Shown: positions 1 to 64,000 of the stretch, one piece after another
Position numbering within the stretch: position 1 is the first letter of the stretch
Layout of the letters: every line of letters begins with the position of its first letter
Source: Exiguobacterium mexicanum
GTDB taxonomy: Bacteria > Bacillota > Bacilli > Exiguobacteriales > Exiguobacteriaceae
NCBI RefSeq assembly: GCF_005960665.1
Contig: NZ_CP040676.1
Location: 1,870,501 to 1,934,500, forward strand
Length of the DNA stretch: 64,000 bases
Direction: 5' to 3'
The notes under the pieces: model-generated
The model's database searches: none
What the model saw: only the letters and a program-made list of their open reading frames with translations
What the model was told of the DNA's origin: nothing
Translations under genes and position numbers: made by a program

Positions 1-299
1 GCCCCGACCTCTTCAGCCCGGTAACGTAACCGGTTCAAGTCGTACTTCACGTCGTGGTGATGGCCGTGGACGATGAGAATCGTCCCTTCAGCCGTCTCCT
101 CGATTCGCTCGAGCGGAAGGTCGCCGCCGAAGTCGCAATTACCGCGCACCGTACGATACGGGAGCAGATGTTCATCGACGAGCGCGAGCTGGGAATCCCC
201 ACAATGGAACGCGTCATCGATTTCTTGTTCGTGCCGGTTGAAGATGATCGATAGTTCTTCTGTCAATCCGTGACTGTCACTGACTACGAGAAAACGCAT
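1..299 (-). CDS. ysnB: YfcE/YsnB-type metallophosphoesterase (3' end cut by window)
   Basis: The first ~99 codons of a calcineurin-like phosphoesterase of the YfcE/MJ0936 family. The N-terminus reads MRFLVVSDSHG, which is the DxH metal-binding motif. It is followed by a CGD (GDxx metal motif) and by a GNCD motif, with an HGHHHD motif near the window edge. These are the expected metal ligands in the expected order. Family members hydrolyse phosphodiesters. The start at 299 lies behind a GGAGGGGTGA ribosome site that overlaps the end of rdgB, so the two genes are very probably co-transcribed, as in Bacillus ysnA-ysnB. The C-terminus is outside the window. Confidence 0.85.
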   Translation of the reverse strand, partial: MRFLVVSDSHGLTEELSIIFNRHEQEIDDAFHCGDSQLALVDEHLLPYRTVRGNCDFGGDLPLERIEETAEGTILIVHGHHHDVKYDLNRLRYRAEEVG

Positions 300-304
300 A
301 CAGG

Positions 305-895
305 TCACCCCTCCATAAACGGAATAATTTCTGCCTCTAACTTTCGTAGTGCTTGACCGCGGTGACTGACCGCCGCCTTTTCGTCGCGTTCAAGTTCTGC
401 TGCCGTCTTGTGAAGTGACGGAACGATGAAGAGCGGGTCGTAACCGAAACCGTTCTCCCCGTGAGGCGCGTAGCCGATCGTCCCTTCGATCGTGCCGCGT
501 ACCGTCAATGTCTCCCCTGTTGGTTTGGCGAGACAGAGGGCACAGATGAAGCGAGCCGTTCGGTCGGTCGCTCCGTTCAACTTCTCGAGAAGAAGCGCGT
601 TGTTCGCTTCATCCGACTTCTCCGGTCCGGCGAAACGGGCCGAATGGACACCGGGTGCCCCGTCGAGCGCATCGACTTCGAGTCCAGAGTCATCTGCGAG
701 GACGGCGTGGCCGAAATAGCGGGCCGCCTCCGTCGCCTTCAACTCGGCGTTCGCCTCAAACGTCGTCCCGGTCTCGTCCGTCTCTGGTGCGTCCGGATAA
801 TCTAGAAGTGATTCGACTTCGAATCCGAGCGGCGTGAGCATCCCTTCGATTTCTGCGACTTTTCCTTTATTGCGTGTTGCGACGATCAGTTTCAT
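305..895 (-). CDS. rdgB: XTP/dITP pyrophosphatase (RdgB/HAM1)
   Basis: House-cleaning nucleotidase that removes ITP, dITP and XTP from the nucleotide pool. The N-terminus [16 protein letters not shown] is the family substrate-loop signature. [11 protein letters not shown] (catalytic Asp region), NGFGYDPLF and SHRGQAL follow in the usual order. At 196 residues it is of normal size. An in-frame extension to 931 exists, but ATG 895 has a GGAGGAAACA ribosome site directly upstream and aligns with family starts, so it is chosen. It overlaps the end of rph by 4 bases. Order rph-rdgB-ysnB matches Bacillus. Confidence 0.95.
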
Positions 896-1641
896 GTTGT
901 TTCCTCCAATTGTTCCCCGACATACCACCACGAGGCACCGAGCGCGTCTTCGGCCGCTTTGAACAGCGTCTCGATTCCGCTTTGGGCCATGTGGAGCATC
1001 TCGTTCATCTCGAGCAACGTGAATGTCGCTTCTTCCCCTGTCCCTTGCACTTCGACGAAACGTCCGCTCGCCGTCATGACGACGTTCATATCGACCTCGG
1101 CCGCGGCATCTTCTTCGTAGTTCAAGTCGAGAAGCAATTCGTCGGTCCGTCCGACCGAGATGGCAGCGACGCCTTCTTTGATCGGCGTGTCGTCGAGCTT
1201 GCCTTGACGGATGAGCGCGTCGACCGCGAGGACGAGCGCGCAGAAGCCGCCTGTGATCGAGGCCGTACGGGTGCCCCCGTCGGCTTGGATGACGTCACAG
1301 TCGATCCAAATCGTCCGTTCACCGAGCCGTTCTAAATCGACGACCGAGCGGAGCGACCGCGAAATCAACCGTTGAATCTCCATCGTCCGGCCCGACTGTT
1401 TGCCGCGGACCGATTCGCGGACCGTGCGGTTACCGGTCGCACGCGGAAGCATGGCGTACTCGGCGTTGATCCAGCCTTGCTTCTTGCCGCGCAAGAAGTT
1501 CGGGACGCGTTCTTCGACGGTGGCCGTGCAGATGACTTTCGTGTCCCCGATCGAGATGAGGACCGACCCTTCCGCATGTTTATTCACATGGGGAACGATC
1601 TCGACGGGCCGGAGCTCGTCATGTTGTCTTTCGTTACGCAT
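892..1641 (-). CDS. rph: Ribonuclease PH
   Basis: Phosphorolytic 3'-5' exoribonuclease that trims the 3' ends of tRNA precursors. Recognised by family blocks [34 protein letters not shown] and [20 protein letters not shown], and by the length of about 249 residues. ATG 1641 fits the family N-terminus. A GTG at 1647 is also possible and lies nearer to the GAGGTG ribosome site. The gene overlaps the 3' end of racE by 8 bases, so racE, rph, rdgB and ysnB form one minus-strand operon. The sporulation gene gerM, which lies between racE and rph in Bacillus, is absent. Confidence 0.95.
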
Positions 1642-2440
1642 CGACACCGGACACCTCTACTTTCTCCGCTCTCACGGGTTGACCGAGCCATTCTGTCGCC
1701 AAACGGTCAAAGATGACGACATCCCCGGTCGCATAAAACTGGTGCACCGGGACCGTATCCAAATCGTTCTCGAGCTCTTTAAAGTCAAGGATGGCCGCTA
1801 CTTCGAGCGCCGTCTCGTCACCGGACGAGATCAAATGGACGTCGGGTCCGACGACGTCTTGAATGACCGGTGCGAGCAGCGGATAGTGCGTACAGCCGAG
1901 GATGAGCGTGTCCATCTCGGAAGACTGAAGCGGACGAATCGTCTCAGCGACAATGTCGCGGACGCGCTCTCCATCGAGTTCGCCGGCTTCGACGAGCGGG
2001 ACGAACGGCGGACAGGCGAGCGAATATACATCGATCTCGCCGGCCACGTGTCGGAGCGCCGTCTCGTATGAGTTGCTTTCAATCGTCATCTTCGTTCCGA
2101 TGACGCCGATATGTTTATTGCGCGTTCCTTTGACGGCCGCCCGTGCCCCCGGGTCGATGACACCGATGACCGGGATATTGAGGCGTTTGCGCGCTTCTTT
2201 CAAGACGACCGCTGTCGCCGTGTTGCAGGCGATGACGATCATCTTCACGTTCTTACTTAACAGGAACTCGATCAGTTCCCACGTATAGGCTTCAATCTCA
2301 TCGTGCGGGCGCGGGCCATACGGGCACCGTTCCGTGTCGCCGATATAAATTATTTCTTCTTTCGGTAGTTGGCGCATCAGTTCTTTGACCACAGTCAAGC
2401 CGCCAACTCCTGAATCGAGTACTCCAATCGCTCGTTTCAT
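1634..2440 (-). CDS. racE: Glutamate racemase
   Basis: Cytosolic cofactor-independent racemase that makes D-glutamate for peptidoglycan. The two catalytic cysteines are seen in ACNTATA and GCTHYPLL, and the N-terminal [13 protein letters not shown] and YGPRP motifs are intact. An in-frame extension to 2461 is open, but ATG 2440 gives [11 protein letters not shown], matches known starts and has a GGAAGTGA ribosome site at sensible distance. First gene of the racE-rph-rdgB-ysnB operon. Position next to rph suggests RacE rather than a second MurI-type paralogue. Confidence 0.93.
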
Positions 2441-2512
2441 GATCATCACTTCCATTCCCATCTATCTTACCAAAAAAGCCGATTCTGAAAAAGAAACGGT
2501 CTCGTGACAAAC

Positions 2513-2546
2513 AAAAAAGACGAGGTAGCCGATTGGCCGCCTCGTC
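2513..2546 (-). terminator. Rho-independent terminator after ptsH
   Basis: A 7-bp stem (GACGAGG/CCTCGTC) is followed on the minus strand by six T. It lies just past the ptsH stop and closes ptsH as a single-gene transcript. Confidence 0.8.
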
Positions 2547-2556
2547 CGTCGCTCAA

Positions 2557-2820
2557 TTACTGAGCAAGACCTTCGCTTGTGAGCATGTCAGAAAGCGTGT
2601 TAACCGCTTCTTCTGCATCGTCACCAGCTGCAGTGATTTTGATTGTAGAATCTTTTGCGATACCGAGTGAAAGTACACCCATGATCGACTTGAGGTTTAC
2701 TGTCTTACCGTTGTACTCAAGGTTGATATCTGATTGGAATTTAGAAGCTGTGTTTACCAACTGTGTAGCTGGACGAGCGTGAATTCCTGAATCTGCAACG
2801 ACTGTGAACGTTTTTTCCAT
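2557..2820 (-). CDS. ptsH: HPr phosphocarrier protein of the sugar PTS
   Basis: 87-residue HPr. The phospho-relay histidine is His14 in DSGIHARPA (His15 of other HPr proteins). The regulatory serine is Ser45 in LKSIMGV (Ser46 elsewhere), so both EI phosphorylation and HPr-kinase/CcpA signalling should be possible. This separates it from Crh, which lacks the histidine. A longer in-frame reading to 3042 exists, but ATG 2820 matches HPr exactly. Unusually, ptsH stands alone: no ptsI follows, and it has its own promoter and terminator. In Bacillus this interval holds ysmB and gerE instead. Confidence 0.95.
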
Positions 2821-2865
2821 GACGTGAGGTCTCCCTTCAAATTTCAATTCTACAGGCGAGCCCGC

Positions 2866-2894
2866 AGAATAATTGTTTGTGAACTCATTATCAA
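2866..2894 (-). promoter_or_regulatory. Predicted sigma-A promoter of ptsH
   Basis: TTGATA (2889-2894) and TATTCT (2866-2871) with 17-bp spacing on the minus strand, about 45 bases upstream of the ptsH start. The -35 box overlaps the stop region of the thioesterase gene. Confidence 0.6.
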
Positions 2895-3331
2895 ATGATA
2901 GCGGATTCGCAAAAATTCTGCAAGCGATTTTTATATTCTGGAGTCCATTCGGTCGGACGACCGGATTTCGACAAGTGCACGAGGCTCGTACGCCCCGCGA
3001 ACATGAGCTGGTCTCCATCATATGCCCCGTAATGAATATCACATGAAGTGTTTCCGACCGTCAAGACATTGGCATACACCACGATCGATTGCCGTGGCAT
3101 CACTTGGCGAACGTAGTCGCACTGGGCATCTGCCACGACGACAAATCCATCTTTCAACGAAAAACCTGTCGCTTCAAGCAACTCGATTCGCGCGTCCTCG
3201 AAATAGATGAACGGAATTGTGTTATTCATGTGGCCGTACGGGTCGCACTCCGAGAATCGGACTTTGACGTCTAGCGCGACCCCTGCTCTGACACGTGTTT
3301 CCCAATCGGCTTCCCGGAAGTACTTCGTCAT
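2891..3331 (-). CDS. ysmA: Acyl-CoA thioesterase, 4HBT hot-dog fold (YsmA-like)
   Basis: 146-residue hot-dog thioesterase. The segment [25 protein letters not shown] has the 4-hydroxybenzoyl-CoA thioesterase pattern, with the catalytic Asp in ECDPYGHMN. The substrate is not predictable, though short or medium acyl-CoA esters are usual. It follows sdhB by 9 bases, as ysmA follows sdhB in Bacillus, so it probably shares the sdh transcript. Confidence 0.85.
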
Positions 3332-3340
3332 CCGTAGCCC

Positions 3341-4141
3341 TTACGCCTCGACCGCAGAACCGGTGCGGCCTTTGTCGCTACCGAAGAACGATTTGAACGA
3401 GTGAAGCGTCGTCTGACGGTTCATCGCGGCGATTGATGTCGTGAGTGGAATACCTTTCGGACAAACTTCGACACAGTTTTGCGCGTTCCCGCACTGTGCG
3501 AGGCCGCCGTCTTCCATGAGCGCTTCGAGACGGTCCTCCGCGTGGAAGGCGCCAGTCGGATGCGAGTTGAAGAGACGGACTTGTGAAATGGCGGCCGGTC
3601 CGATGAAGCTCGATTTGTCATTGACGTTCGGGCACGCCTCGAGGCAGACACCGCACGTCATACATTTCGATAATTCATACGCCCATTGACGTTTGTTCTC
3701 TGGCATCCGCGGTCCAGGTCCGAGGTCGTACGTCCCATCGATTGGGACCCATGCCTTCACTTTTTTCAACGCGTCGAACATGCGCTGACGGTCGACTTGA
3801 AGGTCACGGATGACCGGGAACGTCTTCATCGGAGCAAGGCGGATCGGCTGTTCGAGCTTGTCGACGAGCGCCGTACACGATTGGCGCGGCTTGCCGTTGA
3901 TGATCATCGAGCAGGCACCGCACACTTCCTCGAGACAGTTCATATCCCAGTTGATTGGTGTCGTCTTGTCCCCGTTCGCATTGACCGGGTTGCGGCGGAT
4001 TTCCATCAACGCCGAGATGACGTTCATGTTCGGGCGGTACGGGACGGTGAACTCTTCCGTATAAGCGGCTTGGTCCGGTCCGTCCTGGCGTTCAATGATA
4101 AAACGAATATCTTTTTGTTCAGATTGCATCGGCGTCGTCAT
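3341..4141 (-). CDS. sdhB: Succinate dehydrogenase iron-sulfur subunit
   Basis: Carries electrons from SdhA to the membrane quinone through three clusters. [2Fe-2S] ligands are in the CLEEVCGACS region with a later C in PRQSC. [4Fe-4S] ligands are in KCMTCGVCLEACP. The [3Fe-4S] set is in CGNAQNCVEVCPKG. 266 residues is normal. Its ATG overlaps the sdhA stop (ATGA), so translation is coupled. A second in-frame ATG four codons in is an alternative start. Confidence 0.97.
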   Translation of the reverse strand: MTTPMQSEQKDIRFIIERQDGPDQAAYTEEFTVPYRPNMNVISALMEIRRNPVNANGDKTTPINWDMNCLEEVCGACSMIINGKPRQSCTALVDKLEQPIRLAPMKTFPVIRDLQVDRQRMFDALKKVKAWVPIDGTYDLGPGPRMPENKRQWAYELSKCMTCGVCLEACPNVNDKSSFIGPAAISQVRLFNSHPTGAFHAEDRLEALMEDGGLAQCGNAQNCVEVCPKGIPLTTSIAAMNRQTTLHSFKSFFGSDKGRTGSAVEA

Positions 4142-5895
4142 TTCGTCTTCGCCCCTTTCTTCGAGTAATCCCGTTTGCGTGGCGGGATTAACGAAACGTC
4201 GATCTCTTCATACGAGATATCGACTTCCCCTGCGTTGTAACGTGCCATCGTCGTCTTCATGAACTTGTCGTCATCACGTTCCGGGAAGTCCGGTTTGTAA
4301 TGAGCGCCACGGCTCTCGTCACGTTTCAACGCGCCAAGCGTGATGACGCGCGCGAGGTCGAGCATGTGGTCGAGTTGTCGGATGAACGATGCCCCTTGGT
4401 TGCTCCAGCGAGCCGTGTCGGTCGCGGAGATGTTGTTATAGCGTTCACGAAGCTCACGGAGTTTGAGGTCCGTCGCCTCGAGCTTGTCGTTGTAACGAAC
4501 GACCGTGACGTTGTCGGTCATGAGTTCGCCGAGCTCACGGTGGATTTGATACGCGTTTTCCGTACCGTCCATCGCGAGGATGTCATTGAACCGCTCGATT
4601 TCTTCACGTTCGTTGAAGTTGAAGAGCGCTTCTGCCACGCTCTCTGTCGCCTGGTCGAGACCGCGCATGTAGTGAACGGCCGCCGGACCGGCTTCCATCC
4701 CGCCGTATACGGCAGACAAGAGCGAGTTGGCCCCGAGACGGTTCGCACCGTGCATCGAGTAATCGCACTCACCGGCTGCGAACAGGCCTGGGATGTTTGT
4801 CATCTGATCGTAGTCGACCCATAGTCCGCCCATCGAATAGTGAACGGCCGGGAAGATCTTCATCGGGACTTTTCGTGGATCGTCGCCGACGAACTTCTCG
4901 TAAATCTCAAGGATCCCGCCGAGCTTGATGTCGAGCTCTTTTGAGTCTTTATGCGACAAATCGAGGTACACCATGTTCTCGCCGTTGACGCCGAGCTTTT
5001 GGTTGACACAGACGTCGAAGATCTCACGCGTCGCGATATCACGCGGCACGAGGTTTCCGTAGGCCGGATACTTCTCTTCAAGGAAGTACCATGGCTTACC
5101 GTCTTTATACGTCCAGACACGTCCGCCTTCACCGCGCGCCGATTCACTCATGAGACGAAGCTTGTCGTCCCCCGGGATCGCCGTCGGGTGGATTTGGATG
5201 AACTCACCGTTCGCATAGACCGCACCTTGACGATAGACTGCTCCAGCCGCTTGGCCGGTGTTGATGACCGAGTTCGTCGATTTGCCGAAGATGACACCTG
5301 GGCCGCCTGTCGCGAGGATGACCGCGTCCGATGGGAACGCTTTAATTTCCATCGAGCGCAAATCCTGACAGACCGCACCACGGCACACACCTGCTTCATC
5401 GATGATGGCCCGGAGGAACTCCCAGCCTTCATACTTCTCGACGAGCCCTTGCGCCTCGTAGCGACGAACCTGCTCGTCTAGTGCGTACAGGAGCTGTTGC
5501 CCCGTCGTCGCACCGGCGTAAGCCGTACGGTGATGGAGCGTACCGCCGAAACGACGGAAGTCGAGAAGACCTTCTGGCGTCCGGTTGAACATGACGCCCA
5601 TGCGGTCGAACATATGGATGATCTTCGGTGCCGCTTCCGCCATCTTTTGGACCGGCGGTTGGTTGGCGAGGAAGTCGCCCCCATAGACCGTGTCATCAAA
5701 GTGTTGCCAAGGAGAATCCCCTTCCCCTTTCGTGTTGACGGCACCGTTGATGCCGCCTTGTGCACAAACTGAATGTGAACGCTTGACCGGTACAAGCGAG
5801 AATAGTTTTACCGGAACACCCATCTCAGCCGACTTGATTGTCGCCATGAGTCCAGCCAGACCGCCACCGATGACGATCAAACTTTGATTTGCCAT
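4138..5895 (-). CDS. sdhA: Succinate dehydrogenase flavoprotein subunit
   Basis: Catalytic subunit oxidising succinate to fumarate in the TCA cycle and respiratory chain. The N-terminal GGGLAGLMA dinucleotide-binding loop is present, as is the FAD-linking histidine segment RSHSVCAQGGINGA. Substrate-site segments HPTAIPG, SESARGEGGRVW and HYSMGGLWVD follow. 585 residues matches the Gram-positive menaquinone-type enzyme. It lies 16 bases after sdhC in the sdhC-sdhA-sdhB operon. Confidence 0.97.
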   Translation of the reverse strand: MANQSLIVIGGGLAGLMATIKSAEMGVPVKLFSLVPVKRSHSVCAQGGINGAVNTKGEGDSPWQHFDDTVYGGDFLANQPPVQKMAEAAPKIIHMFDRMGVMFNRTPEGLLDFRRFGGTLHHRTAYAGATTGQQLLYALDEQVRRYEAQGLVEKYEGWEFLRAIIDEAGVCRGAVCQDLRSMEIKAFPSDAVILATGGPGVIFGKSTNSVINTGQAAGAVYRQGAVYANGEFIQIHPTAIPGDDKLRLMSESARGEGGRVWTYKDGKPWYFLEEKYPAYGNLVPRDIATREIFDVCVNQKLGVNGENMVYLDLSHKDSKELDIKLGGILEIYEKFVGDDPRKVPMKIFPAVHYSMGGLWVDYDQMTNIPGLFAAGECDYSMHGANRLGANSLLSAVYGGMEAGPAAVHYMRGLDQATESVAEALFNFNEREEIERFNDILAMDGTENAYQIHRELGELMTDNVTVVRYNDKLEATDLKLRELRERYNNISATDTARWSNQGASFIRQLDHMLDLARVITLGALKRDESRGAHYKPDFPERDDDKFMKTTMARYNAGEVDISYEEIDVSLIPPRKRDYSKKGAKTK

Positions 5896-5911
5896 GAACT
5901 TTTCCCCCTAA

Positions 5912-6529
5912 TTACAAGATGCCCGCGAACGTCAAGATAGAACGGATGCCGACAAAAGATAGTGCCAAGAAGACGACGCCTGAGACATAGCTCATGAAGC
6001 GCTGTGAACGAGGCGACTGTGTGATCCCCCACGTGATGGCAAACGACCAGAGACCGTTTGCGAAGTGGAACGTAGCCGAGAGGATCCCGACTATGTAGAA
6101 GATGAGCATGAGCGGATTGTCGACGATGTTTTGCATCATCTCCGCATTCACTTCAACGCCACGCAACTTCGCCAAGCGCGTTTCCCAAACGTGCCATGCG
6201 ATGAAGATGACGAGGAAGACGCCCGTGAAGCGTTGGAGCATGTACATCCAGTTACGGGCGTATGAGTAACGGTTCGTGTTAATCGAACCGAGGAACGCGT
6301 AATACACGCCATACACTCCGTGGAAGATCATCGGCAAAGCGATGATGGTGACTTCAAGGAAATACAAGTACGGTAAGCTCTCCATAAATTTTGCTGCCTT
6401 GTTGAACGACTCCACCCCATCGACGATATAGTAGTTGACCGACAAGTGAACGATCAAAAACAAGCCGATTGGGATGACCCCAAGTAGCGAATGGACTTTA
6501 CGACTGAAATAGTCACGACGCGCTGCCAT
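5912..6529 (-). CDS. sdhC: Succinate dehydrogenase cytochrome b558 subunit
   Basis: Single membrane-anchor subunit of the di-heme, menaquinone-reducing class. 205 residues with five hydrophobic segments, starting around residues 15-35, 55-80, 90-110, 135-155 and 175-200. Histidines fall within or beside helices (KVHSLL, IVHLSV, IFHGVY, AWHVWE, TFHFAN) and are candidate heme ligands. First gene of the sdh operon. Confidence 0.95.
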   Translation of the reverse strand: MAARRDYFSRKVHSLLGVIPIGLFLIVHLSVNYYIVDGVESFNKAAKFMESLPYLYFLEVTIIALPMIFHGVYGVYYAFLGSINTNRYSYARNWMYMLQRFTGVFLVIFIAWHVWETRLAKLRGVEVNAEMMQNIVDNPLMLIFYIVGILSATFHFANGLWSFAITWGITQSPRSQRFMSYVSGVVFLALSFVGIRSILTFAGIL

Positions 6530-6571
6530 TCTAGTTCCCCCTTTTCACGAGCCCTTGGCTCGTTTTGTAAA

Positions 6572-6586
6572 TAAAAGCGTTTTCAA
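6572..6586 (-). promoter_or_regulatory. Candidate CcpA cre box in sdh leader
   Basis: Minus strand TTGAAAACGCTTTTA agrees with the WTGNAANCGNWNNCW cre consensus except for one position (T for C). It lies downstream of the predicted sdh promoter, where CcpA would act as a roadblock. Catabolite repression is inferred only. Confidence 0.45.
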
Positions 6587-6611
6587 ATGTAAATATAGCT
6601 TTCTGTCTCCT

Positions 6612-6640
6612 ATTCTACTCTTGTGAAATTTGTATGACAA
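6612..6640 (-). promoter_or_regulatory. Predicted sigma-A promoter of sdhCAB
   Basis: TTGTCA (6635-6640), 17-bp spacer and TAGAAT (6612-6617) on the minus strand, about 80 bases upstream of sdhC. Confidence 0.6.
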
Positions 6641-6684
6641 GACAACCCGACCGATTTGTGCCACATTCTTTTGCAAAATACCCG

Positions 6685-6713
6685 GTGACCAAAAGGCGAA
6701 TCGTCGTTATAAT
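6685..6713 (+). promoter_or_regulatory. Predicted promoter of yslB
   Basis: Consensus TATAAT at 6708-6713 with GTGACC (four of six matches to TTGACA) 17 bases upstream. It faces away from the sdh promoter; the two share a 45-bp divergent core. Confidence 0.5.
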
Positions 6714-6743
6714 GGTATAGAGAGAATGGAGTGATGGAAGAAG

Positions 6744-7145
6744 ATGGAAACGATGAGCCAACCCACTTTCGCGATCGAACTGCTTCGCGATTATGTGTTG
6801 ACGGATTTGCTCGGGGACGATTACGCCCAAGTCATCTATTGGTCGGGCAAAAGGGTCGCACGCAAGTTCCCGGTCATGACGAATGACGAACTGAGCGCCT
6901 TCTTTATGGAGGCTGGCTGGGGGCAATTGACGCTCTTGAAAGAAAAAGGAAATAAGTTCTTGTTCGAACTACTTCCCCCGCCTGCGACCCAAGAAAAGGC
7001 AACCGGCTACTTCCAGCTTGAGGCTGGCTTTTTAGCCGAACAAATTGCCGGTCGTTTCCAATGCGTCGCCGAGGGCTACGCCGATGTGGCGCGCCAGGCC
7101 GTCCAAATCACCGTCCAACTAGACCGAAAAGATACGTATGAATGA
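6744..7145 (+). CDS. yslB: YslB-like DUF2507 protein
   Basis: 133-residue soluble protein of the DUF2507/YslB family. The molecular role is unknown to me. The family fold resembles the V4R-type ligand-binding domain (knowledge of the family, not visible here). The identification rests on position between sdhC and uvrC, as in Bacillus, and on the segments ELLRDYVLTDLLGDD and QLEAGFLAEQIA. A GGAGTG ribosome site lies ten bases before ATG 6744; ATG 6753 is an alternative. Confidence 0.8.
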   Translation: METMSQPTFAIELLRDYVLTDLLGDDYAQVIYWSGKRVARKFPVMTNDELSAFFMEAGWGQLTLLKEKGNKFLFELLPPPATQEKATGYFQLEAGFLAEQIAGRFQCVAEGYADVARQAVQITVQLDRKDTYE

Positions 7146-7147
7146 CG

Positions 7148-7187
7148 AAGAGCCGATGCGAACTGACCGCATCGGCTCTTGTTTTAT
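7148..7187. terminator. Bidirectional terminator between yslB and uvrC
   Basis: A 13-bp perfect stem (arms 7148-7160 and 7168-7180) with T residues on the plus side, placed between the converging yslB and uvrC genes. Confidence 0.8.
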
Positions 7188-7189
7188 CT

Positions 7190-8974
7190 TCATTCGTCCG
7201 TCTCCTCATGAACGTATTGCAAAACGGTCTCGGCCAACTTCTCGGGCAGGCCTGCTTCCTTCAACTGTTCGAGCGAGGCGAGGCGGATCTGTTTCATCGA
7301 ACCGAAATGGCGGATCAACTGCTGACGTCGCTTCGGCCCGACGCCCGGGATATCGTCGAGCACCGACTTCGTCATCTTCTTCGTCCGCAAACTGCGGTGG
7401 AACGTGATGGCGAAGCGGTGGACCTCGTCTTGCATACGTTGGAGCAAATAGAACGCGCTCGAGCGCGAATTCAGTTCGACGACCCCGCCGCCTTCCCCGA
7501 ACAAGAGCTGGCTCGTCCGGTGACGGTCATCTTTTTTGAGCGACCCGACCGGCAAGTCGAGCCCGAACTCGTTCTGCAGGACGTCGAGGGCGGCGTTCAA
7601 TTGCCCGATGCCCCCGTCAATCAACAGCAAGTCCGGTAGACGCTTCTCTTCCGTCAACAGGCGACGGAACCGACGACGGACGACCTCTCGCATCGTCTCG
7701 TAGTCGTCCGGTCCTTGGACGGTACGAATCTTGTATTTCCGGTATTCCTTCTTGAGCGGCTTCCCGTCTTCGAAGACGACGAGTGCCGAGACGGCGTCTG
7801 CCCCTTGGATGTTCGCGTTGTCGATGATGTCGACGCGTGACAAGTTCGGGATGCCAATCGCCTCACCGAGTTCACGCATGGCGAGGAGCGTCCGCTCTTC
7901 GTCGCGGGCGAGCAACTCGAACTTCTCGTTCAAGGCGATGCCCGCATTTTTCGTCGCCAAGTCGAGCAGCTGTCGCTTCGCCCCGCGCTTCGGTTGCATC
8001 ACTTTCGTCCCGATCGCCTCGTTCAACAAATCGATGCGGACGATCTCGGGGACGAGCACTTCCTTCGGCAAAACGTTCTGCTCGTAGAACTGGACGATGA
8101 AACTCTCGAGCTCCTCGGACGGTTCGCCGTGGAGCGGGAACAGTGATACGTCGCGCTCGATCATCTTGCCGCCCCGCATATAGAACACTTGGACGCACAT
8201 CCAGCCGCGGTCGAGCGTATAGCCGAAGACGTCGCGTGCTGTCGGGTCGGCCGTGATCATGTTCTGTTTGTTCATAATCGACTCGACGGCCCGGATTTGG
8301 TCACGGAGCTCAGCGGCTCGTTCGAACTGCATGTCTTCGGCCGCTCGTCCCATGTCGACTTGGAGCTTGGCGAGCGTCTCGCTCGTCTCCCCGTTCAGGA
8401 AGCGGCGAATTTCATGGACGATCTCTTTTTGCTCGTCCGTGTCGACGGCGAGCTCGCAAGGTCCGAGGCACTGCCCGATATGGTAATACAGACAGAGCTT
8501 GCGCGGCATCGGTTGGCATTTCCGGAGCGGATACAGTTTATCGAGCAACCGCTTCGTCTCGTTGGCGGCATAGGCGTTCGGGTACGGGCCGAAATAAAAG
8601 CCGCCGTCCCGCTTCAGCTTCCGCGTCGTGAGTAACCTCGGGTACGGCTCGTTCGTGATCTTGATGTACGGGTACGACTTGTCGTCTTTGAGACGGATGT
8701 TGTATTTCGGGTCATGCTTTTTGATGAGCGTCATCTCGAGCAGAAGCGCCTCGAGTTCGCTCGCCGTGACGATATACTCAAAGTCGCGAATCTCAGCGAC
8801 GAGGCGCATCGTCTTGATGTCATGCGCCCCGGTAAAATAAGACCGGACCCGGTTTTTCAGATTTTTCGCTTTCCCGACGTAAATGATCTCGCCGTACTCG
8901 TTCTTATGCAAGTAACAGCCGGGCTCGTCAGGGAGGAGCGCCAATTTATGTTTAATGTGGTCAGAATGACTCAA
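7190..8974 (-). CDS. uvrC: Excinuclease ABC subunit C
   Basis: Makes the dual incision in nucleotide excision repair together with UvrA and UvrB. Order of parts: GIY-YIG nuclease domain at about 15-95 ([18 protein letters not shown]), UVR/UvrB-binding helix pair at about 200-235, RNase H-like C-terminal nuclease domain, and a terminal helix-hairpin-helix ([17 protein letters not shown]). The open frame begins with TTG at 8980, directly against the GAGGTGA ribosome site. The next in-frame TTG at 8974 has proper spacing and is chosen (594 residues). Confidence 0.95.
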
Positions 8975-9046
8975 ATTCAATCACCTCAGTTTAAGTTCCT
9001 TCCAGACGGGAAAAATTTGATGAAGTCTCAGAGGGAGGGTTTAGTT

Positions 9047-10360
9047 ATGAAACGGTACGATGTCATCATCATCGGCAGCGGCTCGGCAGCGAGCCAAGCC
9101 GCTAACGTATTATGCGACGCCGGTAAACAAATTGCCATCGTCGAAAATTGGACGTTCGGCGGGACGTGTCCGCAACGCGGATGTGACCCGAAAAAGATGC
9201 TCGCGGAAGGAGCAGAGCTCATTGCCCGTGCGGAACGGATGAAATCACTAGGTGTCCACGGCGAGCTCACGCTCGATTGGCACGCCTTTAAACGGCGTAT
9301 CGACGAGTATCGTTTCGCCATCCCGACGACGAAGATGCATCATTGGAAAGAGCACGACATCGACTTGTTCGAAGGCGAACCCCATTTCATCGATGAAGAC
9401 TCGATTGTCATTGATGGGCATGAAATCTCGGCGCATCAGTTTTTAATCGCTTCAGGCCTCATTCCGCGACCGCTCGACATCCCGGGTGGCGACTTGGCCA
9501 TCACGAGCGACGACGTTTTCGACCTCGACGACTTGCCAAAACACGTCATCATCATTGGGGCCGGCTATATCGCGTTCGAGTTCGCTCATATCCTCCGCCG
9601 CTTCGGGAGCGAGGTGACCCTCCTCATCCGATCGCGGGCACTTAAACAATTCGATCGCAAAGTCGTCAAACGTCTCGTCGATGAGACGATTCGGATCGGC
9701 ATCGATGTCCGTTACGGCATCGAGCCCGTCCGGATGGATGGGGACGTGCTGACGTTATCAGATGACTCTACCCTCGAAGGCGTCGTCCTTAACGCCACCG
9801 GGCGAATTCCGAGCATCGAACGGCTCCGTTTGGACGCAGCCGGTATCGAGTCCGACCACGGCGGGGTCCTCGTCAATGAGTTCCTGCAGACGACGAATGC
9901 GAACGTATATGCAGCCGGGGACGTCGCCAAGAGCCGCAACCCGGCCCTCACCCCGTTTGCGGGGCAGGAAGGACGCATCGCCGCTCTCAATCTGTTACGG
10001 GACAACACGCGTCCTTTACCGGAGCGCCCTGCCCCGACGGTCGTCTTCACGACACCGCCGATCGCCAAGGTCGGACTGACAGTCGAGGAGGTGAAAGCGC
10101 GCGGCATCGACTACGAGTGTAAGGACAACGACTTGTCCCATTTCTTGACGTATGAACGGATCAACGACACGACGGCGTTTTCCCGCATTCTGCTCAGCAA
10201 GGACGGCCACGTGCTCGGGGCCCACGTGCTCGGGCAACATGCACCGGAACTGATCAACTTGTTCTCGTTTATTATACAAAACAACATCACCCATCAACAC
10301 ATCAAACACTTGGAGTTCGCCTATCCGACGTCAGCCTCTGACGTGACGTATCTGATGTGA
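9047..10360 (+). CDS. Disulfide-type NAD(P)/FAD oxidoreductase (class I pyridine nucleotide-disulfide family)
   Basis: 437-residue flavoprotein resembling glutathione or mercuric reductase and dihydrolipoamide dehydrogenase. The N-terminal FAD loop is IIIGSGSAASQAA. The redox disulfide is Cys41/Cys46 in FGGTCPQRGCDPKK. The NAD(P) loop is IIGAGYIAFEFAHIL, and the second FAD motif is NVYAAGDVAKS. A C-terminal dimerisation domain follows. The usual C-terminal HPTxxE catalytic pair is not present; the position reads AYPTSASD. The substrate is therefore uncertain. A GGGAGGG ribosome site precedes ATG 9047. The gene is absent from the Bacillus version of this neighbourhood and lies between uvrC and the mrp operon. 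Confidence 0.85.
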   Translation: MKRYDVIIIGSGSAASQAANVLCDAGKQIAIVENWTFGGTCPQRGCDPKKMLAEGAELIARAERMKSLGVHGELTLDWHAFKRRIDEYRFAIPTTKMHHWKEHDIDLFEGEPHFIDEDSIVIDGHEISAHQFLIASGLIPRPLDIPGGDLAITSDDVFDLDDLPKHVIIIGAGYIAFEFAHILRRFGSEVTLLIRSRALKQFDRKVVKRLVDETIRIGIDVRYGIEPVRMDGDVLTLSDDSTLEGVVLNATGRIPSIERLRLDAAGIESDHGGVLVNEFLQTTNANVYAAGDVAKSRNPALTPFAGQEGRIAALNLLRDNTRPLPERPAPTVVFTTPPIAKVGLTVEEVKARGIDYECKDNDLSHFLTYERINDTTAFSRILLSKDGHVLGAHVLGQHAPELINLFSFIIQNNITHQHIKHLEFAYPTSASDVTYLM

Positions 10361-10363
10361 CGC

Positions 10364-10399
10364 AAAAAGGCTCTTCCAATTTGATTTGGAAGAGCCTTT
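10364..10399. terminator. Bidirectional terminator between oxidoreductase and mrpG
   Basis: A 14-bp perfect stem (arms 10366-10379 and 10386-10399) with A and T runs on the two sides, between converging genes. Confidence 0.85.
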
Positions 10400-10401
10400 C
10401 G

Positions 10402-10761
10402 TCATTCGATTCCTTTGTCCTTATCTTCTCGAAGTGCATCTTGGAGCGATTTCTTCCAAAGCGGGACACCTTGAGAATGGGCCGCACGGGCCACCAAGTG
10501 ACTTCCGACCGGTGCCGTCAATAAGACGAAGAACAGTCCGAGCAGAAGCCGTGCGTCAAAGATGCGCTGGTCGACCCAGACGTGCAAGACCGCCGCGAAC
10601 AGGACGAACATGACGCCGAGCGTCGCACTCTTCGAGGCGGCGTGGGCGCGGGAATAGATGTCCGGGAGACGGATCAGACCGATCGCCGCGACGACGGTGA
10701 AGAACACACCGATGATCGTGAAGACACCGGTCAAGATGTCATAAATCATTGTTGCGGTCAT
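10402..10761 (-). CDS. mrpG: Mrp Na+/H+ antiporter subunit G
   Basis: 119 residues, with three hydrophobic segments and the MrpG motif IRLPDIYSRAHAASKSATLG. Last gene of the operon. Its start overlaps the end of mrpF by 23 bases. It is required for assembly of the seven-subunit Mrp antiporter. Confidence 0.93.
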   Translation of the reverse strand: MTATMIYDILTGVFTIIGVFFTVVAAIGLIRLPDIYSRAHAASKSATLGVMFVLFAAVLHVWVDQRIFDARLLLGLFFVLLTAPVGSHLVARAAHSQGVPLWKKSLQDALREDKDKGIE

Positions 10762-11029
10762 GTTGGATGATCTCTCCCTTCTCGAGGAATTTCGAGAACG
10801 CCACCGTTCCGATAAAGGCTAAAATCCCGAGCAAGAGGATGACCTCGAAGAACATCGTCGTATCGAGCAAAATCGATAACAACGACACGACCGAGATCAA
10901 CCCGATGCCGATCGAGTCGAGGGCGATGACACGGTCCGCTGTCGTCGGCCCTTTGACGACCCGGTACAGCATACCAAGCATGGCGAGCACGAGGATGGCG
11001 AGGGCGACGTAAATAATAATATTTAACAT
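10739..11029 (-). CDS. mrpF: Mrp Na+/H+ antiporter subunit F
   Basis: 96 residues with three membrane segments and the family motif YRVVKGPTTADRVIALDSIG. It overlaps mrpE by one base and mrpG by 23, consistent with coupled translation. Confidence 0.93.
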   Translation of the reverse strand: MLNIIIYVALAILVLAMLGMLYRVVKGPTTADRVIALDSIGIGLISVVSLLSILLDTTMFFEVILLLGILAFIGTVAFSKFLEKGEIIQHDRNNDL

Positions 11030-11508
11030 TAGCTGGTCGCCTCCTTGATATTCGACTCAAAGTTATCGTAAATGTCTTGTTTGAGCGACTCTTTATCCGG
11101 CATATGGAGCGCATGGATGTAGAGCGTCTTATTGTCGTCTGACACTTGGACGACAACCGTACCTGGTGTCAGCGTGATGAGCATCGATAGCCAACTCACT
11201 TTCCAACCGGCATCGAGTTCGGTGTGATACCGGAAGATGCCCGGTTGGATTTTTAGTTTCGGGCTCAACACGAGCCGGAGCACTTCGATGTTGGCTACGA
11301 CGAGTTCGCGACAGAAAATCAAGAACAGTTTAAACAGTTTCAAGACACGGGTGAAATAAAAGTCCGTGTTTTTGAAGAAGCGGCGCATCATGAAGATGAC
11401 GAGTAACCCGAGCAAGTAACCGATGATGAATCCGCTCGTCGTGAACGTACCCGTGAAGAACATCCAAATGAACGCCAGGAAAAAGTTGATGAGTAGTTGG
11501 TAAGCCAT
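11029..11508 (-). CDS. mrpE: Mrp Na+/H+ antiporter subunit E
   Basis: 159 residues. Two or three N-terminal membrane segments are followed by a cytoplasmic part ending in the family's LTPGTVVVQVSDD and IHAL motifs. It starts 7 bases after mrpD. Confidence 0.93.
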   Translation of the reverse strand: MAYQLLINFFLAFIWMFFTGTFTTSGFIIGYLLGLLVIFMMRRFFKNTDFYFTRVLKLFKLFLIFCRELVVANIEVLRLVLSPKLKIQPGIFRYHTELDAGWKVSWLSMLITLTPGTVVVQVSDDNKTLYIHALHMPDKESLKQDIYDNFESNIKEATS

Positions 11509-11515
11509 CTCTAAA

Positions 11516-13000
11516 TCACTCCTTAATCACGGCATCGATATAGATTTCGGGTTGCACGAGCGGTTCGATTGCCTGGGTAATGAACGGATGCATCGCTTCG
11601 GCACCAAACCCGTAGGCGACGGCGACCGCGACAAGCAAGAACGTCGGCACGATGAGGCGGTTCATATACGGCACGAGCGGACCGTCATAGACTCGTTTCT
11701 CTTCTCCCCAAAATCCGTACAAGAAGATTTTGATGACCGAGAAGAGGACGAACAGACTCGACAGCAAGATGAGGAGCGGCCCGAATAGGCTGCCTTCCCC
11801 GACCCCGCCTTGAACGATCAACAGTTTCCCGAAGAATCCGCTGAGCGGCGGAATCCCGGCGAGGGACAACGCTGCGATAAAGAACGTCCAACCGAACAAT
11901 GGGAAGCGGGTGATCAAACCGCCCATGTCGCGCAGTTGACCGGACTTGGTGATGCCGATCATCATCCCGACGAGCATGAACAAGGCGGCCTTAATCAACA
12001 TGTCATGAATCAAATAGTAGAGCGCCCCTTCGAGCGACGTCTGCGTGTTGAGTGCGATTCCGTACAAGATGACGCCGACTGCGATCATGATGTTGTAGAT
12101 GATGATCAACTTGACGTCGTTATAGGCGATCGCCCCGATCATCCCGATGACGATCGTCAACACGGCGAGGATAATCAAGAAGTTCTGCATGAACGCACTT
12201 CCGCCATCAAACAGGAGCGTATACGTCCGCAAGATCGAGTAGACGCCGACTTTCGTCAACAGCGCCCCGAACATGGCGAGAATCGGTGTCGGTGCCACGA
12301 CATATGAGCCCGGGAGCCAGTAGTGGAGCGGCACGAGTGCCCCTTTCAAGCCGAAGACGATGACGAAGAACACACCGATGACGGTGATGACACTTTGATT
12401 CTCCACGAGAGGGATCTTTTGCGCGAGGTCCGCCAAACTGAGCGTACCGACCGTCCCGTAAAGAAGCGCGACGGCCATGACGAACAGCGCCGAGGCGATG
12501 ACGTTCACGAGCAAATATTTGATCGACTCGCGTAATTGGACACCCTTCCCGCCGAGCACGATCAACACGTACGACGAGATGAGGAAGACTTCAAAGAAGA
12601 CGAACAAGTTGAAAATATCACCTGTCGTGAAGGCACCGTTCACCCCGACGAGGAGGAACAGCATCGCGACGTAGACGTAGTTCGATTCATAGGCGTCTGA
12701 GAAGTAATGAGTCGCAAACCAGACGATGAAAAAGACGAGCAACGTCGACGTGGCGACGAGTAGTGCCGACAGCATGTCCGAAACGAGCGTGATGCCGAAC
12801 GGTGCCGGCCAGTTCCCTAAGTTGACGGTCATGATGCCGTCTTGAGACACGGTGAAGATGAGCAGCACCGTCACTGCAAACGTTACAAGTAAAGCCCCGA
12901 GTGCCACTCCGCGTTGCAGACGAACTTGCTTCGGTGCGAAGAGAAGAAAGATGGCCGCAAGCGCCGGGATGACAATCGGAAAGATCGGTAAGTTAATCAT
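11516..13000 (-). CDS. mrpD: Mrp Na+/H+ antiporter subunit D
   Basis: 494-residue, about 14-helix subunit homologous to complex I NuoN/NuoM-type proton channels (Proton_antipo_M domain). The conserved lysine and histidine helices are recognisable in VFGLKGALVPLHYWLPG and LLTKVGVYSILR. It overlaps the end of mrpC by 8 bases. Confidence 0.95.
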   Translation of the reverse strand: MINLPIFPIVIPALAAIFLLFAPKQVRLQRGVALGALLVTFAVTVLLIFTVSQDGIMTVNLGNWPAPFGITLVSDMLSALLVATSTLLVFFIVWFATHYFSDAYESNYVYVAMLFLLVGVNGAFTTGDIFNLFVFFEVFLISSYVLIVLGGKGVQLRESIKYLLVNVIASALFVMAVALLYGTVGTLSLADLAQKIPLVENQSVITVIGVFFVIVFGLKGALVPLHYWLPGSYVVAPTPILAMFGALLTKVGVYSILRTYTLLFDGGSAFMQNFLIILAVLTIVIGMIGAIAYNDVKLIIIYNIMIAVGVILYGIALNTQTSLEGALYYLIHDMLIKAALFMLVGMMIGITKSGQLRDMGGLITRFPLFGWTFFIAALSLAGIPPLSGFFGKLLIVQGGVGEGSLFGPLLILLSSLFVLFSVIKIFLYGFWGEEKRVYDGPLVPYMNRLIVPTFLLVAVAVAYGFGAEAMHPFITQAIEPLVQPEIYIDAVIKE

Positions 13001-13334
13001 TCGATTCCGTTCCTTTCATTTCCTCAATATTATCCGTGTTCAGTTCCTGGTAAGCCCGATACGCGAGCACGAGGAAGAACGCGGTCACACCGAAGCTGAT
13101 AACGATCGCCGTCAAGACGAGCGCTTGCGGGAGCGGGTCAGTATATTCCGTGACCCCATCGACGAGGACGGGTGCCGCTCCGGTTTTCAGTCCACCCATC
13201 GTCAAGACGAGCAAGTGGGCAGCGTGGCTGAGCAACCCGGTGCCGATGATGATGCGCAACAAACTCTTTGAGAGAATCATATAGACCGCGCTCATCGTCA
13301 GGACACCGATGATGATGCTAACGAAGATTTCCAT
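12993..13334 (-). CDS. mrpC: Mrp Na+/H+ antiporter subunit C
   Basis: 113 residues, three membrane segments, NuoK-like. The segment DPLPQALVLTAIVISFG is the family signature. Its ATG overlaps the mrpB stop by one base. Confidence 0.94.
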   Translation of the reverse strand: MEIFVSIIIGVLTMSAVYMILSKSLLRIIIGTGLLSHAAHLLVLTMGGLKTGAAPVLVDGVTEYTDPLPQALVLTAIVISFGVTAFFLVLAYRAYQELNTDNIEEMKGTESND

Positions 13335-13771
13335 TATTCACTCTCTCCAATCGTTTGAATGATCGTCATCGTCACACCGATGACCACAAGGTAAACGCCA
13401 AGGTCAAAGGCGATCGCCGTGTGAAGCGTCTGTTCGCCCAAGAGCGGCAAATCGAATTTGTCATAGGCGTGCGTCAGGAACGGACGGTCCCAAAAAATGC
13501 TGTGCAGCGACGTCAGTAACGCGATGGCGAGACCGAGCGCCGTCATCTTGCGATAATCGAACGGGAGCACGTCAGCGAGCGTCTTCGAATCGAAGGCGAG
13601 CAACAGCAACACGAGCGCCGCGGCCGTCATCAAACCACCGATGAACCCTCCGCCCGGCGAGTAGTGCCCCGCAAAGAAGAGGTTAATCGAGAACACGATG
13701 ATGATGAAGAAGATGATCACCGCGGCCGTCTGTAAGATGACGTCATTGACTTGATCATTTTTTCGGTTCAT
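13334..13771 (-). CDS. mrpB: Mrp Na+/H+ antiporter subunit B
   Basis: 145 residues, four membrane segments, with the MnhB motif SPGGGFIGGLMTAAALV. The frame opens at a GTG (13777), but the AAAGGAG ribosome site is spaced correctly for ATG 13771. It overlaps the end of mrpA by 17 bases. Confidence 0.93.
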   Translation of the reverse strand: MNRKNDQVNDVILQTAAVIIFFIIIVFSINLFFAGHYSPGGGFIGGLMTAAALVLLLLAFDSKTLADVLPFDYRKMTALGLAIALLTSLHSIFWDRPFLTHAYDKFDLPLLGEQTLHTAIAFDLGVYLVVIGVTMTIIQTIGESE

Positions 13772-16184
13772 GTTCACGTGCTCCTTTCGTACGTTCTGTC
13801 GTTCTGAATTTGATCATCGTGTAGATTCCGATGGCCGCGATGGCAAGGACGACGATCTCGAACAACGTATCAAAGCCACGGAAGTCGACAAGGACGACGT
13901 TGACCATGTTTTTCCCGGCTGCCAAATCATAGACGTTTTCTTTATAATACTCGGAGATCGACGACAGGGAACGGTTCGATAGCGCCATGAAGCTGAGGAG
14001 CGTCACCGTCACCCCGACGAAAATCGAGACAATCGCATTCTCGATTTTAAACTTAACACGCACTTCTTTCTTGCTGATCTCTGGCATATGGTAGAAGACG
14101 AGCAAGAACAACGCGACCGATACCGTCTCGATGACGAGCTGCGTCAACGCGAGGTCCGGTGCATTGAAAAAGACGAAGAACAACGCGACCGAATACCCGA
14201 CGACACCGAGCAAGATGATTGACGGCAGACGCGAGCGCATGAACGTGATCGCGAGCGCCGCCAAGATGACGACGACCCCGAGGACGTATTCATACGGCGC
14301 GACCGGTTCCATCTCGCCGAACGAGAAGTTGAACAAGTCGAAGCGATACATCGAGAACAACATCATGCCTGACAAGAACAAGAAGATGTACACCAAATAC
14401 GAGCGGATGAAGCCCGTCATATAGTTGTCTTTGAAGCGGTACGCCGCCTTGTTCGACCAGACGAGCGTCCCGTCGTACATGCCATTGAGCGTCAAGCGAT
14501 GCGGGATATGGTTGTAGATGCCCATCCACTTGTTGATCGTGAAGAACATGAGCGTCCCGAGCAGGACGATACCGATCGTCATAAGCAACTCAGGTGTGAT
14601 GCCATGCCAGAAGTAGATGTCGACTTTCACGTCCTGCCCGCTCGCGACGAGCGTCGGATAGATCGACTCGACGGCCGGCTTGATGAGCGAGTTCGACAAC
14701 ACGTTCGGTACGAAACCGAGAACGACGACGAGGATAGCGAGAATCGCTGGCGGGATGAGCATCCCGATCGGTGCCTCGTGCGGCTGTTTCGGTAACCGGT
14801 CGAACTCGGCTTTGCCCATGAACGTCCGGGTGAAGATAATCAAGCTGTAGATGAATGTGAACACGCTCGCGATGAACGCGACGACCGGGATCAAGATGCC
14901 GATCGTATCGAGCGCGAAGAAGTCCATCGAGAACACTTTCGTGGTTGCCTTCAAGAACATCTCTTTACTGAGGAAGCCGTTGAACGGCGGCAACCCTGCC
15001 ATCGACAATGAGCCGATGACGGCGATCGTGAACGTGATCGGCATGACGGTCATCAGACCGCCGAGTTTACGGATGTCACGTGTCCCCGTCTCGTGGTCGA
15101 CGATTCCGACCATCATGAACAGCGACCCTTTGAACGTCGCGTGGTTAATCAAATGGAAGATTGCCGCGATCGTCGCGACCATATAGATGTTGTCATCCAT
15201 GCCGTCATAATGCAGCGCCGCGGCCCCGAGGCCGAGGAGCGACATGATGAGACCGAGCTGACTGACCGTCGAGAAGGCGAGAATCCCTTTCAAATCAGTC
15301 TGTTTGACCGCGTTGAACGAACCCCAGAACAAGGTGAACGTCCCGACAGCGGCGATCGTCCATAGCCAAATCGGTGACTCTTGGAACACCGGGCTCATGC
15401 GTGCGACGAGATAGAGACCGGCCTTGACCATCGTCGCCGAGTGGAGGTACGCACTGACCGGGGTCGGTGCCTCCATCGCATCCGGCAACCAGATGTGGAA
15501 CGGGAATTGCGCTGACTTCGTGAAGGCGCCGAGCAAGATGAGAATCATCGCTGCGACAAAGAACGGGCTGTCGGCGATGAGTGCCTGATTGGCGACCATG
15601 TCACGGATGCTGAATGAGCCGACGATCGACTCGAGGATCACAATCCCCCCTAGCATCGACAAGCCCCCGAACACGGTGATGAGCATCGATTTACGTGCCC
15701 CGTAGCGTGAGCGTTCTTTCTCGTACCAATACCCGATCAACAGGAACGACGAAATCGATGTGAGTTCCCAGAACATATACATGACGACCATGTTATCCGA
15801 GAGGACGACACCGAGCATCGCACCCATGAACAAGAGCAGGTACACATAAAAATGACCGAGCGACTCTTTGTCTTTGTTCAAATAGTAAATCGAATAGAGG
15901 ACGACGAGCGCTCCAATCCCTGTAATGAGGAGGGCAAACAATAATCCGAGCCCGTCCACGTAGGCCGTGAAGTTGATGCCGAGCGATGGCATCCATTCGA
16001 CCGTCTCCGTCACGACGTCCCCTGCGCTCGTGATTCCGATGAACCGGAAGAAGTACACGAACAGGACGACCGGAACGATTAACACGAACCAACCCGTATG
16101 GATTCGCTTCAGCGCCCGGAACAAGAACGGGATGAACGGTGCCGCGAGAAGCGGCAATAAGATAGCTAAATGTAACACCGACAA
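13755..16184 (-). CDS. mrpA: Mrp Na+/H+ antiporter subunit A
   Basis: 809-residue giant subunit. The N-terminal NuoL-like part has about 14-16 helices, including the conserved HSATMVKAGLYLVAR block. The C-terminal part is MnhB/DUF4040-like (NAPDLALTQLVIETVS). The frame is open to 16367, but TTG 16184 has a GGAGGA ribosome site six bases upstream and gives an N-terminus like other MrpA proteins. An in-frame ATG near 16253, with its own AGGAAG site, is an alternative start. First gene of the mrpABCDEFG operon. The system exchanges Na+ for H+ and supports alkaline pH and salt tolerance. Confidence 0.94.
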   Translation of the reverse strand: MSVLHLAILLPLLAAPFIPFLFRALKRIHTGWFVLIVPVVLFVYFFRFIGITSAGDVVTETVEWMPSLGINFTAYVDGLGLLFALLITGIGALVVLYSIYYLNKDKESLGHFYVYLLLFMGAMLGVVLSDNMVVMYMFWELTSISSFLLIGYWYEKERSRYGARKSMLITVFGGLSMLGGIVILESIVGSFSIRDMVANQALIADSPFFVAAMILILLGAFTKSAQFPFHIWLPDAMEAPTPVSAYLHSATMVKAGLYLVARMSPVFQESPIWLWTIAAVGTFTLFWGSFNAVKQTDLKGILAFSTVSQLGLIMSLLGLGAAALHYDGMDDNIYMVATIAAIFHLINHATFKGSLFMMVGIVDHETGTRDIRKLGGLMTVMPITFTIAVIGSLSMAGLPPFNGFLSKEMFLKATTKVFSMDFFALDTIGILIPVVAFIASVFTFIYSLIIFTRTFMGKAEFDRLPKQPHEAPIGMLIPPAILAILVVVLGFVPNVLSNSLIKPAVESIYPTLVASGQDVKVDIYFWHGITPELLMTIGIVLLGTLMFFTINKWMGIYNHIPHRLTLNGMYDGTLVWSNKAAYRFKDNYMTGFIRSYLVYIFLFLSGMMLFSMYRFDLFNFSFGEMEPVAPYEYVLGVVVILAALAITFMRSRLPSIILLGVVGYSVALFFVFFNAPDLALTQLVIETVSVALFLLVFYHMPEISKKEVRVKFKIENAIVSIFVGVTVTLLSFMALSNRSLSSISEYYKENVYDLAAGKNMVNVVLVDFRGFDTLFEIVVLAIAAIGIYTMIKFRTTERTKGAREHEPKK

Positions 16185-16514
16185 GAAAATTCCTCCTTCG
16201 AACAGAGTCTTACAAACGATGGGCCAATTATTAAGGTCACTTGACGCCATCATGTCTTCCTCATGAGTATAGCGTAAATTTTCAGTCTGTTTCCATGATA
16301 AAACCTTGCCGCATTTTCCAGTCTCCTCAAAAATTCCCGAACTGTTAAATATGAAGATAGTCGACAAAAAGCGACGAAAAAAAATCTGATCAAGCGTCGT
16401 ATGTATCCGTTTTCAGATAGTGATTTTTCCGGATTCCCCGCTAAATCCGTACCGAACCTTAACCGTTGTTATTCCATACGAAACGACTAAACTCCTTCTT
16501 CCCTAACGAGCCCA
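16185..16514 (-). other. Long non-coding leader/promoter region of the mrp operon
   Basis: About 330 bases without a convincing gene. On the minus strand there is a TATACT box near 16271 with no clear -35. Further upstream there is a hairpin (GGATT/AATCC arms near 16430-16450) and an ATCTGA...TCAGAT pair followed by eight T near 16384-16420. Such an order could be a leader with an early terminator. I do not recognise a known riboswitch consensus. Confidence 0.35.
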
Positions 16515-16549
16515 ACAAAAAACAGCCGACTAGTTCCCCGGTCGGCTGT
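16515..16549 (-). terminator. Terminator after trxA
   Basis: 9-bp stem ACAGCCGAC/GTCGGCTGT followed by a T run on the minus strand, just past the trxA stop. Confidence 0.85.
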
Positions 16550-16555
16550 ACGTGA

Positions 16556-16870
16556 TTATTGTGCTGTTGCGATAAACTCTTTGAGTGCTTCTTTTGGTTG
16601 GAAGCCCATTGTTTTCGAAACAGGTTGTCCGTCTTTGAACATCATAAGTGTTGGGATACTTTGAATTTGGAAAGCGCCCGCTACTTCTGGGTTCTCGTCA
16701 ACGTCGAGTTTAACGATTTGGACTTGGTCGCCCATCTCTTGGTCAAGCTCTTCGAGTACCGGTGCGATCATGCGGCACGGTCCACACCAAGCTGCCCAGA
16801 AATCGACGAGGACGACGCCCTCTTTTACTTCTTGTTCGAATGTTTGAGTCGTTGCGTGTTTAATAGCCAT
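16556..16870 (-). CDS. trxA: Thioredoxin
   Basis: 104-residue cytosolic dithiol reductant. The active site is WCGPC with Cys29 and Cys32, in [11 protein letters not shown]. The cis-proline loop SIPTLMMF is present. Order etfA-trxA as in Bacillus. It is separated from etfA by about 106 bases, which hold a TATACT -10-like box, so it may have its own promoter. Confidence 0.97.
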
Positions 16871-16976
16871 TTGGTAAATACCTCCCCAGTAAGATGTGAG
16901 AGCCGATTAAGAACTCTCATGCATTTCATGTTCAGAGTATACCACGGAGGGTACGTTTCCCCAAACATTCTGCATA

Positions 16977-17942
16977 TCAGCTATTGACGAGGTGTTTGCG
17001 GAACTCTTCCGTCAAGAGCGGGACGACGTCGAACAAGTCACCGACGATGCCGTAGTCGGCCACGGTGAAGATGTTCGCTTCCGGGTCTTTGTTGATGGCG
17101 ACGATGACTTTGGCGTTGCTCATCCCGGCCAAGTGTTGGATCGCCCCAGAGATGCCGCAGGCGATATACAAGTCCGGCGTGACGACTTTCCCGGTCTGCC
17201 CGATTTGTAGCGCGTAGTCACAGTAGTCGGCGTCACATGCTCCACGTGAAGCACCGACGGCCCCGCCGAGCAATTCCGCGAGCTCTTCGAGCGGCTTGAA
17301 GCCGTCCTCGCTCTTGACGCCGCGCCCACCGGCGACGATGACTTTCGCTTCCGTCAAATCGACTTTCCCCGTCGCCTTGCGGACGACTTCTTTGACGATC
17401 ATGGCGAGGTCCTTGAGCTCCACGCTCGGTGTCTCGACCGACACACTCGCTCCAGCCGTACGCGGAAGAGCGTCGATGTTGTTCGGACGGATCGTGAAGA
17501 ACATGACCGAGTCTTTGAATTTCACTTTCTCGAACGCTTTCCCTGAATAAATCGGGCGGACGAACTCGGCGTCTTTGCCAGATCCTTCAATCGAGACGAC
17601 GTCACTGATGAGACCGGCGTCCAGACGAGCCGCTAGTTTCGGTGCGATATCTTTCCCGAGCGCCGTATGGCCGAGCACGATCATGTCCGGCGACTCCTGG
17701 TCGATGACTTGGCGGAGCACTTGTCCGTAACCGTCTGGCGTGTAGTGTTTGAGACGCTCGTCCTCGATGACGAGGACGCGTCCCGCGCCGTATTCCCCGA
17801 GTTCATTGGCGAGTGCTTTGACATCATCCCCGATGACGACCGCCGTCACGTCGTCCGTCAGTTGCTTCGCCGCGGCGATTGCTTCAAATGATACGTTCCG
17901 TAACGCGCCTTCACGCGCTTCTGCGAGTATTAAAGCTTTCAT
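16977..17942 (-). CDS. etfA: Electron transfer flavoprotein alpha subunit
   Basis: 321 residues. The C-terminal FAD domain has the signature block around YIACGISGAIQHLAGM, with the adenine-binding segment VVTPDLYIA before it. With EtfB it takes electrons from acyl-CoA dehydrogenases in beta-oxidation and passes them to the quinone pool. It begins 13 bases after etfB. Confidence 0.96.
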   Translation of the reverse strand: MKALILAEAREGALRNVSFEAIAAAKQLTDDVTAVVIGDDVKALANELGEYGAGRVLVIEDERLKHYTPDGYGQVLRQVIDQESPDMIVLGHTALGKDIAPKLAARLDAGLISDVVSIEGSGKDAEFVRPIYSGKAFEKVKFKDSVMFFTIRPNNIDALPRTAGASVSVETPSVELKDLAMIVKEVVRKATGKVDLTEAKVIVAGGRGVKSEDGFKPLEELAELLGGAVGASRGACDADYCDYALQIGQTGKVVTPDLYIACGISGAIQHLAGMSNAKVIVAINKDPEANIFTVADYGIVGDLFDVVPLLTEEFRKHLVNS

Positions 17943-17955
17943 CTATGTGTCCCCC

Positions 17956-18729
17956 TTAAATGACTTTGGCTTCCGTGCGAAGTAATTGAACGAGCTCGCT
18001 CACTTGTGACGACGTATCCCCTTCAAGGATGCGTCCGGCTTTCTTCTCTTCTGGCAAGAAACGTTCAATCGTCTCGATTTTCGCTTCGATCTCGTCCTCA
18101 TCGAGGTCGATGTCCGACAGTTCGAGTTCTTCGAGCGGCTTCTTCTTCGCCTTCATGATGCCTGGAAGGCTCGGGTAGCGCGGTTCGTTCAATCCTTGCT
18201 GCGCCGTCACGAGGAGCGGGAGCGGCACTTCGATTACTTCCGTGTCCCCTTCGACGTCGCGTGTGACCGTCGCCGTCGTCCCGTCGATGTCGAGCTTCGT
18301 GATTGTCGTCACGTAGTTCATATCGAGCAGTTCCGCGACGCGCGGCGCGACTTGACCGCTGCCGCCATCGATCGCGACGTTCCCGGCGAAGACGAGGTCA
18401 GGCGCTTGCTCTTTCAAGTACGTGGCGAGCACTTTCGAAATCGTCACGTGGTCCGCGTCCTCGACGTCATCCTCGATTGAAATCCGGACCGCTTTGTCCG
18501 CACCCATCGCGAGCGCCGTGCGAAGTTCTTTGTCCGCGTCTTCTGGTCCGACCGTCACGACCGTGACTTCTCCCCCGAGATCGTCACGCTTACGGATGGC
18601 TTCTTCGACCGCATATTCGTCATACGGGTTGATGATGAACTCAGCGCCGTCTTCTTGAATTTCCCCATTCTCGAGCTGAATCGCTTCCTCTGTATCGAAC
18701 GTACGCTTCAGCAATACAAAAATATTCAT
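17956..18729 (-). CDS. etfB: Electron transfer flavoprotein beta subunit
   Basis: 257 residues, with the N-terminal block FIINPYDEYAVEEAIRKRD, and GSGQVAPRVAELL and LPLLVTAQQGLNEPRYPSLPG later, all typical of EtfB. It partners EtfA. A candidate FadR operator lies about 40 bases upstream. The enoyl-CoA hydratase gene ysiB, which lies next to fadR in Bacillus, is missing. Confidence 0.96.
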   Translation of the reverse strand: MNIFVLLKRTFDTEEAIQLENGEIQEDGAEFIINPYDEYAVEEAIRKRDDLGGEVTVVTVGPEDADKELRTALAMGADKAVRISIEDDVEDADHVTISKVLATYLKEQAPDLVFAGNVAIDGGSGQVAPRVAELLDMNYVTTITKLDIDGTTATVTRDVEGDTEVIEVPLPLLVTAQQGLNEPRYPSLPGIMKAKKKPLEELELSDIDLDEDEIEAKIETIERFLPEEKKAGRILEGDTSSQVSELVQLLRTEAKVI

Positions 18730-18766
18730 CGTAGTTCCCCCTTATAAGTTGTTCGCACCATCATTC

Positions 18767-18782
18767 ATGAATCAGCGTTCAT
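18767..18782. promoter_or_regulatory. Candidate FadR operator upstream of etfB
   Basis: ATGAA-N6-TTCAT, perfect 5-bp arms. It resembles the TGAATGA/TCATTCA FadR half-sites, but less closely than the site at 19421. It lies between fadR and etfB. Confidence 0.45.
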
Positions 18783-18809
18783 TTTTTGAGCTAGCGAGAG
18801 GGCTTACGG

Positions 18810-19394
18810 TTAAGCAAGCCCTTTTTTTAACATATGGTGTACTTTCGGTAGCGTCGACATCAAGTCATACTTGAAGCCGCTCGCCATCCAACTCGTGACC
18901 ACTTCGTCGATCGTGCCGAAAATCATCTGCCGAGCGAGTCGATAGTCGAGATCGCGATCGAATTCGCCGGTGTCGATTCCGTGTTGTACGACCGCATCGA
19001 TTAAGTTCAAGTACGGTTTGAGCACTTCGCTAATCTTTTGTCGGAGCGCCAAGTTCGACTGCCGGAGCTCGATTTGCGTCACGACGGCGAGGTCGTAATC
19101 GGCCGATAGTTGCTTCAAGTGCGACTCAATCAACTGATACAGTTTGTCGCCGGCCGTCGTCTCCCGCTCGATTTGTTGCTTCGAGTAGTCGATGAACAGG
19201 CCCATCTTCGTCTGGAACAATTCAATCAACAGATGTTCCTTGTTTTTGAAGTACAGATAAATCGTTCCGTCGGCGACGCCCGCCTCTTTGGCGATGGCCG
19301 TCACCTTTGCACCGTGATAGCCATGATCCGCAATCACTTTCACTGCCGCATCGATAATGCGGTCACTTTTTGATCCATTCTTTGTCATAAACAC
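18810..19394 (-). CDS. fadR: TetR-family fatty acid degradation regulator FadR
   Basis: 194 residues. The N-terminal TetR helix-turn-helix spans about residues 15-60 (AIAKEAGVADGTIYLYFKNKEHLL). The C-terminal ligand domain has the FadR-like VTQIELRQSNLALRQKISEVLKPYLN stretch and RLARQMIFGTIDEVVTSW. In Bacillus FadR represses beta-oxidation genes and is released by long-chain acyl-CoA. The GTG at 19394 has AAGGAG five bases upstream; ATG 19388 is the alternative. Gene order lcfA-fadR-etfB-etfA supports the name. A TGAATGA-N4-TCATTCA operator precedes it, so autoregulation is likely. Confidence 0.9.
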   Translation of the reverse strand: MFMTKNGSKSDRIIDAAVKVIADHGYHGAKVTAIAKEAGVADGTIYLYFKNKEHLLIELFQTKMGLFIDYSKQQIERETTAGDKLYQLIESHLKQLSADYDLAVVTQIELRQSNLALRQKISEVLKPYLNLIDAVVQHGIDTGEFDRDLDYRLARQMIFGTIDEVVTSWMASGFKYDLMSTLPKVHHMLKKGLA

Positions 19395-19420
19395 CCAAGC
19401 TCCTTACCGCTACAGAAAAA

Positions 19421-19438
19421 TGAATGATGGTTCATTCA
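19421..19438. promoter_or_regulatory. FadR operator upstream of fadR
   Basis: Perfect palindrome TGAATGA-TGGT-TCATTCA. It lies just downstream of the -10 box of the fadR promoter. This is the best FadR-type site of three in the cluster. Confidence 0.75.
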
Positions 19439-19444
19439 TTTATT

Positions 19445-19472
19445 ATTCTATCATGTGACACGGTTGTGTCAA
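19445..19472 (-). promoter_or_regulatory. Predicted fadR promoter
   Basis: TTGACA (19467-19472), 16-bp spacer and TAGAAT (19445-19450) on the minus strand. The -35 box overlaps the lcfA stop codon. Confidence 0.65.
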
Positions 19473-21142
19473 CTGCTTTGTTTCACTTGTTTCGCCTTCT
19501 CTTCGTCGACGAGGACACGACGTAAAATCTTACCGACGAACGTCTTCGGCAACTCCTCACGGAACTCGTACAGCTTCGGCACTTTATACGCCGCGAGCTT
19601 CTCGCGACAGTGTTTGTCGAGCTCCTCTTCTGTCACGCTGGCGCCGTCACGCGTCACGATGAACGCCTTGACCGTCTCGCCGCGATATGGGTCCGGGACG
19701 CCGATACAGACCGCTTCCTTGACGGCCGGATGCTCATAGAGCACTTCTTCGATTTCACGTGGATAGACGTTGAAGCCTCCGGCGATGATCATGTCCTTCT
19801 TCCGGTCGACGATATTGAAGAACCCATCCTCGCCCATATAGCCGAGGTCACCGGTCGCGAGCCATCCATCCTTCAAGACGGCAGCCGTCTCTTCCGGCTT
19901 CTGCCAATATCCTTTCATGACTTGCGGGCCATGAAGCATGACTTCACCGATCTCGCCGACATCCGCCGGCGTCTCCCCGTCTGCCTTTACAATTTTAGCA
20001 GATGTGTCCGACAACGGCACGCCGATCGAGCCGACGATCCGTTTATCCCATAGGAAGTTCGCGTGCGTGACCGGTGACGTCTCCGATAACCCGTACCCTT
20101 CGACGATGCGACCGCCCGTGATGCTCTCGAACTGCTCCTGCACTTCGACCGGGAGCGGCGCCGACCCGGAGATACACGCCTCGATTGACGACAGGTCATA
20201 TTTCTTCGATTTCGGGTCGTTGAGGATGCCGACATACATCGTCGGTGCACCTGGGAAGAAGTGTGGCTTCTTCTTGTGGATCGTCTTCAAGACGTCGGTG
20301 ACGTCAAAGCGCGGGACGAGGACGAGCTCATATCCGTTCGCCATCCCGAAGTTCAGACAGCATGTCATCCCGTAGACGTGGAAGAACGGGACGACGCTCA
20401 AGACACGCTTTAGGTCGCCTCGGTTATATCTATAGAAGAAGTTCGAGATTTGGTCGACGTTCGCCGTCAAGTTGAAGTGGGTCAGCATGACGCCTTTTGG
20501 CAACCCCGTTGTCCCGCCCGTATATTGCAAGACGGCGACGTCCTCTTTCGGATCGATCTCGGTCGGGGTGATCGGCCCGTAGTTCTTATACTCTTTGAAC
20601 GCGACCGAACCTGTCGTGTCGATGACGATGTTATTCTCACGTTTCACTTTGATCGGATAGAGTTTGTTCTTCGGGAACGGAAGATAATCGGCGATGCTCG
20701 TCGTGACGATCGTCTTGATGTCCGTCTTCTGTTTCACACGAAGCGATTTCGGATAGAGGAGGTCGAGCGTGATGAGGATGTTCGCACCGGAGTCGGTAAT
20801 CAAGTTCTCGAGCTCATGCTCGGTGTAGAGCGGATTCGTCTGGACGACCGTACCGCCGGCGTATAGGACGGCGTAGAATGAAATGACGTATTGCGGACAG
20901 TTCGGGAGCATCAGGCTGACGCGGTCCCCTTTTTGCAACCCTTTCGATTGAAGCATCGTCGCGAGCCGTCTCGCCGCGTCATCGACCTCGGCGAACGTCA
21001 ACTCTTTGCCGATGAAGGAGACGGCGGTCCGGTCCGGATAATCGGTAGCGGCCCGGGATAGCGCCTCATAGAGCGGCTTCACCTCGTAATCAATCGTTTC
21101 TGGCATGTCAGCTGGATAATCTTGCAACCATGGTTTGTTCAT
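19469..21142 (-). CDS. lcfA: Long-chain fatty acid-CoA ligase
   Basis: 557-residue AMP-forming acyl-CoA synthetase that activates fatty acids with ATP and CoA at the start of beta-oxidation. Core motifs are in order: P-loop-like YTGGTTGLPKGVM (about 220), the GYGLSET adenine-binding motif (about 345), TGDLGYM, DRKKDMIIAGGFNVYPREIE and the C-terminal catalytic lysine in GKILRR. The frame is open to 21175, but ATG 21142 has a GGAGGAG ribosome site and aligns with the Bacillus LcfA start. A cre box and a FadR-type palindrome flank its promoter. Confidence 0.94.
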   Translation of the reverse strand: MNKPWLQDYPADMPETIDYEVKPLYEALSRAATDYPDRTAVSFIGKELTFAEVDDAARRLATMLQSKGLQKGDRVSLMLPNCPQYVISFYAVLYAGGTVVQTNPLYTEHELENLITDSGANILITLDLLYPKSLRVKQKTDIKTIVTTSIADYLPFPKNKLYPIKVKRENNIVIDTTGSVAFKEYKNYGPITPTEIDPKEDVAVLQYTGGTTGLPKGVMLTHFNLTANVDQISNFFYRYNRGDLKRVLSVVPFFHVYGMTCCLNFGMANGYELVLVPRFDVTDVLKTIHKKKPHFFPGAPTMYVGILNDPKSKKYDLSSIEACISGSAPLPVEVQEQFESITGGRIVEGYGLSETSPVTHANFLWDKRIVGSIGVPLSDTSAKIVKADGETPADVGEIGEVMLHGPQVMKGYWQKPEETAAVLKDGWLATGDLGYMGEDGFFNIVDRKKDMIIAGGFNVYPREIEEVLYEHPAVKEAVCIGVPDPYRGETVKAFIVTRDGASVTEEELDKHCREKLAAYKVPKLYEFREELPKTFVGKILRRVLVDEEKAKQVKQSS

Positions 21143-21158
21143 CGATTCTCCTCCTTGG

Positions 21159-21176
21159 AATGAATAGTCATTCAAT
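21159..21176. promoter_or_regulatory. Candidate FadR operator upstream of lcfA
   Basis: AATGAATAGTCATTCAAT, i.e. TGAAT-N4-ATTCA, between the lcfA -10 box and the ribosome site. Confidence 0.65.
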
Positions 21177-21183
21177 TAACTCC

Positions 21184-21210
21184 ATTATAATGCCAAGAAA
21201 ACGCTTTCAT
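21184..21210 (-). promoter_or_regulatory. lcfA promoter -10 box with overlapping cre site
   Basis: TATAAT at 21184-21189 on the minus strand. The box at 21196-21210 reads ATGAAAGCGTTTTCT, which fits the CcpA cre consensus. It covers the -35 region, where CcpA would block RNA polymerase. Together with the FadR site this suggests dual control of fatty acid activation. Confidence 0.65.
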
Positions 21211-21242
21211 CTACCCTTTACCCGATAATTTTCAGAAAATAT

Positions 21243-21280
21243 CGAAAAAACGTGCGCGGATGAAAGTTTCCGCACACGTT
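21243..21280 (-). terminator. Terminator after lipoprotein gene
   Basis: 12-bp stem with arms 21249-21260 and 21269-21280 (one G-T pair) followed by T residues on the minus strand. It closes the GntR-ABC-lipoprotein operon. Confidence 0.8.
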
Positions 21281-21747
21281 CAGATTCTCTTGAAATAGGC
21301 TTCGGTCTGCTCTTGGTTACTGATTTTCTCGTCTAAGTGATCCTTTAACTCTTTTTCCCACTTGATCGTCGAGAAGTCGACGTCGAGCCACGCCTCCATC
21401 TCCGGGCGCGAGAACGAATATGTCCGGTTCGGGAAAGCGAAGCGGACAATTTCCGCATTTTTGACGAGCGTAAAATATGTTGCCGCGTTGCGGATGGCCA
21501 ACCGTTCTTGCTCGATTCGTTCAATCTCAGGGTCACTGTAACGAATCGTCAGGCCGTAAGGACGCTTTTTCGTCTGCAGCTCGATCGACTTGTAGCAGTC
21601 GTGCATCGGCAACGTCTGGGCGATGCCGGCGACGGCGCTGTTGTCCCCGACGTAAGACCCTTTGTATTGGAAAGCGTTCGATCGTTCGGTGTCCCCGCAT
21701 CCAGCGAGCACGATGAGCAAGACGACGAGCAGACTGAGCCGTTTCAT
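21280..21747 (-). CDS. DUF4825-like lipoprotein
   Basis: 155 residues. The N-terminal signal MKRLSLLVVLLIVLAGC ends in the lipobox LAGC, so the protein is probably anchored on the outer face of the membrane. The mature part contains YKGSYVGDNSAVAGI and PYGLTIRY, which I associate with the DUF4825 family; function unknown. It follows the ABC permease by 13 bases in the same operon. Confidence 0.7.
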   Translation of the reverse strand: MKRLSLLVVLLIVLAGCGDTERSNAFQYKGSYVGDNSAVAGIAQTLPMHDCYKSIELQTKKRPYGLTIRYSDPEIERIEQERLAIRNAATYFTLVKNAEIVRFAFPNRTYSFSRPEMEAWLDVDFSTIKWEKELKDHLDEKISNQEQTEAYFKRI

Positions 21748-21760
21748 GAGAATCCTCCTA

Positions 21761-22897
21761 TCAAGATTTTAGTTTCAAGTTCAAGCGATAGAGCAGGCGT
21801 TTCGCAAGTAAATGAGCAAGGAAACCACCGATTACGAAGCCGATGACGTACAGCGTGACACTCGTCGGGTACGAAATGACCGAGAGAATGATGCCCCCGA
21901 GCATGGCGAAACAAAGTACCATAATGACATGAACGAGCCAGAGCCAGTTCGTGAACATGAAGAAGCGCCCGTTGTTTTCTTGCGGAGCCCGGTTGAACAT
22001 GACAAGTCCAAGCCCGAACGACAACCCGATGAAGAGGAGCGAGCTAAGTGGCGCGAGCGTCATGAAATTACGCCATTCCGTGTTGTCAGTGAACAAGTTG
22101 TACGTATCGACGTTCGCAATGTTCACAAGTGGCGACAAAATTCGCATCGGGAGACTCTCCATTGCTTCTGCATACCAATCGTACGAGCTATATCCTGTAA
22201 ACGAATAAATCGAGCCTTGAACCAATGATAGGATGCCGATCGGGAATAAGAAGGCAACGATCGACCAAAGCACTTGGGAAATCGCCTCTCCTCCGAACGA
22301 GCCCATCCAAAGCGATAGCGTGAAGACAGAGATTCCAATCAGGATGACCAAACCGATGACCGCGGTCACTTTCAACGTCTGTCCCTCAATTAAGAAGGCA
22401 TAGCGTGACGAGTGAATGAGGACGAGCATAACTGCCCCACCGATGATCGAAGAAAGGACGATGCCACTGACACCAATCAACCATTTCGATATGTAAAGCT
22501 GGTTGCGACTGAATGGGAGTGACATCGAAAAGTCGGACATTTGACTGTTGCGCTCACTGCCAATCAAGACAGATGCCATCAAGAACCCGAACACGACGTA
22601 GAGGAAGACGACCGTCTCGATCGGCAAAAGCGTACCTAATTCACCAATCATATAACCAGCCCCAGCTGTCGCACTGAAGAAGTCTTCGATCGTGAGTGTA
22701 GCGATGTCATTTTGCGTCCCTTCTTGATATTGTGAAGGATTCTGTTGAATATCACGGATCTGTTCATCGTAGTATTGCATCTCGGTCCACACCGGCATGG
22801 TATATGCGAGTGTCGCAAGCGTGATGAGCAACATCCATAAAAGTGATACTTGCTTCCAATCTTTTTTGAGCAATACGCTAGATAACATTCGACTCAC
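21761..22897 (-). CDS. ABC-2 type transporter permease
   Basis: 378 residues with about six hydrophobic segments, beginning around residue 17. After a long external loop the second begins near 90 (TVVFLYVVFGFLMASVLIG). The cytoplasmic GSERNSQMSDFSMSLPFSRNQLYISKW motif is typical of ABC-2 exporters controlled by YtrA/YhcF-type regulators. Its start overlaps the ATPase gene by 20 bases. Substrate unknown; such systems often answer cell-envelope stress. Confidence 0.8.
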   Translation of the reverse strand: MSRMLSSVLLKKDWKQVSLLWMLLITLATLAYTMPVWTEMQYYDEQIRDIQQNPSQYQEGTQNDIATLTIEDFFSATAGAGYMIGELGTLLPIETVVFLYVVFGFLMASVLIGSERNSQMSDFSMSLPFSRNQLYISKWLIGVSGIVLSSIIGGAVMLVLIHSSRYAFLIEGQTLKVTAVIGLVILIGISVFTLSLWMGSFGGEAISQVLWSIVAFLFPIGILSLVQGSIYSFTGYSSYDWYAEAMESLPMRILSPLVNIANVDTYNLFTDNTEWRNFMTLAPLSSLLFIGLSFGLGLVMFNRAPQENNGRFFMFTNWLWLVHVIMVLCFAMLGGIILSVISYPTSVTLYVIGFVIGGFLAHLLAKRLLYRLNLKLKS

Positions 22898-23759
22898 CTC
22901 CTAGTTGAACTCGGAACACGTCTTCGAGCGACATCGGAATCTCTTCGACGAGCATCGGGTCGTGCGCATCGACGAACGTATCGAGTTCCTTCGTCCGTTC
23001 TTTCGCCATGAACAAGGCGACCCGGCCTGTGACGTTGATGATTTCGATATCTTTCCGTTCAAGCAGTTCGACCGGTACTTGGTCGTTGAAGACGACTTGC
23101 AGTTTGACGCTCGTCTCACGCGCCTCCTCGAGCGACATGATCGCTTTGACGCGGCCTTTCTCGATCATGATGATGCGGTCGGCGATTCGTTCGAGCTCAT
23201 GTAACTGGTGACTCGAGACGATGATGGAACAGTTACGTGCCTCGACTTGGGCGATCATCAGCTTCAAGACGTCGGATTTGGCGACGACGTCGAGTCCGTC
23301 CGTCGGTTCATCGAGCAGATAATATTTTGCTTGGACGGCGAACGCGAGCGACAGTGTCACCATCGCCTTCTGTCCTTTCGAGAGCTGACGGATCTTCTTG
23401 TTGTCGATGTTGTAACGAGTAAGCGTCTCTCTGAAGGTTGACCGGTTGAACGTCGGATAAATCGATTCGTAGAGCGCGGCCGCCTCGTTGACTGTATAAT
23501 GTTTGAGCGCGTCGGCCGAGTCTGGGACGAAGATGACGTCACGTTTTAATTCTGACTTCTCAAAAATGCTCGCTGGGCCGTAACGGACGTCGCCCGTATC
23601 CGGTCGGATGATCCCGACCATCGTGCGTAAGAGCGTCGTCTTCCCGGCCCCGTTCCGTCCGACGAGGGCGATGATTTCTCCGGCGCCGACGGTGAAGTCG
23701 ATGTCGTCTAAGACGCGCTGTCGATCGATCGTCTTACTCAGTTGTTGGACTGTCAGCAT
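22878..23759 (-). CDS. ABC transporter ATP-binding protein
   Basis: 293 residues. Walker A GRNGAGKTT (about 35), the signature motif as LSKGQKAMV, Walker B YYLLDEPTDGLD and the H-loop histidine in SSHQLHE. Powers the permease encoded next. It overlaps the GntR gene by 26 bases. Confidence 0.93.
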   Translation of the reverse strand: MLTVQQLSKTIDRQRVLDDIDFTVGAGEIIALVGRNGAGKTTLLRTMVGIIRPDTGDVRYGPASIFEKSELKRDVIFVPDSADALKHYTVNEAAALYESIYPTFNRSTFRETLTRYNIDNKKIRQLSKGQKAMVTLSLAFAVQAKYYLLDEPTDGLDVVAKSDVLKLMIAQVEARNCSIIVSSHQLHELERIADRIIMIEKGRVKAIMSLEEARETSVKLQVVFNDQVPVELLERKDIEIINVTGRVALFMAKERTKELDTFVDAHDPMLVEEIPMSLEDVFRVQLGGESNVI

Positions 23760-24135
23760 GGTTCTCCCCTACTTTCTTATATTCGGTCTCAAATAGCGTC
23801 AGCGCTTCGGTGAGCGCGATGTTCGCGTAATGGCAATCGATGGCGAGCTTCTTGATTGCTTCTAAAATCGGTGCGCGCGGCGAGTCCTGGTCGACCCAGT
23901 CCTCGGAGACGAACGTCCCCCGCCCGCGATGCATCTCGAGCAAGCCGAGTCGCTCGAGTTCCTGATACGCCTTACTGACCGTATTCGGATTGATGACGAG
24001 GTCGGTCGCGAGTTCGCGCACCGACATGACCTTGTCGCCCGGCCGTAAAATCCCGCGGATGACGAGCGCCTTCGTCTGATTGACGATTTGTTCATACAAA
24101 GGTTCCGCGCTTTTCATATCAATTTTATATAACAT
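23734..24135 (-). CDS. GntR-family regulator, YtrA subfamily
   Basis: 133 residues: winged helix at about 10-75 (EPLYEQIVNQTKALVIRGIL, then SVRELATDLVINPNTVSKAYQELE) and a short helical tail, which defines the YtrA subfamily. First gene of the regulator-ATPase-permease-lipoprotein operon, the usual YtrA/YhcF arrangement. The promoter carries a matching operator, so it should repress its own operon. Confidence 0.88.
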   Translation of the reverse strand: MLYKIDMKSAEPLYEQIVNQTKALVIRGILRPGDKVMSVRELATDLVINPNTVSKAYQELERLGLLEMHRGRGTFVSEDWVDQDSPRAPILEAIKKLAIDCHYANIALTEALTLFETEYKKVGENHADSPTTE

Positions 24136-24166
24136 GGGTCACACCCTCTCTTGTGTACGTGGTATA

Positions 24167-24200
24167 AGTGTATTATACGTATTAGTACACGTAAATACAA
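24167..24200 (-). promoter_or_regulatory. Promoter with YtrA-type operator
   Basis: -35 TTGTAT (24195-24200), 17-bp spacer and -10 TATAAT (24172-24177) on the minus strand. An inverted repeat AGTGTA-N13-TACACG (24167-24191, plus strand) covers the -10 box. It matches the B. subtilis YtrA operator AGTGTA-N13-TACACT at 11 of 12 arm positions. Confidence 0.75.
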
Positions 24201-24314
24201 TAGTTCTTAAAGTGCACTTTCAGTTTACAGGGAATTGGGAATAAATTGAATACGACTTTGGACTGAGACGCGCGTCGTGTTTTTCAGGTACATTGGACGA
24301 GAGGTGAACCAAAA

Positions 24315-25049
24315 ATGAAAAAAAGATTGTTGCTTGGGGCCGTCGGCTTGCTTGTCGCCGGATCGATGTACGGAAGAAGCGAAGCGACCGAACGCTATAC
24401 GGACTACATCGATGCCACGTACGGAGAACGTGTCGATGTCGACGTGTCACAAGACTGGAAACTGACTGGGTACAAGGCGACGTTCAAGCTCGAAAGGCGA
24501 CCACTTCGCGGGACGTATTCCGCGCGGACGTATGGTGACGGCACAATCCTTGACGACGTGATGCCGACGTACTGGGTTAAAGAGGCAGAGACGACGCTAC
24601 ACGACCGACTCGTCACGGCGAACGTCTTATCACGTACAGAGACGGTCCGGGCGAACGTGCCTGTAGACGTCGTACGCATGCGAGACGTAAACAGACGACA
24701 ACCGACGTCCGTCTTCGAGTTGAATCCAGAGACGTTTTTAGGTGTCTCCGTCATGTTGCATGAAGCATGGAACGACACCAATGCTCAGAAGCAGCGCGTC
24801 CTCGACGTCATCCGCCTACTCGAGGACGACGTCACGTCGATTCATTTCTCGTTCGACGGGACACCGAATGAGGATGACGACTTCACCGAGCGCTACTTGA
24901 ACGTGTCACGCACGTCCCAATCCGGCGATCCGTCATTCGATTCGCTCCAGACGATTGACGACTTGAACCGCCTCGATCGCCTATATGGGTTTGACGAGAC
25001 GACGTTCATCACCGAGTACCGATTTGATGGTACAAAATATGAAGACTGA
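24315..25049 (+). CDS. Secreted protein of unknown function
   Basis: 244 residues. A hydrophobic N-terminus after KKR (LLLGAVGLLVAGSMYG) looks like a signal peptide or single anchor. The remainder is polar, acidic and rich in Thr, Asp and Arg, with no motif I recognise. A GAGAGGTGA ribosome site precedes the ATG. It has its own terminator and stands alone between divergent operons. No cysteine lipobox is present. Confidence 0.7.
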   Translation: MKKRLLLGAVGLLVAGSMYGRSEATERYTDYIDATYGERVDVDVSQDWKLTGYKATFKLERRPLRGTYSARTYGDGTILDDVMPTYWVKEAETTLHDRLVTANVLSRTETVRANVPVDVVRMRDVNRRQPTSVFELNPETFLGVSVMLHEAWNDTNAQKQRVLDVIRLLEDDVTSIHFSFDGTPNEDDDFTERYLNVSRTSQSGDPSFDSLQTIDDLNRLDRLYGFDETTFITEYRFDGTKYED

Positions 25050-25052
25050 TCG

Positions 25053-25078
25053 CCATTCGCTCGAGCGGATGGTTTTTT
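25053..25078 (+). terminator. Terminator after the secreted-protein gene
   Basis: Palindromic stem CCATTCGCTCGAGCGGATGG (one T-G wobble) followed by six T. Confidence 0.8.
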
Positions 25079-25121
25079 GTGTGAGCATTCTCCTTTACAG
25101 CACGGCCTGAATGTTTTACAT

Positions 25122-25150
25122 TTGACGAGTCAACAATTGACTTATCAAAT
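25122..25150 (+). promoter_or_regulatory. Promoter with palindromic operator for the MarR operon
   Basis: TTGACG (25122-25127) and TCAAAT (25145-25150) are 17 bp apart. The spacer contains a perfect inverted repeat AGTCAA-CAA-TTGACT (25128-25142), a likely MarR-family binding site. Confidence 0.5.
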
Positions 25151-25171
25151 GAGAGGGGTGAGACACCACAG

Positions 25172-25582
25172 ATGGAATTACGAGACATCAGCCGACTGCT
25201 GTACCAAATCAAATTGGCGGACCAACGCGTCGCGACCTCGTTCGAGAAAGAGACGGGCTTCAGCCTGACCCGCTACGAGATGCTCATGATTGTGCATGAC
25301 AAGGGCGTCTGTTCGCAAAGCGAGATTCAGCAGGCGATGAAAATCGACAATGCGGCCATCACCCGCCATTTGAAGATCCTTGAAGAAAAAGGCTACGTCC
25401 GCCGGGAACGGAACACCGCGAACCATCGTGAAGTGTTCGTCCATTTGACCGACGAAGCCAAACATGACTTGACGAGCTGTGAACAAGACCACGACCGCGG
25501 CAAGCATTTGATTACGAGAGTGCTGTCCGAGTCAGAAATCAATCAGCTGTCGAGTCTGCTGCAAAAGCTGAACCAACTATAA
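25172..25582 (+). CDS. MarR-family transcriptional regulator
   Basis: 136 residues. Winged helix in the middle: EIQQAMKIDNAAITRHLKILEEKGYVRRERN is the recognition helix and wing. It leads a three-gene operon with a nitroreductase and a small monooxygenase, which suggests it senses quinones, nitroaromatics or other electrophiles. A single cysteine in DKGVCSQSE could be redox-active, but this is speculative. A palindrome lies in the promoter spacer. Confidence 0.88.
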   Translation: MELRDISRLLYQIKLADQRVATSFEKETGFSLTRYEMLMIVHDKGVCSQSEIQQAMKIDNAAITRHLKILEEKGYVRRERNTANHREVFVHLTDEAKHDLTSCEQDHDRGKHLITRVLSESEINQLSSLLQKLNQL

Positions 25583-25605
25583 CAAGAGAGAAAGAGGTAA
25601 TATCC

Positions 25606-26244
25606 ATGGCAACTACATTCGAAAACAACACATTCACTGACGTGATGCTCGGTCGCAAATCGATCCGCGTCTACGACGAGAACGTCAAAATCTCACAACT
25701 TGAAATGCTTCAAATGATCGAGGAAGCGACAACAGCCCCTTCTTCAGTCAACATGCAACCGTGGCGCTTCGTTGTCGTCGAGAGCCCAGAGGCAAAAGAG
25801 GCGCTCAAGCCGCTCATCCGCTTCAACGTCCGTCAAAACGACACGTCGGCTGCGATGGTCCTCATCTTCGGCGATATGGAATGCTACGAGCTCGGTGAAG
25901 AGATTTACGATCAAGCTGTCGCGGAAGGTAAAATGCCGCAAGAAGTGCGCGACCAGCAGCTCGCTGCCATCCTCCCATACTACAAGAACTTGTCGAAACA
26001 AGAGATGAACGACATCGTCAAAATCGACTCGAGTCTCGCAGCGATGCAATTCATGCTCGTCGCCCGTGCCCACGGTTACGACACGAACCCAATCGGCGGT
26101 TTCGAGAAAGACCAACTCGCGGAAGCGTTCGGTTTAGATAAAGACCGTTACGTGCCGGTCATGATCCTCTCGGTCGGTAAAGCGGCAGAAGAAGGCTACC
26201 AATCGGTACGTCTCGACGCTGAAAAAATCACATCATTTAAATAA
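25606..26244 (+). CDS. Nitroreductase-family FMN oxidoreductase
   Basis: 212 residues. The FMN-binding N-terminal RKSIRVYDE and APSSVNMQPWRFVVV blocks are typical of the nitroreductase family, which reduces quinones and nitroaromatics with NAD(P)H. It starts 23 bases after the MarR gene, behind GAAAGAGGTAAT. Confidence 0.88.
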   Translation: MATTFENNTFTDVMLGRKSIRVYDENVKISQLEMLQMIEEATTAPSSVNMQPWRFVVVESPEAKEALKPLIRFNVRQNDTSAAMVLIFGDMECYELGEEIYDQAVAEGKMPQEVRDQQLAAILPYYKNLSKQEMNDIVKIDSSLAAMQFMLVARAHGYDTNPIGGFEKDQLAEAFGLDKDRYVPVMILSVGKAAEEGYQSVRLDAEKITSFK

Positions 26245-26259
26245 TCGGAGGACACCCAC

Positions 26260-26544
26260 ATGATCTTAATCAACGCTATTTTCGACGTGAAAGAAACAGA
26301 GTTTGACAACTTCTTGGCCGACATCAACAAGCTCATCGATTCGTCGAAACAAGAAGCTGGTTGCTTGAGCTATGAGCTCTATCAATCGACGACGTCGGAA
26401 AACCGCTTCGTCATGATCGAGAACTGGGCCGACCAAGCGGCCGTCGAGCAACACAACCAAAACCCGGACCTCATCGCGTTCGCTCAAAGCGTAGGCAACT
26501 ACGTGACGGCGAAGCCGGTTATCCATGTGACGGAAGTCAACTAA
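26260..26544 (+). CDS. Antibiotic biosynthesis monooxygenase (ABM) family protein
   Basis: 94 residues with the ferredoxin-like ABM pattern: EAGCLSYELYQS, then FVMIENWADQAAVEQHNQ. YgiN-type members oxidise quinols, which would fit the linked nitroreductase. It follows that gene by 15 bases and ends the operon before a strong terminator. Confidence 0.85.
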   Translation: MILINAIFDVKETEFDNFLADINKLIDSSKQEAGCLSYELYQSTTSENRFVMIENWADQAAVEQHNQNPDLIAFAQSVGNYVTAKPVIHVTEVN

Positions 26545-26551
26545 ACAGAAG

Positions 26552-26580
26552 ACGGTCGACCTCGTGTCGGCCGTTTTTTT
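26552..26580 (+). terminator. Terminator after the MarR operon
   Basis: 9-bp stem ACGGTCGAC/GTCGGCCGT (one wobble) followed by seven T. Confidence 0.85.
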
Positions 26581-26615
26581 GTCCCATCGATTCATCGGTG
26601 CGATGTTTCGGCATA

Positions 26616-26648
26616 CAAAAAACCGCTTCTACGCATTGGTAGAAGCGG
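26616..26648 (-). terminator. Terminator after the 512-residue membrane protein gene
   Basis: Perfect 10-bp stem (26623-26632 and 26639-26648) followed by six T on the minus strand. Confidence 0.85.
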
Positions 26649-26655
26649 CTGTTTG

Positions 26656-28194
26656 TTATACGCCGAGAATCGCGAACGAGACTCCGACGACACCGATGAG
26701 CGCCATGGCGTAAACTGGTACGCGTGGCATTTCACCGTTGTTATCGAGCGCCTTCCCGAACATGTAGAACACAATCGGGTGGACGAGGAATGGCATCGAG
26801 AAGATGAGCGGGATGAGAAGCGACGCTTCCGTCCCGAACATACCGCCCTGCACGGCTGCGAAGAGACCGAAGTGCGAGATGGCTGACGATTGAGCCATCG
26901 TCGTGTAGTCGAACGCGATCGTGCTGAACGTGAGAAGGACGAGTCCACCGAAGACCGCCATCATCTGCCAACCGAACGAGAACTGCATGAGCGCCTTCAC
27001 TTCTTTGAAGTCTTCGCCGTTGGCACCGCGCAAGTTTTTGAGCGAGAGCGCCGTTAGCACAAGACCGACCAAGACGATGATTGCCGTCGGCCAGATCCAG
27101 AGCGCCCCGTTGTCGGCACTGACTGCCAAAATCGAGAACACGAAGATGTGACCGAAGAACGGGATGTTGATCATGATTGGGGCACGTTTCGCGGCCACTT
27201 GACCGAAGTCACCAGCCGTACATGCGCCTGTGAGACCACTGTGCGAGAGCGAGCCGGCCATACCTGGTGCGAGGTTGCGGACATGTCCTGTGCGGGCGAA
27301 CCACATGAGGAGTGCAATCCCACCGAACATCCAGAACAATTGACCAAAGAAACCGTAAACGAGAATCGAATTCATGCCTTCGATGGCGAACGCATCACCG
27401 ATCCGCGAACCACCGACCATGAAGTTGGCGGCCAAGACGACCGGGATTCCGGCAAACAAAAGCGCACGGACGGTCGGTCCATACGTCCAGTTGTGGAAGA
27501 TGGCACCGAGTGCTGACGAGAGCAACATGGCGAAGAAGATCTGCGGAAGCGCGATAATCGGTTGAACCGCCACGGCGATGCCGTACGACACGAACAAGAT
27601 GACGAGCATCAACACTGTCTCGATGACGCCTTTACGCATGTATACCTTCTTATCGTCGATTTGCGCCTTGTGGTCGATCAAGAGGAACGATGCCGCGAGA
27701 CCGATCAACGCGAGGATCGGGTAATAGAGCATGATGCCCTCTGCCGCGCCCGGTTGAATCATCATGCGGAAGAACCCTTCGAGACCGACGAGCAAGAAGA
27801 ATGAACGGAGGATGAAGATGAACTGTGTCCGTCCTGTCCCGAGGAACATCTCTTCTTTCGATGGCACGACGATATCTTTCACGTCGAGCTCTTGCTTGCT
27901 TAAAATCTTGCGAAGTTCTTGTCCACCGACGAAGAACGACACGACGAGCGCGATGATTGTCGTGCGTGATAGGAAGTCGACGAGCGGGAACTCAGGGAGA
28001 CCCGGTGTCGCGATACCCATCTCGACCATGGCGAAGCCAAGCCCGAGACCGAAGATGACGATGACGAGGATTGGCGAGAACCGTGAACCAGCCACGACCA
28101 TCCGCGATAAAATGACCATCGGGATGACGAAGGCCATGAGCAACCAGAATTGGTTGAGTAATTGTACTTGCGATAATTGCTGAACGATTTCCAT
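26656..28194 (-). CDS. Multispanning membrane protein, unknown transporter-like
   Basis: 512 residues with roughly 12 hydrophobic segments spread over the whole length. Glycine-rich helices such as ILVIVIFGLGLGFAMVEMG and the loop RTGHVRNLAPGMAGSLSHSGLTGAC suggest an ion or solute carrier. I do not recognise the family; a sodium/solute symporter fold (GltS-like) is only a guess. An AAGGGG ribosome site lies before ATG 28194. Single-gene unit with its own terminator. Confidence 0.75.
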   Translation of the reverse strand: MEIVQQLSQVQLLNQFWLLMAFVIPMVILSRMVVAGSRFSPILVIVIFGLGLGFAMVEMGIATPGLPEFPLVDFLSRTTIIALVVSFFVGGQELRKILSKQELDVKDIVVPSKEEMFLGTGRTQFIFILRSFFLLVGLEGFFRMMIQPGAAEGIMLYYPILALIGLAASFLLIDHKAQIDDKKVYMRKGVIETVLMLVILFVSYGIAVAVQPIIALPQIFFAMLLSSALGAIFHNWTYGPTVRALLFAGIPVVLAANFMVGGSRIGDAFAIEGMNSILVYGFFGQLFWMFGGIALLMWFARTGHVRNLAPGMAGSLSHSGLTGACTAGDFGQVAAKRAPIMINIPFFGHIFVFSILAVSADNGALWIWPTAIIVLVGLVLTALSLKNLRGANGEDFKEVKALMQFSFGWQMMAVFGGLVLLTFSTIAFDYTTMAQSSAISHFGLFAAVQGGMFGTEASLLIPLIFSMPFLVHPIVFYMFGKALDNNGEMPRVPVYAMALIGVVGVSFAILGV

Positions 28195-28286
28195 GGATAA
28201 ACCCCTTATACATTTTTTTCACACTGTTTCGAAGTTTACAGGATTGAACATTCTGTGACAAGGGGGTGTGACGTATTGTAAACTTT

Positions 28287-28319
28287 GAAAGCGGAACCAA
28301 CTAAAATGGTTCCGCTTTC
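28287..28319. terminator. Hairpin after the PLD-helicase operon
   Basis: Perfect 13-bp stem (28287-28299 and 28307-28319) directly after the stop of the last gene of the operon. The T run is poor on either strand, so it may be a weak terminator or 3' stabiliser. Confidence 0.6.
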
Positions 28320-28321
28320 GG

Positions 28322-28591
28322 TTAGTTATTCGGTTGGCGAAGGCCCCATATGCCTTTATTTCCCGTGGAATAAAATAAGTCTTCTTTCCCCGCGAAGCTG
28401 GCCGAATCACTTGAATGGGCCCGAATCTGTTTATTGACGTGAGCCTTCCAATCTTTATACCGATCGAGCTCGAGTTGATAGTATGACCGCTCGATATATG
28501 CGTTGATTTCTTTCAATGAAGCCGTCCCGCCATGATGCTGGATGGCGAATTGGATTTTGCGAAGTAGTGCGCGTTTCAAATTATCCCTCAC
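28322..28591 (-). CDS. Small HTH-like protein (HARE-HTH-like pattern)
   Basis: 89 residues. The layout is an N-terminal helix pair, then SLKEINAYIERSY, a tryptophan in KDWKAHVNKQIR, and a C-terminal GKEDLFYSTGNKGIWGL. The last element resembles the closing strand of HARE-HTH (HB1/ASXL/restriction endonuclease) winged-helix domains. This is inferred from pattern only. It overlaps the preceding gene by 4 bases and is the last gene of the MazG-helicase operon. Confidence 0.6.
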   Translation of the reverse strand: MRDNLKRALLRKIQFAIQHHGGTASLKEINAYIERSYYQLELDRYKDWKAHVNKQIRAHSSDSASFAGKEDLFYSTGNKGIWGLRQPNN

Positions 28592-29031
28592 CTTTCACTA
28601 AATACTTCTAAGTACTCTTCAAACTTTTGTTCCACTGCTTTAATGATTCTATCATGAGCCGCTTGACCTTCAATACAGTACTCTTCCCTCACATAAAACA
28701 TATCATCAATTAATTCAAAGGGTGGAGAAATATTGCTTACTCTAGTAGAAGTTGTTGATAGATATTTTAATGGCAGTGTTCTTAAATGCCGTTCCATTTT
28801 TGCTTGTGAAAAGCTCGTTGTAAAGCCCGCACTTATATTTTTAAGGGTATAAGAACGGAGTTGCTCGTTCACTAAATCATAATAAGGTTTTGCGAGTTCA
28901 GTTATCGAAATTGGCGCATACCAATCTTGAGAACCTCGCTCTAACATTATTTTCAGTACGTTCATCTTGTAAGGTCCCTGTCTATCGAACTCATCTATGT
29001 ACTGAATTAACCGCTCAAGCCGATCTTCCAT
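28588..29031 (-). CDS. Stand-alone copy of the PLD-DEAD helicase C-terminal domain
   Basis: 147 residues. It aligns co-linearly with the last ~135 residues of the helicase encoded next to it. Shared landmarks are YKM-VL-IML-RG (helicase KSYKMIVLSIMLSRG, here GPYKMNVLKIMLERG), W--P-S--E-A-P-Y, NE, Q-K-E--L, and F-V-EE near the end. A longer frame to 29091 exists, but ATG 29031 has a GAGGGTGG ribosome site placed inside the helicase stop region. It probably arose by partial duplication. Role unknown; a regulatory or adaptor subunit is plausible. Confidence 0.75.
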   Translation of the reverse strand: MEDRLERLIQYIDEFDRQGPYKMNVLKIMLERGSQDWYAPISITELAKPYYDLVNEQLRSYTLKNISAGFTTSFSQAKMERHLRTLPLKYLSTTSTRVSNISPPFELIDDMFYVREEYCIEGQAAHDRIIKAVEQKFEEYLEVFSER

Positions 29032-29044
29032 AATTACGCCACCC

Positions 29045-31402
29045 TCATTCTGAAGCCTTACGACTGAAGTAGTGATGTAGCCGCACTTCAACGATTTGAC
29101 TGATCCATTCGTAAACTAAAGGATGAGCAAATGCTTCATTATGCTCGATGTGTAATGACTCCTCTGATACGAAGAACGGTCCTTTAGCTATTTTATCAAA
29201 TGGCATCCGCAACAGTAACTTTTCAATCTTTTGTTGATGGAACGGGGATTGGAAGTCTTTCGTCTGTCCGTCAATCTGCTGACGATATGGGAATTCATTG
29301 ATGAACTCATAGAATGGACGAGCCGCCTCGCTAGCTGAGAGTGGTTGAAGCCATCCCGCGACCCCACGACTTAACATGATGGATAACACAATCATCTTAT
29401 AGCTCTTCGTCATGTCTGTGTATTCTACTTCAAGCAATAGCGACTTCACCTCTTCAAACAGGTTACTCTCTTCCTCATCCAGCTCCCCCATCCGATTGAG
29501 GAACCCGTAAAACCCTCCATCTTTCTTCCATTCAGAACGATAGGCATCCATCGAGTATTCGCCTCGTTGAATCAACTCTAGATAACTCGGCCGTCTTCCG
29601 AGTTCTTCTTTCACCATGAAGTAGTTCCGCTCCAACTGTTGTCGCCGTGTCGAAGAACGGGTGACCATTCGCTTCAATAAATCGATGGCATGTAAATCAA
29701 ATTCGATGGTACATTCGCCTGGTAAATCCACATCTGTAGGAAGTGCTTTGACAATCGGTTGCCGCTTCGTCGTCAACAGCGCCAACTTTTTATCGATGTT
29801 CTTATAGTTCCCAATCAAATCGATGATGGTGCAGTGCGTCTTCCCACTCAATAGACGTAATCCACGACCAATCTGTTGCGTGAAGACAGTCAACGATTCG
29901 GTCGGGCGGCAGAACAATAATGTATCAATTTCCGGGATATCGACACCTTCATTGAACAAGTTGACTGCGAAGATAATATCGAGATGGCCTTGCTTCAATT
30001 GACGCATCACATCAGCACGATCATATTCTGCCTGACTATGTAAAGCTACGGCTTGAACACCTTGCAGACGGAAATAGTCGGCCAAGTATTCAGCCTGAGT
30101 GACCGACGAACAGAAGCCAAGAGCTCTGGTCTGATGATGCATCCGCCAGGCATCAAAGATTTTTTGAGCGACGCTTTCCTTCAACTGCTCCGCCAACAGT
30201 TCGTCCTGATCATAGCGACGACCGTTGATCAGTCGAATCTGCGAATAGTCAATTTCATCATAAACACCGACATAATGGAACGGTGTCAAATACGACTCTT
30301 CGATTGCTTCAGTGAAGTGCATCTGATACGCGACATTGTCATCACACAAGGCGTAGACGTCTCCCCCGTCCAATCGATCGGGCGTCGCCGTCAATCCGAG
30401 CAAGAATTTCGGCTCGAAGTAATCAAGGACACGCCGATAGGATGGTGCCGCCGAATGGTGGAATTCGTCGACGACAATCAAATCGAACTGATCTGGTGTG
30501 AACTGTTGCATCCGATGTTTCGAGGCCAATGTTTGAATCGAGGCGAATAAGACATCTGCCGATTCCTCATCTCTTGAGTCACCGCCAAGCAATAATCCCG
30601 TCTTCCATTCGCTTGCGACTTTCTTATACGATACCTCAGCTTGAAGCAAAATCTCTTTTTGATGGGCAATGAAGAGCACTCGTTTGAACTGGCGCGCGAA
30701 GAAGGCGCTCAAGTACGTCTTTCCTAGCCCTGTAGCGAGCACGAGCATCGCTTTCCGTCTACCCTCGTCCATCGTCTCGCGTAACGCCTTTAAAGCAGCG
30801 TCTTGCACAGTGTTTGGTGTGATTGTATCGTCCTCGATATAGACCGGGGCCGGCGCTGCGATTTGTTCGGCTTCCTTCACCCGATTTTGCCGGGCCATAT
30901 ATTCTTCACGATAGGGCTGCAGCGAGACGGTATTCATGATTTGAGCGTAGTCACTATAGAAGAGCTCATGAAATGAATCGACTGACTGTTCAAACACGTC
31001 CTCCGAGATGCTCGCCGGTATCTCGACATTCCATTCGACACCTCGATTCAAGGCGCTATGCGACAGATTGGACGAGCCGACAAAGAACGTCCCTCCATCT
31101 TGTGTTCGGAACAAATATGCCTTCGGGTGAAATGACTGGCCTTTCGATCGATAGAGTCGTAGTTCCACGCCTTGAATGTTCATTAACATTTCAAGCGCGT
31201 CCGGGTTCGTCAAATAGAGATAATCTCCAATCAGAATACGGACTTGGGCACCGCGATGGACTGCTTGCTTAAGTGAAGCGACGAGTTCTTGAACACCCGA
31301 TACTTGCGCAAACGCGACGACCATATAGATTTCAGTCGCCGCATTGATTTGGTGTTGTAATGGAATTCGTAAATGGCTCGTATGAAGACGTAACTCACTC
31401 AT
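29045..31402 (-). CDS. PLD-domain DEAD/DEAH helicase (superfamily 2)
   Basis: 785 residues. N-terminal phospholipase D-like domain, about 1-180, with His92 and Lys94 in FHPKAYLF and GSSNLSHSALN at 109-119, i.e. the HxK...N pattern of PLD nucleases. It is followed by SF2 helicase motifs: ATGLGKT (about 223-229), DEFHH, LTATP, and QIGRGLRL in the second RecA domain. A C-terminal domain of DUF3427 type comes last. Such proteins are common in defence islands. ATG 31402 (MSELRLHTS) lies within the end of the MazG-like gene; in-frame sequence further upstream belongs to that gene's other frame. Confidence 0.85.
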   Translation of the reverse strand: MSELRLHTSHLRIPLQHQINAATEIYMVVAFAQVSGVQELVASLKQAVHRGAQVRILIGDYLYLTNPDALEMLMNIQGVELRLYRSKGQSFHPKAYLFRTQDGGTFFVGSSNLSHSALNRGVEWNVEIPASISEDVFEQSVDSFHELFYSDYAQIMNTVSLQPYREEYMARQNRVKEAEQIAAPAPVYIEDDTITPNTVQDAALKALRETMDEGRRKAMLVLATGLGKTYLSAFFARQFKRVLFIAHQKEILLQAEVSYKKVASEWKTGLLLGGDSRDEESADVLFASIQTLASKHRMQQFTPDQFDLIVVDEFHHSAAPSYRRVLDYFEPKFLLGLTATPDRLDGGDVYALCDDNVAYQMHFTEAIEESYLTPFHYVGVYDEIDYSQIRLINGRRYDQDELLAEQLKESVAQKIFDAWRMHHQTRALGFCSSVTQAEYLADYFRLQGVQAVALHSQAEYDRADVMRQLKQGHLDIIFAVNLFNEGVDIPEIDTLLFCRPTESLTVFTQQIGRGLRLLSGKTHCTIIDLIGNYKNIDKKLALLTTKRQPIVKALPTDVDLPGECTIEFDLHAIDLLKRMVTRSSTRRQQLERNYFMVKEELGRRPSYLELIQRGEYSMDAYRSEWKKDGGFYGFLNRMGELDEEESNLFEEVKSLLLEVEYTDMTKSYKMIVLSIMLSRGVAGWLQPLSASEAARPFYEFINEFPYRQQIDGQTKDFQSPFHQQKIEKLLLRMPFDKIAKGPFFVSEESLHIEHNEAFAHPLVYEWISQIVEVRLHHYFSRKASE

Positions 31403-31724
31403 GATCAAGGACCTCTTCCAAGAAGAGACCTTTTTCGAAGCCGCCTCGCTTCTCACGCTTCTCCTCACGGATGCGATTTAACTCTTCGAAGCTCGCACCA
31501 TGCATCTTTCCGAGCGTATAGACGAGTTCCAGAATGTCAGCAAGTTCTTCGAGTGATTCTTCATCGATATTCGTCTCTTCGTACTCTTTGATTTCCTCGT
31601 GAAGTTTCAAGCGGGCCTGTTCGAAATGTTCAGCTTGATTCAAGTGTTTGACGACAGGAATTTGTCCTGCTTCATGGATGATTTCAGGAATACGGTCTCG
31701 GATCAGTTTGTTATATTTAGGCAT
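31395..31724 (-). CDS. MazG-like nucleotide pyrophosphohydrolase
   Basis: 109 residues: MPKYNKLIRDRIPEII at the start, then EEIKEYEE and EELADILELVYTL. This is the EExxE...ExxD metal-binding helix pattern of the MazG/phosphoribosyl-ATP pyrophosphohydrolase superfamily. First gene of a four-gene operon, overlapping the helicase start by 8 bases. Start chosen at ATG 31724, which has a GGAGAAAATT site. It could remove (d)NTPs or modified nucleotides; this is inferred. Confidence 0.8.
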   Translation of the reverse strand: MPKYNKLIRDRIPEIIHEAGQIPVVKHLNQAEHFEQARLKLHEEIKEYEETNIDEESLEELADILELVYTLGKMHGASFEELNRIREEKREKRGGFEKGLFLEEVLDHE

Positions 31725-31937
31725 TGAATTTTCTCCTATCATTATTTTTCAGAGAATTAACTTCTCTAGGAGAGGTGATCAACAAACTCCTAGACACCTT
31801 CTCCAAAATCTACAACCATTTCCAAAAACACATCGATTGGATAACTTACCTCCCAGATTTTCTTAGAGAATATATTGCTCTTGATTAGAAAACACACCTT
31901 ATCTTCTCCTTGCAACATCACCTTTTCAATAATAAAT

Positions 31938-32486
31938 TTATTTAAATCGTGTTGTATGTATTATATCTTCTGTGCTCAACAAGTCTTCTAATTTATAATA
32001 CCAACCACCCGCGTTATTTTTTAATGGTCTGGTATTATTATTTAGTTCGATTATCTTGTTTAATATATAATATTTATAAGGTATATTCTTTTCATAATTA
32101 AATTCTTTCATTCTCTCAAGAATATAACTGCTTAAACGTTCTTCCACATTTTCAGCAAAAACTCTCTCAGCAAATACACTTTCCCAATTAGTAATATCTA
32201 TTTCGAGTGTCTCAACAATTTCATATACTACCTTCTTTTTACCCCCATCTGGATATCTGAATGTTATATATTTAGTTTGTTTTTTGTATGGGTAATCATT
32301 TGGATGTGCATGTATGGCATACTTCTCAACAATATCGTAAGTTCCACCGACCGAAACCGAAAGAACTAATTCGTTTCTATCTATTGTTTTTTCGGGAATC
32401 AACTCAGCTCCCCAAGTAAAATTTAAGGATTCTTCTTCGGGTTCTACTTTTATGCGCGACAAAAACTCCATTTTATGATTAATCAT
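31938..32486 (-). CDS. Hypothetical protein, possibly N-terminally truncated by IS30
   Basis: 182 residues, AT-rich, no recognised domain; mixed beta-rich then helical composition. No good ribosome site precedes ATG 32486. The frame stays open upstream for about 20 codons of protein-like sequence (ending ...QEIELSGNWSISEEM) until a TAA lying within about 10 bases of the IS30 end. This suggests the original gene began further upstream and lost its start to the insertion. It marks the first strongly AT-rich DNA of the island. Confidence 0.5.
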   Translation of the reverse strand: MINHKMEFLSRIKVEPEEESLNFTWGAELIPEKTIDRNELVLSVSVGGTYDIVEKYAIHAHPNDYPYKKQTKYITFRYPDGGKKKVVYEIVETLEIDITNWESVFAERVFAENVEERLSSYILERMKEFNYEKNIPYKYYILNKIIELNNNTRPLKNNAGGWYYKLEDLLSTEDIIHTTRFK

Positions 32487-32556
32487 TTCTTCACTAATAG
32501 ACCAATTTCCAGATAGTTCTATCTCCTGAATTAATTGTTTACCGTATTATTTAATT

Positions 32557-33612
32557 GACGGTTTGTCAAATTAAGCGCAACACTTCCTCGGTGAAGACCT
32601 CGTGTGCCGTTTTCCAGCCGAGACATTTCCTCGGCCGCCCGTTGATCTTGGCGAGCGCGTCCGCGAGTTCGCCCTCAACGACCTTTGAGAAGTCCGAACC
32701 CTTTGGGAAGAACTCGCGGAGAAGACCGTTGGCGTTCTCGTTGCTCCCACGTTGCCAGAACGAGTAGGGGTCGGCGAAATACATCGGTACGCCGAGGATC
32801 GCCCGGACGCGCTCGTGACAGCTGAACTCCTTGCCCCGGTCCGTCGTCGCGGTCCTGAACGTGCCTTCCGGGAAGGCGCCATGTACCGCATGGATCGCCT
32901 CCTCCATCGAGGCCGCGCTGCGGTCGGTGATCGGCAGGGCGATGTAGAACCGGCTCTTTCGTTCGATGAACGTCGCGACGCAGGCCCTCGACTTCCCACG
33001 TCCGGACACGACGGTGTCGAGCTCCCAATGGCCGAACGTCTTGATTGTGCGCACCTCTCTCGGACGTTTGGCGATGGACAGCCCGATGTTGAATCGTCCC
33101 CGTGTCTCCACCGGCTTTTGGCGCTTTCCCTTCTGGCGGAGCGCGTCGCCGGCACGTCGATCAGCCCCGCGTAGATCCAACGATAGATGGTCGAGAAGGC
33201 GATTCTGCCGTCGAAGAGACGACCCACGATCTTTTCCGGGGACCAGGTCGCCCTCAGTTTCTCGATGATCGTCTGGCGCATCGTGTCGTCGAGCTTCGTC
33301 TTGGCGCCGCAGTTGCTCTTCGCCTTGGCGTAGCGTTCCTGTGCGCGTTCGGCCGTGTAGCCGGGGTTCCGTCTGATTTCCCGCGAGACGGTCGAGGGCT
33401 GTCGCCCGAGCCGTCTCGCGATGGACCGTACGGATATCCCGAGCTCCAGGTAGGTCTCTATTTTCACGCGTTCGGCTGTGGTAAGATGGGTGTAGCTCAT
33501 AGCGATTCCTCCGTCTGAATGTGTGTTGTGGTGACTTCATTCTACACGAGGCCGTCGCTATGGGCTTTTTTGTGTTCACGTTCGGGTGTTGCACTTAATT
33601 TTATAATTCATC
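32557..33612 (-). mobile_element. IS30-family insertion sequence, copy A
   Basis: About 1056 bp and GC-rich within AT-rich surroundings. Ends are imperfect inverted repeats of about 27 bp: inner arms share AAATTAAG(C/T)GCAACAC and outer parts share GA-G---TT-T. The same ends occur in copy B (45450-46494), where sequence identity stops at the same points. Oriented so that the transposase reads leftward. No clear target duplication is visible. Confidence 0.85.
32566..33500 (-). pseudogene. IS30-family transposase, copy A, frameshifted
   Basis: The N-terminal part MSYTHLTTAERVKIETYLELG with the IS30 HTH (SIARRLGRQPSTVSREIRRN) is in one frame to about 33145. The catalytic part is in another frame, with DDE residues in HWELDTVVSG, TTDRGKEFS and NENANGLLREFF. 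Comparison with copy B, which is continuous here, shows one base missing near 33145. Unless a programmed frameshift is used, this copy is inactive. Confidence 0.85.
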
Positions 33613-33849
33613 ATAAATAAATATATATAGTTTGAATTGAGAAAAAATGAAAGATATATCTAAAAATTTATTAATATCTCTCAAGTTTAAAATATTAAAT
33701 TAATTTAGTAAGACACCAAATCCACCTTAAATTTGATATTGTTAATGATTTTTAAACCTCATTTATTTATGATACGGTTCACCGTAACGTTGGATAGGGT
33801 AAACTAGTCTAATATTGAGCAGTAAGGATGCATAAGTTTGATGATATTC
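33613..33849. other. Non-coding AT-rich stretch inside the IS30 pair
   Basis: About 240 bases, very AT-rich, between the inner end of IS30 copy A and the decayed DUF5677-like gene. I see no gene or clear signal in it. Confidence 0.5.
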
Positions 33850-34997
33850 TTACTGCTCCTTATCCACTAACAACTGGTCTTCTTTATCAGGAAAATTCTC
33901 ATACAATAGATTAGATAAATGATCCACCATCTTCATAATAAACATTCCTTGCATTTGTTCAACAATCTCACTTTCATTCTCTTGTATTAGCTGACTAAAG
34001 ACAAGTCTGTTCATCTGAATCATTTCATATGTCCCTCAGGTACCTGCAAGACTAATCCCTATATTACTTGCACCGCTTCCAAAGGATCCACTAGATGTAC
34101 TGAGTGATGATACTATAGATTTAGGTGCAGAATGGATGTTATTCGATGCAATTTTATATGGCTTCAAACCATGCTGTCTGTTAATACTTTTTCAAATCTG
34201 GTTAAATGAAGCATTTTGTCCGTTCTTCAAATACTTCTTTGCCCATATGTAGTCACTTCTCTCTTTCAAGTTAGTGAAATCTTTTCCTCTTTTCTCCGTT
34301 ATTTCACGTAAATGCACCCTTAATTCTTTCTTAACTGTTTCGTCATCAAGGCTCTCACCTACAAGTCTTTCTTGAAACATCAGGTCCTTCATTTGCATAA
34401 CAGGTAAATAATCAAAATAGCTTTCTGCTGCATCTTCACCATTCTGTACAATAAATTCACTTATTACAGCTAATTCATGTAGGACCGAAACCTTGTAATT
34501 GCACCTGTTCCAAATCCACCTTTGATTAAATATATTATTTCAGAGTATATAGAGCAGGCACGGATATGTTGGTGAAATAAAAAATCTGCTAAAGCCTTTT
34601 CTTTATTTTCATTTATTTTTTTAGAAAATAGTTCTCCTAACTCCCTACTCAATATTTCTAGTAGTTCCAAGTAATAAAACTCTAGACCATAATGTTGAGC
34701 TAACCTGTTATTAAATCCTACCCCCTCTAATCGAAGGTCTTCCCGCATTTTGTATCCAAATAAAAAAAGTAAATCATTTATATCATCGTCTTCAACCAAA
34801 TCATACTTTCCTAGGTTTTCTAAAGTCTTGGTTAATTGTTCCTCAAACTGTTCTTGTTCGTACTCTTTAAGTTTTTTACTTATCCATGACATAAAAATGA
34901 GCTTTGACAAAGAGTATCTTTCTTCTTTTTCCTTGGAAGTAGCATCTTCTAATACATCTTTCAAAAAATCTTCGTACATTGTCTGGACCCCTTTCAT
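33850..34997 (-). pseudogene. DUF5677-like gene with one frameshift and two in-frame stops
   Basis: The first 170 residues (MKGVQTMYEDFLKDV...) are intact to near 34486. There GGFGTGAITRFR changes frame and continues as VLHELAVISEFIVQNGEDAAE, the typical R-x-LHELA core of DUF5677-type proteins. In that second frame the sequence runs to 33850, broken only by TGA at 34192-34194 and TGA near 34036. The frame continues YKIASNNIHSAPK, also a family feature. A single-base deletion plus two point stops explain everything. The function of the family is unknown to me. Confidence 0.7.
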
Positions 34998-35012
34998 TAA
35001 AATATTATCCTA

Positions 35013-35873
35013 CTAGTCTACTGTGACTAATTGTCCATACTTACAAACCTCACAAACAATTAACAATTCCTCCGTATCTCTTTGTTCTCCATCAGGACTA
35101 TATATTTCAAAGTTTCTACTGCCACACTTCTTACATCGATGATTACCAAATGGATCATCTTGCTTAGCTAAAAGATTTTCAAAAGATGATGCTACTGCGG
35201 TACATAAAGTTAAACATATAGAAGCTTCATATATGGTCCTAGTATCAGAATGGGTAATTTTGTTTGCAAAATCCCAGGCCGAATAAGAAATTTTCCTTAA
35301 ATGGTCTCTCAAATCTGAATTTTCCCCACCTGGCAATAGACCACTGATTGCAATCCTACTCCTATTTTTAAAGTCACTTCGTTTGGGTTCTTCTTCTCCG
35401 TCTTGTAAGAATTCTTCAGAAAATATGTTATGACCAAGCACAATTAATGCTTCTCGACAAATCATTCCTACTGACTGTATCTCTTCTGATTCAATGGCAT
35501 TATTTAATACTGCTGCGGCTTGTGTGAGCTTTCTTCTTACAGCAATAGATATTTCTATTCCTGTTTCAATTTCTTGAATTTTTTTTGACGGCTCTTTACT
35601 GTCATCATTTAATAATCTAGTCATTAAACCTAAGTGAAAGGAGTAAGCTTCATCCGTTGAAAAATAATATGCTTGGTCTTGAGGATATAAATTCATTGGT
35701 AAACCTTCACCTTCAACCACCCACCAAGATCCATCTTCATCTGTTTTTACATTCCACACGGTGACTTCAAAGCCCAAGTCATTATATGATTGCTCTGGCT
35801 TAGAATGTATAACATTGCCTTTGCATTGTCCTTCCACATAGTTTTCAACTTCTTCTTTTGTTCTAGTGCTCAT
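35013..35873 (-). CDS. Hypothetical protein with C-terminal zinc ribbon
   Basis: 286 residues. The C-terminal HRCKKCGSRNFE...LLIVCEVCKYGQ has four cysteines in two CxxC pairs, a zinc ribbon. The middle region (SRIAISGLLPGGENSDLRDHLRKIS...ANKITHSDTRT) is helical and resembles abortive-infection or HEPN-like helical proteins only in general look. Located between the DUF5677-like pseudogene and an XRE regulator, in AT-rich DNA inside the IS30 pair. Function unknown. Confidence 0.65.
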   Translation of the reverse strand: MSTRTKEEVENYVEGQCKGNVIHSKPEQSYNDLGFEVTVWNVKTDEDGSWWVVEGEGLPMNLYPQDQAYYFSTDEAYSFHLGLMTRLLNDDSKEPSKKIQEIETGIEISIAVRRKLTQAAAVLNNAIESEEIQSVGMICREALIVLGHNIFSEEFLQDGEEEPKRSDFKNRSRIAISGLLPGGENSDLRDHLRKISYSAWDFANKITHSDTRTIYEASICLTLCTAVASSFENLLAKQDDPFGNHRCKKCGSRNFEIYSPDGEQRDTEELLIVCEVCKYGQLVTVD

Positions 35874-35908
35874 TCTTTTCTCCCTCCGTTACTGTGACTA
35901 TATAATAA

Positions 35909-35950
35909 ATAAAAGAGCAGCCTAAATATAGCTATTCATTGGCTGCTCTT
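35909..35950 (-). terminator. Terminator after the XRE gene
   Basis: 10-bp perfect stem (35913-35922 and 35941-35950) with an 18-base loop, then TTTTATTTATT on the minus strand. Confidence 0.7.
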
Positions 35951-35972
35951 CTGAAGTAGTTAATTACAAACA

Positions 35973-36302
35973 TCATTCTTCATTTAAATATTCGTCGATT
36001 TTCATTTTCACTTTTATTCGAAGGTTCTCATGACCATTTTCAATCTTTGATAAGGTTTCTAGACCAATCCCTAGTTTCCGAGCTAGCGCTCTTTGTGTTA
36101 GGCCTTCGGCTTTCCGTTTACAATAGACGTCCATTGCTAATGATGACGGCAACTCGTAATCGTCGCTGTCATCATCCCAATCTGGTTCCCAGTCGCCATT
36201 ACCTTTATTAAACTCCATGTCCAGGTATTCCTCTATACCCACTAGCGCTCGGAGTTCTCCTTCTGTTTCATACATGAAACCATGGCATAAATTGCTCTTC
36301 AT
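35973..36302 (-). CDS. XRE-family helix-turn-helix protein
   Basis: 109 residues: an acidic N-terminal half (WEPDWDDDSDDYE) and a C-terminal HTH_XRE domain (LTQRALARKLGIGLETLSKIENGHENLRI). It lies about 110 bases downstream of the res stop, on the same strand. It may regulate the restriction module or act as an antitoxin-like protein, but no partner toxin is visible. Confidence 0.8.
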   Translation of the reverse strand: MKSNLCHGFMYETEGELRALVGIEEYLDMEFNKGNGDWEPDWDDDSDDYELPSSLAMDVYCKRKAEGLTQRALARKLGIGLETLSKIENGHENLRIKVKMKIDEYLNEE

Positions 36303-36411
36303 ATTATCCGCACCTTTTAGTCAAATTACAAACAGAGTGTATTGTGTTTATCCCGTCTGTTAATTTGAGTAGAACCATTAGGTACAGATAATGCAAGGGG
36401 AAAAGATGGGT

Positions 36412-39399
36412 CTATATTCCCGTTTTGAATTTTTCATAGCTGTTAGCGAGCTTGTATGTGACCCCGTTCTCCAATGCAGCAAAGTGCTTCCGACCACATG
36501 TGATTTTTCCATCTTCTTTTAATCGAAGATCCTCCTGGTCAGTGCTCCCCTTTGTTTCAACAACGAAGAATAAAGTTTCTACCCCCTCTTTTTCAACCAA
36601 TACTGCCCAGTCAGGGTTGTAATTGCCCAGTGGTGTATCTATTACGAATGATGAAGGAAGCTTAACAAATAACTTAACGTCTTCATCACTGTTAAGCTTT
36701 TCTGCAAATGCTCGCTCTACACTGGAATCATAGCGAATATAGTTATAGACTGACTTATCATTGGACACTTCAATAGCATTTGCCTTCATATAACCGACAA
36801 GCTCTTGATGCTCGAATAAAGATTGTTGATAAAATGCATGGTCACCTATACGCTCATATTTAATGCCATCAACAATTAACTTCTTCTTTTCTCTGTTAAT
36901 GATTTTCATAACAGCTTCCATGAATGCTTGTGGATTTTTCTCAAAGTCTTTCAAGCGTTTGGAGCCAATTAAGATGTCCACAAGTGTACGTCTTTTAAGG
37001 TTGGTCTGTTCCTGTAAATAACGCAGAATGTCTGGCAGACGTCGTTTCTCTTCCAGCGCTTCGTATACACGCATTGTCTGCCCTTCTCCAGACACACCTG
37101 ATTGGTCCACTTTCAATAGGGCATTTTCTCGTTTAATTTTCCTAGCCTTAAATACGTCCAGCTTTTGTATTTCAACTATACATCGGCTCTTAAGTGTATC
37201 GGAATCCAAATCTACCGAATAAGTAGTCTTGTATTTTATTTGGTTCCATAGTTGATTAAACTCGTCGCTTAAGAGAACTTCTTTATTAAGCTTAATATCC
37301 ACTTCGTCTTTCTTATTGAAGATCGGCAGCTTCTTAATGGAATTTCTTATGACCCTTTCAATATCCTGCTTTATTTCCTTAAATTCATCTGGAACATCGA
37401 AAGTTTCATTTGCTATTGCTTCCTTCAGCTTGTTTTCAACCTTTCCTTTTTTATCAAGGAATTTCTCTTTAACAAGGAAGGAATACACTTTGGCTGAATA
37501 GTCGTAGCCTATTTCCTTGGACTCTCCAGTCACCTCATCTGTCAGAGTAATGGTAGAGAAGGATTGTTCTTCAAGATATCCAAACTTAACACCTGTCTCA
37601 TCTTCCATTTCCTTCTGAAGTGATTCAGCAAATTGTTGGTACGATTCATTTGCTATTACTGTAAGAACATTAATATTCTCGTCATACTGTCTTTGTCCAT
37701 CTTGATTTACAGATAAGCGCAAGCCACGACCAATTTTTTGCCGCTTAGTGAAAGGGTCCTTGGTTTCAACTAAAGTGCATATTTGGAAGACATTTGGGTT
37801 ATCCCATCCTTCTTTAAGGGCAGAGTGGGAAAAGATAAATCGCAACGGCGTCTCAAAGCTTAGTAGCTTTTCTTTTTCCTTCATGATGAGTTCAAATGCT
37901 GATTCATCATCTTTATTCGACCGCAGGCTGCCATCTTTCGCAACTTTACTGTCTTTATAGTTTCCACTCTTATCCCGAGAAAAGTATCCGTCATGAACTT
38001 CATCTGCACTCTGGTTTGAAATATATTGGTCTTCTTCAAAGAGCGAGCGATATTTAGGTAACTTAATAAGGGAATCATACTCTTCTTCAAAAATCTCGGC
38101 ATACTTTCCTTTTTGCCAAGGTTGTCCTTTTGGATAAACTCGATAGTTCTCTACTTTGTCTATAAAGAAAAGAGTAAGTACTTTGATTCCTTGGTGGACA
38201 AGTCTTTTTTCTTTATCTAAGTGTGTGCGGATCGCTTCTCTTATTTGATATCTCTTGAGTAAGTCATCATCGATACCACCGATCGATTCTCCAAGTTTCA
38301 GTACCTTTCCATTTTCGAATTCAACTATTTCGTTTCCAGGATAACAGTCGATACCTTCTACAATATAACCACGGTAGAGTTCCCTCTCACCAGATATTAA
38401 ATATAAATTGTTTTTATTGTTAGGATTTATTTCTTTTTTCACTTTGGTGACAGTACCATTTTTCTTTTTCTCGTCTATTTCAACAGTGGCTTTGTATCCA
38501 CTTTTGTTAGAGACACTGACTAGCTTAATATATGGATCGTTAAAATCCTCATCAGAATTGACGGATAGTACTTCAATTTTCTTAACGAGCTTTTTCTCAT
38601 AAGCATCAACAGGGTCTAGCTTGTACATTAGATTGTATGTGTCCCTATGGGTAGCAGAATACCTCAATTTACAAAGTGGATTTAAAGAAGCAATAGCTTC
38701 CTTTGCTTTATCCGTGTTATCAACACTTTGCGGTTCATCAATAATAACGATAGGGTTTGTTTCTTGAATAAATTGAATAGGTTTTTTCCCGTTCATTGTG
38801 TCTCTTTCACGGTGGATAAGGTTAGCCTTGTTTTCTTTTTCTGGGTCATCAAAGCTTTTCTTAAAGGCATCAATATTAATAATCATTACTTCAATATTGG
38901 TGCTTGTTGCATATTCACGAACCTGCTCCAGTTTGGATGAATCATATTTAAAGTAGTGACAATGCTGCCCAGGGTACTCGTTTGCAAAATGCTCCTCAGT
39001 CATCTGAAACGATTTATATACACCTTCACGAATAGCAACACTTGGCACAACAATAATAAATTTTGAAAAACCATATAGTTTATTCAGCTCAAAAATACTT
39101 CTGGTATAAACGTATGTTTTTCCCGTTCCCGTTTCCATTTCGACTGTAAAATTCCAGTCTTGTATAGTAGTGCTCTTTTTAAGATGGTTTCTCACCTGTA
39201 CCTTCTGAACATTTTCAAGAACTTCTGCTTCGGACAATTCCAGCTTGTTTCCGATCCCAAGCTCTGTTATTTCTTGCCCAACAATATCACCCATGCTTAC
39301 GGTAAAGTTAGATACTTTTACCGTTTGGCCTTCAAAAATATCAGTGATCGATTGAATGGCATCAAGCTGATACTGTTGTTCATCGAACTTAATTTTCAT
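36412..39399 (-). CDS. res: Type III restriction enzyme, Res subunit
   Basis: 995 residues. SF2 translocase motifs: Walker A METGTGKT at 88-95, Walker B IVIIDEPQS (about 220), SATHRD, and QKIGRGLRLS near 560. The C-terminal nuclease has a PD-(D/E)xK core: PD at 929-930, then E948 and K950 in VVETKG. It cleaves DNA after ATP-driven communication between two unmodified sites, together with Mod. It begins 13 bases after mod, behind GGAGTGG. Last gene of the four-gene operon. Confidence 0.92.
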   Translation of the reverse strand: MKIKFDEQQYQLDAIQSITDIFEGQTVKVSNFTVSMGDIVGQEITELGIGNKLELSEAEVLENVQKVQVRNHLKKSTTIQDWNFTVEMETGTGKTYVYTRSIFELNKLYGFSKFIIVVPSVAIREGVYKSFQMTEEHFANEYPGQHCHYFKYDSSKLEQVREYATSTNIEVMIINIDAFKKSFDDPEKENKANLIHRERDTMNGKKPIQFIQETNPIVIIDEPQSVDNTDKAKEAIASLNPLCKLRYSATHRDTYNLMYKLDPVDAYEKKLVKKIEVLSVNSDEDFNDPYIKLVSVSNKSGYKATVEIDEKKKNGTVTKVKKEINPNNKNNLYLISGERELYRGYIVEGIDCYPGNEIVEFENGKVLKLGESIGGIDDDLLKRYQIREAIRTHLDKEKRLVHQGIKVLTLFFIDKVENYRVYPKGQPWQKGKYAEIFEEEYDSLIKLPKYRSLFEEDQYISNQSADEVHDGYFSRDKSGNYKDSKVAKDGSLRSNKDDESAFELIMKEKEKLLSFETPLRFIFSHSALKEGWDNPNVFQICTLVETKDPFTKRQKIGRGLRLSVNQDGQRQYDENINVLTVIANESYQQFAESLQKEMEDETGVKFGYLEEQSFSTITLTDEVTGESKEIGYDYSAKVYSFLVKEKFLDKKGKVENKLKEAIANETFDVPDEFKEIKQDIERVIRNSIKKLPIFNKKDEVDIKLNKEVLLSDEFNQLWNQIKYKTTYSVDLDSDTLKSRCIVEIQKLDVFKARKIKRENALLKVDQSGVSGEGQTMRVYEALEEKRRLPDILRYLQEQTNLKRRTLVDILIGSKRLKDFEKNPQAFMEAVMKIINREKKKLIVDGIKYERIGDHAFYQQSLFEHQELVGYMKANAIEVSNDKSVYNYIRYDSSVERAFAEKLNSDEDVKLFVKLPSSFVIDTPLGNYNPDWAVLVEKEGVETLFFVVETKGSTDQEDLRLKEDGKITCGRKHFAALENGVTYKLANSYEKFKTGI

Positions 39400-39412
39400 G
39401 TTACCACTCCTT

Positions 39413-41308
39413 TTATATCACACGAATATCTTCTACACCATATCGCTTAAGGATTTGCTGAGCATTTGTACGAACAGTATCATCTTTAAACCCTTCATCA
39501 TAAAATACAATTCGTGCTGGTTTTTGTTTGGCCATTTCTTCAATGTGTTCCAATGTTAAATCCCTTTCTAAACAGATGAGTAAATATCCCATACCTACAA
39601 AATAAATATTCTTTCCAGCAATCTTTGTTTCTTCAATAGGAACTGTTAATTCAATACCATATTTAAGTAGAATTTCATACACAACATCCTCTTGACTTCG
39701 TCCCTCTTTTACTGGCTCAACTAGGTCTAATAAATTTTTTTCCAGATTTATCGACTCTTCGTCCCATAGTTTTAAGTTTGTTTCGTCAAGCTTAAACACC
39801 CTGAAGCCAATGTCAAGATTTTCAATTCCTTTCTTATCTTTATTTTCCTCCACAATCTTTCCACCAGCACGACGAATCCTTTCCTTACCAACATCGCAAA
39901 TATTTTTAAAGCCATCTTTAAATGCAACAGATTTTTCATCCATTAATTCAGGTAATTGGACCATAATAAATCTCCTATTTCCTTCATCCTCTGAATTCAA
40001 TTGCATAACTGCATGAGCAGTGGTTCCTGAACCTGAAAAGAAATCTAATATTATGTCATCCTTATTAGTACCAATTAATAAAGCTTGTTTTAATAGATCA
40101 ATCGGCTTTGGAAAATCAAAATAAGAAGATAAACCGATTTTACCTAGCTCTACTGTACCTTTTTCTGTTATGAATCCGATATCATCCCAAATTGACTTAG
40201 GTTTGTAAGTTGACTTTCTATATTTTTCATAAATGTTGTAATTACCATCATTTTTCCTTTTTGCTACTAAATTACTCATTAAGGTATTAGTTTGGATATT
40301 ATCATTAGAAAGCGTCTTGCCCCATCTCCAGCAACTTTCTATTCCACTTGAATTAAAAGGGTAGACTTCTATATTGTATTCGTCACTTTTCTCAAGAGAA
40401 ACAGGATAAAATCCATCTTTATCCAAATTTTTAGTATTTACATAAAAAGGATAAAAAAGGTTAGGACGATTAAACTTACCAAATTTAGGATTCCTATTTC
40501 TTAATTCCCTTATGTTGAATTTCCCAATATTATCTTCTAAATTCAGATCACTATTTTCTTCACTTTTGGGTAATTCATTGAATTCTGTTTCGTTCTTTTT
40601 GGTATAAATCAATAGGTATTCATGGGTCTTAGAAACTTGCTTATATGTTTGACCACGTTTATTTGATTGAACAATAATTTGTGCAAATAAGTTTTCCTCT
40701 CCAAATACTTCATCACATAATTTTCTTAGGTTAGTTAACTCATTATCATCTATCGAAATAAAGATAGACCCATCTTCTCTTAATAAATTCCTTGCTAACC
40801 TTAAACGTGGGTACATCAAATTTAACCAATCTGTATGGTAGCGACCATTTGTTTCTGGATTTGACTTCATATTTTCTTGAATATTTTTCTTATAGTTTTT
40901 GATATTATCACTAAAGTCATCTTCATATACAAAATCGTTTCCTGTATTATACGGTGGATCAATGTAAATCATTTTTACTTTATTTCGGTATGAATTTTGT
41001 AAGACACGAAGGACCTCTAAGTTGTCTCCTTCAATGTATAGGTTTTGTGTTGTATCCCAGTTTACACTTTCTTCTTTGCTGGGGATTAGTGTACCTGTAG
41101 TCTGCTTCTGAGAAAGTTGAATTGCTTCCGTTTTCCCATTCCAGGTAAATTCATACCGTTCTTTTTCCTTTTCCACATTTTCTCCAAGAGCAAGGCGTAA
41201 TTTATCAATATCAACTTTGTTCTCAGTGAATATTTCTGGAAATAATTCTTTTAGTTTTTCAATATTATCCTGAACAACATTAAATGTTCTTCCTTCTAAC
41301 TTCTGCAA
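39413..41308 (-). CDS. mod: Type III site-specific DNA (adenine-N6) methyltransferase, Mod subunit
   Basis: 631 residues. Motif IV DPPYNTG at 117-123 comes before the SAM-binding motif DFFSGSGTTAHAV (about 420), the beta-class order used by type III Mod proteins. The variable target-recognition region lies between them, at about 190-390. It recognises the DNA site and methylates one strand. The start is TTG 41308 with AAGGAG nine bases upstream; the DUF4391 stop codon lies immediately before it. Confidence 0.93.
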   Translation of the reverse strand: MQKLEGRTFNVVQDNIEKLKELFPEIFTENKVDIDKLRLALGENVEKEKERYEFTWNGKTEAIQLSQKQTTGTLIPSKEESVNWDTTQNLYIEGDNLEVLRVLQNSYRNKVKMIYIDPPYNTGNDFVYEDDFSDNIKNYKKNIQENMKSNPETNGRYHTDWLNLMYPRLRLARNLLREDGSIFISIDDNELTNLRKLCDEVFGEENLFAQIIVQSNKRGQTYKQVSKTHEYLLIYTKKNETEFNELPKSEENSDLNLEDNIGKFNIRELRNRNPKFGKFNRPNLFYPFYVNTKNLDKDGFYPVSLEKSDEYNIEVYPFNSSGIESCWRWGKTLSNDNIQTNTLMSNLVAKRKNDGNYNIYEKYRKSTYKPKSIWDDIGFITEKGTVELGKIGLSSYFDFPKPIDLLKQALLIGTNKDDIILDFFSGSGTTAHAVMQLNSEDEGNRRFIMVQLPELMDEKSVAFKDGFKNICDVGKERIRRAGGKIVEENKDKKGIENLDIGFRVFKLDETNLKLWDEESINLEKNLLDLVEPVKEGRSQEDVVYEILLKYGIELTVPIEETKIAGKNIYFVGMGYLLICLERDLTLEHIEEMAKQKPARIVFYDEGFKDDTVRTNAQQILKRYGVEDIRVI

Positions 41309-42073
41309 TTAACACAACTCCTTTATTTGCTGTAATTGAATATTGACTTGCTGTTCTTGCCGCTTTATCTTCATGTGCAAATCCATCTTTACACCAAAAT
41401 CAACTTGGCCTTTCTGCTCAAGCTGCAATTGTTCGACATCTTTGAGATTTTTTTGAACATTACTTAATATGTTGACTGCTGCCTCACGCTTTTCTGAACT
41501 GGAAGGTATCGCCCCTACCAACTGAATCAATTCTTCACATCTTATCCATTGATGAATATCCTCGTAAATGCAATATAGGTTTTCAAAAGATAAATTTGAA
41601 ACGACCAATGTGTTCAGTAATTTGGAATATGCGGTATCTTCTTCACTCGGGTTAAACCAGTCGGTAATGGTAGGTTGTTCAACAACAACTTTGGTCTTGT
41701 CATTTTTATTAAGCCTTTTATGGCTTGTACTCATAAGAATCTGACCTTCTGGTGATGACAAGATTAATACCACTGGATTAAGAATAGACTTATGAACGGC
41801 CCCAATAATCCTGTTTATATTTTTAGTCATTCTTAGCTCGACATATATCCAAACCACTTCTGCATAATGGAATTCTTCATCCTGGTAGATTGGAATATTC
41901 ATACTCTGCTGATTCATAACACTTAATAGATAAATCCCCTCTATCTGGGAAGTGAACATTTCCTTCTCGGATGTAGAAAGGTCCGCTTGTGTAAAAAATG
42001 CTTTCTTTGGTATCTTACGGTTTAGCAAAGCACGTTGAGGTATCTGCAAACGATTAATCAACCATTCCCTCAT
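41309..42073 (-). CDS. DUF4391-like protein
   Basis: 254 residues. The pattern of a short basic N-terminus, an EVVWIYVELR strand, LSTSHKRLN-like MSTSHKRLN and a C-terminal coiled-coil (KRQEQQVNIQLQQ) agrees with DUF4391 as I remember it. The family is often found beside type III restriction genes; its function is unknown to me. It sits between the SNF2-type helicase (8-base gap) and mod (no gap), so it is clearly part of the same operon. Confidence 0.75.
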   Translation of the reverse strand: MREWLINRLQIPQRALLNRKIPKKAFFTQADLSTSEKEMFTSQIEGIYLLSVMNQQSMNIPIYQDEEFHYAEVVWIYVELRMTKNINRIIGAVHKSILNPVVLILSSPEGQILMSTSHKRLNKNDKTKVVVEQPTITDWFNPSEEDTAYSKLLNTLVVSNLSFENLYCIYEDIHQWIRCEELIQLVGAIPSSSEKREAAVNILSNVQKNLKDVEQLQLEQKGQVDFGVKMDLHMKIKRQEQQVNIQLQQIKELC

Positions 42074-42081
42074 TCCATCAC

Positions 42082-45000
42082 CTACTTTATCACTAAAAAT
42101 GATATCAATTCAAAGTCTTCCGAAGTTGTATTAGAGTCCTGTAAAAGACTAGAATTCCCAAGACTGAACAACGATTCCATGCCTTGCTCTTCTACAATAC
42201 CAAGAACAAATTCGACTGCCTTGTCTAATAGATACTTGTAAGAAGACATGTCCTTCATATCCTCTGTTTCATGATTGAACTGATGAATCAACTCGTTGAA
42301 CACGTCCCCTTGACCATTAGCAACTTTACGGAAGATATCCAGTATTTGCTTTGTCTTTAAATGTCCTAGTAACACCTCTCCATCCGTATTCATATAAACA
42401 AGATAATATGGATATAGTGCGCTTGTTTCTTTTACTTGTGCTGCTGCATTGCGTTGTTTGATGCAGAATATTACCCCTGGTTCGGTATCAGAAGACGGAG
42501 CCAACTGAAGCGATGTAACTGCATGTAATCCCAAGGGAGCAGTCTCAATTTTCTTCTTATTGGCGTCCATATAATCAAGTAAATCCATTTTAAAGTCGTT
42601 CAGAGTCAAGTCTGTGATAGAGATTCCCCCAGAGATGTCCTCTAAATCAACTACTTCTTCTTGTAGTTGTTTCAATTGCTTTTTACGATATTCCAAATCG
42701 TTCATTTGCTTCTTTTCATCGTATTCTATTACATTCTCTTCACCTGTTGCTGAAATATCAAGGAGCACCATTCTACCGCTGACACGTGCTTCCAAATTAA
42801 TATACTCATCAAGGTCGATGTTCGGCCAGAAGTTCACCAGTTGGATAACATCATTCTTAGAGCCTAAACGATCGATTCGACCAAACCGTTGGATTATTCG
42901 AACTGGATTCCAGTGTATATCATAATTAATTAAATAATCACAATCTTGCAGGTTCTGACCTTCTGAAATACAGTCAGTTGCAATCAATATGTCGATTTCA
43001 TCCTGTATTTTTGAATCAACTTTGTTTCTTTCCTTCGAAACAGGTGAAAAGTTGGTCAGTATAGAATTTAAATCTTTCTGGATTCCTTTTAATGTAGTCT
43101 GGTTGCCTCCAGAACCAGTGACTAGAGCTGAGTTAACACCATGCTTTTCCAACACCCATTGCGATAACTCTTTATACAAATAACTTGCTGTATCTGCAAA
43201 AGCTGTGAAAATGATGATTTTTTTATTTTCTCCATTGATAGGATGGAGCAGCTTTTGGTCAATCATTGATTTAAGTTTATTCAACTTGGCATCACGTGAA
43301 GCTTGTACTTTTGCTGATTCAATGAGTAGCTGCTCAAGTTTCTCTCTATCATCCTGTAAATCTTGCTTCCACTTAATGCGGTCGATATCCTGGAGCAGTA
43401 CTTTTACCTTCGATCCTATTAGCATGTTTTCAACATCATCATCGTCAATATCGACTTCATTAATATTAATATCAGCATTCAAGTATTGTTGAATGTTATC
43501 AAGCTTTAGTAACAAGTCATCAATTTTTGTTAAAAGTGATGCTACTGTCATACCAAATGAATGAATAGAGCTTTCCATCCGTTTAAGCAAGTTAACCCTC
43601 ATTAAATGGACAAGACTTCGTTCACGGTCAATCTGCTTAAATACTGAACCACCTTTTACCTTCATATCATATTTTCGGCTGTATTCCTCTTGCTTTTCAG
43701 GCATTACATATTTTAATGGAGAATAGGCACTTAAATTCAGTCTGTTAATGAGCCTATTGACTTCCTTTATTTCAGGAAATTCATTGTCCTCGTCAATATC
43801 AGCATGTACATTTCTCGGTTTCAACCGTTCTGGAAATTTCCCAATCTCCGACATATTGTAGTATTTTTCAATATGTTTTCTTGAACGAGCAATAGTTACT
43901 GCATCAAGCAATTTGAAGTAGTCAAAGTTTAACATTTCAAGTAGGGTGTCTGACTTCCGGTCTTCATCATCTAACTTGAGCCATTTATTGAATGCAAGCT
44001 GTGCCTTTCTTAATGTTTGTTCAATGCTTTCAATGCCTGCTGATTCAAGTGCTTCATCATTACCTTCCGTAATAAAAGCAACTTGGTTTTTCAAATCATT
44101 CATTTTATTGTTTACAGGCGTCGCTGATAGCATTAATACCTTTGTCTTAACACCTGCTTTAATGATTTGGTTCATCAATCTGGAATAACGAGTTTCCCTG
44201 TCATTTCTAGCCTGGTTATTCCTGAAATTATGTGACTCATCAATAACAACTAAATCGTAGTTACTCCAGTTCACAGCAGCCAAATTAATATCCCCTGACA
44301 AACCGCCTGTACGGCTCAAATCGGTATGATTTAACACATCGTAGTTGAAGCGATCAGTAGAGAGGACATTTCTCTTATCATTTTGAGTGTAAATAAGCCA
44401 GTTTTCTCTTAATTTTTTGGGGCACAAAACGAGTACTCTGTCATTTCTCAACTCGTAATACTTAATAACTGCAAGGGCTTCGAACGTCTTCCCCAAACCT
44501 ACACTATCTGCAATGATACAACCGTTATGCTTTTCCAATTTATCAATAGCTCCGAGTACACCATCTTTTTGGAATTTATAAAGCTTATTCCATATCGTAG
44601 TGTCTTTAAAGCCTGTTTTTGATTTTACAATCGCATCTTCATCGAATTCTTCCAGGTAGTCACTGAAAATATTATATAGCGTGACATAGTAAAGAAATTC
44701 TGGAGAGTGATTTTCATAAATTGCTGCGATTCTTTCCAACACTTCCTCTTGTACCTCTTCAACAATAGCATCGTTCTTCCACACATCATTGAACCACTGG
44801 ATATATTGTTTTGTTAATAGAGGTTCATCCATTAGTGAATTCATATGAAGACTAGGCGAGTATGTATAGCCTAATCCACTGCTGGTAAAATCGGAGCTCC
44901 CTTGAATAGCCACTGATGAACCATCTTTATTTTCAATATGGAACAGGCGATTCTGTGTTAATGGTGCCGTCAAAGATTTCATCTTTACTTTTGAACTTAT

Positions 45001-45324
45001 CCAGTCAGCACATTCTTTAGCAATTTTCGCCTGTGTAAGTTCATTCCGCATCTTAATTTCGAGTTCTGAACCAGATAACCTTTTCTCTCGACCTGACTTT
45101 TCAATGTCTGTAGTACCTTTTGTATGTTTTTCTGAAGTAAAGGTGGGATCGATAAATAAAAACCGTACCTCTTCCACCTTCATTAATTCCTTCTTTAAAG
45201 CCTCGAATGCATATATCGTAAAGTAGGATGACATGATCGCTACCTTGGCATCTTTTTTAAAATATGGTTTCAATGCATCTCCTACAATGCCAGACCTTTT
45301 GTTATCTAACATTTTCCCTATCAT
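42082..45324 (-). CDS. SNF2-type helicase with N-terminal PLD-like domain
   Basis: 1080 residues. The N-terminal ~200 residues are PLD-like, with GSSDFTSSGLG at 142-152. The expected HxK reads HIEN (129-132), so the lysine is missing and nuclease activity is doubtful. SNF2 motifs follow: DSVGLGKT 273-280, VIDESHNFRN, LSATPVNN and, in the second RecA domain, QRFGRIDRLGS. The C-terminal part is long and helical. First gene of the operon; the ATG lies behind GGGGGTG. It may translocate on DNA to assist or regulate the Mod-Res complex. The promoter must lie in the 125 bases between it and IS30 copy B. Confidence 0.88.
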   Translation of the reverse strand: MIGKMLDNKRSGIVGDALKPYFKKDAKVAIMSSYFTIYAFEALKKELMKVEEVRFLFIDPTFTSEKHTKGTTDIEKSGREKRLSGSELEIKMRNELTQAKIAKECADWISSKVKMKSLTAPLTQNRLFHIENKDGSSVAIQGSSDFTSSGLGYTYSPSLHMNSLMDEPLLTKQYIQWFNDVWKNDAIVEEVQEEVLERIAAIYENHSPEFLYYVTLYNIFSDYLEEFDEDAIVKSKTGFKDTTIWNKLYKFQKDGVLGAIDKLEKHNGCIIADSVGLGKTFEALAVIKYYELRNDRVLVLCPKKLRENWLIYTQNDKRNVLSTDRFNYDVLNHTDLSRTGGLSGDINLAAVNWSNYDLVVIDESHNFRNNQARNDRETRYSRLMNQIIKAGVKTKVLMLSATPVNNKMNDLKNQVAFITEGNDEALESAGIESIEQTLRKAQLAFNKWLKLDDEDRKSDTLLEMLNFDYFKLLDAVTIARSRKHIEKYYNMSEIGKFPERLKPRNVHADIDEDNEFPEIKEVNRLINRLNLSAYSPLKYVMPEKQEEYSRKYDMKVKGGSVFKQIDRERSLVHLMRVNLLKRMESSIHSFGMTVASLLTKIDDLLLKLDNIQQYLNADININEVDIDDDDVENMLIGSKVKVLLQDIDRIKWKQDLQDDREKLEQLLIESAKVQASRDAKLNKLKSMIDQKLLHPINGENKKIIIFTAFADTASYLYKELSQWVLEKHGVNSALVTGSGGNQTTLKGIQKDLNSILTNFSPVSKERNKVDSKIQDEIDILIATDCISEGQNLQDCDYLINYDIHWNPVRIIQRFGRIDRLGSKNDVIQLVNFWPNIDLDEYINLEARVSGRMVLLDISATGEENVIEYDEKKQMNDLEYRKKQLKQLQEEVVDLEDISGGISITDLTLNDFKMDLLDYMDANKKKIETAPLGLHAVTSLQLAPSSDTEPGVIFCIKQRNAAAQVKETSALYPYYLVYMNTDGEVLLGHLKTKQILDIFRKVANGQGDVFNELIHQFNHETEDMKDMSSYKYLLDKAVEFVLGIVEEQGMESLFSLGNSSLLQDSNTTSEDFELISFLVIK

Positions 45325-45449
45325 TCCTACACCCCCAAAAAGACAAAAATATAACTATTCTACTACTTTCATTCTACAAGACTTTCAATCAAGGATAAAT
45401 CAATTTTACAAAAATAGTAATATCTCATTCTAACCGATTTTTTATATGT

Positions 45450-46494
45450 GATGAATTATAAAATTAAGTGCAACACCCGAACGTGAACGCAAAAAAGCCC
45501 ATAGCGATAGCCCCGTGTAGAATGAAGTTACCACACAAACATTCAGACGGAGGAATCGCTATGAGCCACACCCATCTTACCACACGAGAACGCGTGAAAA
45601 TAGAGACCTATCTGGAGCTCGGGATGTCCATCCGGTCCATCGCGAGACGGCTCGGGCGACAGCCCTCGACCGTCTCGCGGGAGATCAGAAGGAACCCCGG
45701 CTACGAATCGGGACGCGCACAGGAACGCTATGTGAAGATGAAGGCCAATTGCGGCGCCAAGACGAAGCTCGACGAGGCGACGCGTCTGACGATCACCGAG
45801 AAACTGCGGGCGGCAACAGATCGTGGGTCGTCTCTTCGACGGGGAAGTCGCCTTCTCGACCATCTATCGCTGGATCTACTCAGGGCTGATCGACGTGCCG
45901 ACGACCGTGCTCCGCCAGAAAGGCAAGCGTCAGAAACCAATGGAGACACGCGGACGATTCAACGTCGGGCTGTCCATCGCCAAACGCCCGAGAGAGGTGC
46001 GCCCATGCGAGACGTTCGGCCACTGGGAGCTCGACACCGTGGTGTCCGGGCGTGGGAAATCGAAGGCGTGCGTCGCGACGTTCATCGAACGAAAGAGCCG
46101 GTTCTACATCGCCCTGCCGATTGCAGACCGTAGCGCGGCCTCGATGGAGGGGGCGATCCAAGTGGTCCACGGCTCCTTCCCTGAGGGCGCGTTCAGGACG
46201 GCGACGACGGACCGCGGCAAAGAGTTCAGCTGCCACGAGCGCGTCCGGGCGACCCTCGGCGTGCCGCTCTATTTCGCCGACCCGTACACGTCCTGGCAAC
46301 GAGGGAGCAACGAAAACGTCAACGGTCTTCTCCGCGAGTTCTTCCCGAAAGGAACGGACTTCGCAGAGGTCGGTGACGGCGAACTCGCGGACGCGCTCGC
46401 CAAAATCAACGGGCGGCCGAGGAAGTGCCTCGGCTGGCGAACAGCACACGAGGCATTCAACGATGAAGTGTTGCGCTTAATTTGACAAACCGTC
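45450..46494 (+). mobile_element. IS30-family insertion sequence, copy B
   Basis: About 1045 bp, same family and same ends as copy A, but in the opposite orientation. The two copies therefore flank the restriction module as inverted repeats, with transposase 5' ends facing inward. A 2-bp GT on both sides (45448-45449 and 46495-46496) could be a target duplication. It is inserted against a large serine recombinase gene. Confidence 0.85.
45561..46485 (+). pseudogene. IS30-family transposase, copy B, frameshifted
   Basis: MSHTHLTTRERVKIETYLELG and the HTH are in the first frame up to about 45815. The DDE part (HWELDTVVSG, TTDRGKEFS, NENVNGLLREFF) is in another. Compared with copy A, 11 bases are missing between LRA and VGRLFDG near 45815. 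This is a different lesion from copy A, so the two copies decayed independently. Confidence 0.85.
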
Positions 46495-46498
46495 GTGA

Positions 46499-47439
46499 AC
46501 AATCCTACCTAAAATCCCTTTGATGCGCTTATTAGAGGATGCCAAACAGAAGAAATTTGAAGCAATTGTTGTTTACAAGCTGGACAGATTAGCTAGGAAA
46601 ACACGGGATTCACTCGAAATTGTAGAAACTTTAGGTAGCCATGGCGTACAACTCATAAGTTTGTCAGAAAACATAGACACCACGACTCCCCATGGAAAGA
46701 TGTTTTATACAGTATTAAGCTCATTTGCTGAAATGGAGAGGGAGCAAATTGTAGGTAGGGTTAAAATGGGAATGACCCAAAGAGCTAAGGAAGAAAAATG
46801 GAATGGTGGACAATGCTTTAAATATTACGCTAAGGAAAAGAAGCTATTAGTAAATGAAGCTGAAGCGAGAATTGTAAAAGAAATATTTGAATACGCTGAT
46901 CAAGGTTTTGGTTACAAGAAGATTGTAGGTATTCTCAATCGGAAAGGATACACCACAAAGAGAGGAAACGTCTTCTCTATCGGTACATTGAAAGGGGTCT
47001 TGGATAATCCTGTTTATATCGGGCAAGTTCGCTTTAATCAATATGAGAATTGGGCAGAAAAGAGACGTTCAGGTAAAAATAAAGATGCCATTATAGTTGA
47101 AGGAGAACATGAAGCAATCATTCCTGAAGACTTATGGGAAAGGGTACAGCAGAAGCGCTCTGCTCGATCATACAAAGCTATACAATCAAATCAACCTTTT
47201 ATATTCTCACCAAGCTTATTCGCTGCCCTCAGTGCGGTGCTGGAATAGTTGCTGGCAAATCAAAAAGTGCGAATAAAACGTATCGGTACTATAAATGCGG
47301 CACCTTTCATAATAAGGGAGCCTCTGAATGCTCTGCTAATAGCATCAATGCAGATAAGGCAGAACGTCAGGTCCTTGAGGAATTTAAACGCATTGTAACT
47401 GAATCACAATTTCTTCAACGGTTGATTTATCAGTTTTAG
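46499..47439 (+). pseudogene. Large serine recombinase, 5'-truncated and frameshifted
   Basis: Begins in frame only a few bases past the IS30 end, at MRLLEDAKQKKFEAIVVYKLDRLARKTRDSL. The N-terminal ~60 residues with the catalytic serine are gone. The rest of the resolvase domain (SSFAEMEREQIVGRVKMGM) and the Recombinase domain (YKKIVGILNRKGY, NPVYIGQVRFNQYENW) follow. The frame breaks at a TTTT run (47197-47200, one extra base) and continues as the zinc ribbon LIRCPQCGAGIVAG...YYKCG. It ends early at LIYQF. Not functional, but evidence that the island was once integrated by such an enzyme. Confidence 0.85.
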
Positions 47440-47549
47440 ATAAGCAAAATCCCACGGATAAAGAGATAAGGGACATGTTGAAGTCCCTTTCTATTTTAAC
47501 CTCACTTATGATACGTTTCTCTTCTATTGATATTAAATTTAGTTTCTTA

Positions 47550-47753
47550 TCACTCCACAATCTCAAACGCCTTCACATACACGACATGATCGAGGAAGAT
47601 AATCCACTCATCCTCGAGCTGGACGAATCCGTCCGTCGCATGACGGAACGATTGATAAATCGATTCGAGCGCCGCGTAGCGACTCTCCACTTCCAGCACT
47701 TGCGTCAACACCTCATCATTGATCATATGGAATTCAATTTCATACGATTTCAT
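47550..47753 (-). CDS. Small acidic protein, unknown
   Basis: 67 residues (MKSYEIEFHMINDEVLTQVLE...), soluble, with a perfect GGAGGAGACGAC ribosome site. It marks the return to host-like base composition after the recombinase remnant. No family recognised. Confidence 0.65.
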   Translation of the reverse strand: MKSYEIEFHMINDEVLTQVLEVESRYAALESIYQSFRHATDGFVQLEDEWIIFLDHVVYVKAFEIVE

Positions 47754-47828
47754 GTCGTCTCCTCCGTTGCACTCATGATGTCCTTCTATCGATCGTCACC
47801 GCCTGCCAGACATATTTCGTCTTCTTGT

Positions 47829-48641
47829 TTATACACTCCCTTGCAGAATCCCTAAATCTTTCTCAGTCATGTTCGGAATTTCTTGTTTCATCTCTTTGAT
47901 ACTCGCTTCAAGTTCCTCATCAGAGAGATCCATGCTTTCTTCAAGTGCTGTCAGTAGTCTATTTCCCATTTGACGCATGGATGAATACGTGATCCAACCT
48001 GAAATCACGCCGCCAGCGATCGGAATCACTTTAGAGATTCCTTGTGCAAAAGATTTTCTCGTCATCTTCAACCCGATGTAGCTTCCCATTTTCTTAAGAA
48101 TCGGATAATAGATGGTCTGCATCATTGCTCGATTCGGAATTTTCTTTAATGCTTGTTTGGATAATTGCGAAGACAACACTTTAATGGTGGCCGTCGCTCC
48201 GCCGACACCAAACATGACGCCGAGAAACAAAATCAATTCTCCGCTCACTCGATTGACATCTAGGCCATTCTCACTCCAAAAATCTTCATATCCATAGATA
48301 TAACCAATTTCTTGAGCCACTCGAAGCGCCACACCAAAGAATTGAGCCGTGTCCGCTGGAACAGTGGCCGCCATGACCACCCCACCAGGTAACCCCGCGG
48401 CAAACGAAGCCGATGAACTTTTCATCGTTCGATTCAAAATGGTCTTCTTCGCGACTCGTCGAATCAACTTTTTTGAAACGTTTGATTGAACCGGTCCTTT
48501 TTCAAGGATGTCTGCTAATTGTTTCGCGGTCACGTGCTTACTAAAACTTTTTGCTAAAAACTCTGTTCGATCTACTTTCACCCCTGGTAATTTCACGACA
48601 TTGATCACTAACTGCTCGAAAAATTTTGCTCCATTCAACAT
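47829..48641 (-). CDS. EcsC-family-like protein
   Basis: 270 residues. The central segment AAGLPGGVVMAATVPADTAQFFGVALRVAQEIGYIYGY and LFLGVMFGVGGATATIK follow the EcsC pattern. Several moderately hydrophobic glycine-rich helices suggest membrane association. Function unknown; EcsC proteins are linked to ABC exporters in Bacillus, but none is adjacent here. An AAAGG ribosome site precedes the ATG. Confidence 0.7.
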   Translation of the reverse strand: MLNGAKFFEQLVINVVKLPGVKVDRTEFLAKSFSKHVTAKQLADILEKGPVQSNVSKKLIRRVAKKTILNRTMKSSSASFAAGLPGGVVMAATVPADTAQFFGVALRVAQEIGYIYGYEDFWSENGLDVNRVSGELILFLGVMFGVGGATATIKVLSSQLSKQALKKIPNRAMMQTIYYPILKKMGSYIGLKMTRKSFAQGISKVIPIAGGVISGWITYSSMRQMGNRLLTALEESMDLSDEELEASIKEMKQEIPNMTEKDLGILQGSV

Positions 48642-48934
48642 GTTTACCTTTCATCCCCTTCTCTAGTCCTCATCATTTGAATTTTACTCAGCTATATACT
48701 GTTTCCTTTAAGCTCGTCTAGAGAAACATTTCAGCTTAGATTGATCGCTTTCTTAACAGTTGATTTTTTCACCAACTAAAAACCAAAAAAACCTCACCAC
48801 GCATTACGTCATATAGCTGAGTTTAGGGCTGTGCGATGTAATCGGTTAGATTGAGGCTTTTTAAATACGTTGATATAGAGACTGAAAACGTGTATCCCAT
48901 CATCTGCATACACGTTTTCATATTATTTAGTCAT
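48642..48934. repeat. Intergenic region with a long-range 12-bp inverted repeat
   Basis: No gene. ACTCAGCTATAT at 48686-48697 is repeated in inverted form at 48811-48822. A second pairing, AACCTCA (48789-48795) with TGAGGCTT (48852-48859), encloses the right arm. The minus side ends in a T run, so part may act as a terminator for a minus-strand transcript. Could be a structured RNA or a small mobile-element relic; neither is proven. Confidence 0.4.
48884..48919 (-). terminator. Terminator-like hairpin after lipoprotein gene
   Basis: Perfect 12-bp stem (48884-48895 and 48908-48919) about 15 bases past the stop of the lipoprotein gene; T content after the stem is modest. Confidence 0.65.
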
Positions 48935-49405
48935 TCATTTTGGCTCATATCGAAAGTCTGACACTTTTGCGTTTGTTCGCGAGTAAAGCGTGTCCATCGA
49001 AAATCGGCTAGGTAGACTTATACTCCCCGCGTACACGTTCTCGATGGTTTGATCGATATACGCGTTTTCCGCTTCTAAATATTTGACAACGAGGTCTTTA
49101 AACTCATCGGCCGAGGAATCCTCATGTCGCATGTCCTCTAGTTCGGCTAAATACGTGTCGTTGTCTGCTTGCATGCCCTGCAATTCTTTAACCGCTCCGG
49201 ATATGGCAACGACATCGGTCGGAACACTCGATAGCGTGAGCATCTTGATTTGATGGTCGCGTGCTGACGAAATGATTGAACCGGCATCGAAATGAATAAC
49301 GGGTCTGTCGTCAATCGTTTCAACCGTGTCCGTTCCTCCGCAACCGGTTAAAGCAAGCATTGCTCCTGCGAACAGAGAGACGGATAAGAGTAACTTTTTC
49401 CTCAT
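48935..49405 (-). CDS. Putative lipoprotein
   Basis: 156 residues. The signal sequence MRKKLLLSVSLFAGAMLALTGC has the lipobox LTGC, so lipid anchoring outside the membrane is expected. The mature part is acidic and helical (KELQGMQADNDTYLAELEDM). No family recognised. Confidence 0.7.
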   Translation of the reverse strand: MRKKLLLSVSLFAGAMLALTGCGGTDTVETIDDRPVIHFDAGSIISSARDHQIKMLTLSSVPTDVVAISGAVKELQGMQADNDTYLAELEDMRHEDSSADEFKDLVVKYLEAENAYIDQTIENVYAGSISLPSRFSMDTLYSRTNAKVSDFRYEPK

Positions 49406-49434
49406 CGATTCTCCTTCGCACCTGTTCGATTTTT

Positions 49435-49899
49435 TTAAGAAAGTTCATCTATAGTTTCGACCACAACCCCTGTATCCCCGGCTTTCCCCAAGTCGAGCAC
49501 GGTCGGCTCTTCGTACGCCAAGACGTGAAACTCTTGTTCAAACGTCCGAATCACATAGTGGGATAGTTCGCCTCGGTACGTGTTGACACGTTCTGTCCCC
49601 ATGTTCTCTGCAGCAAATCGTGTGAATCGGGACGTCTTCAGTTTCACGATTGGGCAGGCATTGCGTAGCCCTTCTTCATGCATACTATGGTCCTCGATTG
49701 TCCCAAGAAACACCGCATATTGCTCAAAACGGATACTAATTCGGTCGCGTTCCGCGTCCCACGTCAGCAACATCGTCGGATCATTTGCCCCAAAAAACGT
49801 CCACTCGAGTGGATAATTGGTGACGCCCTTCATTTGGAATGACTCCGTCTCGAGCACATAGTCTTCCGTTGTCATCAAAAAGTTCAAATCGATTGCCAC
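49435..49899 (-). CDS. Hypothetical protein
   Basis: 154 residues starting at a GTG behind GGGGGAGAC. Beta-rich, soluble, no signal peptide and no motif I recognise. It precedes the lipoprotein gene by about 30 bases and may be co-transcribed with it. Confidence 0.65.
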   Translation of the reverse strand: MAIDLNFLMTTEDYVLETESFQMKGVTNYPLEWTFFGANDPTMLLTWDAERDRISIRFEQYAVFLGTIEDHSMHEEGLRNACPIVKLKTSRFTRFAAENMGTERVNTYRGELSHYVIRTFEQEFHVLAYEEPTVLDLGKAGDTGVVVETIDELS

Positions 49900-49915
49900 G
49901 CTTGTCTCCCCCTTT

Positions 49916-49946
49916 CAAAAAAAGCGACGTCCGAAAACGTCGCTTT
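49916..49946 (-). terminator. Terminator after the yshE region
   Basis: 10-bp stem AAAGCGACGT/ACGTCGCTTT followed by seven T on the minus strand, just past the 28-residue gene. Confidence 0.85.
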
Positions 49947-49949
49947 CCC

Positions 49950-50036
49950 TCAATAAAAGATAAACCACAGTGCCGCTGCCGCTAAAAACAGGCCGGCCCC
50001 GATGAAGAGAATCTTCGCTAGTCTCTCATATACCAT
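49950..50036 (-). CDS. 28-residue single-helix membrane peptide
   Basis: MVYERLAKILFIGAGLFLAA and then AALWFIFY: a short charged head followed by one transmembrane helix. It has a very good GAGGTGA ribosome site seven bases before ATG 50036, overlapping the yshE stop, and is followed at once by a terminator. It looks like a real last gene of the zapA-to-yshE cluster, too short for usual gene callers. Role unknown. Confidence 0.6.
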   Translation of the reverse strand: MVYERLAKILFIGAGLFLAAAALWFIFY

Positions 50037-50040
50037 GTCT

Positions 50041-50460
50041 TCACCTCACCAACGCCGCGCCGACGACGAGCGAGACCCCAATCGAGAGCAGGAACGCCAT
50101 CAGTCCGACAGCGATATTCCCTTTCCCGATCTCCTCGTTCACTTTGAGCGACGGCGTCAAAAATTCGAATAACCAATACGTCGTCAAGAGAAGGAAGAAG
50201 CCGAAGCTCCCCCCGACCAACACATCCATCGTCTGGTCGTGATGGCTCTCGACGACACGGAAGATGTTGGCGAGACCGACGATTTTCCCGCCGGTCGCGA
50301 GTGCGACGGCGATGTTTCCTTTTTGAATCTCGCGCCAATTGCTGTACGGTGTCGTCACCTCGAAGACGGCGAGACCGACGACAATCATGAGTCCGGCGAT
50401 TGAATACAGACCGAGCGATTCAAGCAATACACCAAACGTTACGTTCCCCATTATCATCAT
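50041..50460 (-). CDS. yshE: DUF350 family membrane protein (YshE-like)
   Basis: About 139 residues with four membrane segments arranged as two repeats, each followed by an IQKGNIAVALA or IGKGNIAVGLM motif, which is the DUF350 signature. Function unknown. Position next to mutS2 as in Bacillus. Three ATGs lie at the start (50460, 50457, 50451); ribosome-site spacing favours 50457 or 50451. Confidence 0.85.
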   Translation of the reverse strand: MMIMGNVTFGVLLESLGLYSIAGLMIVVGLAVFEVTTPYSNWREIQKGNIAVALATGGKIVGLANIFRVVESHHDQTMDVLVGGSFGFFLLLTTYWLFEFLTPSLKVNEEIGKGNIAVGLMAFLLSIGVSLVVGAALVR

Positions 50461-50464
50461 ACCC

Positions 50465-52819
50465 TCACTTCAGTTCGACGACCGTGACACCGAGTCCGCC
50501 TTCCCCCATCCCACCGGGGCGCTGACTCTTCACGTGACGATGTCCTTTTAGGTACTCTTGCGTCGCCTGTCGCATCGCACCGGTCCCGAGACCATGGATG
50601 ATACGGACGTTGTCATACCCGGACACGAGCGCCTCGTCGATATATTTGTCGAGGCGGGAAAGCCCTTCTTCGACCCGGACGCCGCGCAAGTCGAGCTCCG
50701 ACTTCGTCGAGCTCTGACGCTTGAGCGAGCTGCCTTTCGACTGGAGCGACTGCTCTTTCGAAGGCCCGATCTTTTGAAGGTCGTCCGCTTTGACGTTCAC
50801 TTTCATAATCCCGACTTGGACGTTGTACTCGTTGTCGTTCAATTGCTTCACGATATAGCCCTTTTGGTTGAACGTCGTCACTTTCACTTCTTCGCCTTTA
50901 CTGAACGTACGTTTCTGTTGCGCTTTTTGTTTCACTTTTTGAATCTTTTTCTCTTGGAGCGTCGGTTTCGCCGATTCAAGCTGTTTCTTCGCGGCGATGA
51001 TCTCGTGCTCTTTGACGATCCCTTCTGCGCGTAGCTTCTTCAAACGGTCGATGACTTCGTTCGCCTGGCGCTTCGCCTGTTCGACGGCCTTCTCGGCACG
51101 GGCCTCGGCTTCGCCGTACATCGTGTCGCGCTCGCGCTCGAAATCGGTCAGCTTCGCCTCGAACGCCGCCTGCTCTTCTTCAAGGTCGTGGCGTTTGACG
51201 ATGAGTTCTTTCTCGAGCTGTTCGGCGCGTTGCTTGGCCGCCTCGAGCTCATTGATCATCGATTCGACTGATTCAGCGTCGATACCGACGTGGCTCCGTG
51301 CCTTGTCGATGACTTGTTCCGATAAACCGAGACGTCGACTGATCTCGAACGCGTTCGAACGGCCCGGTACGCCAATCAACAGGCGGTACGTCGGGCTGAG
51401 TGATTCGATATCGAACTCCATCGAGGCGTTCATGACACCTTCGCGGTTATAGGCATAAGCCTTCAGTTCCGAATAGTGCGTCGTCGCCGCCACACGGGCG
51501 CCGCGTCGTTTCACTTCGTCGAGGATGGCGATGGCAAGGGCCGCCCCTTCTTGCGGGTCGGTCCCGGCACCGAGCTCATCGAACAGGACGAGTGACATGA
51601 AGTCGATCTTGTCGAGCATGCTGACGATGTTCGTCATGTGCGAGCTGAACGTCGACAAGCTCTGCTCGATTGACTGCTCATCCCCGATGTCGGCGTAGAT
51701 GGCGTCAAAGACGGACAGCTCCGTCCCGAACTCGGCCGGCACGTACAGACCTGACTGCACCATCAGTTGGAGCAATCCGAGCGTCTTGAGCGTCACCGTC
51801 TTCCCGCCGGTGTTCGGTCCGGTGATGACGAGCGACGTGAACGCCTCACCGAGCTCGACCGTGATCGGCACGACCTCATCTTGCGGGATGAACGGGTGAC
51901 GCGCCTGTTTCAACTTGATCTCGCGTTCGTCGTTCAATTTCGGCTCCGTCGCTTTGAGCTGATGGCCGTAGGCGACTTTCGCGAACACGAAGTCGAGCGT
52001 GGCGAGCACGTCGAGATTGATTACGACCGAATCGGCGACACCGCCGACGAGGTTCGACAGTTCGCTCAAGATGCGGTCGATCTCGGCGCGCTCTTTCAGG
52101 CGGACTTCTTGAATCTCGTTGTTAATCGACACGATCGCCTGTGGCTCGATGAAGAGCGTCTGGCCCGATGCCGATTGGTCGTGGACGATCCCGCCGAACG
52201 CTTGGCGGTACTCCATCTTGACCGGGACGACGTAACGGTCGTTCCGGATCGTGACGATGGCGTCTGACAGCATCTTCGCGTTGTTGCGGAGGATGTTGTC
52301 GATCCGTGAGCGGACGCTGCCTTCAAAGCTACGGAGCTGGGTCCGGAGACCACGGAGACGGTCGCTTGCTGAATCTTGGACCGTGCCTTGGTCGTCGATG
52401 GCGTGACGGATCGACTGTTCGACCTCGATCAGCTTCGTCAAACGCTCGGCATACTCGTCGAGGCGCGGGATACGGAGGTCTTCATTATCCTCATGAAGCT
52501 TCTCAAAGAAGTTCTTCACTTGGCGGCCGCTGTACATGACGGCGGCGACGGCGAGCAGTTCGCTCGTCGAGAGGACCGAGCCGATGGCGGCCCGTTTCAC
52601 TTCACTGCGGACATCGGTCAGCCCGCCGAGCGGGAGACGATCCCGGAGTCGGACGACCTCGGTTGCCTCGCGGGTGACGTTCAAATTCGACAATACCCGG
52701 TCGTACGTATAGTCGGGCTGCATGTTGAGCGCCCGTTCTTTCCCGAGCGAGCTCGCGGCATGGGCAGCGAGCTGCTGGCGGAGTTTTTCATATTCTAAAA
52801 CGCGTAACGCGTGATCCAT
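50465..52819 (-). CDS. mutS2: Endonuclease/ribosome-rescue ATPase MutS2
   Basis: 784 residues. MutS-like core without a mismatch-recognition domain, ATPase Walker A TGPNTGGKTVT (about 330), LFDELGAGTDP Walker B, then a long coiled coil (about 515-620) and a C-terminal Smr domain (LDLRGVRVEEG, IHGLGTGAMR). MutS2 is known to limit recombination and to act on collided ribosomes. It starts directly after the polX stop codon. Confidence 0.96.
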   Translation of the reverse strand: MDHALRVLEYEKLRQQLAAHAASSLGKERALNMQPDYTYDRVLSNLNVTREATEVVRLRDRLPLGGLTDVRSEVKRAAIGSVLSTSELLAVAAVMYSGRQVKNFFEKLHEDNEDLRIPRLDEYAERLTKLIEVEQSIRHAIDDQGTVQDSASDRLRGLRTQLRSFEGSVRSRIDNILRNNAKMLSDAIVTIRNDRYVVPVKMEYRQAFGGIVHDQSASGQTLFIEPQAIVSINNEIQEVRLKERAEIDRILSELSNLVGGVADSVVINLDVLATLDFVFAKVAYGHQLKATEPKLNDEREIKLKQARHPFIPQDEVVPITVELGEAFTSLVITGPNTGGKTVTLKTLGLLQLMVQSGLYVPAEFGTELSVFDAIYADIGDEQSIEQSLSTFSSHMTNIVSMLDKIDFMSLVLFDELGAGTDPQEGAALAIAILDEVKRRGARVAATTHYSELKAYAYNREGVMNASMEFDIESLSPTYRLLIGVPGRSNAFEISRRLGLSEQVIDKARSHVGIDAESVESMINELEAAKQRAEQLEKELIVKRHDLEEEQAAFEAKLTDFERERDTMYGEAEARAEKAVEQAKRQANEVIDRLKKLRAEGIVKEHEIIAAKKQLESAKPTLQEKKIQKVKQKAQQKRTFSKGEEVKVTTFNQKGYIVKQLNDNEYNVQVGIMKVNVKADDLQKIGPSKEQSLQSKGSSLKRQSSTKSELDLRGVRVEEGLSRLDKYIDEALVSGYDNVRIIHGLGTGAMRQATQEYLKGHRHVKSQRPGGMGEGGLGVTVVELK

Positions 52820-54529
52820 CTAGCATGTTCCTTTCTGTCGCTTCGCGTCGATGAACGCCTTGGCGTCCTCGAACGAGAGGCAGTTGATGATGTCTGACGG
52901 TTCGAGATAGGCTTTCCGGGCGTGCAGGACGCCGAGTGCCATATCTTCCATCATATCAGGGTGGTGCGTGTCGGTGTTGATCATCAGTTTGACGCCGGCC
53001 GCCTTTGCTTTCTTCAGCGTCGAGGCCGTCAAATCGAGCCGGTTCGGGTTCGCGTTCAACTCGAGCGCCGTCCCCGTCTCTTTGGCGAGGGCGATCAAGC
53101 GCTCCTCGTCGATCGGATAGCCGTCACGGCGCCCGATGAGGCGGCCGGTCGGATGGGCGATGACGTTGACGTACGGCGAGCGACAGGCGTTCTCGAGCCG
53201 GGCCATGATCTCGTCGACGGACTGGTCCATCTTTGAGTGAATCGAGGCAACGACGTAGTCGAGCGTCGCCAAGAACTCGGGCTCATAGTCGAGCGTCCCG
53301 TCCGGGCGGATGTCCATCTCGACACCGCGTAGGACGTGCATGTCGTGCTTCTTCGCGGCCTCAAGGATTTCTTCCCCTTGGGCCTCGAGCCGTTCCTCGG
53401 TCAATCCGTTCACGAACGACATGTATTTGCCGTGGTCGGTGATGGCGATCCACTCGTAGCCGCGCGCTTTCATCGCCGCGACGAGCTCGTCGACCGTCAG
53501 CTTCCCGTCCGACCAGACCGTATGCATATGGGCGTCGGCCTTGATGTCATCGAGCGTCACGAGTTTCGAGATATCGTGCTCGAACTCAAGGTTCCCTGCC
53601 CGGAGCTCAGGCGGGATGAACGGCAGACCGTAGCGTTCGAACAGCTCGGCTTCTGTCTCCGGTTGCCAGAGGCCGTCCGCCGTCTCGACGCCATACTCGG
53701 AGATCGACTCACCCTTCGCCTTGGCGAGCTGGCGCATGCGGACGTTGTGGTCTTTCGAGCCGGTGAAGTGATGGAGCGTCGCAGCGAAGGCGCCCGGTTC
53801 GACCATGCGGAAGTCGACCGACACCATCTCTTCGCGCTCAAGGACGAGCGACACTTTTGTCTCGCCGGCCGCGATGACCTCGTTGATGAACGGGAGGGCG
53901 AGCAGCTTGTCACGGAGCGCGACAGGTTCCTCGGTCGCGATGATGAAGTCGAGGTCTTTACACGTCTCCTCGGCGCGGCGGAAACTGCCGCCGACCGAAT
54001 GGCGCAAGACGAGCGGCTCGGCTTCGAGCACCGTCTCAATCTCTTCGACGACCGGACGCATCATGGCGTACGCCAAACGTTCCGGACGTGACTCGAGGTT
54101 CCGTGCCGCCGTGAGCAACTTCTCGACGCTCTTGGCGCCGAAGCCCGGCAGGCTCGCAGCCGTGCCGTCCTCTAACACAGTAATGAGCGAGTCGAGATCG
54201 ACGACGCCGACTTCACGGAGCTTGGCGAGCTTCTTGCCGCCGAGCCCTTGGATTTTGAGCAGTTTCATGAGACCGTATGGGATCTCTTCTTGGAGTGACT
54301 CGAGCACTTCGCTCCGCCCCGTGTCTCGCCACTCTTGCAGGACGGCGGCCGTCCCTTTGCCGATGCCAGAGATCGTCGTCAAATCCTCGATGTCCTCGAG
54401 TTCGAGCTCCGTGTTCTCGAGCGCCGTCGCGGCTTTCCGGAAGGCGTTGATCTTGAACGGGTTCTCCCCTTTAATCTCCATATATTGCGCGATCTTTTCT
54501 AACAGCATCATCGCTTCAACTTTATTCAT
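52820..54529 (-). CDS. polX: Bacterial DNA polymerase X / PHP exonuclease
   Basis: 569 residues. N-terminal helix-hairpin-helix and PolX domain: GIGKGTAAVL, the GGSFRR nucleotidyltransferase motif and KDLDFIIAT with its catalytic aspartates. The C-terminal PHP domain has metal ligands in DAHMHTVWSDG, ITDHGKYM and the final NTDTHHP. Gap-filling repair polymerase with 3'-5' exonuclease. The frame is open to 54574, but ATG 54529 has the GGGGGA ribosome site and gives the usual family length. Confidence 0.95.
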   Translation of the reverse strand: MNKVEAMMLLEKIAQYMEIKGENPFKINAFRKAATALENTELELEDIEDLTTISGIGKGTAAVLQEWRDTGRSEVLESLQEEIPYGLMKLLKIQGLGGKKLAKLREVGVVDLDSLITVLEDGTAASLPGFGAKSVEKLLTAARNLESRPERLAYAMMRPVVEEIETVLEAEPLVLRHSVGGSFRRAEETCKDLDFIIATEEPVALRDKLLALPFINEVIAAGETKVSLVLEREEMVSVDFRMVEPGAFAATLHHFTGSKDHNVRMRQLAKAKGESISEYGVETADGLWQPETEAELFERYGLPFIPPELRAGNLEFEHDISKLVTLDDIKADAHMHTVWSDGKLTVDELVAAMKARGYEWIAITDHGKYMSFVNGLTEERLEAQGEEILEAAKKHDMHVLRGVEMDIRPDGTLDYEPEFLATLDYVVASIHSKMDQSVDEIMARLENACRSPYVNVIAHPTGRLIGRRDGYPIDEERLIALAKETGTALELNANPNRLDLTASTLKKAKAAGVKLMINTDTHHPDMMEDMALGVLHARKAYLEPSDIINCLSFEDAKAFIDAKRQKGTC

Positions 54530-54553
54530 TGAAATTCCCCCTTTTCCATACAG

Positions 54554-54592
54554 AAAAGGCCGAGACACAAGCACTAGCTTGCATTCCGGCCT
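54554..54592 (-). terminator. Hairpin between cvpA and polX
   Basis: Stem AGGCCG/CGGCCT (54557-54562 and 54587-54592) with an inner GCAAGC/GCTTG pair, followed by TTTTC on the minus strand. Possibly a partial terminator. Confidence 0.5.
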
Positions 54593-54598
54593 GTCGTG

Positions 54599-55135
54599 TT
54601 ACAACATCTTATTCGAGAACCATTCTGAGAGGTATGGCGTGTCTTGAATGATGTACGTCGCGAGCGACGAGTTATCGACCGCACTTTGGACGCTCGCCAT
54701 CGGCACGAAGGCGATGACCCATAAAATGAAGAACGTAATCACATACGCCTCGAAGAAACCGAGGACGGCACCGATGACGCCTTTCAATTGGCGCAAAATC
54801 GGCAAGTCCGTCAAGAAGTCCAGCATCGATAGGATGAGATGAAAGACAAGTTTCGTGATGACGAACAAGACGACGAACCAAAAGACGTTATAAAATGTCA
54901 TCTCGAGCCCCGTGAGCGCGTTTAAATCGATGACACCTTTCGGAAGCGTTCCATCGAGTTGCGACGGATACGGAATCCAAAGCTTGAACGCTTCGGCGAG
55001 ATCACGGTAGTATGCATTGGCGACGAGGAAACTGATGATGAGCGCGACCCAATGGCCGAGCTGCAAAATCGCCCCGCGACGGAACCCGTTAACGATTCCG
55101 ATGAACAAGAAAAACAGTATAAGTAGAGTAACCAT
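54599..55135 (-). CDS. cvpA: CvpA family membrane protein (YshB)
   Basis: 178 residues, four membrane segments and the N-terminal GFRRGAILQLGHWVALIIS block of CvpA/colicin V production family. It lies 8 bases after zapA, as in Bacillus yshA-yshB. Confidence 0.88.
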   Translation of the reverse strand: MVTLLILFFLFIGIVNGFRRGAILQLGHWVALIISFLVANAYYRDLAEAFKLWIPYPSQLDGTLPKGVIDLNALTGLEMTFYNVFWFVVLFVITKLVFHLILSMLDFLTDLPILRQLKGVIGAVLGFFEAYVITFFILWVIAFVPMASVQSAVDNSSLATYIIQDTPYLSEWFSNKML

Positions 55136-55143
55136 AAAGTGAT

Positions 55144-55365
55144 TTATTCTCCCGTATTTCGTTTAGTTTTGACGTGATCGCTCGCGATTTGGATAGCGGC
55201 GAGCACCGCTGCCTGACGAGCGTCTAGATGAGGGGACTGTTCACGAATCTCACGGATTTTGCTATCGACCAGAAAGCCCACTTCCCTCACATGATCGGCC
55301 GGCTCTTCGCTGACGATCGTATAGTCTTGACCCGCGATATGAATTGTTGTTCGTTGTACCTGCAC
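55144..55365 (-). CDS. zapA: Cell division protein ZapA
   Basis: 73 residues. The N-terminal THIAGQDYTIVSEEPADHVREV and C-terminal coiled-coil are typical of ZapA, which bundles FtsZ filaments at the division site. The GTG start at 55365 has an excellent GGAGGGGTGA ribosome site. rnhC, which would follow upstream in Bacillus, is not in this place. Confidence 0.9.
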   Translation of the reverse strand: MQVQRTTIHIAGQDYTIVSEEPADHVREVGFLVDSKIREIREQSPHLDARQAAVLAAIQIASDHVKTKRNTGE

Positions 55366-55585
55366 GCGTCACCCCTCCTTTACGTCTATTCAAAATTAAT
55401 CATAACATCGTTTGTATATTAGGAAAAGAAGAAGGTCCCTCGCTTTTCCACTCCAACATTTTGTAATACCCTATTTCAAAGTTGTCAAACGTCAATCTTC
55501 ATTGAAAAATGAAAGATAGGGTGGCAACACCGCATGAAATGTGCGAAAATAGCAACAATTCAAACATTAAGAGAGGATGATTTAT

Positions 55586-56791
55586 TTGAAATTACGCATT
55601 GGCCTTCTAGGTCGCATCATCATCGCTATCGCATTCGGGATTCTACTCGGTAGCATCGTACCAGAAAGCCAGAACTGGATTGTCCGGACGTTCGTCACGT
55701 TCAACACGGTCTTTGGACAGTTCCTAGGCTTCGCCATCCCACTCATCATTCTCGCCTTCATTATTCCAGGAATCGGGGAACTTGGAAAAGGCGCTGGGAA
55801 ATTGGTCGGTTTGACGGCACTAATCGCATACGTATCGACAATCGCTGCCGGGACGCTCGCCTACTTCGCGACGAGCAACCTGTTCCCACAAATTTTGACA
55901 CGTAACAACGCGTCAGCTGAAAGCCCGGAGGAAGCGCTCTTAAAAGGCTTCATGGAATTCGAGATCCCACCGGTATTCGGCGTTATGACGGCGCTCATTC
56001 TCGCATTCGTCATCGGCATCGGGATTGCCGCCATCGAAAGCAAGCGCTCGCTCGACCTAGCCATGGATTTCCGCGATATCATTGAACTACTCATCAGCAA
56101 AGTCATCATTCCACTATTACCGATTCACATCGCCGGAATTTTCATGAACATGACGTATGCCGGACAAGTCGCTGAGATTCTCTCGGTGTTCTCGCTCGTC
56201 TTCGTCACAATCATCGTCCTACACTTGACGATGCTCTTGATTCAATACTCGATCGCAGGGGGTCTCAACAAAGAGAACCCGCTTCGCCTCTTGAAGACGA
56301 TGATGCCGGCTTACTTCACGGCCATCGGGACACAGTCGTCAGCGGCGACAATCCCGGTCACGCTTCGCCAAGCGAAAGCGAACAACACGGACGAGGGCGT
56401 CGCCAACTTCGTCGTCCCGCTCTGTGCGACGATCCACTTGTCAGGGTCGACCATCACGCTCACATCGGTCGGTGTCGCCCTCATGTACTTGAACGGCATG
56501 CCGATGTCTTACGCGATCGTGCTTCCGTTCATCCTCGCCCTCGGCGTCACGATGATCGCGGCACCAGGCGTACCAGGTGGAGCCGTTATGGCCTCACTCG
56601 GTTTGTTCGGTTCAATCCTCGGGTTCGATGCGACGATGCAAAGTCTCGTCATCGCTCTCTATTTGGCACAAGATAGCTTCGGCACGGCGACGAACGTCAC
56701 GGGAGACGGGGCCATCGCCAAGATCGTTCATTACTTCAAACGCAACACGAAACTCCTCGACGACGCGAAAGCGCGCGAAGAAATCGCATAA
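55586..56791 (+). CDS. Dicarboxylate/amino acid:cation symporter (DAACS family)
   Basis: About 401 residues with eight helices and two re-entrant loops. Family signatures are TAIGTQSSAATIPVTLRQA (serine-rich hairpin), FVVPLCATIHLSGSTI and the late NVTGDGAIAKI. It resembles glutamate or serine/threonine:Na+ symporters; substrate not certain. The frame opens at ATG 55577, which is fused to the GAGAGG site. TTG 55586, nine bases from that site, is the likelier start. Confidence 0.88.
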   Translation: MKLRIGLLGRIIIAIAFGILLGSIVPESQNWIVRTFVTFNTVFGQFLGFAIPLIILAFIIPGIGELGKGAGKLVGLTALIAYVSTIAAGTLAYFATSNLFPQILTRNNASAESPEEALLKGFMEFEIPPVFGVMTALILAFVIGIGIAAIESKRSLDLAMDFRDIIELLISKVIIPLLPIHIAGIFMNMTYAGQVAEILSVFSLVFVTIIVLHLTMLLIQYSIAGGLNKENPLRLLKTMMPAYFTAIGTQSSAATIPVTLRQAKANNTDEGVANFVVPLCATIHLSGSTITLTSVGVALMYLNGMPMSYAIVLPFILALGVTMIAAPGVPGGAVMASLGLFGSILGFDATMQSLVIALYLAQDSFGTATNVTGDGAIAKIVHYFKRNTKLLDDAKAREEIA

Positions 56792-56820
56792 TACGCTCCA
56801 AAATTTGATAGAATGAGGAA

Positions 56821-56852
56821 AACGGGCAGGCCACACGGTTTGCCCGTTTTTC
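56821..56852 (+). terminator. Terminator after the symporter gene
   Basis: 8-bp stem AACGGGCA/TGCCCGTT followed by TTT. Confidence 0.75.
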
Positions 56853-56877
56853 ATACATACGAAGAAAGGGTGTTTAC

Positions 56878-57723
56878 ATGGAACTGATTCGTTGGAACGA
56901 CCTATCCGGATTTGAAGAACGTGTCATGCCCCACCTGCTCGAACATGAGGCCGAGAACAGCTTGATGATTGGCGTGCTCGATGCCATCAAGCAAGGCCGA
57001 TACGAGTCGTATCATCATTTGACCGTCGAAGATGACGGTGACGTGCTCGCAATCCTGCAAGTGACGCCGCCCCATCCGCTCAACTATGTGCTCGTGACGC
57101 CCGAGCGAGAGGATGACGTCCTTCGTCTGCTCGTGCCTGAACTATTAAATGGTGATATCCCATTCACCGAGGTCGTCTCGCAAGCCGATCTAGCGATGAA
57201 TTTCTACACGCTCTGGTACATCCTGACGGCGCGAGAGCCGAAAGTCTTCATGGAGCAGGGTCTGTATCGTCTTGATCACGTCAACGACATCCCGCTGTCG
57301 GAAGGGTCGATGCGACGGGCGACCGAGGACGATGAGACGTTCCTCGTAATGGCGTATAACGCGTTTGAAAAAGAAACCGGTTTGCCGGTCTCGTCGAAGG
57401 CAGACGCAAAACAAAAGATTGCGACGATGCTCGAGAATCAAGAAGTGTACGTCTGGGAAGTCGACGGCAAGGTCGTTTCCTGCGCGAAGAAATCACGTGA
57501 GACCGCGAACGGCGTCAACGTCTCGTTCGTCTATACACCGAAAGCGTTGCGCAAGCGCGGCTATGCCCGTTCGCTCGTCGCCGAGCTGAGCCGGGAGCTC
57601 TTGACGTCGAAACAATATTGTACGCTCTATACGGATTTGAGCAACCCGACATCGAACAAGATTTACAAAGAAGTCGGCTATCAAAAAATCTTCACTTCGG
57701 CATGGATTCGATTGCCTAGCTGA
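56878..57723 (+). CDS. GNAT family N-acetyltransferase
   Basis: 281 residues. The C-terminal half (about 145-281) is a GNAT domain, with VSFVYTPKALRKRGYARSLVAELS as the acetyl-CoA loop and LYTDLSNPTSNKIYKEVGYQ as the closing helix-strand. The N-terminal half is a divergent GNAT-like domain, as in YkkB/COG3393 proteins. Substrate unknown. Confidence 0.85.
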   Translation: MELIRWNDLSGFEERVMPHLLEHEAENSLMIGVLDAIKQGRYESYHHLTVEDDGDVLAILQVTPPHPLNYVLVTPEREDDVLRLLVPELLNGDIPFTEVVSQADLAMNFYTLWYILTAREPKVFMEQGLYRLDHVNDIPLSEGSMRRATEDDETFLVMAYNAFEKETGLPVSSKADAKQKIATMLENQEVYVWEVDGKVVSCAKKSRETANGVNVSFVYTPKALRKRGYARSLVAELSRELLTSKQYCTLYTDLSNPTSNKIYKEVGYQKIFTSAWIRLPS

Positions 57724-57765
57724 TTCGTGTCGCCTCCCCTATACTGTAGGTGGAGGCGATTTTTG

Positions 57766-57972
57766 ATGAACAGATTATTCGGTTGGTGGCTCCGCATCCC
57801 ACGCCGGATCCGGATGACCGTCTTGACGCTCGCCACGCTCGCGGTGCTCGGCTATATGGTCTTCCTCGGCGGGAGGAGCATGCTCGACGACCCGAACTGG
57901 GACACGCTCTGGCTGAGCGTGATTGGCGCCGCCCTTTTGACCTTTATCACGTACAAGGCAACAAAAAAGTGA
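57766..57972 (+). CDS. Small membrane protein
   Basis: 68 residues with two hydrophobic segments (TVLTLATLAVLGYMVFL and LWLSVIGAALLTFITY) and an arginine-rich N-terminus. ATG 57766 lies nine bases after GGAGG. Function unknown. Confidence 0.7.
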   Translation: MNRLFGWWLRIPRRIRMTVLTLATLAVLGYMVFLGGRSMLDDPNWDTLWLSVIGAALLTFITYKATKK

Positions 57973-57996
57973 TCGACGCGTTCGTCGATCACTTTT
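57964..57996. terminator. Bidirectional terminator
   Basis: Long perfect stem AAAGTGATCGACG/CGTCGATCACTTT with a 4-base loop and A and T runs on both sides, between two converging genes. Confidence 0.9.
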
Positions 57997-58008
57997 TGTA
58001 TAGGCTTA

Positions 58009-59310
58009 TTAGAAGAATGAAGCTGGGTTGACTGTGTTGCCCGCGCTCGAAGATGAGTACGAGTAACCGCCACGGTGAATCTCAAAGTGCAAGTGTGAGC
58101 CAGTCGAGTTCCCTGTGCTACCCATGCCGCCAATGTTTTGTCCTTGTGACACGCGTTGACCCGCAGAAACGGATATTGAGTTCATGTGAGCATATACTGT
58201 CGTCCATACTTGTCCGTTGATCACGTGTGCGATCATGACCTGGTTTCCGTATGCGCCACTCCAACCTGCACGGAGGACCGTACCTGTTTGTGCTGCATAG
58301 ATCGGTGTACCGACTGGACCTGCGATATCAAGAGCGTTGTGGAACGAGTAGCCGTTCGCTCCGCTTGCTGGACCCCATCCTTGTGTGAGGCGACCGCTTG
58401 CTGGACGTTGGAACATGCCACCGCTTGCTGGTACTGAAGCTGCTGCCGATGCTGTCGGCGTGCTGACTGCGCTCGCAGCAGAGTTTGAGCTCTGTTGTTT
58501 CTTCGCTGCCGCTGCTGCCGCTGCCGCACGTTTGGCTTCTTCGGCCGCACGACGTTGTGCTTCCATTTCAGCTTTGATGGCTTTTTCTTGTGACTTGAGT
58601 GTTGACTCCATTTCTTGGAGGCTCACCAATTTCGATTCGAACTTCACTTTTTCAGCGTTGAGTTTCTTGATCTTCGCTGCGCGCTCTTTCATTTTCTTGT
58701 TGAGCGTCTTTTGACGTTGTTCGAGTTCTTCTTTTTGTTTCACGAGAGCGTCGCGCTCGGCTTTCAATTCAGCTTGCGCTTTCGCCAATTTTTCTTTTGT
58801 CGCTTGGTACTCTTCGAAGATTTGCTTGTCGTTCTCTTGGATCGTACCAGCTGTGATCATGCGTGTGAGCAAGTCACCGAAGTCTTTCGAACCGAAGATG
58901 AACTCTGCCCAGTCGATCGAACCGCCGCCATTTTTTTGCATTGTGGCCATGCGCTCTTTCATGAGCTCTTCTTGTGCCTTCATCTTCGCTTCATATTGTT
59001 TGATTTGCTTTTGAAGGGCTGCGATTTTTTGTTGTGTCGCACGAATCTCAGCTTTCTTTTGCGCGACGTCGTTGATGACGTCTTGGAGTTCAGCGTCTAA
59101 CTTGTTGATTTCTTGCTGCTCTTTGCTGATTGCCTGTTCACGTTTTTGGATCGAGGCGTTCGCTTTGCTCTGTTCACTGCTATTCTTTTGTTGTTGCTGC
59201 TGCACCTTTTTCTGTTTGTCTGTAAGTGACGATGCATAGCCAGGTGTCGTGCCGCTAATGAGAAGAGCTCCTAAAGTGACGGTTGCTGCAAATTTCTTCA
59301 AGTTAACCAA
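58009..59310 (-). CDS. Secreted M23 peptidase with coiled-coil (EnvC/LytM type)
   Basis: 433 residues. Signal peptide of about 26 residues (cleavage after GYA), a long coiled coil at about 28-250, an Ala/Ser/Thr-rich linker, and a C-terminal Peptidase_M23 domain. Zinc ligands are seen in FHNALDIAG and HLHFEIH, and a third His in YAHMNS. A peptidoglycan endopeptidase is expected. The domain layout resembles Bacillus CwlO in its coiled coil, but with M23 in place of NlpC/P60. The start is TTG behind GGAGGG. The promoter carries WalR-like boxes. Confidence 0.9.
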   Translation of the reverse strand: MVNLKKFAATVTLGALLISGTTPGYASSLTDKQKKVQQQQQKNSSEQSKANASIQKREQAISKEQQEINKLDAELQDVINDVAQKKAEIRATQQKIAALQKQIKQYEAKMKAQEELMKERMATMQKNGGGSIDWAEFIFGSKDFGDLLTRMITAGTIQENDKQIFEEYQATKEKLAKAQAELKAERDALVKQKEELEQRQKTLNKKMKERAAKIKKLNAEKVKFESKLVSLQEMESTLKSQEKAIKAEMEAQRRAAEEAKRAAAAAAAAKKQQSSNSAASAVSTPTASAAASVPASGGMFQRPASGRLTQGWGPASGANGYSFHNALDIAGPVGTPIYAAQTGTVLRAGWSGAYGNQVMIAHVINGQVWTTVYAHMNSISVSAGQRVSQGQNIGGMGSTGNSTGSHLHFEIHRGGYSYSSSSAGNTVNPASFF

Positions 59311-59405
59311 TGTGCTTCCCTCCGCTGAGTTCTGTGAATTTCTATATAAAATAGATCGAATAATTTATAAGTTAAAACGCGAATTCCTGTATCGCTCTGA
59401 GACTC

Positions 59406-59460
59406 ATTATAGCAATCTAAACCTTAAGTTATTTTACACTTATGTTTCATTCGCGTTACA
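59406..59460 (-). promoter_or_regulatory. Promoter with triple WalR-like box
   Basis: -10 TATAAT at 59406-59411 on the minus strand with no -35 consensus. Upstream lie three hexamers with exact 5-bp spacing: TGTAAC (59455-59460), TGAAAC (59444-59449), TGTAAA (59433-59438). The WalR consensus is TGTWAH-N5-TGTWAH; only the middle hexamer deviates, at one base. Position over the missing -35 fits activation. Confidence 0.65.
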
Positions 59461-59540
59461 TTAACTTAATTTAGGTTTTATTGATTCAAAAATGGGGGTA
59501 TAAAGGGATTTCTCATTTCCCCATGTCACAAAAACGTTAT

Positions 59541-59577
59541 AAATAAAAAAGAAAAGCACTTCTTGAAAGCGCTTTTC
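59541..59577 (-). terminator. Terminator after the VanZ-like gene
   Basis: Stem GAAAAGCRCTT type (59551-59560 with 59568-59577) followed by TTTTTTA on the minus strand. Confidence 0.7.
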
Positions 59578-59600
59578 AAATAACTACCTATATGATTTTT

Positions 59601-60122
59601 TTACCACCTTGGGGAGACATACCCCGATCGCGACCGATTCGTCCGGCCGTGTTTCCACAAATAATAACCGCCAACGAGAAGGACGCCACAGGCTGCCCCG
59701 AAACTGTCGAGCAGGATATCCTGAATGAGCGGCGTCCGCTCCGGCGTCAGGCTTTGATGGAACTCATCAAAGATGGCGACCGTATTCGCGAGCGCCCAGG
59801 CAAACAAGATTGTCAGACCGGCATGGAGTCTCGTCCGTGACACGGCTTTGACGAGAAGTACCCCGAGAGCGAAGAAGACGGTGAAGTGCGCCGCCTTCCG
59901 AATCAAGAACTCAATCAAGCCGACGCTCCCTTTCGCCTCGAGCGATACTGGTCCTCCGGCGTACTCGAAGTCGACGGTCGAGAGTACCGGTTCGGCCCAC
60001 GTCCAATCGATGCGTTCGAGCGGTGAGACGATGCTCTGGTCCGAATACGGGGTCGCGCTCGAGAAGAATAAGCCAATCAGGATCAAACTGATCCATATAA
60101 ATTCATTTTTCAGTATGTACAT
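59601..60122 (-). CDS. VanZ-family membrane protein
   Basis: 173 residues with about four membrane segments. The VanZ motifs EFLIRKAAHFTVFFALG and DEFHQSLTPERTPLIQDILLDSFGAACG are clear. Its role outside teicoplanin resistance is unknown. ATG 60122 has AAGGA eight bases upstream; a longer frame to 60176 is less likely. Confidence 0.88.
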   Translation of the reverse strand: MYILKNEFIWISLILIGLFFSSATPYSDQSIVSPLERIDWTWAEPVLSTVDFEYAGGPVSLEAKGSVGLIEFLIRKAAHFTVFFALGVLLVKAVSRTRLHAGLTILFAWALANTVAIFDEFHQSLTPERTPLIQDILLDSFGAACGVLLVGGYYLWKHGRTNRSRSGYVSPRW

Positions 60123-60284
60123 AACACCGTTCCTTTCTACAACGAGTCTCATTATACGCCGTCCATCATGTTTCATTGTAACAACGACTTCATCATTTCA
60201 TGACAATTTGATTGCGAACAACCGGTTCAAAGTCGTGTCTTGAAATTCCGATTGGTATAATGAAAACAAAAAGGGGGAATCAAC

Positions 60285-60758
60285 ATGATCTATCAATATG
60301 AAGCGGCCGACATGAGCGGCAAGCTCCAACCGCTATCCAAATACGAGGGGGACGTCCTGTTGATCGTCAACACGGCGAGCAAGTGCGGTTTCACACCACA
60401 GCTCGACGGGCTCGAGAAATTATATGAACGTTACCAAGGGCAAGGTTTCCATATCCTCGGCTTCCCATGCAACCAGTTCGGCAATCAAGACCCGGGCTCG
60501 AACGAGGAAATCAGCGAGTTCTGTCAATTGAACTACGGCGTGACGTTCCCGATGTTCGCCAAAGTCGACGTGAACGGGAAAGACGCCCACCCGCTCTTCC
60601 AATACTTATCGAAAGAAGCGCCGGGCCTGCTCGGCTCGAAGACGATCAAGTGGAACTTCACGAAGTTCCTCGTCGACCGGAAAGGCAACGTCATCGAACG
60701 GTTCTCGCCGCAGACGACACCGGACGAGATCGAGACGGCGGTCAAACGTCTGTTATAA
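60285..60758 (+). CDS. bsaA: Glutathione peroxidase-family thiol peroxidase
   Basis: 157 residues. The catalytic Cys34 is in [11 protein letters not shown]; the Gln is in [12 protein letters not shown] and the Trp in WNFTKFLVD. It reduces hydroperoxides, in Bacilli probably with thioredoxin rather than glutathione. Single-gene unit with a strong terminator. Confidence 0.9.
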
Positions 60759-60761
60759 GGA

Positions 60762-60802
60762 AAAGGATGGTCCTCCGAAATCCGGCGGGCCATCCTTTTT
60801 TT
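60762..60802. terminator. Terminator between gpx and CAP-domain gene
   Basis: 9-bp stem AAAGGATGG/CCATCCTTT with an inner CCTCCG/CGGCGG-type pair and a T run on the plus side, between converging genes. Confidence 0.8.
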
Positions 60803-61727
60803 AGCGTGGGGTGATGAAGTTGATTGTGTAGAACGGACTTGATTCTTCATTATAGACGAGGCCGACCGACACGTGCGTGAAACCATCTTTCAAAATGTTT
60901 TCCCGGTGGCCGAGCGAATTCATGAGTCCCCAGTGGGCGTGAAAGACGCTCATCTGCCCCATCGCCAAGTTCTCTCCGGCGAGGGAGTAGGCGATGCCGG
61001 CCTCATTCATCCGCTCGAACGGGTCGCGGCCCTCGGGATCGGTATGGCTGAAGAAGTTGTTGCGGGCCATGTTCTCACTATGGGCGCGCACGACCGGGAG
61101 CAGCGGTTCGTAGTCAGCGAGCGCCGACAATCCAAACTTCTGACGGTCCCAGTTCATGAGCATACGCATCAACTGTTCGTTCGCGACGAGATTGTCTTCC
61201 GACACGTCGCCGTAATAGCCGTCACTCGACTCCTCGACGTCCCGGTCGACAGTGAGCACGGCCTTTAGCTTGTCCTCATCGTGCTGATCGAAGAAGAGCG
61301 TCACATAGTCGTCGTCGATCGCATAGACGTTGAATGATGGGTCGTCCGGGATCAAATAGCGTTTGAGTCCCTTATTATACGACTTGACCTCATCGAAACC
61401 GATTTGCTCAACTTGTTGCCGTGTCGTCTCACCCACGACGAGTCCTTCATAGACGCTCCCCGTCTCAAACTGGTAATGGCCTTTCTTCGAACCGTCGTCA
61501 TCGATCAACTCGAGGCTCCGGTCCCCGCCCTTCTCGAGCAAGTACCAGTCATGCCCGGCATATTGGCTCGTGAAGCGCGGCGCTTCGGTCGCACGTTCCT
61601 GTTGTTCTTCCGCCACTTCCGTCGACTTCACTTGAACGCTCGTCGGCGCCGACACGTTCGGCACTTCATACTTCCAGGCCGCATACATGCCGATCGCGAG
61701 CAATAGAATCACTAGTTTACGAAACAT
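60801..61727 (-). CDS. CAP/SCP-domain secreted protein
   Basis: 308 residues. Uncleaved N-terminal anchor or signal (MFRKLVILLLAIGMYAAW), a CAP-associated N-terminal domain at about 60-175 (VYEGLVVGETTRQQVEQIGF), then a CAP domain at about 190-308 with RAHSENMARNNFFSHTDPEG and HRENILKDGFTHVSVGLVY. YlbC/YkwD-like; function unknown. ATG 61727 has an AAAGGAGA site; the frame extends further to 61829 without support. Confidence 0.88.
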   Translation of the reverse strand: MFRKLVILLLAIGMYAAWKYEVPNVSAPTSVQVKSTEVAEEQQERATEAPRFTSQYAGHDWYLLEKGGDRSLELIDDDGSKKGHYQFETGSVYEGLVVGETTRQQVEQIGFDEVKSYNKGLKRYLIPDDPSFNVYAIDDDYVTLFFDQHDEDKLKAVLTVDRDVEESSDGYYGDVSEDNLVANEQLMRMLMNWDRQKFGLSALADYEPLLPVVRAHSENMARNNFFSHTDPEGRDPFERMNEAGIAYSLAGENLAMGQMSVFHAHWGLMNSLGHRENILKDGFTHVSVGLVYNEESSPFYTINFITPR

Positions 61728-61746
61728 CGCGTCTCCTTTCGAAAAC

Positions 61747-62193
61747 TTACTCCTCTCGCTCACCGAACGCACGCAAGCGCGCCTTGATGTCAATGAGCAT
61801 CTCCATATAAGCGATATACGTCGCTTCATCTATATTCAGCATACCACTCACTTTGAGCGGTACGTCTTCGGCCTGCTCACGCAGTGCGCTCCCGGACGGC
61901 GTGAGTGACAAGAGCACACGGCGCTCGTCGTCGGTCGCCCGGACTTTCTCCACGTAATCGAGTTGCATGAGCCGCTTGACGAGCGGTGACAACGTGCCCG
62001 AATCGAGCGTGAGTCGCTCCCCGAGCTGTTTCAAATCGATATTGTCCTCTTCCCACAAGACGAGCATGACCAAGTACTGGCTATATGTCAGGTTTAACGG
62101 CGCCAAGATTGGGCGATATAATCTTGTAAGCTCTTTTGAAGCGGTATAGAGCTGAAAACAGATCTGATGCTCTAATGTTAACGAACTTTTCAT
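61747..62193 (-). CDS. ohrR: Organic-peroxide sensor OhrR (MarR family)
   Basis: 148 residues. The redox cysteine is Cys12 in LEHQICFQLYTASKELTRLYRP, the OhrR hallmark. The winged helix has LGERLTLDSGTLSPLVKRL. It has no second conserved cysteine, so it belongs to the one-cysteine class. It is divergent from ohr, with a palindrome between them, so it should repress ohr until oxidised. Confidence 0.93.
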   Translation of the reverse strand: MKSSLTLEHQICFQLYTASKELTRLYRPILAPLNLTYSQYLVMLVLWEEDNIDLKQLGERLTLDSGTLSPLVKRLMQLDYVEKVRATDDERRVLLSLTPSGSALREQAEDVPLKVSGMLNIDEATYIAYMEMLIDIKARLRAFGEREE

Positions 62194-62233
62194 AGTATTT
62201 CCTCCGGCTATAGTCTTAAGACAAGCATATCAT

Positions 62234-62282
62234 TTGATTATCTGTTTGACTGCTCTATAATTAGATTGTGCACAACTTAATT
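62234..62282 (+). promoter_or_regulatory. ohr promoter and OhrR operator
   Basis: TTGATT (62234-62239), 16-bp spacer, TATAAT (62256-62261). A palindrome AATTAGATTGTG/CACAACTTAATT (62259-62282, 11 of 12 positions symmetric) starts within the -10 box, where OhrR would block transcription. Confidence 0.65.
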
Positions 62283-62311
62283 GCCTAAAAACGAAATGGA
62301 GGAATTGAATC

Positions 62312-62725
62312 ATGAAACCATTATTCACAGCTTCTGCAACTGCAATCGGTGGCCGCGAAGGTCGCGTCACATCTACGGACGGTGTGATCGACTTGAACGT
62401 CTCTATGCCTGGTTCTAAAAACGCTGAGGAAGCGACGAACCCGGAGCAACTCTTCGCAGCAGGTTATGCGGCATGTTTCGGTAGCGCCTTGAACCTCGTC
62501 ATCGGCAAAGAACGCGTCAAGACAGACGGCACGAGCGTAACTGGTCATGTCACGCTCAACCAAAACGATGAAGGCTTCTTCATCTCAGTCGAACTCGAAG
62601 TCGAGATTAAAGGTGTCGACCAAGCGACGGCGGAACGTCTCGTCGAGGCGGCACACCAAGTCTGCCCGTATTCGAAAGCGACACGCGGCAACGTCGACGT
62701 CAAGTTGACTGCTAAAGCAGCATAA
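62312..62725 (+). CDS. ohr: Organic hydroperoxide resistance protein Ohr
   Basis: 137 residues. Catalytic Cys55 in YAACFGSAL and Cys118 in HQVCPYSKATRGNV. Reduces organic hydroperoxides with lipoyl or other dithiols. GGAGGAATTG ribosome site. Divergent from ohrR. Confidence 0.96.
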   Translation: MKPLFTASATAIGGREGRVTSTDGVIDLNVSMPGSKNAEEATNPEQLFAAGYAACFGSALNLVIGKERVKTDGTSVTGHVTLNQNDEGFFISVELEVEIKGVDQATAERLVEAAHQVCPYSKATRGNVDVKLTAKAA

Positions 62726-62732
62726 TACGACG

Positions 62733-62756
62733 GCCCGCTTCCGAGCGGGCTTTTTT
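62733..62756 (+). terminator. Terminator after ohr
   Basis: GCCCGCT-TCCG-AGCGGGC stem followed by six T. Confidence 0.95.
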
Positions 62757-62815
62757 GCGTCCTGCTGAACGACAGAGTAGAATGAAAGAACGATAGACAT
62801 GAGAGGAGGCGGACG

Positions 62816-63673
62816 ATGTTCAAAGGCAAACGTAAATATGTGACGATCGGCCTCGGGGTCGCGTTTCTCCTCTCCGCCTTCTATAACGGCCTGACCGTCC
62901 GCAATTATGCGGTCGAATCCGACAAACTTGAGACCGGTCAATCCTTCCGCGTCATCCTATTGTCCGATTTGCATGGGTATTCGTACGGGGAAGACCAGCA
63001 AGTCTTAATCGATAAGATACGGGAACAGAAACCTGATTTGATCGCCCTTCCCGGGGATATTCTTGACCGCTTCCGTTCTCCCGACGCTTCTTTCGATTTG
63101 ATTAAAGGGTTACAGGGTATCGCCCCGATGTATTTCGTGACCGGTAACCATGAGATTGATGGCTCGGATGATTTCGTCCGCCACGACGTCAAGGACGTCT
63201 TTCGTTCCTATGGCGTGACGGTGCTTGAGAACGAGACGAGCTCAGTCAACGTCAACGGTATCGACATCCTCATCGGTGGGCTTGAAGACCCGCTCCGAAC
63301 GTACAATGAAAATATCTATGCCAGCTGGGAAGAGACTGCCTTGACCTCGCTCGGCGATGTTGATACCGAGACATCGTTCAGCCTGCTGTTGTCACACCGG
63401 GCCGAACAAGTCGACACATATGCCAGCTTGCCGTTTGACCTCGTCCTGTCGGGCCATGCCCACGGCGGACAAGTCCGAATTCCCTATTTATTGAACGGGC
63501 TGTACGCCCCGGACCAAGGGTTCTTCCCGAAATATGCCGGGGGCTTGTACGAGCATGAATCGTTCACACACGTCATCGGGCGCGGCTTCAACTATAGCGT
63601 CAGTGTACCGCGTGTGTTCAATCCACCGGAGATTGTCGTCATCGACGTCATCGGGAAAGGGGCTTCCCAGTGA
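62816..63673 (+). CDS. Membrane-anchored metallophosphoesterase
   Basis: 285 residues. One N-terminal membrane segment (YVTIGLGVAFLLSAFYNG), then calcineurin-like motifs: LSDLHG, PGDILDR, TGNHEID and SGHAHGGQVR. It resembles YkuE/YaeI-type phosphoesterases acting outside the membrane. Ribosome site AGGAGGCGG. Substrate unknown. Confidence 0.88.
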   Translation: MFKGKRKYVTIGLGVAFLLSAFYNGLTVRNYAVESDKLETGQSFRVILLSDLHGYSYGEDQQVLIDKIREQKPDLIALPGDILDRFRSPDASFDLIKGLQGIAPMYFVTGNHEIDGSDDFVRHDVKDVFRSYGVTVLENETSSVNVNGIDILIGGLEDPLRTYNENIYASWEETALTSLGDVDTETSFSLLLSHRAEQVDTYASLPFDLVLSGHAHGGQVRIPYLLNGLYAPDQGFFPKYAGGLYEHESFTHVIGRGFNYSVSVPRVFNPPEIVVIDVIGKGASQ

Positions 63674-63685
63674 GCCCCTTTTCCT
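63656..63685 (+). terminator. Terminator overlapping the phosphoesterase stop
   Basis: 9-bp stem AAAGGGGCT/AGCCCCTTT with the stop codon inside the loop region, followed by TTCC. Confidence 0.7.
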
Positions 63686-63780
63686 ATTTTCCTCAAAATC
63701 GGATTCGCATGCATGCTGTACGGGTATAGTATCCATGTTGTGACTTACCTGTTTTTCTAAAAAAGGGAGGAAGTGGACAT

Positions 63781-64000
63781 ATGCGTGCTGTTACCTATCA
63801 AGGAGCGAAGAACATCGAAGTCAAGGATGTGAAAGATCCGGAGATTGAGAACCGAGAAGAGATTATCGTCAAAATTACGTCAACGGCCATTTGCGGATCG
63901 GATTTGCATATTTACCAAGGAAATATGCCGACCCGTCACGGCTATGTGATCGGTCACGAGCCGATGGGAATTGTCGAAGAGGTCGGTCCCGATGTGACGA
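63781..64000 (+). CDS. Zinc-dependent alcohol dehydrogenase (3' end cut by window)
   Basis: First 73 codons. ICGSDLHIYQGNMP supplies the catalytic zinc cysteine and nearby residues, and GYVIGHEPMGIVEEVG is the family HE motif. This is the GroES-like catalytic domain of medium-chain dehydrogenases, of the glutathione-independent formaldehyde dehydrogenase or threonine dehydrogenase-like branch. GGGAGGAAGTGG ribosome site. Confidence 0.88.
   Translation, partial: MRAVTYQGAKNIEVKDVKDPEIENREEIIVKITSTAICGSDLHIYQGNMPTRHGYVIGHEPMGIVEEVGPDVT

What the first reader, a model, noticed from the sequence alone, without database searches (positions are those of the whole stretch)
36412..45324. Type III restriction-modification operon extended by a PLD/SNF2 helicase and a DUF4391 protein
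Four genes run on one strand with gaps of 8, 0 and 13 bases: SNF2 helicase, DUF4391, Mod, Res. Classical type III systems need only Mod and Res. The tight coupling, with the extra genes placed first, means they are made before the methylase and nuclease and probably belong to the same machine. DISARM also joins a SNF2 protein, a methylase and a PLD protein, but its DrmA and DrmB are absent here. I cannot match this set to a named system with certainty.
Basis: partly seen in the sequence, partly recalled or inferred. Interest (0 to 1): 0.75.

Follow-up and report, generated by a model that had tools for sequence, protein, structure and literature searches.

The report
Four-gene type III restriction-modification subtype
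This is a bacterial DNA-defence operon in which the usual methylase-nuclease pair is always preceded by a DNA-motor protein and a small unstudied partner; the same four-gene order recurs across bacteria and in archaea, so a large branch of a textbook defence system has two extra parts that nobody has tested.

Summary
In detail: SNF2 helicase, DUF4391, Mod and Res run on one strand with gaps of 8, 0 and 13 bases. Mod and Res are true type III subunits (EcoP15I homologues with intact motifs). The ordered set is a deeply conserved, widespread subtype. All 62 SNF2-retrieved genome loci with enough downstream sequence carry SNF2, DUF4391 and Mod in this order, and 61 have a detectable Res, in many bacterial phyla; an archaeal plasmid has it too. 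I found no intact SNF2-DUF4391 pair shown to lack Mod-Res. On the Res tree these systems form one fully supported branch apart from EcoPI-type systems, with several later losses of SNF2-DUF4391.

Corrections: the PLD-like domain has lost its HxK catalytic motif in all but about two of 110 homologues, so the SNF2 protein is a motor, not a nuclease. In several loci SNF2/DUF4391 has decayed while Mod-Res is intact, so it is not needed for self-protection.

Closest prior art: Murray 2021 reported an extra ATPase before mod in Eco86II. I located that operon; its SNF2 is of a different (DrmD-like) subfamily, DUF4391 is absent, and its Res is unrelated by BLAST. Probable role: an accessory translocase module that boosts or broadens restriction. 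Untested.

The parts
42082..45324 (-). S: SNF2/RapA-like dsDNA translocase, 1080 aa, with an N-terminal degenerate (catalytically dead) PLD-like domain
   Evidence: Pfam SNF2-rel_dom, Helicase_C; helicase motifs invariant in 28 homologues; HxK lost in all but about 2 of 110; closest solved structures by sequence and fold include RapA and SNF2 remodelers
41309..42073 (-). D: DUF4391 protein, 254 aa; predicted alpha/beta domain plus C-terminal helical hairpin; no conserved catalytic residues, so probably an adaptor
   Evidence: PF14335 E=5e-44; AlphaFold2 mean pLDDT 95.3; no clear match in the PDB or viral structure libraries apart from the helical hairpin; only M1, P12, K23 nearly invariant
39413..41308 (-). 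M: type III Mod, beta-class amino-methyltransferase, 631 aa; target-recognition region differs from close relatives at about 40047-40775
   Evidence: PADLOC MTase_III 711 bits; homologous to EcoP15I Mod 4zcf over 16-623; motifs; unalignable stretch against L105 inside 85-87% identical DNA
36412..39399 (-). R: type III Res, SF2 helicase plus C-terminal PD-(D/E)xK endonuclease, 995 aa
   Evidence: RE_endonuc E=2e-38; PADLOC REase_III 1014 bits; homologous to EcoP15I Res 4zcf, E=2e-60
35973..36302 (-). Small HTH (HipB/Xre-like) protein downstream of Res; travels with the operon in close relatives, possible regulator
   Evidence: HTH_3 E=3.5e-10; 67% identical homologue at the same place in L084/L105/L106 only
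32557..33621 (-). IS30-family copy, frameshifted, inverted relative to the other copy; flank of the acquired segment
   Evidence: Inverted repeats I1-I4, 88-93% complementary; transposase ORF broken
45441..46494 (+). IS30-family copy, frameshifted; other flank of the acquired segment, ending about 116 bases upstream of the SNF2 start

Best explanation
This is a horizontally acquired member of a distinct, ancient and widespread subtype of type III restriction-modification system with four core genes in fixed order: SNF2 motor (S), DUF4391 (D), Mod (M), Res (R). SHOWN here by comparative evidence: the order, the near-obligate linkage of S-D to M-R, one deep clade of Res, several secondary losses of S-D, and loss of the PLD active-site motif. 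INFERRED: M methylates an asymmetric site and, with R, recognises unmethylated invading DNA and cuts it, as EcoP15I does. S and D form a tightly coupled pair: D is a non-enzymatic adaptor with a coiled-coil hairpin and S is an ATP-driven duplex-DNA translocase whose dead PLD domain serves as a DNA- or protein-binding platform. The S-D pair is not needed for methylation or for protection of the host. It most likely boosts or broadens restriction by the M-R core, for example by moving along phage DNA and clearing bound proteins or delivering and activating Res where the canonical two-site mechanism works poorly.
For: Order S-D-M in 62/62 judgeable GTDB loci, with a detectable Res in 61, and in the phylum sample; 29 of 30 strong S hits in a 398-genome sample have D on the same contig, the exception being a contig edge. 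S-D is the tightest junction (76/82 within 60 bp, 30/82 exactly the 4-base overlap, only 3 with inserts of 300 bp or more), whereas D|M and M|R carry such inserts in 22 and 26 of 82. Pairwise distances of S track Res best (Mantel r 0.906; Mod-Res 0.836; permutation maximum about 0.1). Res tree: all S-D systems and their derivatives on one side of a 100/100 branch from EcoPI-type systems; an AU test rejects (p=0.0035) placing the L185/L186/L189 loci that lack S-D outside the S-D clade, so they are best read as losses. S helicase motifs invariant. S/D decayed or truncated with M and R intact: L088, L093, L094, L184, L072. Published parallel: the extra ATPase gene of Eco86II was not needed for methylation and no peptides of it were seen in a cleavage-competent preparation (PMC8259958).
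Against: No experiment on any S-D-M-R system was found. Decay of S-D with M-R intact could also mean S-D is an independent add-on. No complex was modelled. The Eco86II ATPase is a different SNF2 subfamily, so its result may not transfer. Mantel correlations are inflated by shared inheritance, and the variable target-recognition domain lowers the Mod values. The 80 GTDB loci were found through S, so that set alone cannot show how often M-R lacks S-D. Apparent decay in draft genomes may in part be sequencing error.
Confidence: 0.5

Rival explanations
1. S-D is a second, independent antiviral effector that uses the Mod methylation mark for self/non-self discrimination, in the manner proposed for DISARM, and silences or blocks phage DNA without cutting; Mod-Res is a separate arm.
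For: S resembles the DISARM helicase DrmD and BREX and Dpd helicases in the helicase part; the PLD nuclease is dead so S itself cannot cut; Mod-Res persists without S-D in several loci.
Against: No intact S-D pair was shown to lack Mod-Res where flanking DNA was sufficient; S distances track Res more closely than Mod; DrmA and DrmB are absent.
Confidence: 0.2
2. S-D is a control module: it displaces or disassembles Mod-Res complexes on the host chromosome (restriction alleviation) to limit self-damage.
For: SNF2 proteins of the RapA type act by remodelling protein-DNA complexes (established knowledge; RapA is among the closest structures).
Against: Natural loss or decay of S-D with intact Mod and Res in at least five loci, including a near-identical Res pair L066 (S-D intact) and L184 (S remnant), shows that Mod-Res is tolerated without it.
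Confidence: 0.12
3. The co-localisation only reflects passenger genes in a mobile defence island; S-D has no functional tie to type III R-M.
For: The window operon lies in an AT-rich segment between two IS30 copies, and other defence genes often sit inside these operons.
Against: Fixed order, near-zero gaps, distribution over many phyla, one clade on the Res tree and congruent distances are not expected of passengers.
Confidence: 0.03
4. S-D counters phage anti-restriction: S strips or D binds phage inhibitors or DNA-coating proteins, protecting Mod-Res rather than adding a new activity.
For: D evolves fast (16-27% identity to all but one of its 29 aligned homologues), as expected of a component under phage pressure; it is dispensable for the core.
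Against: No direct evidence; fast evolution can also follow from a structural adaptor role.
Confidence: 0.15

Closest known systems
Type III restriction-modification, EcoP15I / EcoPI
   Same: Mod and Res are homologous to the EcoP15I subunits (4zcf), with the same catalytic motifs and adjacent mod-res order.
   Different: EcoPI-type systems have only mod and res and lie on the other side of a fully supported branch of the Res tree; the window system has the S-D pair first.
Eco86II / BspHIV type III systems with an additional helicase-like ATPase (Murray et al. 2021, PMC8259958)
   Same: A SNF2-type helicase gene lies 5' of mod-res and is not needed for methylation.
   Different: I located the presumed Eco86II locus in E. 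coli NCTC86 (NZ_LT601384 5046030-5055447): its SNF2 (963 aa) is DrmD-like (664 bits) and aligns to S only in the helicase core at 33%; there is no DUF4391; Mod is 1040 aa; Res (1126 aa) shows no significant BLAST similarity to the window Res. BspHIV was not examined.
Mod-Res-X-SNF2 operons of Lactobacillales plasmids (L211-L213)
   Same: Type III Mod-Res joined to a SNF2 helicase and a protein of unknown function.
   Different: The SNF2 (620-630 aa) and its partner (about 430 aa) are downstream; the SNF2 has no significant BLAST match to S; Res belongs to the EcoPI side of the tree.
DISARM
   Same: SNF2 helicase (DrmD), methyltransferase and PLD-type domain occur together.
   Different: DrmA (DUF1998 helicase) and DrmB are absent; the methylase is type III Mod; the PLD is degenerate and fused to the SNF2 protein.
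BREX-related 'BR' systems with HKD-Swi2/Snf2 helicase and N6-MTase (PMC12839542)
   Same: HKD domain at the N-terminus of a Swi2/Snf2 helicase plus a DNA methylase.
   Different: BR Type-2 is described with an HKD-endoDNase as primary effector and with DUF3780; here the HKD is lost and the partners are DUF4391, Mod and Res.
PADLOC-DB model C3a139 'HKD+Snf2'
   Same: Best PADLOC match of S (473 bits); a bare candidate model.
   Different: No partners are given in the model, and it also matches a non-helicase protein with 581 bits, so it is not a clean family.

Membership tests
Type III restriction-modification | Mod: beta-class amino-methyltransferase with DPPY and FxGxG motifs, homologous to known type III Mod | tested here: met
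Type III restriction-modification | Res: SF2 helicase with C-terminal PD-(D/E)xK endonuclease, homologous to EcoP15I Res | tested here: met
Type III restriction-modification | mod and res adjacent on one strand | tested here: met
   13-base gap, same strand
Type III restriction-modification | Mod2Res complex, one-strand methylation of an asymmetric site, cleavage needing two unmethylated sites | not testable with these tools
   Needs biochemistry and methylome sequencing
EcoPI/EcoP15I-type (two-gene) type III branch | Res within the EcoPI-type clade and no other core genes | tested here: not met
   Window Res lies in the sister branch; two extra core genes
Eco86II-type type III with an extra ATPase | DrmD-like SNF2 immediately 5' of mod, and Eco86II-type Mod and Res | tested here: not met
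   different SNF2 subfamily, DUF4391 between S and Mod, Res not similar by BLAST
DISARM | DrmA (YprA/DUF1998 helicase) and DrmB present | tested here: not met
   PADLOC scans of the operon and of the larger neighbouring ORFs from 26.7 to 49.9 kb give no DrmB, and DrmA only as a weak match of S's helicase part
DISARM | Active PLD-type nuclease DrmC | tested here: not met
   PLD relic in S without HxK; the separate intact-HKD helicase at 29048-31468 only weakly matches DrmC models
BREX / BREX-related | PglZ and BrxC/PglY-type components | tested here: not met
   No such match
HKD-Snf2 helicase-nuclease (active) | HxK(x)nD...GS catalytic motif in the PLD domain | tested here: not met
   Absent in the window protein; retained at the expected place only in L066 and L120 of 110 aligned homologues

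The most novel reading that the evidence does not exclude
A large part of what is annotated as two-gene type III restriction-modification is really a four-component machine in which a nuclease-dead SNF2 motor and its DUF4391 adaptor add a second, motor-driven activity to Mod-Res. SNF2 motors were recruited to type III systems at least three separate times, implying a shared unmet need, such as acting on protein-coated or single-site phage DNA, that the classical type III mechanism does not meet.
Probability: 0.3. Interest if true: 0.75.

Novelty: new variant of a known kind. Interest (0 to 1): 0.55.

Why it matters
Type III systems are taught as Mod plus Res. In a 398-genome sample of this phylum, 24 of 55 strong Res hits have both S and D on the same contig, and of the 27 with neither, most lie on short contigs where this cannot be judged. 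The extra pair is therefore the rule rather than the exception in this branch, yet DUF4391 is named in a single unrelated paper of the library searched. If S-D is needed for efficient restriction, in vitro knowledge based on EcoP15I describes only part of the family. The system occurs on E. coli plasmids and chromosomes, so it can be tested at once in laboratory E. coli.

Tried and rejected
Counting S with PADLOC C3a139: abandoned below about 370 bits because weak hits are other helicases and the model also matches an unrelated protein; own HMMs were used. Active PLD nuclease in S: rejected. Catalytic role for DUF4391: no invariant acidic/lysine pattern and no clear fold match; the PDB second look was dominated by the helical hairpin, so the N-terminal domain's fold is only weakly tested. 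S-D as host self-protection: disfavoured by natural decay with intact Mod-Res. Identity of Murray's extra ATPase with S: rejected after locating the Eco86II operon in NCTC86. Promoter and terminator scan: no better than shuffles. A paired fold of S with D was not possible with the tools.
Full report
CHECK. The four genes are present exactly as described: S (SNF2, 42082-45324), D (DUF4391, 41309-42073), M (Mod, 39413-41308, TTG start) and R (Res, 36412-39399), all on the minus strand, with gaps of 8, 0 and 13 bases. Family and motif searches confirm the annotations. Mod and Res are homologous to EcoP15I Mod and Res (4zcf) with intact catalytic motifs, so the core is a bona fide type III system by sequence.

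IS THE SET REAL? In a 398-genome sample of the phylum, DUF4391 occurs in 34 genomes. After fetching the surroundings, the order S-D-M-R was seen wherever the contig was long enough and the genes were not decayed. A scan of 84,980 species genomes with the S alignment returned the 80 best loci. All 62 with at least 6.5 kb downstream (four of the 84 loci analysed were plasmid loci) have S, D and M in that order, and 61 of them also a detectable Res; the exception, the archaeon Methanobrevibacter curvatus (L126), has a fragmented Mod and no Res found. Hosts span Bacillota, Pseudomonadota, Bacteroidota, Chloroflexota, Planctomycetota, Verrucomicrobiota, Nitrospinota, Acidobacteriota and others. Plasmids carry it too, including one of the archaeon Methanomethylovorans. 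In E. coli, 54, 10 and 23 of 5426 complete genomes matched three different versions.

ONE SUBTYPE, WITH LOSSES. On a tree of 113 Res proteins, all S-D systems and their derivatives lie on one side of a fully supported branch; EcoPI-type two-gene systems and the Mod-Res-X-SNF2 systems lie on the other (careful tree of 37 rows, 100/100). Loci inside the clade that lack S-D are nested: L184 is a near copy of L066 at Res and keeps only a 273-base S remnant; L207 (Lactococcus plasmid, IS element upstream of mod) is sister to L206 (Listeria plasmid with S upstream of mod). An AU test rejects placing L185/L186/L189 outside the clade (p=0.0035). The simplest reading is one gain of S-D followed by several losses; unrooted counts alone cannot prove direction.

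ANATOMY. S-D is the tightest junction: 76 of 82 complete loci have an S-D gap within 60 bases, 30 exactly the 4-base overlap, and only 3 have inserts of 300 bases or more, against 22 for D|M and 26 for M|R. Inserted genes that were identified are optional defence-type cargo: SIR2 with HerA, OLD-type nuclease, PrrC-like AAA_13, Schlafen AlbA_2, RhuM, Fic, GmrSD, DUF2130. Distance matrices agree strongly; S with Res is the best pair (Mantel r 0.906; Mod-Res 0.836; permutation maximum about 0.1). Shared inheritance explains most of this, so it is read only as 'inherited as a unit'.

THE PLD DOMAIN IS DEAD. Four of 28 S proteins still match Pfam PLDc_2, so the N-terminus is PLD-derived. Of 110 aligned S proteins only L066 and L120 keep the HxK motif at the expected place; the window protein and all the others have lost it. 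The SNF2 motor motifs are invariant across 28 homologues. S is therefore best seen as a translocase without its own nuclease. The AlphaFold2 model of S is of medium quality (pLDDT 74), with RapA and SNF2 remodelers as closest folds.

DUF4391. The model is confident (pLDDT 95): an alpha/beta domain followed by a long helical hairpin. There is no clear match in solved or viral structures apart from the hairpin and no sequence relative in the PDB apart from coiled-coil matches. Only M1, P12 and K23 are nearly invariant. An adaptor role is inferred.

WHAT NATURAL DECAY SAYS. L088, L093, L094, L184 and L072 have broken, truncated or missing S (D too in some) with intact-looking Mod and Res. Host DNA is therefore protected without S-D, which argues against a restriction-alleviation role. 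The converse, S-D intact with Res broken (L087, L178), is uninformative because Res loss is harmless. Draft-genome errors may account for some cases; L184 and L094 are remnants, not single frameshifts.

PRIOR ART. DUF4391 appears in one paper of the open library, as a table entry unrelated to this question. Murray et al. 2021 (PMC8259958) describe an extra helicase-like ATPase 5' of mod in Eco86II and BspHIV, close homologues in hundreds of genomes, no need for it in methylation, and its absence from a cleavage-competent preparation. I located the presumed Eco86II operon in E. coli NCTC86 (5046030-5055447): SNF2 963 aa, Mod 1040 aa, Res 1126 aa, no DUF4391. Its SNF2 is DrmD-like (664 bits), aligns to S only in the helicase core (33%), and its Res has no significant BLAST match to the window Res. 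A third arrangement, Mod-Res-X-SNF2, occurs on Lactobacillales plasmids; the gene list of a Staphylococcus haemolyticus SCC element looks similar. SNF2 motors thus appear to have joined type III systems at least three times; separate recruitment is inferred from different SNF2 subfamilies, partners, gene order and Res lineages.

ORIGIN OF THE WINDOW COPY. The segment between two inverted, frameshifted IS30 copies (32557-33621 and 45441-46494) has 35.5% GC against 53.7% in the window ends. The unit S-D-M-R plus a small HTH gene (35899-45315) is 85-87% identical to Chryseomicrobium except for 40047-40775 inside Mod, the expected place of the target-recognition domain: a fairly recent transfer between genera, with swapped specificity.

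MECHANISM, GRADED. Four-gene subtype: about 0.97. S-D acts in the same pathway as Mod-Res: about 0.85. S translocates on DNA: about 0.8 (family knowledge plus intact motifs). S lacks nuclease activity: about 0.9. S-D boosts or broadens restriction: about 0.5. Rivals are listed with their tests.

VERDICT. New variant of a known kind, with high conservation and no experiment yet; interest 0.55.

Noticed in passing
window 29045-31468 (-) with 31395-31742 (-): An intact-HKD PLD-SF2 helicase (matches PADLOC type IV restriction models at 323 bits) next to a MazG-like protein: a separate defence-like pair just outside the IS30-bracketed segment.
   Followed up: partly
window 32557-33621 and 45441-46494: Two inverted, about 89% identical, frameshifted IS30-family copies bracket the low-GC segment like an old composite transposon; no obvious target duplication at the outer ends.
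   Followed up: partly
window 40047-40775: The Mod target-recognition region is unalignable to Chryseomicrobium while flanking DNA is 85-87% identical, indicating a specificity swap.
   Followed up: partly
window 46520-47248 (+): A serine recombinase lacking its N-terminus starts 26 bases after the IS30 copy, apparently truncated by the insertion.
   Followed up: no
window 34470-34997 and 35013-35873 (-): Two ORFs next to the operon with no match in Pfam, NCBIfam or PADLOC and no homologue in the related loci fetched.
   Followed up: partly
window 47829-48641 (-): EcsC-like protein matching the PADLOC candidate defence model PDC-S30 at 339 bits.
   Followed up: no
L096 8129-12010: PADLOC model C3a139 'HKD+Snf2' matches this 1293-aa non-helicase protein (beside a YprA/DUF1998-like helicase) at 581 bits, so the model seems to mix unrelated families.
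   Followed up: yes
L211, L212, L213: Mod-Res-(about 430 aa unknown)-SNF2 operons on Lactobacillales plasmids: another type III system joined to a SNF2 motor.
   Followed up: partly
L222 6031-15448: Presumed Eco86II operon located in E. coli NCTC86: DrmD-like SNF2, 1040-aa Mod, 1126-aa Res; a third type III plus SNF2 architecture.
   Followed up: yes
L070, L074, L085, L103, L077, L101 and others: Optional effector-like genes (SIR2/HerA, OLD, PrrC-like, Fic, GmrSD, RhuM, Schlafen) sit between D and Mod or Mod and Res, but hardly ever between S and D.
   Followed up: yes
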